This document shows positions 1 to 56,954 of a stretch of DNA of 56,954 nt, piece after piece; within the stretch, counting starts at the first letter, position 1, and each line of letters opens with the position of its first letter. This DNA is from Cochliopodium minus. Its lineage: Eukaryota > Discosea > Himatismenida > Cochliopodiidae. The position numbers and the translations under genes were made by a program. The stretch is from the NCBI GenBank assembly GCA_024220525.1, contig JAMYWO010000143.1, positions 53,444 through 110,397 on the forward strand. The letters are read 5' to 3'. The notes under the pieces are model-generated. The model worked only from the letters and a program-made list of their open reading frames with translations, had not been told where the DNA came from and ran no database searches.

Positions 1-77
1 AAATAAAAAATAAAAAATAAAAAATAAAAAATAAAAAATAAAAAATAAAAAATAAAAAATAAAAAATAAAAAAAAGA
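1..77. repeat. (AAAAAAT)n simple repeat
   Basis: A run of a 7-base A-rich unit that continues off the left edge. It lies downstream of the last visible exon of the calponin-homology gene, so it is probably intron sequence. A similar run closes the right edge of the window in the same orientation. Confidence 0.9.
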
Positions 78-111
78 TAAAAAAAAGAAATAAAATAATT
101 AAATTTTATAC

Positions 112-1609
112 CATATACAATAGCTCTCACGGACAAAATCCACAGAAGGATCTGTTTCTCACAAAGAGAAGGATCATTGATAATGTCGTCTTCGTTGAAG
201 AAACGAGGCAGCCCCACTTTGTCAGCTTTGTTCAAAGCAAACTTGAAGTTTTCAGAAGGAGAGTTGTTTTGATCCTCCATGTTGAATTTGTTGGGGCTTT
301 CCTTTGTCACATGATGAATCAGTGCCACCATTATTTCTCCATTCTTGAAATCTTTCGCATAGTTTTTAGTAGGTTTGAGATCTTTTATAAAAATCAACAA
401 TAAGTTTAAAATTTAAAATGAAATAAAAAAATAATTTAAAAAATGATTTTTCAAATTTAACAAAATATCTAGAAATAATTTTAATTTGAACAAAAATTAA
501 TTTAATGAAAGAAATAATTTTTAAAAATATTCATTTAAATGAAAAATAATTTAAATTAGCAAACCAAAAATTAAAGAAAAAAGAGATTAATTTTTTAAAC
601 AAAATCTAAATATAAATTCAAAATAAAAAGTGAGAATTGTTTTTTTTTTTACTTTGGCAAGATTTGTATTCTTTGATGATTTCTTCAACCCCTTTAAAAT
701 TAAGATTAAAAATTAAAAATTAAATTAAATTTTTTTTTTTTTTTTTTTTTTTACATTCGTATGCCAATTCTTTGTAATCAACATCTTCATCTCCTGAATT
801 TTCTCCGTCTCCCAAATCACAGGTAAAAGTGGAAATGATGGCATAAAACAAACCGATGATGGGGATTATGATTTGCTTCTCGAATACATTTGGATTTGGC
901 ACATTCAATGTCTTTATTCTTTTTTTTAGTGCTTTTGTTGCTCCGTTGATATTATCTTTTTTTTATTTTTAATTTTAATAGTTATAAAAATTTGAATCTT
1001 TTTTTATTTTTTTATTACCGTATTTATGGGCTGGTGATCTTGGATTCTGATTATAATCGAGCTTTTTTCCAAGCAAGATTTCTGCAAGAATATTCAATTT
1101 TATTCCATCTTCTAAATCAGTTGTCAGATTCTTAAATTAACAATAAAAAATTAGATTGCAAGAGAATATCAAAACAAATTGATGGTTTTGATTTTTCATA
1201 GTTTCTGGTAGCAAATGTTAAAATTAATATTAATATTTTATTCTTTCCTAAAAATTTAATTATGATAGTTAATATGTGGTTTTGTGTTAATATTAAATAC
1301 ATTGATAAGAAGGTTGAAATGTATTTTTGATTATTCTTTTTTTAAAGCAAAATATAAATATAAAATATTTATTTAAGTTAATTATGCAAATTTGGATTCT
1401 CCAATGGAAGTATTTACAATAAAAGCTAATGATCAAATTAAATTAGAAAGATAATTTTTTTTTTTTACTTTGATAATAATGTCCTTCTTATTCTTCTTGA
1501 ACATCCAATTGACCCAATTTACATAGGAGGTATGTTCTTTAGTCAAAATTGCATTTGTGTTGCTTTTTATTCTCACTGTATTAACACCATCACCAAGATT
1601 TCCTCTCAT
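112..1609 (-). CDS. tandem calponin-homology (actin-binding) protein, 3' part off window
   Basis: Spliced minus-strand gene; exons 1469-1609, 1019-1130, 755-955, 653-691 and 112-381, all in frame, with more coding beyond the left edge. The ATG at 1609 follows a poly-A run; a longer open frame upstream has only a GTG. About 255 residues are visible. Residues about 30-133 form a first CH domain (HTSYVNWVNWMF, then DLEDGIKLNILAEILLGKKL), and residues about 148-255 a second (NYAKDFKNGEIMVALIHHV, then a lgIP-like GLPRFF and EDDI). Two adjacent CH domains of this kind make the F-actin-binding module of alpha-actinin, filamin and plastin, so an actin cross-linker or anchor is the likely role. Which of these it is depends on the missing C-terminus. 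The last donor (after 112) could instead lie at 117-118. Confidence 0.85.
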
Positions 1610-1745
1610 TTTTTTTTTTTCAAAATTATTTTTCAAAACTTCTTCCTCCACAAGAAAACTTCAACAAAGAGAAAAGAAGTTATTGATTCAATGTTGAAAG
1701 TTATTTTTAATTATATTTGTTTTGAATTGAATTTTTAAGGAAGAA

Positions 1746-4700
1746 TTAATTTTCATCTTGAAATTGTCTGAAATTTTTGTTTGACAATTGTATTTCACTC
1801 CCTTTGCTTGATCTCATTTCAGTTCCTAATTGATCAATCATTTTGTTGAATTTTTTGTTTCTCCACCAGAATAAAGTAGTGATGATTATAATGACAATCA
1901 ATGAAACTCCGGCCGCTCCCACAACAATTCCAATGATTGCTCCTTTTGAAAGACCTATTTAATAAATAAATTTTTAAAAGATCATTTTTCTAAGAAATTT
2001 TGTAAATCTTATAACTTTTGCAGTTTGAGTTTAAAGATGTTGAAAGAGAAACTGAAAGTGAATTTTGTTGATTGTTCAAATTAGAAGAGATTCTGTCACA
2101 TTTATTGTTGCTGTAAATAGGTTTAAAAGTAAATTGAGAATCATCAACATTCAACTTTTCGGAACAATTATAAGAAATCAAAGGAATTGAAATATTTTCT
2201 TTTTGAGGTCTTTCGTCCAAAATGAGACTTATATTTCCATTCAATGAAACACATCCTAGAACATTTATAGAGCTTTCTAGATTGTTTTCATTGGAAATGA
2301 CAAAGTATAAGGTTGAATCTTTTGTTTGGTTGAAATCTCCTTCAATCAAAACACTTGTTTTGTTCAATGTCACTTCTCCTGTAATGGAGGTTGTATCAGA
2401 GTGCTTGTTTTTGAAAGAGTAGATCCATTGTGAACCAGAGAAAATACAAGATATATTGAATTGAGAAGCATCTTCCACTTTGAGTCCATTCATTCCGCAA
2501 TATTGACAATTTGAAACAGAGTACAAACACTTTAAAGGTAGATCTGTTGATGGAATCATGGTGGATGGAATTAATGTAGAGGGAGTTTCAAAACAAACAG
2601 AATTTCCATAAGTAGTTGGTTGTTCTATTAATGTATTTAATTAAACTTTTTATTATTTCAAAAGAAAATTAAAAAAAAAGAATTATTACCAATTCTCAAA
2701 TTATTTCCATTCCAAATCATATTTTGATCAAAAGTAGAATTTATCTTTGAAAATAGATCAATACAATTCAGTCCAATTGGTGTCGAAAAATCAGAGCAAC
2801 TTCCACTTCCAATGGCAGGTAATGAAGTGTTTTCAGAGTTATCAAAGTAAACGTCCGAAAAAGTACAGCTCATGTTTAATTGAGAGTAAAGATTGATAAT
2901 AGTACCAATTGATTGTCCAAAGTTTGTACCATTGAGATTAAAAGAAACAGAAGTGTAAACATTATTCATTGTTGTTTGGGCAGAAGGAATATAAGTAAAA
3001 AGATATGCAATGAAACCTCCTACATATTTTAGGGTTGAATTTGAAATAATTTTTGCTCTTGAATAAACATCATTGATTGTATTATCTCTCCATACATAAT
3101 ATTGTCCAACAAATCCGCCGACTTTCTCTCCTGTTCCCAAGACATTGATTGTAACAGATTGCTTCACATAACATTGAGAAATTGCAGAGTTGAAAGAAAA
3201 TCCTATCAAACCAGCAATATCATACAAATTCCCAACAATCACACCATTGCTCACTCCACTATTTGAAATAGAATTAGAATGTAAATATCCAAATAATCCT
3301 CCTTTGATTTTAAAAAAAAATTAAAAAATTAATAATCAAAGTTGAATTCCAATTAATTTAATCATTTACCAAGTCTGCCGACTCCATTTATTATTGTATT
3401 TGTAGGATCTGAAGGAAATCCAAGATTATGAACATTCATAACTGTGCAATAAGCATATCTTTTGTCATAAAAAATTAAAATTGAATTGATGTGAAGGATT
3501 ATTTATTTTTTCTTAATATTATTTACCCTGAAATACCACCAACAAAACTTCCAAAAGATGAATCAACAACTGTATTTTGTATTTTGATATTTGTTATCGA
3601 TCCATAATAAAAATATCCTCCAATAGATCCAGCGTAAGTTATGTTTGTTCCTCTTATCAAATTCTTTTTTGTTGGAAGAGTGGTATTTATAAAAATATTA
3701 TCAATTATGCAACTTTCGCAATAACCAAATATTAATCCGATATAGTTACTTCCAAAACCATTCACTTGAACATTTGAATCCAAAAGAGTCAGATTTTTGA
3801 CAGTTGCAACATTTCCATAACCAAACAACCCAATATAATCTCCAGAAGCAGAAATATTTAAATTTGAGATACTATAACCATTTCCATCAAGAATTCCTAA
3901 TTTTTTTTTTTTGAAATTTATAAAAAAAATATTTTTTGATAAAAAATTATAAAATTCATGATTAAAGTTTAAAATAAAATTTGATTTTTTTTGACCTCTA
4001 AATTGATTTGTTGAGTTTCCAATTGGTATAAATGGATTTATCATTGAGCAATCAATGTTTTGATTGAGAATACAACTTACAAAATTATTATTTGTCTTCA
4101 TTTGTGAAAGTTGAGAACAATCACTAATCAATAGAATCTGAACAGATGGTTGTATTGTTGGTGGTTCAGTTGTAGATGGAAACAAAGTTGATGGAATTAA
4201 TGTCGATGGTTCAGTTGTCGATGGAAACAAAGTTGATGGGATGAATGTAGAAGGTTCATTTGTGGAAGGTGTTAAAGTAAATGGGGGCGGCGAAGTTTCA
4301 AAGCAACTGTAATTTCCATAAGTAGCTGGTTGTTCTATTAATGTATTTAATTAAACTTTTTATTATTTCAAAAGAAAATTAAAAAAAAAGAATTATTACC
4401 AATTCTCAAATTATTTCCATTCCAAATCATATTTTGATCAAAAGTAGAATTTATCTTTGAAAATAGATCAATACAATTCAGTCCAATTGGTGTCGAAAAA
4501 TCAGAGCAACTTCCACTTCCAATGGCAGGTAATGAAGTGTTTTCAGAGTTATCAAAGTAAACGTCCGAAAAAGTACAGCTCATGTTTAATTGAGAGTAAA
4601 GATTGATAATAGTACCAATTGATTGTCCAAAGTTTGTACCATTGAGATTAAAAGAAACAGAAGTGTAAACATTATTCATTGTTGTTTGGGCAGAAGGAAT

Positions 4701-7680
4701 ATAAGTATAAAGATATGCTAAAAATCCTCCTACATGTTTTAGGGTTGAATTTGAAATAATTTTTGCTCTTGAATAAACATCATTGATTGTATTATCTCTC
4801 CATACATAATATGATCCAATTAAACCCCCAACAACAGCTTCTTCAGACTTTCTCGTTCCTAAGACATTGATTGTAATAGATTGCTTCACATAACATTGAG
4901 AAATTGCAGAGTTAAAACTATATCCTATCAAACCAGCAATATCATACATAATTTCTGCTTGATTTGAAATAATGACCCCATTGCTCACTCCACTATTTGA
5001 AATGGATTGTGAATGTAAATATCCAAATAATCCTCCTTTAATTTTAAAAAAAAATTAAAAAATTAATAATCAAAGTTGAATTCCAATTAATTTAATCATT
5101 TACCAAGTCTGCCGACTCCATTTATTATTGTATTTGTAGGATCTGAAGGAAATCCAAGATTATGAACATTCATAACTGTGCAATAAGCATATCTTTTGTC
5201 ATAAAAAATTAAAATTGAATTGATGTGAAGGATTATTTATTTTTTCTTAATATTATTTACCCTGAAATACCACCAACAAAACTTCCAAAAGATGAATCAA
5301 CAACTGTATTTTGTATTTTGATATTTGTTATCGATCCATAATAAAAATATCCTCCAATAGATCCAGCGTAAGTTATGTTTGTTCCTCTTATCAAATTCTT
5401 TTTTGTTGGAAGAGTGGTATTTATAAAAATATTATCAATTATGCAACTTTCGCAATAACCAAATATTAATCCGATATAGTTACTTCCAAAACCATTCACT
5501 TGAACATTTGAATCCAAAAGAGTCAGATTTTTGACAGTTGCAACATTTCCATAACCAAACAACCCAATATAATCTCCAGAAGCAGAAATATTTAAATTTG
5601 AGATACTATAACCATTTCCATCAAGAATTCCTAATTTTTTTTTTTTGAAATTTATAAAAAAAATATTTTTTGATAAAAAATTATAAAATTCATGATTAAA
5701 GTTTAAAATAAAATTTGATTTTTTTTGACCTCTAAATTGATTTGTTGAGTTTCCAATTGGTATAAATGGATTTATCATTGAGCAATCAATGTTTTGATTG
5801 AGAATACAACTTACAAAATTATTATTTGTCTTCATTTGTGAAAGTTGAGAACAATCACTAATCAATAGAATCTGAACAGATGGTTGTATTGTTGGTGGTT
5901 CAGTTGTAGATGGAAACAAAGTTGATGGAATTAATGTCGATGGTTCAGTTGTCGATGGAAACAAAGTTGATGGGATGAATGTAGAAGGTTCATTTGTGGA
6001 AGGTGTTAAAGTAAATGGGGGCGGCGAAGTTTCAAAGCAACTGTAATTTCCATAAGTAGCTGGTTGTTCTATTAATGTATTTAATTAAACTTTTTATTAT
6101 TTCAAAAGAAAATTAAAAAAAAAGAATTATTACCAATTCTCAAATTATTTCCATTCCAAATCATATTTTGATCAAAAGTAGAATTTATCTTTGAAAATAG
6201 ATCAATACAATTCAGTCCAATTGGTGTCGAAAAATCAGAGCAACTTCCACTTCCAATGGCAGGTAATGAAGTGTTTTCAGAGTTATCAAAGTAAACGTCC
6301 GAAAAAGTACAGCTCATGTTTAATTGAAAAGTTTTATCAATTATAGTACCAATTGATTGTCCAAAGTTTGTAGCATCAAAAAGCGAAAAAGAAACTGAGG
6401 TGGAGATATTTCTGATTATTGTAATTCTGGAAGCTTCAAAAGTATAAAAGTAACCAATTAATCCCCCCACATGAGTAATTGTCGAATTGGATATTATTTT
6501 TGCTCTTGAGTACACATCATGTGTTGATTTGTAGTCTGTCCATATGTAATACTGTCCAATTAATCCACCAACTTTCTCTCCCGTTTCTTTTACTTTGATT
6601 GTGACAGATTGTTTCACATAACATTGGGAAATTGGAGAGTCATAAGAATAACCTATCAAACCACCAATCTCTTTTTGACCAATTATGACCCCATTGCTCA
6701 CTCCACTATTTGAGACTGAATACAAATGTGTATATCCAAATAATCCTCCTTTTTGAATTTAAAATAATTATTTTGGAACATGTTTAAAAGACAATATTTA
6801 CCCACTTCATCAACTCCATTTATGATGGTAATTGTGGGATCTGAAGGAAATCCAAGATTATGAACATTCATAACTGTAGAATATGCTATGATAGCTCTAA
6901 ATAAAAAATAGGGAAGTCCAAAAATATTACAACTTAAATTTAAAGTTAATATTTTGTAAGTTAAAATTTTATATCCGCTAACAAAGTTGTCTAATAAATA
7001 ATTTTAATTTCAATTAATATTTACCCTGCTGCTCCACCAACAAAACTTCCAAAAGATGAATCAACAATTGTATTTTGTATTTTGATATTTGTAAAAGATC
7101 CACTATAAATACATCCTCCAATAGATCCAGCGTAAGTTATGTTTGTTCCTCTTATCAAATTCTTTTTTGTTGGAAGAGTGGTATTTATAAAAATATTATC
7201 AATTGTGCAACCTTCGCAATAACCAAATAATAATCCTATCAGACTTGCATTTCCATTAACTTGAAGATTTGAATCCAAAAGAGTCAGATTTTTAACAGTT
7301 GCAACATGACCATAACCAAATAACCCAATATAATCTCCAGAAGCAGAAATATTTAAATTTGAGATACTAAACCCATTTCCATCAAGAATTCCTTTTTTTT
7401 TTTTTCAATTTATAAAAAAATATTTTGATAAAAATTCTGATATAGTTTAAAATAAAATTTAATTTTTTTTACCTTGAAATGGAAATGTTTGATTACTAAT
7501 TGGTAAGAATGGATTTACCATGGAGCAATCAATATTTTGATTGAGAATATAAATAATATAAAAGTTATTCGTTTGCATATCTGAAAGTTGAAAACAGTCA
7601 TTAATCATTACAACCTGAGCAAATGTATGAGCGAAGAGAATAAGAAGAAAAAGAATAATTTTGTGGATAATAAGTTTCAT
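1746..7680 (-). CDS. secreted single-pass membrane protein with GLUG repeats (adhesin-like)
   Basis: Fourteen exons (7473-7680, 7025-7391, 6802-6896, 6134-6748, 5730-6068, 5261-5630, 5104-5192, 4400-5035, 3996-4334, 3527-3896, 3370-3458, 2690-3301, 2016-2624, 1746-1954) sum to 4947 nt, 1648 aa, stop TAA. The N-terminus is a signal peptide (MKLIIHKIILFLLILFAHTFA). The ectodomain has three units, each opening with a Cys-containing segment (ISDCSQLSQM type) and then many short GLUG-like motifs (GLFGYG, GGLFGY, AGLIG, VGGLIG), which fold as a beta-solenoid in known families. Units are joined by Thr/Pro/Ser-rich linkers (PSTTEPSTLIPSTLFPST), likely O-glycosylated. A transmembrane helix (GAIIGIVVGAAGVSLIVIIII) and a short cytoplasmic tail end the protein. 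GLUG motifs occur in bacterial adhesins and protist surface proteins; a surface or adhesion role is inference. N-glycosylation sequons are abundant. Confidence 0.85.
2690..6068 (-). repeat. 1.7 kb tandem duplication inside the GLUG gene
   Basis: The block 4400-6068 is repeated at 2690-4334 with an offset of exactly 1734 bases over most of its length, introns included. The offset falls to 1710 at the distal end because exon 4400-5035 is 24 nt longer than exon 2690-3301. The stalk exon, the following GLUG exon and their introns look base-for-base identical, while the middle of the third large exon of each unit differs in patches. The last ~150 coding bases and the intron after them are also shared by the first unit (6070-6300). 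Confidence 0.95.
6914..6990 (+). mobile_element. short hairpin (MITE-like) element, copy A, right end lost
   Basis: Shares AGGGA-GTCCAAAAATATTACA at the left and TATCCGCTAACAAAGTTGT at the right with the copy at 10604-10683, with a diverged middle. It fills most of a 128-base intron of the GLUG gene (6897-7024). The equivalent introns of the two other repeat units (5193-5260 and 3459-3526) are 68 bases and lack it, which supports insertion. The right inverted repeat is missing after 6990. No coding capacity. Confidence 0.6.
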
Positions 7681-7852
7681 TAATACTATCTAGATAGAGA
7701 ATTAGATTTTTATTTTTTTTTATTATATATTTTAAATTCCTCTTTAATAATAATGACCTTCCAACTCAGTTATTGGAACGATAGAATATGAAATTAAATT
7801 GATTTTGAAAATAATAATTTATTTGATTTGAATAAATAAAAAAAAAAAAAAG

Positions 7853-10800
7853 TTATTTAAATCTATCAGCAAAAGAGTTTATGAGACCTTCCTTTGTATT
7901 AGGATAAGATTTGAAAGTGACAGTAGGCTTGTTATCATCACCACTAGCAGTGAAAAAGATGTTGGGTTGAACAAACAAAGAAGAAAAGTTTCTGAGAGGG
8001 AAAAACTTGCTGGAAAGAGATTTCAAAGACTGAGGAACGAGAGAATATTTCTCAAACAAAATTTTGGTTTGATCAACATTACCAACAGCCCTATAAACAA
8101 AAAGAGTTTGCAAAAGTTGTTCCAAAGATTGTTTTGCAAGATCGATGACTTTTTCAAAATCGAAATGAATTAAAAATGAATTTTCGGAAGAATTTTCTTC
8201 GAAAGAAAAAATTTGTTTTTCGAGTAAATAATTTCCGAGAATGTATTTAGCTTGATGTTTTGGACTGTCCCATTGTTTGGTGTTTTCGTCATAGAGGGAC
8301 AAGGATCTCAAGAGGGATTGAGCAGTAGAAAGGAAGAGGGAAGTGGAGATCTCTTGTTGTTTGTTGGTGTCTGTAACATTAAATACGGACAACACTGTTG
8401 GATTCAAAGACAAATAAAGAGCAATCGCATCAGCCTAAAAGTAATAATGATTTTTTTATGAATTTTTTTTATTTTATTTTATTTATTCTATTTATTCTAT
8501 TTATTTTATTTATTTTATTTTATTTTTATTTTTATTTTATTTATTTTATTTTTTTTATTTTATTTTATTTATTTTATTTATTTTATTTACCTTATTTATT
8601 TTATTTATTTTATTTATTTCATTTATTTTATTTATTTTTATTTTTATTTTATTTAGATTATTTTATTTATTTTATTTATTTATTTATTTTATTTATTTTA
8701 TTTATTTTATTTATTTTATTTATTTTATTTACCTTTAAACTTTCCAAAAGTTCTGCATTATCACCAAACAAAACACTAAAAATTTCACCAGGCAAATAAT
8801 GACCAACAATCTTCTCGTTAGTCAAAGGATTGATCATGTCCACATCAAAATTGAAATTTCCCATTTTGTTCTTAGTGAAGAACTTTCCGAAAGGATAACC
8901 AAACACTTGATACAATGTGGTGTAAATGATAGAAGCTTGTGTGAAATTTTCAGTGAAAACTTTCTTTTGGGATTCACTGAAATAAAGGGTGTCGGAGGTT
9001 TTCAAGTCAAAGGTGTTGGTGAACACCACTGTTTTTGGTCTGGTCATAAATTCTACCTCTGGGAAAGAGATGGATGAAGGAACAAACGAATGAACAAAGC
9101 TGATCACTATTTTATAATAAAAATTAAAAAAAAAAAAATTGAAAATAAAATTGAAACTAAAAAAGTAATTGAATAAAAAATATTTTTTTTTCTCATCAGG
9201 AGTTTTTTCAACATGATATGTTCGGGTAAATAAATTAATGCATCATTTTGAGAAAAAAAAAATTAACAATAATGATAATTAATAAAAAACAAATTTAAAA
9301 AATTGAAAATAATTTTACAGTCAACAAATTCCAATACAGGGAGAGCAAAAGGATATTGGGCAAAGTTGGAGGATTGAGGGATTTGATCTACAATTTTCTT
9401 CGCATTGGAAAGGATTTTCTGAGCAAGTTCTGTTTGGGTGGTCAATCCTACGAAAGATCTTGCTTCTCCTCTCTTTTTGAAAGGGTCCTTGTAAGTAGGA
9501 ACAAAAGCAAAGTGGACTGATTTTTTCAAAAAAAATAAAAAATAAAAAATAAATAAAATCAAAAATAAAAAGAAAAAATAAAGAAAAAATTAAATAATAA
9601 ATAAAAAGAAAAATTTTAAAAAAAAATAAAAAAAATAAATTTTTACATTCAACTTGAGGGTTGTGTTCATATTGCCACAATCTTTGTGCAACATCAAAAT
9701 GGGATTGGGATCCTTCACCGAAATAGTTGATGTATCTCAAAAGGAGATCTTTTTGGCGAGAGATGCCAGGGATGAAGGACAAGGAAGAGAAGAGATGTTG
9801 GTTCATGATTTTTAAATAACCACTGAAGAGACCAGTCTTTCTCTTGATGACAAAGTTGACGTCCTTTGGTTTTACAGTGACCACATCCTTTACTTCAACA
9901 GCACTTGTGTACAATTCGAAAACATCTCTTCCTATTAATAAAAAATAAAAATTTTTGAAAATTGATTTTAAAAAAAGAAAAATATTCAAAAAAAAATGAT
10001 TTTTAAATTTCATTTAATTGGAAATTAAAAAAAATAATTGAATAACCAATTGATTAAAATTTTTTCAACAAAATTTTAAATGAAATATGTTCAAAAAATA
10101 TGTTCATAAAAAATACAAAAAAAAAAAATTTTTTTTTACCTTCTTCAATTTTATTTGTTTTCAATAAACAAGAGTTGATTAAACCTTCAGTAGTATATTT
10201 CTCAGAATTGAGGATATCTTGCTCAGAAAGAATGGTCTCCTCAAAAGAAATCTCACCAGAGTAAAAAGGAATTGCATCAGAATCCTTGACGCCAGCCTTT
10301 TGGTTGTTCACAGTGACATCAAAAATAACAGATTGACATGCAGTGTAATAAGATTTAGCTTTAGGATATTTCTCTGCGAAAGCGTTCACAATTTTCTCGA
10401 AAGAAGATTTGGAGAGATTAGGAATGAACTTTTTTCTGTCTTGGTGGTGGTAGTTTCCCAAGTTGAGGAACACAAGGGCGGAGTAGTTTATAAACTCTTC
10501 ATATTCTTCTTTTGTTACTTTTTGGCTTGCTTTTTCACTTTTTAGAAAAAAAAGGTAAGGATTTAAAGAATATGAATGTTTTATTTCTGTTTGATTTATA
10601 GGGATGTCCAAAAATATTACACCAGTTTAAATTTTGTTAGTAAAAATTTTATATCCGCTAACAAAGTTGTAATATTTGGACATTTCTATTTGATTTATTT
10701 TAGAGAATATTTTATTTCATTAGGATGATGTTGAATCTGTTGAAAATATATTTGGATATAAGGTGTTAAAATATGTTTATAGATATGGTAAATATCTTTT

Positions 10801-11739
10801 TTTTTGTTAATTATATCATTAATTGTAACAATAAAGGATTCAATATACGAATCTTGAAGTGCATTATATTTACCATGCCAATACTCTGAGTTCTTCGACA
10901 GTATAATGAGTGAAAATCAAAATCAATAATTCAAATAATTCCTTTGTGGTGGATGATTGAGTTGCATTAATGAAGGATCCGATCCAACTTGCTTGATAGA
11001 GATGATAAATGAATCTCTTGACATTGATATCCAAAGAATTGAATGATTCCTCAACAGATTGGAATGATTTGATATCAAAATCCTTTGGAACTAATATAAT
11101 AAAAGATTTTGGTTATTATAAGATGGAGATGGATTAAATGAATCAAAAAAATTAAAATATATCCCAATATATTAAGATGATAAGAATATAAAAAAATTTT
11201 ATTTTTTAATCAAGTTGTTACTGTTTACCTTTAAAATTTTCAGAATCCTTTTCATTCAACACATTCCATGATCTCTTTGTCAATTTTTTAGTTTCTGCTT
11301 TTTGTTTCTCAATCAATTTTGCAAATTCCTGCAATCTTTCCTCCTCTGTTTTTTGAGGAGGTTGCTTTGGACTTGGTGTTTTGGTTGCTGAAAAATTTTT
11401 GGTTGTGGTGGATGATAATTCTTCTTTTTTGTTATTTGGAATTGTTTTCTTTGGTGGATCTACTTGAGTTGGTTTGGTTGGGATCTCTTTTGATTTTTTC
11501 AAATCCTCCATCTTTAATTCTTTTGTATCTTCTGATTTGCTTTCAGATTGATTATTATTGTTATTGAGAAATAATTTCAATCCAGAATAGAGCAAAACAG
11601 CTCCAGCTATGACTGCACTTCCAATGTAAAGGGCATTGGTAGGATTTATTCCTCCAATTTCGTTATTATTATCCCTATTAGAATTATTGGACCTTTTATT
11701 ATTTCTTCCACCTCTCCTTCTTCTATTGTATTCATCCAT
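7853..11739 (-). CDS. membrane-anchored dipeptidyl-peptidase III-like pseudoenzyme
   Basis: Seven exons (11229-11739, 10874-11090, 10140-10537, 9647-9931, 9319-9516, 8733-9106, 7853-8434) sum to 2565 nt, 854 aa, stop TAA. Residues 1-35 are Arg/Asn-rich, residues about 36-58 a transmembrane helix, then a Lys/Pro-rich linker, then a full-length M49 peptidase-like fold starting at VPKDFDIKSF (about residue 171). Family landmarks are clear: LGNYHHQDRKKFIPNL, YKDPFKKRGE, FNFDVDMINPLTNEKI and a C-terminal FVQPN...GLINSFADRF. The zinc motif HELLGH of DPP III is replaced by YQVFGY (Y602-Q603-V604-F605-G606-Y607), and the glutamate zinc ligand of EECRA(D/E) aligns to S659 in ESLKAD. Zinc hydrolysis should therefore be impossible. 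True DPP III is soluble; the N-terminal anchor is unusual. Junction phase links the TM exon to the M49 part (AAA G|TT CCA), and no ATG exists between them. Peptide binding or scaffolding is a guess. Confidence 0.85.
8456..8730. repeat. TTTTATTTA-type low-complexity intron
   Basis: About 275 bases of near-pure TTTAT/TTTTATTTA units fill the last intron of the DPP III-like gene. Long open frames across it are artefacts of composition (Phe/Tyr/Leu/Ile only). The intron splits the protein just after the sequence aligned to the second zinc motif. Confidence 0.9.
10604..10683 (+). mobile_element. 80-bp MITE-like hairpin element, copy B
   Basis: The ends are inverted repeats: ATGTCCAAAAATATTACA at the left, and the reverse complement of the right end reads ATGTCCAAATATTACA. 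A nested pair (TTTGTTAG/CTAACAAA) extends the arms, so the whole element folds into one hairpin. TTTGATTTAT occurs on both sides (10590-10599 and 10689-10698), a possible target-site duplication. It lies in intron 2 of the DPP III-like gene (10538-10873). No ORF. A non-autonomous DNA transposon relic is most likely; a structured RNA is an alternative. Confidence 0.6.
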
Positions 11740-11844
11740 TATTATATTATATTTAACAAAAAAGGATATTTGAAAAAGAACTCTATTTTTTTTTATTTTA
11801 TATTTATTGAACAAAAAGTTTTCAATTAAAAAGTTTTTTTTTTT

Positions 11845-14800
11845 TCAATATCCCATTTCAACACCAAATTTTTTTACTTTCTCTTGATTCTCTTTTGCAA
11901 CCATCCTGTTCTTGATGTTTTTCTTTTTTCCTGAAAGAAAAGAGTTTTTATTGGAGGAAACCTTTTGGAGATAGACTTGAGTATTCAAATCGCTCCTTTT
12001 TTTTTGCTTTTGGTGGCTCAAAATTTCTTCTTGGAGTTCATTTGCTTCAACAGTGAAACTAATTAATTAATTAAAAGTTGATATTTTGAAAAGAAAAAGA
12101 AAAACAAAGATTTACTTGTAAAATTCTTCTTGTTGGATTTCACTTTTACTGTTGCTTGAAACTCTTTTTAAAAGATTGTTTGTTGATAACAAAAGATTTA
12201 AAGCTTCTTCTAAATGATCATCATTTGCAAGTTTAGCACATTTAGAAATATTTGTCAAAGCAACAACAGGAATATCTTTTTTTTGAAGAAAAAAAATGAT
12301 GAAAAAAGATTTTAAAAAAAAAATTTACCACAAGCATTTTCACAATCTGATCTTTTCTTGGAAAATTTTTTGAGTGAAGAGAATACTCTCATTCTTTTGC
12401 TGTGGTCTCTATTGTTGGTGTAGATGATTTGGAGTTGAAAAGGGACTGTTTGTAAATTTTTAGGGAGTTCTTTTTTCAAAGAAAAAGAGTATGAATAAAT
12501 AGATCCTTCAAGACCCAAACCAATGTACTTTGAAATAGAATAGTAAGAATCAAAAATTTCCTTTTGAACTTCTTCTTTAATCTCGTTATTATTGTTGTTA
12601 TTCTTCTCATTGTTATTTTTGGTGTTGATGTTGTCAATTTGGAAAGAATTATGAACAAGGAGTCTTATTTCCACATTGGAAGCTAAACATGATCTTTGTC
12701 CAATTTTCCTAACTTGTCTAACAAGTTCAAGAGCATTTACAATAGAAACCTAAAAGTATAGATGAATAGTTAGAATTTTTATATTTAACATCAAAAGAAC
12801 TATTTACAGTCCCTCCGCTAATTTCTGAGGCAACTCCCAATGATTCAAGACCAATTGATGCCCCAGCAATTCCTAAAGATTGTTAAAAGTTTAATTGAAA
12901 GGAAAGAAATAGAAGAAAATAATTACCCAAAAGACAAATGGTTATGTAGTTTTGTTTAGAATATTCTCCAATATCTTTATAGAATTGTTTTCCATTTGAT
13001 GTAGAAGATTCCAAGTTACCAGCACCTACATTAGAAACACCATCAGTGATCACTATGATTTCGCTTTTTTTGAAATTAGAACAAATCCCACAAGCCAAAG
13101 CCATTGCAGGTCCTGTTGTAAATACAAAAATTATTTAAATAAAAATAAGGATATTAATTTTAAAATAATGATATTAATAAATAATTTTTTTAACCTAAAG
13201 CAGTAGATCCAGTTTCCTTTAATGAAGTAACTTTTTGAGATAATACTTGAAAACTTTCGGAAATTGAAGGTAATTTATCGATGCTGAACTGTTTCCCTTT
13301 TTGTATCAAGTTTTCCAAAGAACTTTCCAAACTGTCTCCTCCAATGATGGTGTCTTGATCATTTTTAGAAGCGGAGAGAATGGTGACTTCATTGTTGAAA
13401 GTGACAACCAAAACTTTAGAATTGGGCTTAGTGAGCTTAAGTCTGTTGAGATGTAAATCAATAGATGCAATCGCACATTGTAATCTCGTAACGTAACTCG
13501 TGGAACTGTTCTCTCCTCTCTTTGAAATAATATTTAAAAAAGTTTTAAAAAGAGATTAAATTTTGTTTTACCATTCTTTGTTCGAATCCTTTTTAAAAAT
13601 AAAAATAAAAATAATTAAAAAATAAAGTTTAGAATGAAAATGAAATAAACAATAAAAAAAAAAATTTTTACCTTCAGTATTGAACTGCTCATTTATTTCT
13701 TTTTGTTGTTTGTTTTGATCTTTAGAAGTCAAACTGCTCCATTCTCCTTGTAATTTGGGTACTTCTTCACTAACCTAAAAAAATTAAAATAAAATAAAAA
13801 GAAAGGAAATAAAATTTTTTTTTTACAGTCATTGAACCACTGATATCCAAACAAAATATGATAAACTCTTCTTCATTTTGAATTTTAGCAGGTTCGAGCA
13901 TGTATTCAATTACATCCTTTTTGGGGATTTCTTCTTCATAAATGGGAACATTCTTGTTGACTTTTTGGCAAAAATCACAGACCCAATCTGCTTCTTCGTT
14001 ATCATTGTTTTTGTTTTTAGTGTACTTTGAAAACTCGGAGAAAATGGAGTTACAAGAATTACATTTTATAGGCTCTCCTGTGTTGATTTCTATTTCATTT
14101 GAGAGAGCGTCAATATCTACAATGATTGAGTTGGTGTCCGTCATATCTATTTTTTTGGTCTTTACTTCCTTCTTTTCTTTTTTGTCGTTTTTACTTGTTT
14201 TTTTAGAAAAGAGATCTTTGTTTAAAAGAATTGACATGGATAATTAATTAACAAAAAAAAAATGTTTAAAAAAGGATTTACTTGAAAAAAAAGATCCTTT
14301 TTTCTTTGAATTTTCACTTTCATTGAGTGGTTTTGGTAATCCACTGACAGATACTTGCTTACGGTATGAATCTAAAATTTTATAAAAAAATAAAAAATGA
14401 AATTATTTTAATATTACTATAAAATTTTATACCTTCAATAGTCGGATCATATTCTAAAAGAAGAGAGAAAAAAAATAAGTCAATAAGAATTTTTTTATTT
14501 TTTTTTTCAGACGTTCAACAAAGCAACCCGAACAAAATTGGACAGTAGTGGCACTCTTTCCGACTCCCTGTTAATCCAAAAATAAGTTTACAAATAAAAA
14601 TAATTTATAGAAAAACAAGTTTACTCCCGATCCACACATAACTTTAAAGGGAAAGAATATAATGAAACTTTAAAAATTGAATTTTTGAATCTTTTGGATA
14701 CCTATTTTGTAGTCTTGTTTTGTTCTTGGTATTGATCTCAATAACTCGAAAAAAGCTTCTTCTACGTTTATTCTGTTCATTGCAGATGTCTCAATGAACT

Positions 14801-15371
14801 TTACTCCCCACTTCTCTGCCAGTTCTCTTCCTTCTTGGGTGGATACTTCCCTATCATGATCCAAATCACATTTGTTTCCAACAAGAATGAATGATCTGTA
14901 ATCTTCTTCGTCTTTAATTCTCAGGAGCTATTATTGATCAAAAAGATTAAGATATGCGAAATTTTAGATAATAGAAAAAGATATTACCCAATCTATAAGA
15001 AGAATTATAATTTCAAATTTTATAAGATTGAATATATTTCACTTAATACCTCTTATTGATGATGCTTCATCAAATGAATCTCTACTATTGATAGCATATA
15101 TTATCATGAATCCTTCTCCACATCTCATATATTGATCTAGATTCAAAAAAAATTTTTTTTCAACGGGAAATTTTGGTTTTATATTATTTTTTTTTTTACC
15201 TCTCATTGATGAATATTCTTCTTGCCCTGCTGTATCCAAAATATCCAACAAACATGTCTGATGATCATCATAAACATCCGTAGTATTTTGTTGTTTTATA
15301 CTTTTAATTTCTTCTTCTATCAATTCTGTTTCTTTTGGTCCTATATATATCAAATCTGATCCTAATTCCAT
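11845..15371 (-). CDS. circularly permuted Ras GTPase with zinc ribbon and vWA domain (cpRas-type)
   Basis: Seventeen exons (15200-15371, 15050-15136, 14988-14992, 14702-14927, 14625-14641, 14513-14567, 14433-14453, 14282-14371, 13827-14215, 13672-13774, 13572-13588, 13195-13519, 12927-13112, 12808-12872, 12329-12749, 12116-12275, 11845-12058) give 850 aa, stop TGA. The Ras motifs come in permuted order: DTAGQEE (46-52), NKCD (106-109), ETSA (134-137), then the P-loop GSGGVGKS (167-174) and effector YDPTIEDSYRKQ (189-200). All are canonical, including the switch II Gln, so GTP binding and hydrolysis are likely. A four-Cys zinc ribbon follows (C276, C279, C304, C307), then a vWA domain with MIDAS residues DISGSM (348-353), a GSTALGP segment and ITDGVSN. 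Dictyostelium cpRas has the same permuted Ras plus vWA order. The junction 14282/14215 uses an acceptor just inside a possible second ATG (14237); a split into two genes is less likely because the frame continues. Confidence 0.9.
14988..14992 (-). other. 5-nt micro-exon in the cpRas gene
   Basis: The five bases ATTGG (minus strand) are flanked by AG and GTAATATC. Skipping them puts a stop (TAA) within a few codons; including them gives SSIRDWLLRIKD, a normal Ras helix. Needs transcript support. Confidence 0.75.
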
Positions 15372-15732
15372 TTGTTTTAGATAATTGTTTCTTTTTTTTT
15401 TTTTATTTTTTTATATTTAAATCATCTTTTAACAAAACAACAATAACTCAAATATCCATTGTATTTCCTTTGATCACACAAAAATGAAACTATTTCAACA
15501 AGATTATGAAAATGTCTATTTTTGGATAAATATAAAAAGTTATTTTAATTTAGAATGTTTTTTATTTTTGGAAATGAAATTGAAAACTTACATAAAAGAA
15601 GAATCATAAAATGATTTCCAATTTAAGTTTGAGGAACAAAAGTTTAATAAGAAAATTTAACAAAGTTTTTGATGAATTTGAAATATATAATGATTTTAAT
15701 TTAAAATACAAAAAAAAAAAAAACAAAAACAA
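15372..15732. other. intergenic, cpRas start to PAS-like gene 1 stop
   Basis: AT-rich sequence between two tandem minus-strand genes. It should hold the cpRas promoter and the 3' end of the PAS-like gene. No RNA gene, repeat or convincing ORF was seen. Confidence 0.5.
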
Positions 15733-16464
15733 TTAAAAATGTTCAACAAAACTGAATTTAGGTTCTATCTTTAAATTTCCTTCATCGTTCACAAATTCAG
15801 GTTCAACATTTGAGTAATTATTGATACAAAGAATGGCGTAAGAATCTAATCCCTCTTTCTTTTAATTTTGAAAAAGGTTTAGAAGTGAAATCTTTAATTT
15901 TATTTTCAAATTTTTTACATCTCCAAAAATAATCATGTTCAATTCTACTCTCAAAAATGATTTATCTTTCTTTTTCAAAAAATTACATGCCTTTATCATA
16001 ATAGGAAATTCTTTTGATTTTATAATACTTCTAGTCTTTGAAATTAGATCGAAATTTAAAGAAATAAAAATAATTTAAATATTTTTTTATACCTTTATCA
16101 AATTATTTGTTATTTGTAGATCAAAAGTAGGATAGATTTTCATGTAAGAACGATCAATTAATTCCGCTGGAGAATATCCCAATAACAAAGATAATTGTTC
16201 ATTTAATAAACAAATTTGGCTAGATTGAAGAAAATTTTTTTGTGAAATTATTCCATAAACAAAATTTTTCTCTGAACGTAGGGGCATTGAAAATAAAAGA
16301 GGAATATATTTTTTTTGTTTTATTTTTTTGATCTTGTTTAATTCTTCCAATTCTTTTGACAATTCTTTATTTTCCTTCTCCAAATTTTTATATTCAAGAG
16401 TAATCTTTTTTATGATTTCATTTTCTTCATTTTCTTGGTGATTATTAAAATCCCTTTTTCTCAT
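15733..16464 (-). CDS. small PAS-like coiled-coil protein, paralog 1
   Basis: Three exons (16093-16464, 15919-16035, 15733-15858), all phase 0, give 204 aa, stop TAA; the ATG follows a poly-A/T-rich leader. The N-terminus is basic (MRKRDF), followed by a heptad-like acidic/basic coiled coil (about residues 15-50), a layout that resembles a bZIP region. Residues about 85-125 (LLNEQLSLLLGYSPAELIDR, then IYPTFDL) match the start of a PAS fold (GYSPxEL...P), and DKSFLRVELNMI resembles its central strands. The C-terminus is acidic (YSNVEPEFVNDEGN). It is one of three tandem copies. A sensor/transcription regulator role is only suggestive. Confidence 0.7.
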
Positions 16465-16747
16465 TTTTTTTTTTATTTCTGTTTTGTTGAAGTGAATACA
16501 AAATTTAATATTTTTATTTCCTCATCTACAAGCAAAACATCCTCCAAAAGGAAATTTACTTCGATTTAAAATGTTTAAGAAAATGTTAATATTATTTTAA
16601 ATTTTATAATTGTTTATTTTATATATCTCCTCCTTTAAATGAAGTTTGTTAAAACCATCAAATTTGAATTCATTTTGCACTTATGGAATGTTAAAAATAA
16701 AATTAATTTTTAATTTTAATAATACATAATCCAAATCAAATGAGAAT

Positions 16748-17460
16748 TTAAAATTGGTCAACAAATTTGATAACAGGTTCCTTCTTTATATTTTCTCCTT
16801 CATCTGAAAACTCTAGTTCAATTTTGGAATAATTTTCGACACAAATCATTGAATACTGTGGAATTTCATTCTTATTTAAATTCAAATATAAAAAAATCAA
16901 TTAAAAATTGGAAAACAAATTCAAAGTTACAGGTCCTGGCATTATAATGTTCAATTCCACCTTTAAAAATGATTCTTATGTTTGCACAAAGTGAGAAGCC
17001 TTGATCATTATTGGTTCTTCATTTGATTTGATTTTTCTCAAAATCTATTTTTTAAATTATTTTATTAAAATTTTGAGTCTCCAAAATTAATAAATTTTAC
17101 TTTGTTCAAATTATTTATTAGGAGATCAAAAGCAGGATTGATTGTGTTATATGATTGATCAATTAATTCCGCTTTATATTCCAACAAAGATAATTGTCCT
17201 TTTAATAAACAGTTGTACTGAGGTGCAATTTTATTTTGATTTGTAATTCCAAAGATTGAATTGCTTTTTGAACAAAGAGAAAAAAATAGAGGAATATAAT
17301 TTAATCGTTGTTGTTTTTTATTTAATTTGACTAATCCCTCCAATTCTTTGGTCAATTCTGCATTTTCCTTTTCTATATTTTTATATTCTAAAACTAACTT
17401 TTTGATATTTTCATTTTCCTCAATATCAAACTCGCAATGATCCAAATTCCTCTTTCTCAT
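16748..17460 (-). pseudogene. PAS-like paralog 2 with in-frame stop
   Basis: The exon structure matches its neighbours (17101-17460, 16931-17044, 16748-16870, all phase 0) and the C-terminal exon is intact (YSKIELEFSDEGE...). Exon 2 reads HFVQT, then TAA, then ESFLKVELN where paralogs have HFLKKKDKSFLRVELN. Exon 1 has lost two residues of the GYSPAEL core (LLEYKAELID). Either a pseudogene or a truncated protein of about 140 aa. Confidence 0.7.
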
Positions 17461-17670
17461 TTTTTTTTTTTTCTTTTTTTTATTTATTTATATTTGTTGA
17501 TGTGAACAAAATTAATTTATTTTATCTCCTCTCAATAAAAAGTATTAGAAAGTTCAAAATAAAAACAATTGAATAGACAATTGATAGATCTTCTCAAAAG
17601 AATGTATTAGTTTTACTCAAAAATTATTAAAAATACAAAAAAAAGTAAAGTGGATTCAAAATAATTTTTC

Positions 17671-18466
17671 TCAAAAATGGTCAACAATTTTATATTTTGG
17701 CAAAATCATTAAATTCCCTTCTTCATTAATGAACTCTGGTTCAACATTAGAATAATTATGAATACAAAACATGGAATACAAAGGAATTCCTTCATCCTAT
17801 TTGCAATACAAAAAAAATAAAATATTTGAAGAAAATGAAGAAATTTACATCTCCGTATGCTATCATATTCAATTCCACTCTAAAAAATGATTTATCTTTC
17901 TTTTTCAAAAAATGGCAAATTTTCATCATTATTGGTTCTTCAGGTTTACAGATTACAAGACCTCGATTCTATTGAAAAAAAATAATTTAAGAATATACAT
18001 TTAAATATATTTATTTAAATTTTATATTATTAATCCCAAAATAAAAAATAAAAAAAATTCAAAATAAATTGAATAACTTCACCCTACTCATATTTCGTGT
18101 TAATTTGAGATCGAAAGTCGGATATATGTTGACATATGATTTATCTAACAATTCATTAGGAGTATATCCTAGCAGCAAAGATAATTGTTCATTTAATAAA
18201 CAGAGTTTACTGCTTTCTGGTCTTGGATCTCTTTTTAATATTCGAATTGCATAGATGAAATTATTTTCAGAATAAAAAGGTATTGTGAACATTAAAGGGA
18301 TGAAAATTTTTAGTTGTTTCTCTTGGTTCATCTTCTCCAATTCTTCCAGTTCTTTAGACAATTCTTCATTTTCATTCTTCAAATTTTTATATTCTACAAC
18401 TAATTTTTTGATATTTTCATTTTCCTCAATTTCAAAGTCGTTTTGATCCAGATCCCTCTTTCTCAT
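17671..18466 (-). CDS. small PAS-like coiled-coil protein, paralog 3
   Basis: Exons 18083-18466, 17849-17968 and 17671-17796, all phase 0, give 209 aa, stop TGA. Same layout as the copy at 15733: MRKRDL basic start, coiled coil with ENENIKKLV and EELSKELEELEK, PAS-like core LLNEQLSLLLGYTPNELLDK, then FLKKKDKSFFRVELNMI and acidic tail YSNVEPEFINEEGN. The first intron uses a GTGAAG donor rather than the usual GTAAA. It is the most upstream of the trio and is well conserved with copy 1, which argues that both are under selection. Confidence 0.7.
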
Positions 18467-18758
18467 TTTTTTTTTATTTTGTTTTATTATTTTATATTAT
18501 TTTTATATTTAGTGAGGAAACATCCGTTTTGCCTGCTATTTTTCTCAGTTATTTTAAAAATTTAAAAATCATTGACTTTCAAAATTATTGGAATAAATTT
18601 CGTAAATTTTCTCGTGAATGAACATTATCTTTACAATTTGTTTCGATAGTGTTTTTTAAATAAAAAAAAAAATAGAAAGTATTTTACAAAAGAATATATT
18701 GGGAAACAAAAATTTAGATGGTAAATTATTTTTTCAAATAAACATTCCAATCAATATA
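18467..18758. promoter_or_regulatory. divergent spacer, PAS-like gene 3 and F-box pseudogene
   Basis: AT-rich spacer separating a minus-strand start (18466) from the plus-strand F-box-like remnant. It should hold the promoter of paralog 3; no defined element is visible. Confidence 0.35.
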
Positions 18759-19448
18759 ATGGATTATATAAAGAAAAGAGAATCAAGTAAGTTATTGAAA
18801 AAAGTGTAAATTCCTTCATCAACTTTTATGTACAAATCTTTCTCAATTTAAAAGTTAATGATAGCCAATCTATCATCAACTATCACAAAATAATTTTGTT
18901 TGGTATAAATTATATGAAATAGATAGTATGCATCAGAATCAAGGAATATTGAATAATAAACAGATTGGAAGAAAAAATGTGAGTATTTTTTATAAAAAGT
19001 CTATTTCAAATTTCTTTAATTGAGATCAAATTTTTATTTAGATATTGAAAGCCAAATGGAAAGATCTACTTTGGGAGTACTCTGATAAAAAGTAAAACAA
19101 AAAATTCTTTTTTTAATTTAAATATACTTTAAATTAAACAATTTTAAAGAAATGATAGTAGATAATAATGTTAATCTCATATTAGGATTGACATTCATTA
19201 ATATTCTACATTACTTTTTCTTTTGGTTTTGTGGAAATCTGTGGTTTGTAGTTCACTTCGTTTGTGGGGTATGTTCTCTGGGGTTTTTTTGTGAATCTTT
19301 TTTAGGGTTTTTAAAATTAAGAACAGAAGATGAGAAAATAAAGTTTAAATTATTTTTGAAGAGGATTATTTTGTTGAAACCTTGCATTGGGAAGGTCAAA
19401 GGTTCTTTGTTGTATTGTTTATCTTGTTGGTTTCTTTTCGAGTTTTAA
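18759..19448 (+). pseudogene. rearranged F-box gene copy
   Basis: A degenerate copy of the F-box gene at 19600. The sequence around 18828-18985 follows its second exon (ctttctcaattt, caatctatcatcaac, ttttgtttggtataaatta) but with stops and small deletions. A ~20-base block (GTGTAAATTCCTTCATCAAC), internal in the intact gene, lies here about 50 bases upstream of its expected place (around 18807). A match to the third exon follows at 19045-19095 and a diverged copy of the fourth exon at about 19150-19400, the last still open (98 aa, hydrophobic start). Overall not translatable as the intact gene is. Confidence 0.65.
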
Positions 19449-19599
19449 AATTAAACCAATTTTATTTCTGGATAAAAACCTAGTTCTTTTTCCTTTGTTC
19501 TTATTTGTTCACTAAACCTTGGTTTAAGAGAAGCAAATTACTGTTTTAATATTTGATTCAATTTTACTATTACAAAAAATTATTCATAAAAAAAAAAAA

Positions 19600-20431
19600 A
19601 TGGATATTATGAAAAAGATGACATTATTAAAAGAATCAATTAAAAATATATTTAGATATAAAGGTATTTAAATCTAATCCACTCTCCTATCTATTTTTTT
19701 TAAATTAATTTATTCCAATATAAATAAAGAATCGAGAATCAAACAAGATATGGAAATAAAACTTCCCAAATCAATTTGGAGGTACAAAATCTTTCTCAAT
19801 TTAGAAGTTAGTGATCTCGCCAATCTATCATCAACGTGTAAATTCCTTCATCAACTAACACAAGATAATTTTGTTTGGTATAAATTATATGAAAGAGATT
19901 ATATGGTTGAAAATCAAGAGATACTGAATGAGGTTCAGATTGATTGGAAGAAAAAATGTAATTATTTTAAAAAAATTATATTCCAAATTTCTTTTTGAAA
20001 ACTAAAAAGATATTTGCTTTAAAATTTTAATAATCAAACATTTAAAAAAGATATTGAAACAAGTACAAAAGGGAGAATACATTTTGGAAGAGAATTAATT
20101 AAAAGTAAAAAAAAAAATATTATTTCAAACAAAATCTAAAATCTTTTCTTTTGAAAAAAAAAAAAATGATAAAGAGCTTTATAACGACAAGAAATCTTTT
20201 GATATAACAATGGGTTTGTTGATGTTTATTGCAATACACTATTTTTTCGTTGCTTTGTTTGGGGAGGTGAACAAATACGATCATATGACATGTTGGCCAA
20301 GCTTTGTGGGATTTGTTTATGATGTTACTGCAGAGTTTTTGTCAAGTAGAACTCTACAAGAGAAAAAAGATCATTCAAAATTCTTGAAGTGGATTGTAAA
20401 TTGGAAAAATCGATTTTCCTATGTCACCGTT
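19600..20431 (+). CDS. F-box-like protein, 3' end cut by assembly gap
   Basis: Exons 19600-19663, 19730-19957, 20051-20104 and 20175 onward are in frame. The ATG at 19600 sits after a poly-A run; a second ATG at 19750 would remove exon 1. Residues about 51-95 read IKLPKSIWRYKIFLNLEVSD, then LANLSSTCKFLHQLTQDNFVW, an F-box (LP.....IF..L...DL..LS..CK.....) that in known proteins binds Skp1 in SCF ubiquitin ligases. The rest (GLLMFIAIHYFFVALFGEVN, then TCWPSFVGFVYDV) is a family I do not recognise, shared with the pseudogene just upstream. The frame runs straight into the N at 20432. Confidence 0.65.
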
Positions 20432-20517
20432 NTTTATTTCAAATTTTTTATTTCAAATTTTTTATTTCAAATTTTTTATTTCAAATTTTTTATTTTTTAT
20501 TTTTATTTTATTTTTTT
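20432..20517. other. single N followed by a 15-bp tandem repeat; probable assembly join
   Basis: Base 20432 is N, followed by about four copies of TTTATTTCAAATTTT. A plus-strand gene ends abruptly at the N and a minus-strand gene loses its 3' part at the repeat. A collapsed repeat or a joined gap explains both. Confidence 0.6.
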
Positions 20518-20519
20518 AC

Positions 20520-22295
20520 GGATATAATCGATATTGAAAATTTCTACGAGAGCCTTCAAGTCGAAAGAGATCCAGTCCTTTCTCAAATGTCTGAAAGCAA
20601 GTCTCATGTATCTCAAGTATGGAAACTTCTCCCAGAATCCAATCTTTTAAAAACAAAAATAAAAAATAAAATAAATAATAAAAATCAAAAAATCAAAAAA
20701 TTGAATAAAAAATAAAAAATAAAAAATAAAAAATCAAAAAATAAAAATTAATTTAATAAAAAATAAAAAAAATAACAATTAAAAATTAAAAATTAAAAAG
20801 AAAAAAAAAAATAATTAAATTTGCCTCGATTTTCATTTGACAATTAATTTCTATTATTTCAAAAAATTAAATTAAATTTTTTCGTTGAATTTGTTTTTTT
20901 GTTTTTACTAAAGTCGTGAATGGAGACAGGAACAGTTCCCAACTTGGAAAAAATTTTGATGTCCACTTTCATTTCTCCTCTATAAAGAATATCAATATCC
21001 ATTTCCTATTTTTTAAAAAAAATAAAAACAAAAAAAAAAAAAAATGAATAAATAAAATAAAATAAAAATAAAAAAATAAAAAAAATAAAAATAAAAAAAA
21101 TAAAAAAAAATTGAAATGGGAGGTTTACATATTCATTCGGATTTTCTTTTTTGTAAGCTCTGATGTAATTTATTTGGGGTGGAGTTTCTCCAAATTCAAA
21201 AGAAGAAACTTCCGCACTTTTCTAAAAAAAAAGAAAAAATAAAAAAATAAAAAAAAAATGAAAAAATTTAAAAAACTAATAAAAAATTAAAATAAAGTTA
21301 CCACCATAGGAGGTTTATAAAGTTCCATATATCCTCCAACGAAATCATGCAACCAACTTCTTGCCATTTCCATTACCTTTTGAAAATAAAAATAAAAAAA
21401 ATAAAAAAATTTAACAAAAAAATAAAAAAAACTTTTTAAAAAATAACCATGTGAGAATTAACGATGTTGGGATAATAACATTTCAAAAAGTCGTTGAGCC
21501 ATTCAGTCTTTTCTTCTTTCATTGGACCGATCTTCACGTTTTTCTTGCTCATTTTTTGTTGGAACTTCAGATACTTTTGTTTGTAGAGCTCTGTGTTGTA
21601 CAAGTTGTGTAATCTTTTTTTTTTTGAAAGGAAAATGTTATAAAATAAAAAATTCTCCGAAATAAAATTAAAACAGGATTTATTGCAATCAAAGATAACA
21701 TATATATTTCGATCATTGTATGAAATACTATATTTTTTCAATTTTTATAAAAATATCTTACATTAATAAATAATTTTAAGTTCATTGAACATAAATATTT
21801 CTTTTGAAAAATTTATACCTTAAAATTGTATATTTTAGATTTATTCGTGTTTTATCCGTTAAATTTATTTCACAAATAAGAGTATATAATTTATTTGCTT
21901 TTAAAATTTGGGTTTTTATATATTTTTTTTAACCTCAACATCACCAATATTAACAAGAATATCCAAGATACATGCCATCCATTGCTACCGAAGAAATGTG
22001 CCAAGAAAAACGCTATCAATAGATGGATCACGTTGTAGAAATTGTTTATTATTGAAACGACAATCTTTGTTCTTTTATCCAAGTCCATATTTTTCAATTG
22101 GAGATCCTCATTCTCATCTTCAGCCAAATTTTTTTGGATATCCTTCTCATTCTCTTTTTCATCGTCATCAATTAATTTATTCAAAGAATCTTTCAACAGA
22201 TTCACCACCTCTCCATCATTTATCTTCGCATTATCATTATTTGTATTGTTTTCTGTTTTTATATCTTCCTTTATATCTTCCTTCATTGTATCCAT
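20520..22295 (-). CDS. extended-synaptotagmin/tricalbin-like SMP lipid-transfer protein, 3' end missing
   Basis: Exons 21934-22295, 21448-21613, 21302-21376, 21129-21221, 20909-21005, 20825-20850 and 20520-20643. The ATG at 22295 opens an acidic N-terminus; residues about 90-120 are a hydrophobic hairpin (VIHLLIAFFLAHFF, HVSWIFLLILVML) like the ER hairpin of E-Syts. The SMP domain follows: EKTEWLNDFLKCYYPNIV, EVSSFEFGETPPQINYIRAY, EYEMDIDILYRGEMKVDIKI, GTVPVSIHDF and FPYLRYMRLAFRHLRKDWIS. Known relatives tether ER to plasma membrane and move lipids; their C2 domains would lie in the lost 3' part. The 26-nt exon at 20825-20850 needs a GC donor (GAG|GCAAAT); reading on to the next GT meets a stop. 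Intron 1 (21614-21933) contains an open frame that is not needed. Confidence 0.8.
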
Positions 22296-22677
22296 AGTCT
22301 TTATTAAGTAAGATCTCAATCAAATTGAATTTTAAAAAAAGAAAACAATTTTTTTTATTTTTTATTTGCCCTTTTTTATGAAAATCTTTTAAAGTTCAAA
22401 AAGATTTTTAATCCCAACAACTATTGAATGATTTTCCTTAATTTGTGTGATTTGACAAGTTTCTTTATATTACATAAATTCAAAAAAATTTATTGGAAAT
22501 TTAGAGTGAATCTTTAGAAACAATATGAGACGTCCACAGGTTTAAAATTAATTATTTGTTTAATTTTGGTTTATATTTTAATATTGTTCTGGTTTATTAT
22601 ATTTTAAAATTAGATTTAGATCCAAATCAAAGTTTGAGTTTAAATTCACAAAAAAATTTTGATACTTGTAAAAATAT
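22296..22677. other. intergenic, SMP gene start to 712-aa gene stop
   Basis: AT-rich tandem spacer holding the SMP gene promoter and the 3' end of the next gene. A short plus-strand open stretch (about 22615-22735) overlaps the 3' end of the 712-aa gene and I could not join it to an ATG exon in frame. Confidence 0.4.
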
Positions 22678-24816
22678 TCACTTTAATTCATCAAATAGAA
22701 AAAACGGATTGGAATCATTCGCATTGCAAGTATGATTTAAAAAGCCCATTGAATCAGCATTTACACCAGAAGAAAGATCAAGATCAAAAAAGTCAACACT
22801 TTGATCAGGTGGAGAATCCACAACGGTCTCAACTATAGAATTTATGTCTATGTAAAAAGAGGTATCAATCGACAAGAAATCAACATCTTCAACAAAGTCA
22901 ATGTAAACTGTTAAACTGTTGTCAGAAAAATGAGGAATAGTTTTTTGAGGAAAAACAGAAGAACAGAGAAGAGAAGTATTTCCAAGAGAAACTAGTTTAT
23001 CCAAACGACTTTCTTTTTCAAAAGAAGATGAGGTTTCATCTTGATACTGTCCGATCTTCCAGCTTTTGTTTACATACTTTAAAATATAAGTATTTGTGAT
23101 TTGATCATCGAACAAGTTGATTATATTCGGTTCGAAAGGTGATTGTTTCCCCAAAAAGGGGATTAAACAAGCAAACATATTTTCATATTCCCTTCCTTTG
23201 TATTTCACTTCCACGGAGTAAAACTTTCCTTCATGGTAAGACACTTTGTATGATGTGTTTTCCATTTCTTTTGAAGGAGAACTTAGAATCCTTAATTCTA
23301 CACTCGAAATCACTGGAGAGGTGGGAATTTTAGGTAGATTTGTCTTTATAAAATTACTATTTCTTGAAATATTATTATTTACATAATTAACTTTGATATT
23401 ATTTTGTAATTGATTGTTATTTCTTTCATAGTTATAGTAATTATTGGTTGTGAATTGGTGATTTAGTTGAAAGTTATTTTTATTGTTATGAATGTGAATG
23501 TTGTTATTTATTTTTTTAAATTTATTATTTACATCATTATTATTGTTGGGTCTACCACCGTTAAGTGTATTTTTATTGTTTGGAATAAAACTTTTTGTTT
23601 CATTGAAACGAAAAGATTTTGAGTACAAAAAATCAAGAGAAATAACCCAATCTATATTATTTCCGTTCACAATGTGAGAAACAATGAAAGGGCTAACTTT
23701 GACTCCATAAGATTTGCTGATGAATGGTATTGAATTGAAAACTCCGTTTTGAAGTAAGTCATAGAGGAATTGAGGATTAATTCTTACCAAGAAGGGATCC
23801 GAGTTTGTTTTGCAGAGTTGTTCTTTGATTTCTCCTTTAGTCAAAAAAAAATTCTCCATTTTTGAAAGAAGTGCAAATCTGTTGGAAATAGAAGCTTCTT
23901 CAATGAATACTCTTTTCTCAAATTCTCCTTTTCCTTTCTTTCCTACTTCCAAAAAATTGGGAATGATGGCATATGCAATTCCACTTATACACTTTAGAAC
24001 TTTCAAAGCAGAATCCTTGTTAATAGTTGCTCCTCTTTCGTCGAAATTCTTTTTGATTTGATTAATCTTTTCAAATATACATTCATCTCTCTTTTTATTC
24101 ATGTTGATGACGAAAAAGATTATATTTCTCACAAAGTTTTCCTCAATCCAATGAATTTCTTTTTTCAATTCTATTTGATGTGGTTTGATTTTCGAATGAA
24201 TGATATCCCAAATGTAAAAAGATCTAAAGAAATTGAGCGCACAAAGAAAAAAAGAAGAAAAAGGAACTTCGGTTTTTCCTCCAAAAATGTCCTCTACTAA
24301 ACAAATTTCTTGAATCCCCACAATTCTCCCGTATTTTCCCAATAACATCAATTTTTGGAATTTAGAAAAAGTATCCTTACTAAGTACCACCATGTTCCAA
24401 CTTGTTTTCGGACATTTAAGTAAGATTTTAGCTTTCGAGAAATAGGTTTTGTGATCTCTACTAGAAATACTGATGTAATCTTTTCCACTGATGAATTCCT
24501 TCATTTTTGCGAAAATAAATTTGTGAATCTTGTTTTTTATCATGTTATAAATTGTGGACCACTCAGGAAAAAGAGAATGGCTTGACAAAAATCCTTCTTT
24601 CTTGATGAATGTCTCAAAAACATTCTCAGTCTCTACTTTCCCTACCAAACTGAAATATTTCCCCAAAGAACATTCTGGATTGCTACATTTACAAAGTTCG
24701 TTCATTACTTTCTTCGTGTAGGATTCAACATATGAATCATCTGATTCATCTGATTCGTAAGAATCAATAATAGGTTTGATGGATTCTTGTTTTCTTTTTC
24801 TCGATCCTTTTTGCAT
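22678..24816 (-). CDS. unrecognised intronless 712-aa protein
   Basis: One uninterrupted frame, ATG at 24816 (the open frame extends two codons further without an ATG), stop TGA. I do not recognise the family. Features: basic start (MQKGSRKRKQ), Ser/Asp/Glu-rich stretch (SYESDESDDSYVESY), a compact Cys patch CKCSNPEC, a globular part of about 350 residues rich in Phe, Lys and Ile, an Asn-rich linker (about residues 410-490), a second conserved-looking domain (VSYHEGKFYSVEVKYKGREY) and an acidic tail rich in Asp, Phe and Ser. No signal peptide or TM. The N-terminal basic patch and acidic tail would fit a nuclear protein, but this is a guess. Intronless genes are rare here; the only other long one is at 34859. 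Confidence 0.8.
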   Translation of the reverse strand: MQKGSRKRKQESIKPIIDSYESDESDDSYVESYTKKVMNELCKCSNPECSLGKYFSLVGKVETENVFETFIKKEGFLSSHSLFPEWSTIYNMIKNKIHKFIFAKMKEFISGKDYISISSRDHKTYFSKAKILLKCPKTSWNMVVLSKDTFSKFQKLMLLGKYGRIVGIQEICLVEDIFGGKTEVPFSSFFLCALNFFRSFYIWDIIHSKIKPHQIELKKEIHWIEENFVRNIIFFVINMNKKRDECIFEKINQIKKNFDERGATINKDSALKVLKCISGIAYAIIPNFLEVGKKGKGEFEKRVFIEEASISNRFALLSKMENFFLTKGEIKEQLCKTNSDPFLVRINPQFLYDLLQNGVFNSIPFISKSYGVKVSPFIVSHIVNGNNIDWVISLDFLYSKSFRFNETKSFIPNNKNTLNGGRPNNNNDVNNKFKKINNNIHIHNNKNNFQLNHQFTTNNYYNYERNNNQLQNNIKVNYVNNNISRNSNFIKTNLPKIPTSPVISSVELRILSSPSKEMENTSYKVSYHEGKFYSVEVKYKGREYENMFACLIPFLGKQSPFEPNIINLFDDQITNTYILKYVNKSWKIGQYQDETSSSFEKESRLDKLVSLGNTSLLCSSVFPQKTIPHFSDNSLTVYIDFVEDVDFLSIDTSFYIDINSIVETVVDSPPDQSVDFFDLDLSSGVNADSMGFLNHTCNANDSNPFFLFDELK

Positions 24817-25027
24817 TTTCAATTTTATTTTTTTTATTAAATTGTCAACACAAGATTTTTTTTAAATTTCAAAAAAATGATTAAGAGGAAGTCAAGATTT
24901 TGATTAAAATAAAAAAAAATCATTTTTAAAATTATGATATTAAAATACTTAAGATAAAAAATGTAAATAATTCATTGATTAAAAATAAAATTAAGTTTTT
25001 TTTTTAAATTTAAAAGAGAATTTTTAA

Positions 25028-26439
25028 TCAAAAGATGGACAAAACCTTTTGAGCTCTTCTAAACTCATCATCCTTGGTTTTCTGCAAAGCAGCCTTCTTC
25101 AAACGCTCTTCCTTCTCTTTCTCTTGTTCGAAATCATCAATCAAATCTTCAACATCCTTCTTCTCCTCCTCTCCTTTTTCATTTTCCTTTTTATCACTTT
25201 CTCCTTTTTCTTTTTTCTTTTCTTTTTTCTTTTCTTTTTTGTTGTCTTTTTTGTTTTCCTTTTCTTTTTCCATTTCTTTGTTTTCTTCGACGAGGAGGGG
25301 CTTTTCGGAGATTTTTTGCTTTTCGTATTGCTCCACCACTTCTTTCATCTTTTGCTTGGTAGTTTCGGCTGATCCACCTTTCAACCCCTTCAAATATTCG
25401 ACCAAAATACCAAAGAATTTATCTGAAACTAAATAATTAAAAATAAAAATAAAAATAACAAATGTAAAAAAAAAATTTAAACAAAAAAATAATTAAAAAA
25501 AAATTTTAAAAAAAGAATGTACTTCTTTCTTTATTCAAAATATTTTTAAGTAGCCAAGTTTGAGTATTTTTAGCGAACTTCCACCCTTTTTTGGACTCCC
25601 ACTTTGTCAAATACTCTTCTGCTTCCAAAATATTTTTCTACAAAAAAAATAAAAAATAAACAATAATAAAATAAAAATAAAATGAAAATGAAAAATATGA
25701 ATACAAAAATAAAATTAATAAAAAAAAAATAAAAAAATAAAAAAAAAAGTAAATAAAAAAATGAGATTGAAAAAAGTGAAATCTTTTTTTTTTTTTTTAC
25801 TTTGACACTGGGATCTAATTGGACTGATTGTAAATGCAATGGTTTTTTCTCTTCTTTTTTCTTTTTGTTTTTCTTTGAAATTTTTTTCCTCTTTGATTTT
25901 TTGGCACTTCCTTCTTTTTCATTGGTAGATGCAGTTTCTTCTTTTTTTACTTCTTCATTGGTTTCTTTGACATCATCTCTTTTTCTTTTCTTTTTGGTTT
26001 TTTCAATGAGTTTATTTTCTTTTTCAAAAAAATAATTGATTATAATTTTCCGCTCTAAGGAATTTAAATTGAATATAAATATATATATTTTATTACCTTG
26101 TGGATTATCTCCTTCTTGAACGGGTTCTATCAGATCATGAGGTTTATCATATCTTTTGGATTTTTTATCTCTTTTTCTCCTCTCTTTCTTTGAAATATAC
26201 TTTCCATTTTCAGGTGCTTGAAAATTCTTCTTATTATTATCCTTGCTCTTATCATTTCCATCATTCGGTGTCTTTTCTTGATTTTTTATTTCTTTCTGAT
26301 TTTTTTCTTGGTTATTATTATCACCATTTTTGACATTGTTTTGTTTGATATTATCCAAAAATTGATCTACTTTAAGAGAGGATACTTTTGAATCATCCTC
26401 TTTTGATTTCCCTTTTTTGCTCTTCTTATTTTCGCTCAT
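25028..26439 (-). CDS. WKF-domain nucleolar-type protein (C7orf50-like)
   Basis: Four exons (26097-26439, 25801-26018, 25523-25637, 25028-25428) give 358 aa, stop TGA. The first ~190 residues are Lys/Asn/Glu-rich with several basic clusters (KKERRKRDKKSKR, KKKRKRDD, KRKKISKKNKKKK), typical of nucleolar proteins. The junction of exons 3 and 4 encodes the WKF domain (DUF2373 family): EEYLTKWESKKGWKFAKNTQ, TWLLKNILN, SDKFFGILVEYLKGLKGGSA. A highly charged Lys/Glu segment follows, ending RAQKVLSIF, like the C-terminus of C7orf50. Known relatives localise to the nucleolus, and a ribosome-biogenesis role is inferred in the literature, not shown here. The Lys/Glu tail has strong single-alpha-helix character. 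Confidence 0.85.
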
Positions 26440-26779
26440 TTTTTTTTTATATATCAACAATATATAATCATGAATCTACTCATTAATTCTGGAATAGTCT
26501 TTCAATTGGTTGAATTTAATAGATTCCCATTCTTTCTTCTCATTTTTATTCTCACTATGAATTTGCCTTATTTAAAATATTTATATATTCCCATACTGAA
26601 ATATAATCAAATGATGGAAAGTAATACCCTATCCAACAAAAGATCTGGAATGATAAAGGATGAATTTTTTTTAAAAAAAATATTTTAATAAAATTATAAT
26701 CAATTTCAAATTAAAATGAAAAAGAATGAAAAAGTTTCTTAATCCCCTAAAAACAACATAAGAAAACTTTTTTCCTCCA
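26440..26779. other. intergenic with a doubtful 72-aa plus-strand ORF
   Basis: Tandem spacer between two minus-strand genes. A plus-strand ATG at 26470 opens a 72-codon frame with one hydrophobic stretch (FFLLIFILTMNLPYLKYLYI). Its codon composition is only weakly coding-like and no intron or neighbour supports it, so it is not called as a gene. Confidence 0.3.
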
Positions 26780-27724
26780 TCAATTTTTTACATCAACAAC
26801 ATTATTATCATTTTCCTTGATGATATTCTGTTCAACCTTGATTTTTTTGGGATCATTTTCATCAGAAATATCATTTTTAAATTGAATCTTATGTTGTTCA
26901 TTTTTCCTTTTTTTTTCTTGTATTGATTTTTTGTTATTATTTTCTCCATTTTTCTTCTTTGAAGATTTTTTGGGAGGTGTATCTGAAATTCCATTCTCTT
27001 GTTTCTTCTTCATTATGGCCTCTATTATAACATTATTAAAAAAGAAAAAAAAATTATTAATTTTTAGATGAATTTTATTTTCAAAGAAAACAAAAAAAAA
27101 AAAAAATTTTAATATTTTATTATATTTTTTAAGCTAAAATTCATATATATATTTTTTCTTTAAAAGATTTTTGTTTGAATTGAAGGGAAATAAAATTATA
27201 ATCATTTTCTACCTTTGGTAGTTCCATGTGGCCTCCCTCTTGTCTTTGATTGATTTATTTCGCATGTTAATCCTTTCCTTTTGCAATATGTACATGTAGG
27301 AAATAATTTATCACAACGATGATGCAGCCTAGAACAATTTTTACAAGCCTAATGTGTCAATTAAAGTAAAATAAATAAAATTAAAATAATATTTAAATTT
27401 CTCGATTTTCTTTACTATTTTATGTTTTTCTCCTGTTGCATTATCTTCCTCTTTCCTTTTACTTTTAGATGCATTTTTTTTATGTTGAATTTTTTTATCG
27501 GCATCCTTCTTCTTTTCTTTGGAATCTTCTACATTGATTTTATTTTCCTCCTTCAATTTATTCTCCATTTGGATTTCCCTTTCAATTTCATTTACCAACG
27601 CATCAATTTTATTGTCCTCTCTTATTATTATATCATTGGGTTTATCCATAATTGAATTATTATTTTCTTCTGAATTTTTTTCAATTTGTTTTTCGAATGA
27701 TCTTATTATCTCCTTCTTATGCAT
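26780..27724 (-). CDS. Zn2Cys6 binuclear zinc-cluster protein
   Basis: Three exons (27416-27724, 27213-27348, 26780-27021) give 228 aa, stop TGA. Residues about 105-135 read CKNCSRLHHRCDKLFPTCTY, then CKRKGLTC: a C-x2-C-x6-C-x6-C-x2-C-x6-C zinc cluster of the Gal4 type that binds DNA in known fungal regulators. The basic linker after it contains TRGRPHGT, an AT-hook-like GRP core. The N-terminus is Glu/Lys/Asn-rich and probably disordered, and the C-terminus is again Lys-rich (KKSSKKKNGENNNKKS), ending in an acidic/Asn tail. No fungal middle-homology region is present. A DNA-binding regulator is likely. Confidence 0.8.
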
Positions 27725-28152
27725 TTAAAAAAAAAACCTTCAAATCCCCGTTTAATTTTTTTCCTTTCAATTTTTATTTTTTAATTTATTTATCTCAAAT
27801 AATTTAAAAAAATAAAAAATAAAAATATTTTATACACAGGACAATTATAAAAATCAGAAATAATTTTTTTTTAAAAAACTGACATCTTTTCATGTTAGTT
27901 TTTTTTGAAAATTTATTTAAAGGATGATTAATTATTTTTAAAAATTTTATTTTGATTTTATTGTTGTCACTACGAAAGTTTGGAATTTCCAATTTAGATT
28001 AAATGTTCAAAATCTTCAATAATATTTAAAAAAAAATTTATGTGAATCAATCACTTTGAGAGAAGGATGAAAACTGAAAAATTAATAATGCTTCGGAGAT
28101 TTAAAAAATTTAAATTAATTTAATTTAAATTTAAATTTGATTTTTTTTTTAT
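27725..28152. other. intergenic, zinc-cluster gene start to ARF-GEF stop
   Basis: AT-rich spacer between tandem minus-strand genes. A 62-codon minus-strand frame at 27804-27992 is Lys/Ile/Phe-rich and looks compositional. It should hold the promoter of the zinc-cluster gene and the 3' UTR of the ARF-GEF. Nothing else was seen. Confidence 0.4.
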
Positions 28153-31100
28153 TCAATTTAAAACTTGCTCACTTGAAACGAGATTTTGGACAATCTTATT
28201 TCCATTCAAAGGAATATTGTTAGTGTTGGGGTTTTGGTTTTGATTGTCTTGATTGGGATTATTTTGGTTGAACTGAGGAGTAGAATTAGATTTGGAGAGG
28301 GGGCTATCTTGTCCCGAAAGGTTAGGATGAGACAAGACAGGAGAATTAGGAGATTTCAAAGAAGAATTATTCAAATTGATTTGTTTATCATCCAAAGGAC
28401 CCTCTTTGTTGAGATTATTTTCAACAATAGGAGTCTGTTGAAGATTATTGTTAGTGTTGTTTGTAGGAGTATTGTTTGTAGGGGTGTTGTTTTGAGTAAG
28501 ACTGTTCGATCCAAAGACGGGATCTATGGTGAGAGCAAGATCGCTTTTGAGATTAGGACAGAATTCACCAACACTCATCCAAGTAAGCTCCCAAACATCT
28601 TTTCCCGCCAAAATATTTCCAGGAACCAAAATTTTGAAATCAAACATGACAAGGAGGATGTTTTTCAAAGTCTCAGGAACTGCCTCGAACAACAACTTGC
28701 TTCCCAAATTCATGTAGATACGGTTATAAATAAGCGTTTGGAGCCAAATTTTGCAAAAACTTTCGAGTTTGATCAAACTAGGGAGAAGTTGCAAAAACAC
28801 TTTGGTGACGAGATTGAATGCTCTGAATCTTGTTTGTTCCAAACCAGAAGATTCAATACCACTGTTTTGGCTTGAAAGATCAACCAACTCATTGAGAAAA
28901 GGAAAAAGAACCTGAGTGAAACAAAACTCCCAAACAGTAGCGCTGAAATGAGACAAATGATCAGAAAGAAGCACTTTTTGGAGCAAAGTGATGGCTTGGT
29001 TTCTAACGAGAGGTCTTTTATCTTTACACAACTTTGTCATCACGTTGAAAACTTTGTTCCAGTAAATGTTCCAGCTCACATCACCCGAGTCATCCAAAGA
29101 GGCGAGCTCTTTGTTCTTGAGATCAAGAGTACTTGGCTGAGTAAGCTTTGGGATGATCTCAAAGATTTTGTAAATGAGTTTCATAGCATTAGTAGAAACT
29201 TCAGGTTTGCATTGAGCATTAGCAAAAAGCTCCAAAATGGAAAGGAACTGAGTAAACTTTTCTCCGACAAGCAACTGGATCAATAATTTGTCATTTCCGA
29301 TAAACTCCGACTCTGTTAAGTTTGGGGAGCTGATCGATTTGGGAGGGTTTTCTGAGGAGGTGATCACTCCTTCGTTGGACAAAGAGAGGCTATTGGTGTT
29401 GTTCATTCCTTCTAATGGGATGCCGAAGATGAAAGCCAAAGCTCTGCCTGCGTTTTCCGAAGCAGTGTCTGTATTGATACATAATTTGAAAAGATAAATA
29501 CATGTTTCCCATCCAACTTTATTTCTACATGAAAAAAAAAAAATTAAATTTAAAAATAATAATTTAAAAAAAAAATGAATCTTTACAATAATACTTCTTT
29601 GTTGTTTTCCAACAAACGAATAAGTGCAAGAGACAAAGTATCACATACAGTTGCAGTACTGCTGTTGGAGTAAATTTGAGTGATTTTGTAAATGGTTTCC
29701 AAAAGCTGATCGACCATTGAATGAGTATTGATTAACTCTATGCACAGTAAAAGCAAATTGATGGTGGCTCTTTCACAAACGGTCTCGCTGTACTCCTTGT
29801 TGGTGATTGCATTGAAAAACACTTGATGAACAGATTCCCAAACGAATACAATTCTACCTCTGTTAAAAAGAGTGATTTTTGCAAGGAGATCAAGACACAA
29901 CAAAGTATCTCTTTCCTAAAAAAAGTATATATATAAATATAAAAAAATAAAACAATTATTGTTTGCAAAAAAATTTTTACCTTTGCATTCGTTTCCTCCT
30001 CAATGTTAGTTTTAATCTTATTTTTGGTTGTTTCTTCAAACAATAAACGTAAAGTTTTAATCAAAAAAGCAAGGGAATCTTTGTCAATGAACCCAGTGAC
30101 TTCCAAGAACAAGCCGATGTTACATTTTTCCAGAATTTTCTTGGAAGAGATTTGTGCATTTGTGATTTCTTCTGAGATTTGACTTTGTTTTTCGTTGGTG
30201 TTGGAATAAAACCATTTCCCACCTCCCCACAAGCTTCCGAAGAAAGATTGGTTGGTTTGTCTGCTGACACTCATCGTTTGTTTCTTGAGCTTCAAGAAGG
30301 AAGGCAAGTTAATTAATGTATCCAATAATTCATATCTGTTCAAGCACAAAAGACAATCAACAACCTAAAAGAAATAAGTTTCAATTATTTAAACAAAAAA
30401 AATTATTTTTTTTTACATTTTTCCATCCTTCACGAACATGATCAGCATACACTGTCGAAATTTGAAACAAAGCAATGGTTGCTTCTTGTGGTTTCATCTC
30501 GTAACTAAGAGAAAGGAGAGCCTTGTTTCCTTTCTCACTGACATTGAGCTTTGAAAACTTGCAAAGAGAAACAACAAGATTGTCCACCACCTGAGACAAC
30601 CCAAAGTGAGCGCCAATCTTTGCACAAAGCTGGAAACCTTCAATAGCCATCGCAACAATCTCCTTGGTCTTAGTAGTTTCAAAAACAAGAGAGATGGCAG
30701 CAACCAAAGTACCCCACAAAATGGAAAAAATCTCCTGATCGCATTCATTGGAGGAGACATTGGAATGAAACTCTATTTTCTCTTTGGTGTGTCTAGTGAT
30801 CAAGTTTCTCCATCTACTGATCGTGATAAGACCGTCGTAATAGTGTTCTCTAAGCTTCACTTCATTGGTGCTGACCCTATAGTAAATGTCCTTGACAAAT
30901 TCAGCAGGGAAGTCCTGCTCCAAATTCTGTCCTTGCAATTGCCTTGCAAACTGATGTTCTTTCATCGGAACGGTCACTTTGCCACTGTGCAAATCTACAT
31001 TCAAAATCAAAGTAGCATAACAGACAAGAAAAACTGCGTCCTCTGATCTGAAAACAAAACCCTCATTACCCTGGTTGGCGGAATAATACTGCTGTGCAAA

Positions 31101-33480
31101 AAATTCGAAGATTCTTTGAATGATGGGACTTTCTCCCGGAATGATAAAACTCTCCAGGAATTCCCTGAACAAATTCAAAAAGTCATTTTGTCTGAGGTCA
31201 AACAAATTGATGTATGCCACTAACACTTGCTTGTTGAAATCTGCGTTTTTACCTACAAAATCTCCCACTTTAGCTTTACTTATTCTTGGTGAATTAAGAA
31301 GAAACTTGGCATATTCAATAGGGTCTTCAGTATTCACCAAATTCTTTTCTAATTTTAAAATTAAAATAAAATGAATTCAAAAAAATTAAATTAATCTAAA
31401 AAAAAAAATGTAAAATAAAAAATTAATAAAAAGAAAAAAAAATTAAAAAAAAAACTTTAAAGAAAACCTTTTAAGTAAACTATTCCTTTCTTTGGATCGT
31501 CATTCCATATTCTCACAGCTTCCAACAACTCTAACTTTTCATTTTTTTTGTTTTTCAACCCCAATTTGATGATTGGTTCGATTGATAATTTTTGTTTTGG
31601 AAGTCTGAGAGCAATCGATTTTGCAATGGCCAAAAGACCCTCCAAAGCACATACCTGTAAAGTATAAATTTGTCCCTCGATCGGAAAAGAATTCTAAGGA
31701 AAAAAATTGTTTTTTGTTTAACAATAAAATTTTTTTTTGAAAAAAGTTGATTGTTTACTTTGTAAAGAACTTTGCACAACATTTCAAAAAGATCAGAATA
31801 TTGAAGTTCACAATCATAATTCACGTATCTATCAAATTTAAAAACCAAAAATAATTAAAATAAAAAAAATAAAAAATAATTAATTAAATGAAAATAAAAA
31901 ATAAAAAAATAAAAAAATATTTATTTTTACAATTCAACCATGAAAGAAGGCTGTTTACAAAACTCGAGGAGAGATTGTATTGCAATTTCTTGTTTTGTGT
32001 AGAGAACATTCTCAGATAAAACCCACTCCAACAATTTGGCAAAATAAAGTTCAAGCTGAAGTTTTAGTTCAGCTTTGAAATGAATAAATAAGTTAAAAAA
32101 AACTCTCAGAACAGATCCAAAGACAATAGGGTTGGAAGTTTTAAGATTCTGTGAAAATCAAATGAAAAATTAATGAAAAAAAAAGAAAAATGAAAAACAT
32201 ATTGAAAAAATTATTGAAAAAATTAAAAATATTTTCAAAAAAAATATGAAAATTTTGGACATGTTATTTTAAAAAATGAATAAATTTCTTACATCGAAAA
32301 GATTTTTGCAAACTTGATCTTTTATGACTTGTATTAATTCAGGAGATTTAGAAATCTGTACATTCAACATTTCGACAATGGTGTTGAAAGTGTTCAAACA
32401 AATGAGCCGAGTGTTGTCAGAGTTGTTCTCACTCTCCAAGTCTAACATTGAAACAAGGAATAACAAAAGGTTGGCAGGGCCACTGACTTTTTCTTTGGGA
32501 GAAACTTCAAAATGAACACCTTGCATATTTACAAAATTTTTGGGGAAACTGATTGAATTTTCAGGTTTTGTGTAAAGTGAGTTTTGATCTAATTCTAATT
32601 CTTGTTGTTGGATGAGATGGATGTCGAGTGATATCGATTTGCTAAGCTTTTTCTCGTTGGTCTTTTCTTTTTCTTTTTTTATTGCTTCGGTTTCGCTGAA
32701 ACTTCTTTTGAATGCAATGATACATATCTCTGATAAGTATTGTTCTGCTATTTTTCTTAGCAATTCTAAAAAAAAAAAAAATTATTTATTTATTAAATAA
32801 TAAATATTCAGTGAAATTATTTTTTTTTTGACCACTCAATCTCTTTTCAATGCTCATTCTGAAACAAGTTTGTATTATTTCCAATACTGTTGAATCTGGT
32901 ATATATTCTCCAGCTGGGCATGTCAAACATGTTAGCAATACTCTCATGATTCTCATCAATACAGATTCATCTGTTGAATTATCTGTATTCTCGAATTTAC
33001 ATTGATTAACGGAATCTGAAATTATTTGCATGATATCTGCAACATCAGGATTTGTAGGTGCTAAAAGGATTTCATTAGAAAAAGAATATTGTAATATATT
33101 GAATTTTCTTTAAACAAAAAAAGATCCATTTTAGATATTCTCATCCATGGTTCATATATTACAATATCTTTTAAAAATATCTTACAAACAAAACCCATAT
33201 TCAAAAATTTCTCTATTGTATTCAATGCTTGAGAAGTGATAGGTCCAGTTGTTTGAGAATATTTGATTAATTCCAAAAATGGAGAAAATAATTCCAATAC
33301 ATTGATATTTTGTTTTTTGATTCCTATTATTGTGGTTATTTATTTTGATCAAAAAAAAATGAGATATTTTTGTTTTTTAATTTTTATTTAATATATCTTC
33401 ATACCCTCTCCTCCTTCCAAATCTAATTGTAATTTTTCTTTCAATATTCTTATTTGATTCATTATTTTTCTTTCGGTCAT
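28153..33480 (-). CDS. GBF1/GNOM-family ARF guanine nucleotide exchange factor (Sec7)
   Basis: Eleven exons (33405-33480, 33186-33323, 32833-33060, 32293-32765, 31931-32148, 31759-31828, 31468-31693, 30417-31348, 29981-30364, 29587-29915, 28153-29524) give 1481 aa, stop TAA. The N-terminal half carries the DCB/HUS region, with the family signature LYVNYDCELQYSDLFEML and a linker IWNDDPKKGIVYLKG. The Sec7 domain covers about residues 477-690: DPIEYAKFLLNSPRISKAKV, the exchange loop FIIPGESPIIQRI with glutamic finger E549, and LILNVDLHSGKV, where most relatives have NTDLH or NTDQH (Thr to Val at 594). HDS-type helical repeats follow, then an Asn/Pro/Gln-rich tail. Known GBF1/GNOM proteins activate ARF1 at the Golgi. 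The order DCB-HUS-Sec7-HDS and the linker place it with GBF1 rather than BIG. Confidence 0.9.
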
Positions 33481-33911
33481 TGTATTCTTTTTAAAATTTT
33501 TTGGTTAAAAATGGTAATATAAGTAAAAAATGAATGAAAAGATATATTTGAGATAAAAGGGTGTATTTGTTCATATATATTACATTTGTTACAAAATGAA
33601 TTGAATTTTCCCATTTTGGGCTGTTTATTTTCATAACCAACAAACAATTTTGTATTTCCCCAAGTACTATATTCTGGAATTTGAAATGATCATTTTCCAT
33701 TCTTATATATCCAAATATATTTGATTAATCACTGGGATTTTTTTTTATTTTTCTTGAAGAACAAACTGCTTTATGTGGGAAACTTCATAGATTCAGATAA
33801 AAAGGTTAAAATTTATGTTAATCAACGTTGATACTTTGATACGTGTGTTAATAATTTCATGAAATGTTGATAGAAAATATATAAAAAAAAAATAGTTTGT
33901 GTCAAAAAGAA
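33481..33911. promoter_or_regulatory. divergent promoter region, ARF-GEF and DUF4286 genes
   Basis: The 431 bases lie between two ATGs pointing away from each other, so both promoters must be here. AT-rich; no defined motif. A minus-strand 69-codon frame (33491-33700) lies within it and is probably spurious. Confidence 0.45.
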
Positions 33912-34385
33912 ATGTCAATCCTTTATGAAGTAAATAGCAAAATACATTTGGATATTTATAAGGAATTTAAGGAATGGCTTATAGAACATATTGCTGGTAA
34001 AAATTGAATACACTTATTTTTTATTTTACTTTCATATTCTTTCAAAAAATTAAGAAATTGTAAAAAAAAATCATAATAGGCTATTTTAATTGACATTATT
34101 GAATTATGAAGCTAAAATTACCTGGATTTGAATCTGCAAATTGTTTTGAATATGAAGATAAAGAAAATAATAGAATAGTTTTCGTTTCTCATTATAGAGT
34201 AAAAGATAATGAAGCTATGGTACTTCAACTTTAATTTTGTAGATTTAAATTTATTTCATCAAATTTAGGAAACCTATTTTTCTAAATATGCTCCTGAGAT
34301 GAGAAAAGGAGCTGAGAGATTTCTTTCTATGAATAAAGTGGAATTTACTAGAAGGGTTTTGAATCTGGTGAAAGAATTCAATTGA
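33912..34385 (+). CDS. DUF4286-family small protein
   Basis: Four exons, 33912-33996, 34055-34059 (5 nt), 34112-34219 and 34269-34385, give 104 aa, stop TGA, about the usual size of this family. The start MSILYEVNSKIHLDIYKEFK followed by EWLIEHIAEILKLPGFESAN is the DUF4286 signature (iYeVN, ...eW...Hi...l..pGF..a), and the end AMETYFSKYAPEMRKGAERF with TRRVLNLVKEF matches its tail (Y...ApelR...., RRvL). Without the micro-exon AAATT the frame meets a stop. The family is best known from bacteria, notably Bacteroidetes; its function is unknown and the fold is ferredoxin-like in related families. Confidence 0.75.
34055..34059 (+). other. 5-nt micro-exon in the DUF4286 gene
   Basis: AAATT lies between AG (34053-34054) and GTAAAAAAAA. 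It links GCT G| to |CTA AAA TTA and yields HIAEILKLPGF, the expected family sequence. No other acceptor in the intron keeps the frame. Confidence 0.7.
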
Positions 34386-34858
34386 TTTTTGAACAAATTA
34401 AACTATTTTGTAAAAAAATCTTCCTCATCTCGATAGAAAAAGAGAATATTAAAGCATAAAAAGAAATTTCTGGCCAATTCAAAGAATGAGTGTTTCATCA
34501 TATTTAGAAAGTAAGAATTCAAAGTAAGATTCAATTATTTGATATTGTCAATAATAAAGGATTCATTTCTACTTGAATTTGAAGAAATTACGTTTCATTC
34601 ACTTTTTATCTGAAATTGGAATAAAATATTTTATTCTATTCACATTTATTTTTTTATTTTTTTGAAAATAAGGGAAAATATTGGAATTTTTTACATATAC
34701 TTCCTTTTAAATTTTTATGAAACTGAAATAAATACCTCTTTTTAAATTATTCGAATTTGAGTTTTTATCATTTTCAATACCCAGACCGGGATGGGATCAT
34801 CTTAGTTCTTTTTATTTTTGAAGTTAATTTAAAAATAAAAAAAATAACGATTTAAAAA
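34386..34858. other. intergenic, DUF4286 stop to phosphatase start
   Basis: AT-rich 473-base spacer between two plus-strand genes. It holds the promoter of the phosphatase gene. A short ATG-led stretch at about 34488 (MSVSSYLE) followed by a GTAAG looks like a first exon, but I found no second exon to join it to in frame. No RNA gene seen. Confidence 0.4.
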
Positions 34859-37800
34859 ATGGGTAATATTTCAACAATTGGAGAACAAAATACATCTTGT
34901 ACAATAGAAAATTTATGTTCTTCTACAAAATCAAAGAAAAGAAAATCAACACCATCTATTCACAATAAAAATAATAATAATGGTGAACAAAAATTAAATT
35001 TTATCAGTAATCTTCAAATATGGAGAGTATATCAAAAGAAGGGGAAAAATTATGACGAAATAATTTCAATGGAGAATTTCAAAAGATTTGAAAAGAAAGA
35101 ATGTTATATAGTATTGCATGCATATAAATTGAATAAAGAAAAATCCTCATCGCCGTATATCTTTTCCAAAGAAACAAACAAAGAGAACAGCAAAGATGAA
35201 GAAAAAACAAAGAGATCTTTGAAAACATTAATAGATTCATCATTCAATTCACTAACACCAAGAGGTATTTCTTCTATATGGGAGTGTACAACATTTGGAT
35301 CTGGAAATATGGAACAGATCTCGAAGGGGAGTAATTTAAATGGAGATGAGAATAAGGAATTTGCCTATGAATTGTATATTTGGAATGGGCAAGAAGCATC
35401 TTCATTAACAAAGGCATTTTCTTTGGCCAAATGTTTCCTGCTTGAGAAAAAGCTTTCATCCAACAACGAAATTTATAAATTATTGTTTGAAATATCTTCC
35501 ACTTCTATTGGATCATTATTTGTTGATGAATTGGATATGCACAATGATTTTTTGAAAAAAGGATCGAAAAATCACCTATTCACTAATTTATTCAAACAAT
35601 ATCCATCTCTTATCAAATCTCCATCGAAAAGAAGCCAAAGTGACAAATCTACCGAGGAAAATGGAGATGATTCAAGATCATCCAAATCACCAAAATTAGA
35701 ATCCTCTTCCAAATCTCCCAAATCAGAATCCAGAAAGAGATATTCCACTTCATTCAATTTCTTAAAGACAAATGGGTTCTTTATTGATTCGGAATACGAA
35801 GATGATGAAGATACCTCCTCTTATTCTGATACTTCTGAATCGTCATCATCTGAAGGTGAAAGTGAAGAATCTCGTGATGAAGAAGAGGAATCATACGAGC
35901 CTTCTGGAGAAGATAGCGCAGAAAGAGGAAAAAGATTGGCTTATGTTTTACTTGATGATTATTCATCTGATGGTGATGAACCTGATACAGATGAGGAACC
36001 TCCTCTAGACAATGTGAGTCAAAGAGTGAGAATAGAGTTTTATGAAAGAAGAGTCTCCCAAATCACTCCTTACATGTTCTTGGGAGGCTTGGTAGTTGCG
36101 AGAAAGAGAGCATGGCTTAAACGCAGAGGTGTCACACACATTGTTAATCTCGCTTCTATGATTAGACCTCACAAACCATATCCTGAAGACTTTATATACA
36201 AGACTTATTATCTCCTCGACAGCAAAAACTCAAACATATCCACCATTTTCTTGGATGCCATCGAATTCATAGACAATGCAATTGAGAACGGAGGAAAGGT
36301 TTATATTCATTGCCAACAAGGTGTCTCAAGAAGTTGTACCACTGTCATCATGTATTTGATGTGGAAAGAAAAGCTAAAGTACATGGAGTGCGAAAACAAG
36401 GTAAAGTCCATCAGAAAGATTTGCTCTCCTAACCCTGGATTCATCATGCAACTTATTTTGTGGCAACAAGCCCTCTTTGAACCAATCAACAACCCAAAGT
36501 TTTATATCATACAAAGTCAATCTCCTTACCAGCCAAAGTTTTTGGTTCCTTTCTATATCATGAAACCAAATAGAAGTACTCTCAAAACAGAAAGTACAGT
36601 GCTTATACTTACTAAAGACACCCTTTACTTTTGGATTGGAGCTAATTCGGGAGAATTAGATTTTACTGCAGCTGAAAGATACATTCTCCTGTTTCAAAAG
36701 TACCTGAATGTTTCCAAGAACGTTGTGAAAGTAGAAGAAGGTAAAGAAGAACCTCAGTTTTGGGAAATTTGCTTTCCTCCACCAAAAAAATCAGTCACAC
36801 CAAGAATAGAATCTCCCAGAAGAGAAATCGTTAAACAGCCAACCGATACTCCCACTCCATCAAAGAAAGTTCCTCCAATGAAAATGGGATTCAAGTTGGA
36901 CATAGGAAAGATTGGTGGATCCAGTCCTACTGCAGAAAAAAACTCTCCAAAAGAAAAACTTCCACCATTCAAGTTGGATTTGGGAGGAACTAAGAGTTCA
37001 CCGAGAAATAATGGCATAAAGTTTAATTTAGATTTTTCTGGAATAAGAAATGCTAAAGATCCTTCTGATGTGAACAGTGGGATCAGAAGTCACAGAGAGA
37101 TTCTCACTCCTGGAAGCAGAAACTCAAAGAGAACTCCAAGAAAGAGTCCCAGTGTTTCTAGTTCTTCAAGATCAAGAGATTCCAAGATGAGTTCTGACGT
37201 TTCTGATTCTGATGATTCTTCCTTGTCTTCCAGCTCTTCCAACACTTCTAGAACTCCAAGAGATCAAAGCTCTGATAGAGATTCTGATTCTGCTAATGAC
37301 AGTCCTTTGTCTAGAGGATCTTATAGTGAAACTAAACTTGGAATCCATTTGAATTCTCCCTTAGTAAATTCTCCAAGAAATAAACCTTCTCCTTTCAGTT
37401 TAAACATCCCTCCTTTGAACTTTCAAAAAGACAATACAACGAATACTACAAATAACAATACTCCCACCAAAAAACCTACTGAAGTACCTAAATTGAATTT
37501 TGTTCTTTCTTCGCTTGCCAAAGTGACTGATGTATCCGATTCTTCCGAAGAAAAAATGAAAAGTGCCAAAAAGAAAAGAGAGTCTGACAAAAACCATATT
37601 TTTGAAATCGTTCCCCACCTTTTTCTCTCGAAAGAAGCAGTATCCAGAGACAAGAAAGCACTCCTAGAAAACAAAATAACACACATTGTAAATTGTTCAG
37701 GATACAGTGTTCAAAATACTCAGGACAAGAAGATTTTTACATACAAAACTTATTTCATTAGAAACAGCAATTCTGAAGCGATTGATAATGTTTTCATCGA

Positions 37801-38341
37801 TTTCATCTCCTTTGTTGATTCTGCCATTTCACAAGATGGTAACGTTCTTGTTCATGGTGAAGATGATTGGTCGATCTCTGTCTCCCTCATCTTTTCCTAT
37901 TTAATTTGCATCAAACACAAGAACTACGAAGAGATCTTCCAATCTTTTGATAATCTTGTTTATGTCAAGATAAAAGAAGCTTTTCAGAGTCAATTATTCG
38001 AATGGGAATCTCGTTTTAAATCGAATTCTCCTATCTCCAAACCTTCTGTCTACCAAATGATCAAACATTCTGTTAAAACGCCTTTGTTTGTTGTCCCCAG
38101 CAAGATTAAAGATGTCAACAAAGATCTCTTTTCAAATTCAAACGAAATTTATGTTTTGGAAACTCCCAAGTCTTTTTACATTTGGAAAGGCAAAGATAGT
38201 TCCAGTCTCAATCTCGACACTGCCAAAAAGTTTGTTCAAAACATCAAAAAGTACATCCCAAACACTGAAAACAAACCTTTGAACGAAATTAATCAAAGTG
38301 AAGAAACAACTCAATTTTGGGAAGATATCCAGTTGAATTAA
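34859..38341 (+). CDS. tandem dual-specificity phosphatase with gelsolin-like segments
   Basis: Intronless, 1160 aa, stop TAA. The N-terminus MGNIST fits N-myristoylation (Gly2, Thr6). Residues about 48-215 are gelsolin/villin-like (LQIWRVYQKKGKNYDEII, KKECYIVLHAYKL, ELYIWNGQEAS). After an acidic Ser-rich linker, a DUSP domain spans about 390-545 with the active loop HCQQGVSRS (C485, R491) and typical YMFLGGLVVARKRAWLKRRG start, then a second gelsolin-like segment (LYFWIGANSGELDFTAAERY). A long Ser/Pro-rich disordered linker follows. The C-terminal third repeats the layout: DUSP-like fold (ITHIVNCSGYS, LVHGEDDWSISVS) in which Cys is Gly1000 and Arg is Ile1006, then another gelsolin-like end (FYIWKGKDSSSLNLDTAKKF). 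DUSP plus gelsolin-like architecture is known for plant MKP1-type MAPK phosphatases. A MAPK or actin-linked role is inference. Confidence 0.85.
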   Translation: MGNISTIGEQNTSCTIENLCSSTKSKKRKSTPSIHNKNNNNGEQKLNFISNLQIWRVYQKKGKNYDEIISMENFKRFEKKECYIVLHAYKLNKEKSSSPYIFSKETNKENSKDEEKTKRSLKTLIDSSFNSLTPRGISSIWECTTFGSGNMEQISKGSNLNGDENKEFAYELYIWNGQEASSLTKAFSLAKCFLLEKKLSSNNEIYKLLFEISSTSIGSLFVDELDMHNDFLKKGSKNHLFTNLFKQYPSLIKSPSKRSQSDKSTEENGDDSRSSKSPKLESSSKSPKSESRKRYSTSFNFLKTNGFFIDSEYEDDEDTSSYSDTSESSSSEGESEESRDEEEESYEPSGEDSAERGKRLAYVLLDDYSSDGDEPDTDEEPPLDNVSQRVRIEFYERRVSQITPYMFLGGLVVARKRAWLKRRGVTHIVNLASMIRPHKPYPEDFIYKTYYLLDSKNSNISTIFLDAIEFIDNAIENGGKVYIHCQQGVSRSCTTVIMYLMWKEKLKYMECENKVKSIRKICSPNPGFIMQLILWQQALFEPINNPKFYIIQSQSPYQPKFLVPFYIMKPNRSTLKTESTVLILTKDTLYFWIGANSGELDFTAAERYILLFQKYLNVSKNVVKVEEGKEEPQFWEICFPPPKKSVTPRIESPRREIVKQPTDTPTPSKKVPPMKMGFKLDIGKIGGSSPTAEKNSPKEKLPPFKLDLGGTKSSPRNNGIKFNLDFSGIRNAKDPSDVNSGIRSHREILTPGSRNSKRTPRKSPSVSSSSRSRDSKMSSDVSDSDDSSLSSSSSNTSRTPRDQSSDRDSDSANDSPLSRGSYSETKLGIHLNSPLVNSPRNKPSPFSLNIPPLNFQKDNTTNTTNNNTPTKKPTEVPKLNFVLSSLAKVTDVSDSSEEKMKSAKKKRESDKNHIFEIVPHLFLSKEAVSRDKKALLENKITHIVNCSGYSVQNTQDKKIFTYKTYFIRNSNSEAIDNVFIDFISFVDSAISQDGNVLVHGEDDWSISVSLIFSYLICIKHKNYEEIFQSFDNLVYVKIKEAFQSQLFEWESRFKSNSPISKPSVYQMIKHSVKTPLFVVPSKIKDVNKDLFSNSNEIYVLETPKSFYIWKGKDSSSLNLDTAKKFVQNIKKYIPNTENKPLNEINQSEETTQFWEDIQLN

Positions 38342-38612
38342 GAAGTCTTTTATTAAATATTATTCTTCCAAAATCAAATTAAAAATTGTTTTTTCTTTTA
38401 TTTTTTATTATTTGGACTATCTGGCCGGTTTTTTTTTTTTTAATTGTTCCCTCAATTCTAAAAATGAAGGAAAGAGAAAAAATAGAATAATTAAAAAGGA
38501 TTTGGAAGAAGGTTGGAAAAGCTTTCTTATCGTTCTCAAAAAAAAAAAAATTATCAATAATATTTTAATAAAAAAATTGGGAAGAAAAATACGTTTTTAT
38601 TTATTTGTGGAA

Positions 38613-41600
38613 ATGAATGATAAACAAAATGAATATATCAGACTAAAGAATTTCATAATTTCTTACCCAGAGTAAGTGGATTGATTTAAATCAAAAATAA
38701 TATTTTATTTTTCTCAATAAAATTTTATTTTCGCTATTTGGTATCCTCACCATTCAAATTTATTTTGTTATATTATTTTGTATAGAATAAGTTCGAATTG
38801 TCTCAATTGTTTGGAAACAAATGAACAAGAGAAATATTGCCAAATCATATCACAAATATATGAACCCGATGAATTAAGCAAATGGATCGATTTTGCGTTG
38901 GATCATGAATTCAAATCAAGATTGGGAGATGAAGGAAGTACATTGAGAGGAAATTCAATTATAACAAAAGTTATAACTTTATATTGCAGACAGATGCAAG
39001 GGGATTTCATCAAAAATATGCTTCATGATGTCGTATTAATTTTGATAAACTCTGAAAATCTATTGGAAGTTGATACAAAGTAAAAGAAAAAGAAAAATAT
39101 AATATATGAAAATTTCGATATTTTTTATAAAAGGATATAAAGAATTCTATTCGAGAAGTTATTTAAAGACATCTAATCTGATAGAAATAATCTTCAATTT
39201 CGAAAATATAAAACAATTATATCCTCAAATTGAAAAAATATATTTGGGAAAAAGATATCTTATGATAAATCTTTTATCAAACAATTCTATCGACGAACAT
39301 TTTAACATGAAATATTGATTATAACGAAAGAATAAAATAATAATAAAAAAAATTCATAGCTTATTTTAAATTCTCTTTTAAATTATTTATAACATAATAT
39401 CTTGATCAGCAAAGTATCAGAACAACAATCAAAAACGAATAGATCATGTATAGAGACGATATTGTCCAAGCTGATAGAGAAAATCACAAATAAAAAAAAC
39501 ATGGAGACCTTCCCCGAATGCATCAAAGCAATCTGCATCAAAATCGCCGATCTCGCCAAAAAGTATCATCCAGGCACAGATGAACATCTGACATTGGTAG
39601 GAGGCTTAGTGATGTTGAGATTATACAATCCCTCCCTCACTTCCCCAGTCATCTTCAAAATAATTCCAGATACCACCATAGTATCGCCCACCTCCCAAAA
39701 AAATCTGATTTTATCTTCCAGAATCATCCAGCATCTCTCCAATAACTTGCTTTTTCTCAAGCCTCCCTATGACGTTTTCGATCCTTGGCTCAAGAAAAAG
39801 GAGACCCAGATTAAGTTTTATTTTCAGAGTCTCATTGATCTTCCCGAAGAAAGTGCCCAAAGTTTGAGTAAGAAAATTTTTTTTTTTATTTTTTATATCT
39901 TTGAAGAATTGTATTTATTTTCTAACTTTTATTGAAATTTTTCATTTTCTAATTTGAATTATTTCTTCTTTTTTTTGGGTTGTTTATTCTAAAAAATTTA
40001 ATTTTTATTTGCTCTTCTATTTTAAAAATTAATCAACAACTATTCTTTTTTTAAGAAAATTTTTTTATAAAGGTTTTTCATTTACTCTTTATTAAAAGAT
40101 ATATTCAAAAAATTTTAATAATATTTTTTTTTTTTTGAAGATTAATTTTTAATTTTAAAAAAATTAGAACTAGAAAAAGTATCAACACCTTGTGAATATT
40201 CAGAAACAGAAATAGGAAATTTGTTTCACAAAGTGTTGTGGAAGTTTCAAGACGTGAGAAAGAAAAATCCCCAAGCCTACGAAAATGAAAATAAAAACAG
40301 CGAGGCTTTCCTCAAACTACAACATCTCATCAACGAAATGGGTCCTCCGAAAAATAACACTGTAGATACAATACAAAAAGAAAAAGCTGCAAATCATCTT
40401 CGAAATTTTTTTGAATCTAAACAAGAAGAAGGTAAAAAAAAAAAAGAATATTTTTTGTTTCTAAAGATAAATTAAAAAGTTTTTTATTGATTTTATTTTT
40501 TATTTTTTTATAACAATTTCTTCTTTCTTTATTTTTTTTTTTCGACAAAGATAAACAAAGTTTTAACAAAAAATTGGAGGAAATTATCGTTTTGATTGGA
40601 GACAAAATTTCAGATCCAAATACATGGAAAAATGAAAGTTCATTGTATTCAGTAAAAAAAAAAAAATCATTTGAGATTTCAAACAATATTTCAATATTTT
40701 TTTTCATCTTTCTTATTTTTATTTTTTCAAGATTTTTTCGAAAATATTTTTACATTTTATTAACTATTGTTTGTTTGTTAATTTTTTCATTGATATATTT
40801 TTATTATTATTTCCAAAATTTTTGATTTTATTTTTAAATTATTTTTGATTTTTTGATTTTTTTTTTAAATTTATTGAAATTTTTTGTGTAGTTAGTCGAA
40901 ATAGCATCACTTTTGTCAGATGAGAAGTTCGGAGTGAAAACGAAAGAAAAGACAATCAACAAGAAAAAGAAGCCATGCTTCCCCGTCTCCAAAGCGATCG
41001 ACTGGCTCCTCTCCAACTTCGGCGAGAAGCTCGGCCAAACCAACGAAAAGAAGAGGGAGAACGGACTCTCCATCATCAACGGGATCTTCAGCATCTCTTT
41101 GATCTCCTGCAAAAAAAACGACACCAAAAGATTGAAGGACGGAAAGGACAAAGTGTTTTTCAATTTGATCATCATTGAGAATTGGAGAAAGGTCATCGAT
41201 TTCAAGAAGAAGGGGGACAATTCTGTGAGGAAGAGGACGGGCTCGTTTGTTAGGGAGAAGGCTTTGGAGAAATCTAACAACTTCCAGCTCCGAATTAGTC
41301 GTACAACATTCATTTTTTTTTAATTTCATTTTTTTTATTTTTAATTATCTATTTATTTTTTTCTTTTTTTGGTTTTTTTTTACGTTATTTTTTACAAAAA
41401 CCTTTTTTTAATTTCATTTATTTTATTTTGTTTGTTTTAATCATAATTATTTTCGATTTAATATTTTTTATTATTTTAATTTCATTTTCTCCAAAAAATT
41501 TTTATCAATTAAAAATTTTTTTTTTTCTTCTTTTTTTTATTTTTAATCAAAAATTTTTAATTCTTTATTTGGATTATTTTTATTTTTGTTTAATATGAAT

Positions 41601-42047
41601 TTTTTAATATTAAATTATATTTTGATTTAGATAATTTTTAATATAACTTTACATTTTAAATTTTTTTTTTTTAAATACAGAAAGCTTTCCAATGGAATAC
41701 CTCAAAAAAAAAGGAGTGTTCGACTCCTCCAACAAAATAAAAGAAAAAAGAGAAGTAGTCCAAGAACTGCTCACCGCAATGGACGACGAAAACTTTGGAG
41801 TCCCCAAAATAAGATTGGAAGGCGAAAAGGTCGTTTTTGGATTCTACGAAACATTGATGAAGAATTGGTGGGAGCGCTATCTTTTTTTCGATGAGAAACT
41901 TTTCAAGGAACTTTTCGATTTTTTGAAGGAGGAGAAAATTTTGAAGGATCTTCTTTTGGGTGGTTTCACTTATTATTATTTCGACAAAGATAAACGTAAA
42001 TAAATTTTTTTATCATATTTTTTATTTTTATTTTTTATTTTTTATTT

Positions 42048-42080
<33 letters not shown>

Positions 42081-42395
42081 ATTAGTTTTTTTTAAATTAT
42101 TTTTTATTTTAATAAATTTTTGTATTTAATTTATTTCGTTTTTTTTAAAAGTGGAAAAACCAACAAACAATTTTTTGAGAATAAACAAACAAGACATCAA
42201 AAAAATGGAAAGAGAGGAACTCACCAACTCTGGCTCAAGACGCACCACCATTGAATTTTCTCCCAAAGACGAACTCTCTAAGAAGGAGAACAGAAGAAGT
42301 GTACGTATCGTTGATAACCCTTCAATTGAATCCAAAAATGAAAACAGAAAATCTGGGTAAAAATTTTTTTATTTTTTATTTTTTATTTTTTATTT

Positions 42396-42426
<31 letters not shown>

Positions 42427-42435
42427 AATTTTAAA

Positions 42436-42470
<35 letters not shown>

Positions 42471-43574
42471 TTTTATTTTTTATTTTTTTTTTTATTATTT
42501 ATTATTTATTTTTTATTTTTTATTTTATTTTTATTTTTATTTTTATTTTTATTTTTATATTTATTTTTTTTTATTTTTTATTTTATTTTTATTTTTATTT
42601 TTATTTTTTTTTATTTTATTTTTTTTAAAGGGAGTTTAAGGGAGAGGTTCAGGTGAATTTGTTGAGGGACATAGAATTGATGCCTAAAAAAAGAAACTCC
42701 AAAAAATTCATCACATACAACCCCGGAAAGAGAAAGAGCGGATCTCCCAAAATTCCCATCAGTTTTTTAAAGGATCAACTTTTTCAACAAGAAAATAATG
42801 ATAATAGTGGTAAATCTTTAAAAATTAAAAAAAAAAAATTTAAAATTTAATGAAAAAAATTTAAAATATTAAATTAAATAAAAAATTTGAAATAAAAATA
42901 TTAAAAAAATTTTTTTTTATTAAGAAAATGCTTCACCAGAAGTTTTAGAAAAAGGGAATGATGAAAACAACAAAAACAACAAAAACGAAAATAAAGATAA
43001 TGGTGAAAGCAACAAGAGCGAATCGAATGGTACTGTAACATCTAAAGAAATTTCAAACAAAGAAGACAAAGTAGGAGAAAAAGTAGAAGAGAAAGGAGAA
43101 GAGAAAGGAGAAAATATTACAGATGATAAAACAGAAAAAATAATAGAGAAGACAACAGAGAAGGTTGCGCCTCCTTTCGAAAAGAAACTCAGCAAGGAAA
43201 TGAAAAAAACAAATTCTCCTTCTTTGAACAGATCTGTTTCTTCCATTGAACTTGATTCTCGTTATCTCAACTCCAATGGAAATCTTAGCATCAGCTACAT
43301 TGAAAGAAAACCAAAGGGTTCTGTCATTGGACTTTTTAGCAACTCTGAGCAGAACAATGCCAATGATGTTCAGCGCATCAAGATTTTTGGTGATCAGAAG
43401 GATATCCACAACGATATCTTCAGTTTGCATTCTACTAGTTCCAGATCTAGTGCCAAGACTGCCAAGAAAAAAGAAAAGAAAGGTTTTTTTGGATTTATAA
43501 AGAAAAAACCTGAGAAGGAGAAGAAGCCAGAGAAGGAGAAGAAGAAAGATGAAGAGAAGAACACCAAAATTTGA
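38613..43574 (+). CDS. RasGAP protein with two DEP-like domains
   Basis: Ten exons (38613-38671, 38786-39079, 39410-39867, 40168-40431, 40551-40651, 40892-41297, 41681-41995, 42152-42356, 42631-42809, 42925-43574) sum to 2931 nt, 976 aa, stop TGA. Residues about 20-320 are a RasGAP domain: TLRGNSIITK with arginine finger R74, and VGGLVMLRLYNPSLTSP (the FLRxxxPA motif with its structural Arg). So GTPase stimulation is plausible. A DEP domain follows (FGVKTKEKTINKKKKPCFPV, SKAIDWLLSNFG), then a weaker second one (ENFGVPKIRLEGEKVVFGFY, TLMKNWWERY). The remaining ~400 residues are Lys/Glu/Ser-rich and probably disordered. Exon 40892-41297 is markedly richer in C/G-ending codons than its neighbours. 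Intron 39080-39409 has a coding-like open frame of no recognised family. Confidence 0.85.
42361..42625. repeat. (TTTTTTA)n-type intron repeats in the RasGAP gene
   Basis: Nearly pure T-rich 6-7-base units fill the intron between 42356 and 42631; a shorter run of the same kind is at about 42020-42075. Complementary to the A-rich repeats at the window ends. Long Phe/Leu/Tyr/Ile frames across it are compositional. Confidence 0.85.
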
Positions 43575-43641
43575 GTTTTTTTTAAAAAGAGATTTTTTTA
43601 AAATTAAATTTTTTATTTTTTATAAAAACTTTTACTTTTTT

Positions 43642-44699
43642 TCAATTTAAATAATTTTTTATTTTTCCAAATTTCAAAGGTTTTGATGCTTTTAGTCTTT
43701 TTTCTTCTGATTGATCAGTAATAATTTGTAAAAGAAGAGGTTTGGGAAACTTATCCTTTCCAAATTTGTTTCTTTTCAAACATAATAAAAAAACAAAAAC
43801 AAAATCTTTGAAACTATCCTCAAAGTAAACATGATTTTCAGGAGACCAATGATAAAATTCATGTTTAGTTTTTAAAGCAAGAGTATAATCTTCTCCCTGA
43901 AAGAATAATTGCATTCTAGAAAAGAATTCCGCTACAAGATCACCATTTGTAAGAGTAATCTCACTATAAAATTTGATATTATGTTTCTCACAAAACAGTT
44001 TAATTTCTTCTTTTGAAACTTGTCTCTTCTCTTTGAGATCGCTTTTGTTTCCAACCAAAATTATTTGAAGATTTTTTGTTTCTTTTATACGAAAAATCCT
44101 TTCGATATATATTTCTAAATTTAAAAAGCTTTGGATAGAATCAAGTGCGAATATCAAGATATATCCTTGAGATGTGTAAAGATGTACAGTCATGCCACAA
44201 GCATATTCATCATCAGCTATTATAATTTCATTTTGAATATAATTTGAAAGGGTTATTTCTTTTACCATTTGAATCATGAACACTGATGAAATAGTTTGTG
44301 TTGTTTATGATTGTACGAATTTGATATCTATAAAGAAAATAAAGAATTTAAGAAGTTATAAAGGAAGAATCCAAATTTACATATCTTCATACATGTCTAT
44401 TCCACTTTCTATTTGAAGTATAATATACTATCAACAATGAAAAAAAAACTTTTTACCATCAAATTTATTTGACAAATATTTAACTATTAAAGAAGATTTC
44501 CCAACAGAATTATCTCCATACTTTTGATTTGAACAAATAAATGATAGTTCTATTTATTTATTTTTTTTTTACCAAAACAACCTAATTTGGGTAAATTTTT
44601 GGAAAATTTGAGATAATTAGTTATTTGATAGTATACTCTAATATCATCTTGATACATCTTTTTTTTTGGTTTGCTCTTTGAAGATTCTTTGTTTCCCAT
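43642..44699 (-). CDS. divergent Ras-like small GTPase with non-canonical switch II
   Basis: Five exons (44573-44699, 44457-44513, 44381-44408, 44266-44327, 43642-44216) give 282 aa, stop TGA. The start MGNKES fits N-myristoylation (Gly2, Ser6) followed by a basic patch (KSKPKKK), a membrane-targeting layout unusual for Ras, which is normally C-terminally lipidated; no CAAX box ends this protein. The P-loop GDNSVGKSS (from residue 43) and NKSDL are intact. Where Ras has DTAGQEE, this protein has VHDSNADDEY, so the catalytic Gln and the DxxG glycine are absent; hydrolysis may be weak or absent. The SAK-type motif is also lost (SEITLTN). The C-terminal ~100 residues are an extension I do not recognise. 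The 3' end converges with the RasGAP-DEP gene, 67 bases apart. Confidence 0.75.
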
Positions 44700-44934
44700 T
44701 TTACAATTTTTTTTTAAAAATAAACATTTCCACTTTTAAAGATTCTTTTTGCAAAAATGAAAAGATTTTAAATGCTATATTACAATTATTTAAGGTCATT
44801 TTCATTTTTTTCTTTATATTTTAAGAAACCAAATTGGTTAATCATAAGAATTTAAAATTATATCAAAAAAATAAAATATTTATAATAAAAAATATAAAAA
44901 AAAAAAATCTAACATAAATCATACCTTTTATACA
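44700..44934. promoter_or_regulatory. divergent promoter region, Ras-like and sacsin-like genes
   Basis: The 235 bases separate ATGs of two diverging genes. AT-rich, with poly-A before the sacsin start. No defined motif recognised. Confidence 0.45.
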
Positions 44935-47900
44935 ATGAAAAAAAGTATTGGTGGATCCAATTTTTCACCTGTTGAACCTTTAACTGTGAGAATAAGAGGG
45001 ATTTTACAAGTAAATTCTTTTACAAAGATTATTTCTTCCACTAACAAATTAATCTCTTATAGAATTATCCGGGTAAAAAAAATTGATGTATTACTTTAAT
45101 TTCCAATTTCATTTTTATAATTGAAATATTATAGATGGATCACAAATCATAAAGGTTAAAAAAAAAAAAAAATCATCAAAGAAATTTAAAATTGAATTTT
45201 TTTTCTAATAATACAAAATATTAGGAATTGGTAATTTAGCAAAATGGATTCAAAATCATTGTATATTAATAAGAAAAATAGGTTCAAAATGCAGGTAAAT
45301 TATTTATTTTTGAAGTTGTTAAATTATATTTGTTTATAATTCTTTAGATGACGCAAAGGCATCATATGTGAAGATAATATATGACAAGAGATCATTCAAT
45401 GGAGATAAACTTTTCAATGATCAAATGAGAATGTAAGAGATTTTTTTATTTATAATTATTAAATAGATTATTACTGAAAATAGGTTTATGGGACCATCAT
45501 TACTTGTGTATAACAATGCAATATTTCAAGAAGAAGATTTTCAAGGTGAATTTTTAAAACCAATTTTTTTATTTTTCTGAAAATTTATAAAATAAAATAA
45601 AGGAATCATTAGGCTTGCAAACTCTGTCAAAACCAAGAATTTACAAAAAACAGGTAAAAAAATAAAATATTCTTTTGTTTTATCAAAATAATTCCACATT
45701 AAACAATTTAGGAAAGGTAATTGGAATAAATCTTTGAAATATTAAAGTTAAATGTAATTTACATCCTCATCTTTTATCATAGTTTGGATTGGGATTCAAT
45801 TCTGTTTATCATTTGACATGCTTGCCATCATTTGTATCTTCTGATTCGATAGTTATATTTGATCCTCATCTTTTATATCTTGACCAAAGAAGTGCTGGAT
45901 TGAGGTATAATAATAAATAATCATAATAAATAATCAAAGAATTTATAAATTCTTTTGGATAGATGGAACTTCTTGGAAAATAAACAAGTGTTAGAAGATT
46001 ATGAAGATCAATTTAAACCATACAAGAATGAATTTTTGGGTTGCGACTTTGAGGAAACATTCAAGGGGACATTATTTAGGTTCCCTCTTAGAACAAAAGA
46101 GTCTGCAGAGAAATCAGAAATTTCTGAAAAGGAATACACAGACGAAGATGTAAAAAAACTGTTTGCATCCTTCGAGAAAGAAGCGAATGAAGTGATATTG
46201 TTTTTGAAATACATTGAAAACATAGAAATATATGAATGGGAAGACAACGAAGAAGAACCAAATCTCATCTATTCCGTGAAGCTTCCCAATTTGGAAGAAA
46301 AAAGTAGAACAAACAGAAGAGCGATGATAGAGAAATACGTTTCAAAAGAAGATTACTTGGAGACACTTGACATTCAAGAGTCCATCGAGTACAACTGCAG
46401 AGTTGAAGTCAAAATTCATGAAGAGGTAAATTATGAAGAATGGTACATTGTTGGTCTAATGGGAGTTCATGGAGCTAAAGATTTGGCAATAGAGCATGCA
46501 AAGACAAAGGGTTTAAAATATTTTTTTACATATTTCGTTTAATTTAAATTCTTCACATACTTTTAGGAGTGAAATTTATTCCTTGGGTCCAAACTGCCAC
46601 AAAGATGTATGATGAGAACGTTAAAGAAAGTCTTAAAGGAAAATTATTTGTTTTCTTGCCTCTCTCAAGCTACACTTTTTTGACATCTCACGTTAATGGA
46701 TTTTTGTAAAAATTTTTTTTTTTTTTTTTTTTTCTTTAAAAATAAATAAAATAAAAAAGTGAACTAAGCATGAACAGAAGAGATCTTTGGACTGTATTAT
46801 ATTTTTTTTTTTGAATCTTTTTCAAATAAACATTAAAAAATAAAATATTTTGTAGGGAGACGACTTGGTGAACATGGACAAAGTTAAAGTTGATTGGAAC
46901 GTTGCTTTGCAAAAAGAGTTGGTTTACTGTTTCCCAAACATGCTTCTTAAGATGAGTAAATCAATAGACACAGACAAAGAAGAACAGCTCAAGTATTATT
47001 ACAGCTTGTTTCCTGACGTGAATGCTCTTCACCCAAACTGGAAGGTTATTTCTTCTCTTTTCGATTTGTTGAAAGAATGTGACATCAAAGTCTTGTTTTC
47101 GGAAGTTTCTGGATGGGTCTCCTTTTCTGATGCTATTTTGGTTGACGAAGAAAAAGACTTGGATAACAAAAATCTAATCCAAAGGTATTTGGTGAGCGAA
47201 AGAAAAGAATTTGTACAGCTTCCTTCTTTCTTGAACAAGTCGTTGAAGTATTCACACATCAAAACAGTTGATTTTTTTCATTTTCATTTTCATTTTTTTT
47301 TTTAATTTTTTTTTTATAAGATAACACCAAAACTTTTGAGGGAGTTTGTTAAAGACTCAAACAACAAAAGCGAGTTTTGGAATGATAGGGAATCGGTTCT
47401 TGAGTTGTTGGAATATTGCATGTCAGATAATGACTATAATGATCTAGAGTCTTGCAAACTTGTTCCTTTGGTTGACAAAACTTTTTGTAAATTCCAAAAA
47501 AGCAATGAGAAAGTGTACATTACGGACTCTGTGTTGGTTCACAACATATTCAAAGAAAACATGAAGAACAGATTTGTGGATATTGGCGTCAAAAAATCTA
47601 TCTTGGATTCTCTCATTCAACTTTCTTCTTCTTCCAATTTGAACATAGAAAATTTGAAACATGCTTCCATACCTTCTCTCATCAAAACTCAATTCATGAA
47701 CAATTGGAGCTCAAACTTGATGAGAATGGACAAAGTGATCAACGTTGATTGGTTAGATGTGTTGTGGGAATATATCAACTCCAAAGAATGCCCAAATGTT
47801 TCTCTTTTTGAAAACCTACATATTTTGGAAGTAGGAAATCAAAATCTGATCAAACTGGTTAAAGTGAAAGACTCTACTTGTTTGATAAATTCCGAAAATG

Positions 47901-50900
47901 AAATTGTTCCCATCTTGAAGGATTTGGGTTGTTATTTCATCGAAAATCCCAAAATGAAAAAGGAGGTATTCAATGAGTACATCCATCCTTTTACTCCCTC
48001 TGGTATCTTGGACGCTTTATCTATCAGCGGGCCAAACTTTGAATCTGTAAAAAGACCAATGGACAAGTTGAGTCTCAGGAAATTCTTTTCGAACTGTGAT
48101 TTTTTATTTTTGAATGAATCTCATAAACAAACGTTGAAGTTGATACCTTTCTTTGAATCTTACCAAAGGCCCAACTTTGTTTCTATGAAGAACATTCAAA
48201 TTTATGATTTTCCTCCCAAAAATTTCGAGTTTTTGAGCAACCAATCGTTGATTCAGAGATTTGAAAATGATGAAAAGCTTCTAAGGTTCATTGGTGCAAG
48301 GATCTTGGAAAATACAGAAGTCTACACCAAATACATTTTCCCCCATCTCCACAGTTTTCAAAAGAATGAAAGAGAAAAACTTTTGATAGATATGTTGAAT
48401 GATCTCCCCAAATTGAGAAGTGACGATAATTTTGACAAAATTGTGACCAACCTCCAATTTGTTCCGGACAGAGACAGTGAGTTGAAAAGACCAAATGAAT
48501 TATTTGATCCAAATGAACCAAAACTTCGTGGTCTGTTTGGTGGAAATGATCCTTTCTTCCCTGAAAGTCCTTTTGACCAAAAAAATATAATTAGTATTTT
48601 GAGAACTTTGGGACTGAAAGTCGAGCTTAGTTTTGATGACTTTGTTGAAAGATGCTCTTCTATTTCCCCTTTGAACAACAAAAACTTAGAAGAAGCAATG
48701 GAAAGATCGAAAAATTTGTTATATTACATCAACAATTATTATCCATATAACCTTGGCCAAAAGGAGTTACAGCAACTCAACAATATAAAGTGGGTTGTCG
48801 CTACTTATAAAGGAGATAACGTGTTTTGTTATCCAAACAAAGTTTTTTACAAGTTTCGTGAACTTGTTTATTTTGTAAAATAATTTTTTATTTTATTTTT
48901 ATTTTAATATTTTAATATTTTATTTTATAATATTTTATGTTTTATTTTTTTTTATTTACGTTCAACAAAAAGGTCGCTCCAATTTTAAACTTTTGTCCAA
49001 ACAATGATAAGCTTATCTCTTGTTTTGGTTGGAACAAGGAACCTGTGCTAGAAGAGGTGAAAAAACATTATGAAATTCTCAAAGAAACTCTTTCCGAAAA
49101 AGATATCAACTCCAACATACCTGTCATCTATGATTACTTCCTCAAAAACAAAGGAAGAGACTTGAAGGAATATTTGAACCAAACAGAGTGGATTTACGCC
49201 AAACAAAGTTTCCATCACACAAAAAATATAGTCTTTCATTGTGATGTTGATCTTTCACCTCATTACTATGAGTTACCTGATAACTACAACAAATTCAAGG
49301 AATTATTCGAGTTTGTGGGGGTGAACAAAACATTTGATGAGATGCAATACGCAGAGTTCCTCCGAAAACTTCACAAAGACAACCAAAACAATTCTTTGAA
49401 GGAGAATGACCTCAAAATCGCACTAAACATCTGCAACAGAATCTCCTCTTGCAAAAATGTGAACTCTTTGGGTGACATCTACGTTCCTACAAGCACCAAG
49501 AAACTTGTTCTTTCTACCCAAGTGATTAACAAAAATTTGAAATGGCAAGTATCTTTGAACTTGAAAAGAGAGTGTGTGCATGATAGCATTTCAAAGTTTA
49601 TTGCCGAAAAGCTTGGTTGTGTCAATCAGCAAGATTTCATGTTCAAAGATTTACAAGAAGATGAATCAGAAGAGTTTGGACAAGTTGTTGATTTAGTCAA
49701 AGAAATAAAGCAAATAGTAGATGACTATGGAAACACTTTTTTCGAAGAAATGATACAAAATGCGGGTATTATTTTTTTAATGTTTAATTATTTTCATTTT
49801 ATAAATTTTTTTTATTTTTTATAAAATTTTTAAAATAGATGATGCAAATGCTTCAGAAATCAATTTCTTGTTCGACTTTGATACATACAAAAGTGGATCA
49901 CTTTTTACGTAAATCAACTTTTTTAATTCAAAAAGTAAATTTTTAAACTTTTTTTTACTTTAAAAGACAAGAAATGAGTGATTTCCAGGGACCAGCTCTT
50001 TATGTTCACAACAATTCTGAATTCAGTGGTAATGACTTTAAAGCTATCAGCAATATCGGATCTCAAACTAAAATGAAGGATGTCGACAAAATTGGAAAGT
50101 TTGGGAAAGGATTTAATACTGTTTTTCACCTGACAGATTTACCTTCATTTGTGTCTGGGGACTTTATTTGTTTTCTTGATCCACAAAAAAAATATTTGAA
50201 AAAGTAATCTTTTCTTTTGTTTAATTTTTTTTCATTAAAAAATTTTTTTGACCAAAAGGAAAGGAGCAAAAATAAATTTTGTCAAAAGTAAAGTTTCAGA
50301 ACAGTTTGAAGATCAAATCTCCTCCTATAATTTATTTGGGTGTTCCATTAATAAAAATCAACATTTCAATGGTACTTTGTTTAGACTTCCTTTCAGGTAT
50401 TTCGAATATCAATTTAAAAAATTTAATTTAAAAAAAATATCCAAATTAAAAATTAATTTTAAATCATTTTTTTCAATAAAGAAATAAGAATATTTCCTAT
50501 CAATCTGAAATATCTCAAAACATAATGGAGAAAATGATGATAGAGAGATTCATTTCCAATTCAAGGGAAAACGGACACAACCTTCTTTTGTTCTTGAACA
50601 ATATCAAAAGACTCACTGTTTCTACAAAGTTGGGAGGGAAAATAACAAGAGAATTTGAAGTGTTCACCAACAATTCATATAACTTTAAACAGTTCATTCT
50701 CAATTCTTCAAAAATCGACGGATTTGTCAATAAATTAGACCAAATGATATTCATTGAAACAAATGTAAAGGACCAAAAGAATAGGCGTTCAGACACAGTG
50801 AAATGGTTGGTTTACGGTTCTACTTCTAACATTGGAATAAAAGAAAAAAAGCTTGGATTTCTTTTTTTGGCATGCCCTCTTGATTCAAAGCAATCTCAAA

Positions 50901-53900
50901 ACAAAGGAAAGTTGTTTCATTTCCTCCCTCTCCAAATGGAAAGTAATTTACCTGTGCAGTTAAACGGAAATTTCAGGATAGGTTCTTCACGTAATCATTT
51001 GTTGTACAACAACGAAAGTCATCCAACTCAAACAAGAGAAAACCAAAACATTTTTTCTATGCTCCCTTCAATGTATGAAATACTCATCTCCTTGTTGAAA
51101 ATTGCTGTCTCCAAAAAATCTTCAACTCTGAAAATTGGAAATAATGAAATGAAAAGTATTGAATTCAGAGACTACTATTCTTTTTGGCCAATATCAAAGG
51201 GAGTGATTTTTGTTGAAAATGAAGTGAAAGAACTTTACAAAAAACTCTACAAACAAGATTGTTTTTTTGTTGAAAAACCAAATTCTCTTGAATGGATTTC
51301 TCCTGAAAACTCTATTACTTTGGAGAGCAATGATTTTGGAAAGAGATTGATACCTTCTTTCAAAAAAACCATTCCTCTTGTCGAAGTTCCATACTTCATA
51401 GATTCTATGTTTGATAAAATTTCTCTGAAACTTAAAGTTTTTTCTCCTTTGGTTCTTATTGATTACCTTTGTTCTTTGAAATACGTTGAAAAATATGACA
51501 TTAATGATCATCCTTTTGGAAATAGGAATATGGTGATGGAAATATTAAAGTATGTTTTGGGAGATCCGAATGTGAATGTAGAAAATGTAAAAACTCTTCC
51601 CCTTTTTGAAACAATGGACAAAAAATTTACAAATCTCCTTTACCAAAAGTATTATTGTGAAAAAGCGAATTGGGAGATGATAAAACTGATCTTTCATGAA
51701 ATGAATAAAATTTTATCATTCGAATTCAAAGATGAAATCAAAAATCATTTTCTTTTTTCACTGAAAAATAAAGATATGCTTGAAAAATTGGGTGTCATTT
51801 TTGTAAATTCTCAATTCTTTTTGGATAAAATTATCAAAATCAATTTCAAAAGTCAATATGATATCAATAATCATCATTTTGGAAACAGGAAAATGGTGAT
51901 TGATATACTGAAATTTGTTTATAATAGTGGAAATGGACAAATTGAAAAAATAAAACTGCTTCCTCTTTTTGAAACTCTTGACAACAAATTTTCAAATCTC
52001 CAAAACCAAAAATACTCTTTCATTGAATCAAGATGGAATGTTTTGAAACCAATTTTGGAAAATAACAAAGATTTCATTTCTTCAAAGTTTTATGAAGAAT
52101 TCAGATATTCGAGGAATTTTTTTGAAAGTTTGGGAGTTGTTGAATTGGATAGTTCCAATTTATTGGATTATTTGTGCAGGAAAAATTACAACTCTGAATA
52201 CGACATCAATGATCATCCTTTTGGGAATAAGGAGTCTGTGATTAATATATTCAAGTATTTGTATTCGAGTAATAGCATTCAAAAATTGAAAACTCTTCCT
52301 CTCTTTCTCATGATCAACAACAAATTTACCAATTTGATTCACAAAAAATATTATTGTTGGAATACTGAATGGGATATTCTGAAATCTGTCTCTCCCAATT
52401 CACAAGCTATCGTTTCTTTGAATTTTACTTCTGAATATTCTCCTCTTTATAGATCATACAATGAAAAAAGTGTAGTTGATAATCTAGGAATTAATCGCTT
52501 AAAACCGTCAGATATGTTTCGAATATTAAATAGTCACATTTCTTCCAATGAACTAATAATATGGGAAGGAAAAAAAGTTTTTGAAGAAGAATGGCTGGCA
52601 AATTTGTGGAAATATATTGAAAGGAATTTTGATAAATTTGTAAAATATTTCAAAAATTCTTCTGCTTCTCTTTTACCTGTTGAATGTTGCCCAGAACTCT
52701 TCAAGTCCTTACACTTCAAGGAAAAGTTTTCTTTCAAACCTGAAATCTTTAAAACAAAAAGATGTTTGATACCTGTGAAATTTTTCGAGAAGATTTTCAG
52801 ATGTAATTACAATTTTAAAGTAGAATTTCTTCAATGTGGGTTTATTTTTTTTGACAGAAAATTTCAACCTGAAAACAAAACTTACTCTTACTCTAATAAA
52901 ACTTCAAATGATCTCTATTCTTCTCTTAGTTCCTTAAATCACCAAAATTTTTTGAATTACATCTCTAAAGTACCTGAACAAATCTTACAAATCCTTCCTC
53001 CTAAATCTAGAATTTCTGTGTTATCTTTTTTAAACGGAATGCAAAAAAGTGAAGTTGAAAACAACTCGAAAACGATCAAATCTCTCCCTTTCTTTGAAAC
53101 TCAAGCTGAAAACACTCTTTTTCTCACCACTTGTTCCAATATTTTAAATAACTTAGATAAGATCGACCTTGAAAAAGTTCAAAAATGGGAAACAATGTAC
53201 AAATCTTTTTTGGAAGGTTTGGAGAAATTGAATACCAAATTTATTTCCGCAAAAGAAGGTGTGAAAATTGTTCCTGTGAATTTTCCAGAAATAAAATCTC
53301 TGAAAGGCACCTGTCTTGTTCTGAGAGAAGAACACAAAACATTATTTAAAAATCTAAAGATCATTGAAAACTCTCCTCTTAATTTTTTTGACTCTTCTGT
53401 TTCTAAAAACTATGGTTTTTTGAGTAAAGATGAAAAAATAAAATTAATGCATTTTCTACTGGATTATGGAACCAAGAATGACTTGGAAACAAACCACATC
53501 AATCTTCTGTCTTCTACTTCTTTTGTGGCAGATAAAAATGGTGAATTTTGTGCTCCCAAAACACTTTACGAAGAAAATCCCTTCTTTTCGTACCTCTATG
53601 ACAATCGATTCTTCTTTCCACACGATAGTATCAAAACCTACCTTCCTTTTCTCACATGTTTAAACATAAAAACAATTCCTACCACTGAAGAGATTATCGC
53701 TTGTTTGTTAAAAATCTCCGAAGAGAAAAAATACAATGATGAGATCATAGTTGTTGTGAAATCTATCCTCAATAATCCCAAAATTATTAGTCTTTTCGGA
53801 AATATTGCTCACATCCCTTTTATTCCGGTTGTGTGGGACGAAAGGATACAAAACCCAATACAGTTTACTACTTTTTGTCAAATTGCTAACAAGAGAGATC

Positions 53901-55969
53901 AGAGTTTAGTTTGGTAATCGTTTTATACTTTTATATTTGTATCTTATTTTATTTTTTATTAAAACATAAATTTTTTGTATTTTATTATTTTTAGGACAGT
54001 CAAGCCATTCTTCCATCCAGATCTGAATATTTTTCAAGAAATCATTGATCACTTTAAATTAGAAAGAGATCCATCATTGGAAGATATCATCAAGCACTTG
54101 CATAACTTGGAAAAGGAAATCCAATCAAAGAAGTGTTTTGATGTCTCCATTTTGAATGAATTATTGGATGAGATTTCAACAAGGGAATACCTGCTTGATG
54201 AAAAATGTAATTTTCTTGATACCTTCAAAAAGATCAAGATTTTTCCTTCCTTGTATGATCCGAGACTCAACAAACCAAAAGAATATCTATGCATGAATGA
54301 TATTGTTCATCATCACAACTTGAAGTATGTTTGGTAAGTTGAATTCGAATCAATTAGATTAAACAGATAAAAAGATCTAATTTATCTTTTTTTATTTCAA
54401 TCAAGGCTCACAAAACCACATTATGACAGAGAAATCGATTTTCCTCCAAAAATCTCATCTCTTTGTGGGATAAAAGATGATCCATGCGTGGAGAATGTCA
54501 TTTCGCATTTAGATCTCCTTACAAAAACTGATATTGACTATAAAAAAGAAGATTTGTTGGTAGTATACGAATATCTAAACAAAAGAAAAGAAAAGATTGA
54601 TTCAAATCTTCTTAAAGATAAAAAGTATCTCTTCATCGGAAATTTCTTCTTCACAAATTTGTTTGTAGAACCTTCCAAAATGAAACTCAAGTGTAACAGT
54701 TTCTTCCGTCCTTATTTCTATGAAGCACCGAGAGAAATCCAGCCATACTCTGACCTTCTTCAATTGTTTGATGTGAAGGAAGAAATGGAACTGGATGATT
54801 ATATTTCCGTACTTAGTTATCTTCCTAAAGATGTGGAAATAAACACAAATCAACTCGAAATGATTAGTGTTTCTCTCAAAAAAATTGCTCATTTTATCAA
54901 GAAAGATAGAGATATCCTCCCCAACATCCAAAGCAAGCTCTACCTACCTAACACCAAACTTTTGATGAAATCATTTGCGGATCTTTCTTACATTGACGTT
55001 GAAAGTTGGTCCAAAAAGATTGATTTCGACAAAATAGATTGTGTACATCCTTCTTTAAATTCTATTTGTAGAAGAATCTCTGTCAATAGACTCACTGATG
55101 TAGTATCTGAACAAATATCCGAAAATAATGAGAATCTCGAGAAATTGGAAGAATCGAAAATTGGAAATTCGATCAGAAACATCGTCAAAAGTGATCAATT
55201 TTCCACTGCAATCAAAAGAATCTTCAACCACTTTGAACACGAAGAAGATGATTTGGATAACAAGTCTTCTGTATTCAAATCTTTTGATGTAAAAGTGTTC
55301 AAAGTACTCTCCAGCAAGTTTTTTGATAAAAAATCACAAGATGTTACACATCCTCTTCTTGATCAAAACATGGGAAAGGATTTCTTTTTTGATCACAAAA
55401 AGAAATTGATCTTTATCTCTGAAACATCAAACAAATATGTTCTGTATCCTCAGATTTCCGGTCATCTTTGTGAATATCTTGGTCTCAAAAAATCTGAAAC
55501 TCAATTTGTTTTCCAGACACTCCTTTCTTTAAAAGATCCCCAACAAATTGAATCTTCTCTTGATACACTTGGTATTTCTAGTTTGGTTGATGAAAAACCA
55601 GAAGCTTCTTTTGCTCTCTTCGAAGAATTTGCTCCTGAAAAGGTAATAATGAGTCCTTTTGTTCAGTTCTTTAAGGGAGAAAGAGTTGCTTATTTATACA
55701 ATGGACAATATCTTCCTTCTACAATAGATTCCATCCATTTTGTATCCACTTATACATCAAACGTAAAAATCATTCTTGATGAAAAAAATGTTGAAATGAT
55801 TGTATCTTCTTCTTTGGTTTACAAGATACAAGATGAAGGTTGTATTTCAAAAGATCATCCAAAAATCAACAAGATAAAAGAACAATTTCTTTCTGATATC
55901 GAAAAATCTGAAAAAGAAGTAAAGATTGAATACGAAAAAAGAATCCAAAAATTTTTCAATCAAAATTAA
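44935..55969 (+). CDS. sacsin-like giant chaperone with two sacsin (HSP90-type ATPase) repeats
   Basis: Twenty-two exons sum to 9708 nt, 3235 aa, stop TAA: 44935-45009, 45063-45072, 45135-45154, 45225-45230, 45282-45294, 45348-45432, 45484-45545, 45603-45653, 45712-45716, 45783-45904, 45963-46510, 46567-46705, 46760-46793, 46856-47266, 47321-48874, 48973-49765, 49839-49908, 49967-50203, 50259-50396, 50482-53913, 53995-54333, 54406-55969. The first sacsin repeat starts near residue 13 ([31 protein letters not shown] with N40/D43, [50 protein letters not shown]). The second starts near residue 1290 ([48 protein letters not shown]). Nucleotide-binding Asn/Asp and glycine-rich motifs are present in both. 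Human sacsin has three repeats plus UBL, J and HEPN domains; none of those is evident here. Co-chaperone or cytoskeletal quality control is the family role. Confidence 0.9.
51494..52230 (+). repeat. three-fold internal protein repeat in the second sacsin unit
   Basis: The motif YDI(N)(D/N)H(P/H)FGN occurs at 51494, 51857 and 52199, each followed about 35 residues on by LPLF and then KF(T/S)NL...KY. The spacing is about 121 and 114 residues. Diverged tandem repeats of one ~115-120-residue module, specific to this half of the protein. Confidence 0.8.
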
Positions 55970-56012
55970 AAAATAAAAAACAAGAAAATTAAAAATATTT
56001 TTTTATTTATTT

Positions 56013-56868
56013 TCAAAAAGAATCAGAATAGATACTCAAAAGAGAAAAACATTGTTTACAAACAAGTAAGTCTGCAGAAGCATCCTCTTTCGAAATGCTA
56101 AGTTGTTCTGAATATTCTTTTGGAAATTTAATTTTATTCACTGTACAATCCCCACAATAAACTTTTTTTTTTTTGTGAATAAAATGAAATATAAAAATAA
56201 AATAAAAAAATAAAAAAATAAAAAATTTTCTTACGTTTTTTACAAAATAAACAATGATATTTCCAAGTAAAAAACCCAAATTCTTGTTTACATTTTAAAG
56301 AAGAACAATATACAATGTTTTCTTCGGACATGTAAGTTTTAGAAAAGGTCAATCTAAGTTTTTCTTTTTTTGTAATTAAAAAAAAAATAAATTAATAAAA
56401 TAAAAAAATAAAAAAAATGTTTTTTTTTACCTTCAACAAGTGAAATCAAAGAATTTTGTTTTTCTGTTGTGAAAAAGTTGTTATTTTCTTTTTTGTTAGA
56501 GAAAGTGTCGGACCTCATTTTAACTGATTCGTTGCCACTAACAACATTTGACCTAGGTTTTGTGACTTTCAAAAAAAATAAATAGAAATAAAAAAATAAA
56601 AAATAAAAATAAAAATAAAAATAAATAAAAATAAAATAAAAAAAATAAAAAAATAAATTTTTTTTTTTACTTTGATTATTTCCAAGATTATTGAGAGGAG
56701 AGTTATTTCTTGGAGAACTTCCTCCTCTGTTGAGGGGAGAGGTACTCTTCGTGGGAGGAGAACTTCCATTGATGAGCTCGGACTTGGTGTTGGGTTTGGA
56801 AAGGGTGTCTGATCTCAACTTTGGAGTGACGATGGTATCTGATCTAATCTTTCCCCCACTCTTGTTGC
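56013..56868 (-). CDS. FYVE-like zinc-finger protein, 5' end off window
   Basis: Visible exons 56671-56868, 56431-56565, 56235-56363 and 56013-56161 are in frame; stop TGA. The C-terminal domain has eight metal ligands arranged as in FYVE fingers: YCSSLKCKQEFGFFTWKYHC, LFCKKLYCGDC, then LLVCKQCFSLL at the end. The RRHHCR patch of classical PI3P-binding FYVE is only WKYHCLFC and the WxxD motif is not seen, and the first pair is C-x4-C rather than C-x2-C, so lipid binding is uncertain. Upstream is Ser/Pro/Asn-rich and disordered, with RSDT repeated three times (IRSDTIV, LRSDTLS, MRSDTFS), likely phosphorylation or binding motifs. Its stop lies 43 bases from the convergent sacsin stop. Confidence 0.75.
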
Positions 56869-56879
56869 CTTTAAAGGTA

Positions 56880-56954
56880 ATAAAAATAAAAAATAAAAAA
56901 TAAAAAATAAAAAATAAAAAATAAAAAATAAAAAATAAAAAATAAAAAATAAAA
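56880..56954. repeat. (AAAAAAT)n simple repeat at right edge
   Basis: Same 7-base unit and same orientation as the left edge, inside an intron of the FYVE-like gene. Same-orientation repeats at both ends argue against telomeres and for contig ends at unassembled intron repeats. Confidence 0.85.

Follow-up and report, generated by a model that had tools for sequence, protein, structure and literature searches.

The gene described here, from an AT-rich eukaryote, lies on the minus strand at positions 11739-7853 of the window, by which we mean the whole stretch of DNA that was analysed (56,954 nucleotides). Its seven exons (Table 1) splice to a product of 854 residues followed by a stop, with an unbroken frame and exon joins in phase. 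The introns are 130-336 bp long and all six are of the GT-AG type, every donor reading GTAAA; their GC content is 4-21%, compared with 35% in the exons. A first-pass annotation had reported a clean, intron-supported frame at this locus. The rebuilt gene model reproduced its coordinates, motif and residue numbers exactly, and we detected no stop or frameshift in the 854 codons.

Table 1. Parts of the gene and of its introns in window coordinates; arrows run from residues of human DPP III to those of the window protein.
Feature	Coordinates	Strand	Content
exon 1	11229..11739	-	start Met, Arg/Asn-rich N-terminus, hydrophobic anchor (residues ~36-57), charged linker; from gene model and hydropathy
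intron 1	11091..11228	-	without ATG on gene strand
exon 2	10874..11090	-	DPP III-like domain begins; no in-frame methionine
intron 2	10538..10873	-	holds high-copy short inverted-repeat element
exon 3	10140..10537	-	strongest conservation; includes GNY..KFIPN
intron 3	9932..10139	-	from gene model
exon 4	9647..9931	-	final complete codon E470 = E316, kept
intron 4	9517..9646	-	from gene model
exon 5	9319..9516	-	Y318 -> H472
intron 5	9107..9318	-	from gene model; contains C/D snoRNA-like element
C/D snoRNA-like element (Rfam SNORD36)	9191..9252	-	in intron 5; 31.7 bits against a gathering score of 30
exon 6	8733..9106	-	N391 -> S550, N394 -> E553, R399 -> T558; HELLGH -> YQVFGY; E508 -> S659
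intron 6	8435..8732	-	largely tandem repeat of ATTTATTTT type
exon 7	7853..8434	-	H568 -> K720, R572 -> K724; stop codon

By homology the protein belongs to peptidase family M49. Peptidase_M49 (PF03571) was the sole Pfam family found, covering residues 307-853 with 261 bits against a cut-off of 21 (E=2.4e-77). The best match among solved structures was human DPP III, aligned from residues 169-853 of the query to its residues 6-704 (214 bits, E=2.9e-62). The two matches together span the entire domain, in agreement with the earlier observation that M49 features are kept along the whole length. Further structures matched were 5yfb, named dipeptidyl peptidase 3 (179 bits), yeast DPP III (145 bits, residues 372-852) and, weakly, Bacteroides DPP III (24 bits, E=0.00012). 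Since the human and yeast enzymes score far above that of Bacteroides, the match scores indicate that the gene descends from a DPP III closer to those two than to the bacterial one. Structure prediction on the exon 7 product, modelled in an alignment, gave a pLDDT of 88.1, and the 13 best PDB matches of this model were all DPP III, with TM-scores of 0.57-0.71 by query length. The exon 6 fragment, which bears the altered site, yielded no confident model (pLDDT 54.1). The yeast (3csk) and Bacteroides (5na7, 5na8) proteins thus belong to the same family by sequence and by exon 7 fold; both are described as characterised active enzymes with hexapeptide zinc motifs (PMC5667867, PMC5805324), whereas the window protein has no such motif. 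Human DPP III (PDB 5e2q, 3fvy) shares the whole-length domain with the window protein, which differs from it in lacking the zinc ligands, the general base and all but one of the seven residues that contact the peptide, and in having an extra N-terminal helix and linker.

The zinc motif of DPP III is HEXXGH, or HEXXH in some bacteria. In the human enzyme zinc is reported to be bound by His450, His455 and Glu508, the motifs being HELLGH and EECRAE, and Glu451 is the proposed general base (PMC4824452). The motif EEXR(K)AE(D), with the third zinc ligand, has likewise been given as a mark of DPP III enzymes (PMC5667867). Neither HEXXGH nor EEXR(K)AE(D) occurs in the window protein. Its HELLGH slot reads YQVFGY (residues 602-607) and its EECRAE slot ESLKAD, and the slots of His450, Glu451, His455 and Glu508 are occupied by Tyr602, Gln603, Tyr607 and Ser659, the last at the third-ligand position. 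HExxH and HExxxH were absent from every frame of 7853-11739.

We compared these positions with homologs collected by a two-row profile (the query and one insect protein), for which at least 7,999 candidates were scored and 120 of 874 homologs were listed. The four catalytic residues were canonical in 120/120 of the homologs listed, the query being the sole row without HELLGH. This sample is narrow because its named members are all arthropod: organism names are attached to 74 of the 120, all read as arthropods, and to none of the other 46. The bacterial comparison consisted of three loci, all from Planctomycetota, and all three keep HELLGH. These data confirmed that HELLGH has become YQVFGY and that the distal glutamate ligand is Ser659, so that, as first annotated, all three zinc ligands and the catalytic glutamate are gone. 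They strongly support the prediction that the protein is catalytically dead.

Loss of the ancestral site would also be compatible with a changed enzyme, in which a different chemistry is carried out by a new active site made of Tyr602, Gln603, Tyr607 or other residues, and a histidine (721) does lie one place after the His568 slot. However, the protein has no HE-type metal motif and we know of no precedent for such a conversion, which we regard as the least probable of the readings considered here.

Peptide contacts in human DPP III complexes are described for Glu316, Tyr318, Asn391, Asn394, Arg399, His568 and Arg572 (PMC4824452). The matching residues of the query are Glu470, His472, Ser550, Glu553, Thr558, Lys720 and Lys724, and the contact set of DPP III is thus reduced to one of seven, Glu316 (as Glu470). 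Three of the changes should be read with some caution. That of Tyr318 appears to be the weakest since the three bacterial relatives also lack this tyrosine (Asn, Asp and Asn in the three planctomycetes; Asn also in 2/120 among the homologs listed). Thr558, in the Arg399 slot, adjoins a gapped stretch of the alignment, and histidine 721 sits one place past the His568 slot, making both of these changes less telling. In total, exons 5, 6 and 7 carry changes at 10 of the 11 positions that bind zinc, take part in catalysis or contact the peptide; the equivalents of Glu316 and Glu507 are unchanged. Because ten separate residue changes are spread over three exons in an intact frame, we rejected sequencing or assembly error, the former being the alternative named when the site was first annotated.

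The contact residues also bear on what the protein might do, for which peptide sensing or scaffolding had been proposed. As a peptide sensor or trap, its cleft would close on peptides without cutting them, like human E451A, which binds angiotensin-II with a Kd of 1.64 uM (PMC4824452). Trapping of EGF ligand has been suggested for Gone early, an anchored M13 pseudopeptidase (PMC11266112), and the kept equivalents of Glu316 and Glu507 are in keeping with a cleft of this kind. With six of seven contacts changed, the peptide-sensor idea is nevertheless weakened and we do not favour DPP III-like sensing, although an altered peptide specificity would escape this objection. We therefore consider a sensor or trap rather unlikely, and of the two proposed functions scaffolding, or an adaptor role, is the better.

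We then considered the N-terminus. The KD-19 hydropathy maximum of the protein, 1.81, falls at residues 36-54. The predicted anchor helix is only moderately hydrophobic and its margin is small, since a second hydrophobic stretch inside the M49 domain (residues 527-545) reaches 1.70. Among the homologs listed, 100 of which were counted N-terminally complete, 0/120 exceeded a KD-19 value of 1.6 within the first 60 residues. The earlier remark that characterised DPP III is soluble was addressed in this form, as the lack of an N-terminal helix in the 120 homologs listed. Searched against the assembly, a stretch of 146 residues from exon 1 matched nothing but itself, and an NCBIfam search with exon 1 returned one match, at 13.7 bits against a cut-off of 80.

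Such an exon could belong to a gene of its own, encoding a small membrane protein next to a separate, soluble, dead DPP III. The exon 1 frame does stop three codons beyond the donor, and the 138-base spacer (intron 1) resembles in length the 105 bases separating the start codon from the upstream open frame, which ends at 11845. On the gene strand, however, this spacer contains no ATG, and no methionine occurs between residue 77 (exon 1) and residue 418, so that the domain alone would lack an ordinary start, though it might use a non-ATG one. In addition, exons 1 and 2 join in phase, and GTAAA is the donor sequence of every intron. Two genes are accordingly very improbable. The missing start codon argues for the anchor exon being part of this gene and, together with hydropathy, supports the prediction of a membrane-tethered product. 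The claim that a TM helix is spliced in frame to the domain was supported as regards the in-phase join and the start-codon logic; hydropathy also favours it, by a narrow margin.

The 35 residues before the helix carry a net charge of +4, and the 15 that follow it one of -2. This pattern leans weakly towards type II topology, which would put the domain on the non-cytosolic side. That reading is weakened by the net charge of -1 over the last 15 residues before the helix, and anchoring like that of mitochondrial outer-membrane proteins, which would leave the domain in the cytosol, seems about as likely. Three cysteines and ten glycosylation sequons in this Asn-rich protein do not decide the side of the membrane.

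To place the gene in its genome, we searched the assembly (44.65 Mb, 598 contigs) for M49 genes. Neither the Pfam profile nor an insect DPP III detected a second one: the profile gave four matches, all of them exons of the window gene, and the insect protein three, again all in the window gene. An active M49 paralog in the assembly was rejected on these grounds. As a rough check of completeness, members of the Cpn60/TCP1 family were found on 11 contigs, indicating that the assembly is not grossly partial. Orthologs carrying YQVFGY and the TM exon, the proposed check, did not emerge from searches that need shared exact 5-residue words and can therefore miss diverged orthologs. With residues 171-854, the matches listed included one insect protein (at least 7,996 candidates scored); with residues 592-692, no close ortholog was found among 84 candidates.

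Lack of a detected ortholog would be expected of a gene on its way out, whether a DPP III in decay or a transcript retained solely as host of the snoRNA in intron 5, where the SNORD36-like element lies. We defined an invariant set of 128 positions, identical in at least 98% of the 120 homologs listed and shared by the three bacterial relatives. The query keeps 53/128 of these positions, and 75/128 otherwise invariant positions have changed, which is also compatible with decay. The region corresponding to the N-terminal 120 residues of DPP III retains 16/25 invariant positions as against 37/103 elsewhere (Fisher p=0.013, for a comparison picked after the data had been seen). We do not claim that site residues were lost faster than the rest, since 1/9 site residues in the invariant set are kept compared with 53/128 overall, which is not clearly worse (p=0.053).

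The open frame argues against decay. At least 16 substitutions in 30 bases are required to explain the ten lost codons. In neutral simulations, which assume a single even rate and leave out insertions and deletions, 1-4% of frames survived at 0.03 changes per base. At 0.05 changes per base 5-7 stops were expected and 0.5% of 200 frames survived, and at 0.1 there were 10-13 stops and 0/200 frames remained intact. An intact frame of 854 codons alongside so many changes in the lost codons speaks against slow decay, and suggests that outside the site the gene was probably under constraint during these changes. The snoRNA-like element has three further copies, so the window gene would not be its sole source. 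Decay, or mere hosting of the snoRNA, is in our view unlikely. The earlier proposal of a retained function is supported by the intact frame, which is its sole support and the one indication of constraint after loss of the site, with its peptide-sensing version set aside as above.

The reading we prefer, at a probability of roughly 0.6, is that the gene encodes a membrane-anchored, DPP III-derived pseudopeptidase acting as an adaptor or scaffold, in an assembly in which no second M49 gene was found. In this model, the two-lobe body would persist as a surface for binding other proteins, tied to the membrane by the N-terminal helix and about 110 residues of charged linker, and the anchored body would serve as adaptor or scaffold. 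Since most conserved positions are retained in the region that corresponds to residues 1-120 of DPP III, this region would be the likeliest binding face. A broader proposal is more tentative, and we place it somewhat short of even: that this is the first M49 pseudoenzyme lineage, an anchored binding protein in an organism without active M49, in which the DPP III body was selectable for non-proteolytic reasons. Our data concern one species and one gene copy, and the value of the finding hinges on orthologs or expression. Human DPP III is reported to act via binding to KEAP1 (PMC8878202), so a natural M49 body free of catalysis and of the usual peptide contacts would offer a clean test of the fold's own role and, if the assembly is complete, a eukaryote lives without active M49.

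Searches of titles and abstract openings in the searchable literature, which leaves most subscription journals outside, found no M49 pseudoenzyme or pseudopeptidase, and for membrane-bound DPP III the searchable literature gave one unrelated review. A membrane-associated form of DPP III was reportedly described early on in Drosophila. Pseudopeptidases are known mainly from M12 and M14, with a few in other families. Across the main text of a 2024 review of pseudopeptidases, neither M49 nor "dipeptidyl" occurs (PMC11266112). The best-fitting likeness in design is the Drosophila protein Gone early (M13), which is anchored as type II and has all key active-site positions changed (PMC11266112); it belongs to a different family and we claim no descent. 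Tma108 (M1) and Ebp1 (M24) are described as peptidase bodies reused for protein binding (PMC11266112). They resemble the preferred reading in the way they work only; both are ribosome-linked and of other families than the window protein, and homology is not claimed.

Several other features of the locus were recorded. The SNORD36-like match has an E value of 0.37 over the whole window and of 0.0014 over intron 5 alone. In this assembly it has three relatives, 84-94% identical, on contigs C498, C15 and C33, and the C/D boxes and two guide-like stretches are conserved among the copies. On C498 and C33 the open frames flanking the copy are on the same strand; these frames resemble proteasome Rpn5 and an ammonium transporter. 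A search for a large-subunit rRNA target of the element, made with one degenerate pattern, gave no match. Intron 2 contains an inverted-repeat element of about 80 bases (10604-10683) with ends GTCCAAAAATATTAC...GTAATATTTGGAC. Of 418 candidate sites in the assembly, at least 40 match it with 94-100% identity; it also has a diverged partial copy near 6914-6990, and looks like a recent MITE-type repeat.

Elsewhere in the window, an exact direct duplication of 1287 bases (3307-4593 and 5041-6327, offset 1734) carries identical open frames of 275 residues, presumably GLUG-repeat-like, for one of which Pfam returned no family; it arose either by tandem duplication very recently or as an artefact of assembly. 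A row of large open frames occupies 47306-55969 on the plus strand, one of which (50483-53914) weakly matches a sacsin domain, scoring under the cut-off (PF25794, E=0.00033). Finally, 34859-38338 on the plus strand encodes a protein of 1160 residues that combines two stretches of dual-specificity phosphatase with a gelsolin repeat. Its first phosphatase site reads HCQQGVSRS (residue 484) and the later one HGEDDWSIS (residue 999), so that the second phosphatase domain looks dead and may represent another pseudoenzyme domain in the window.
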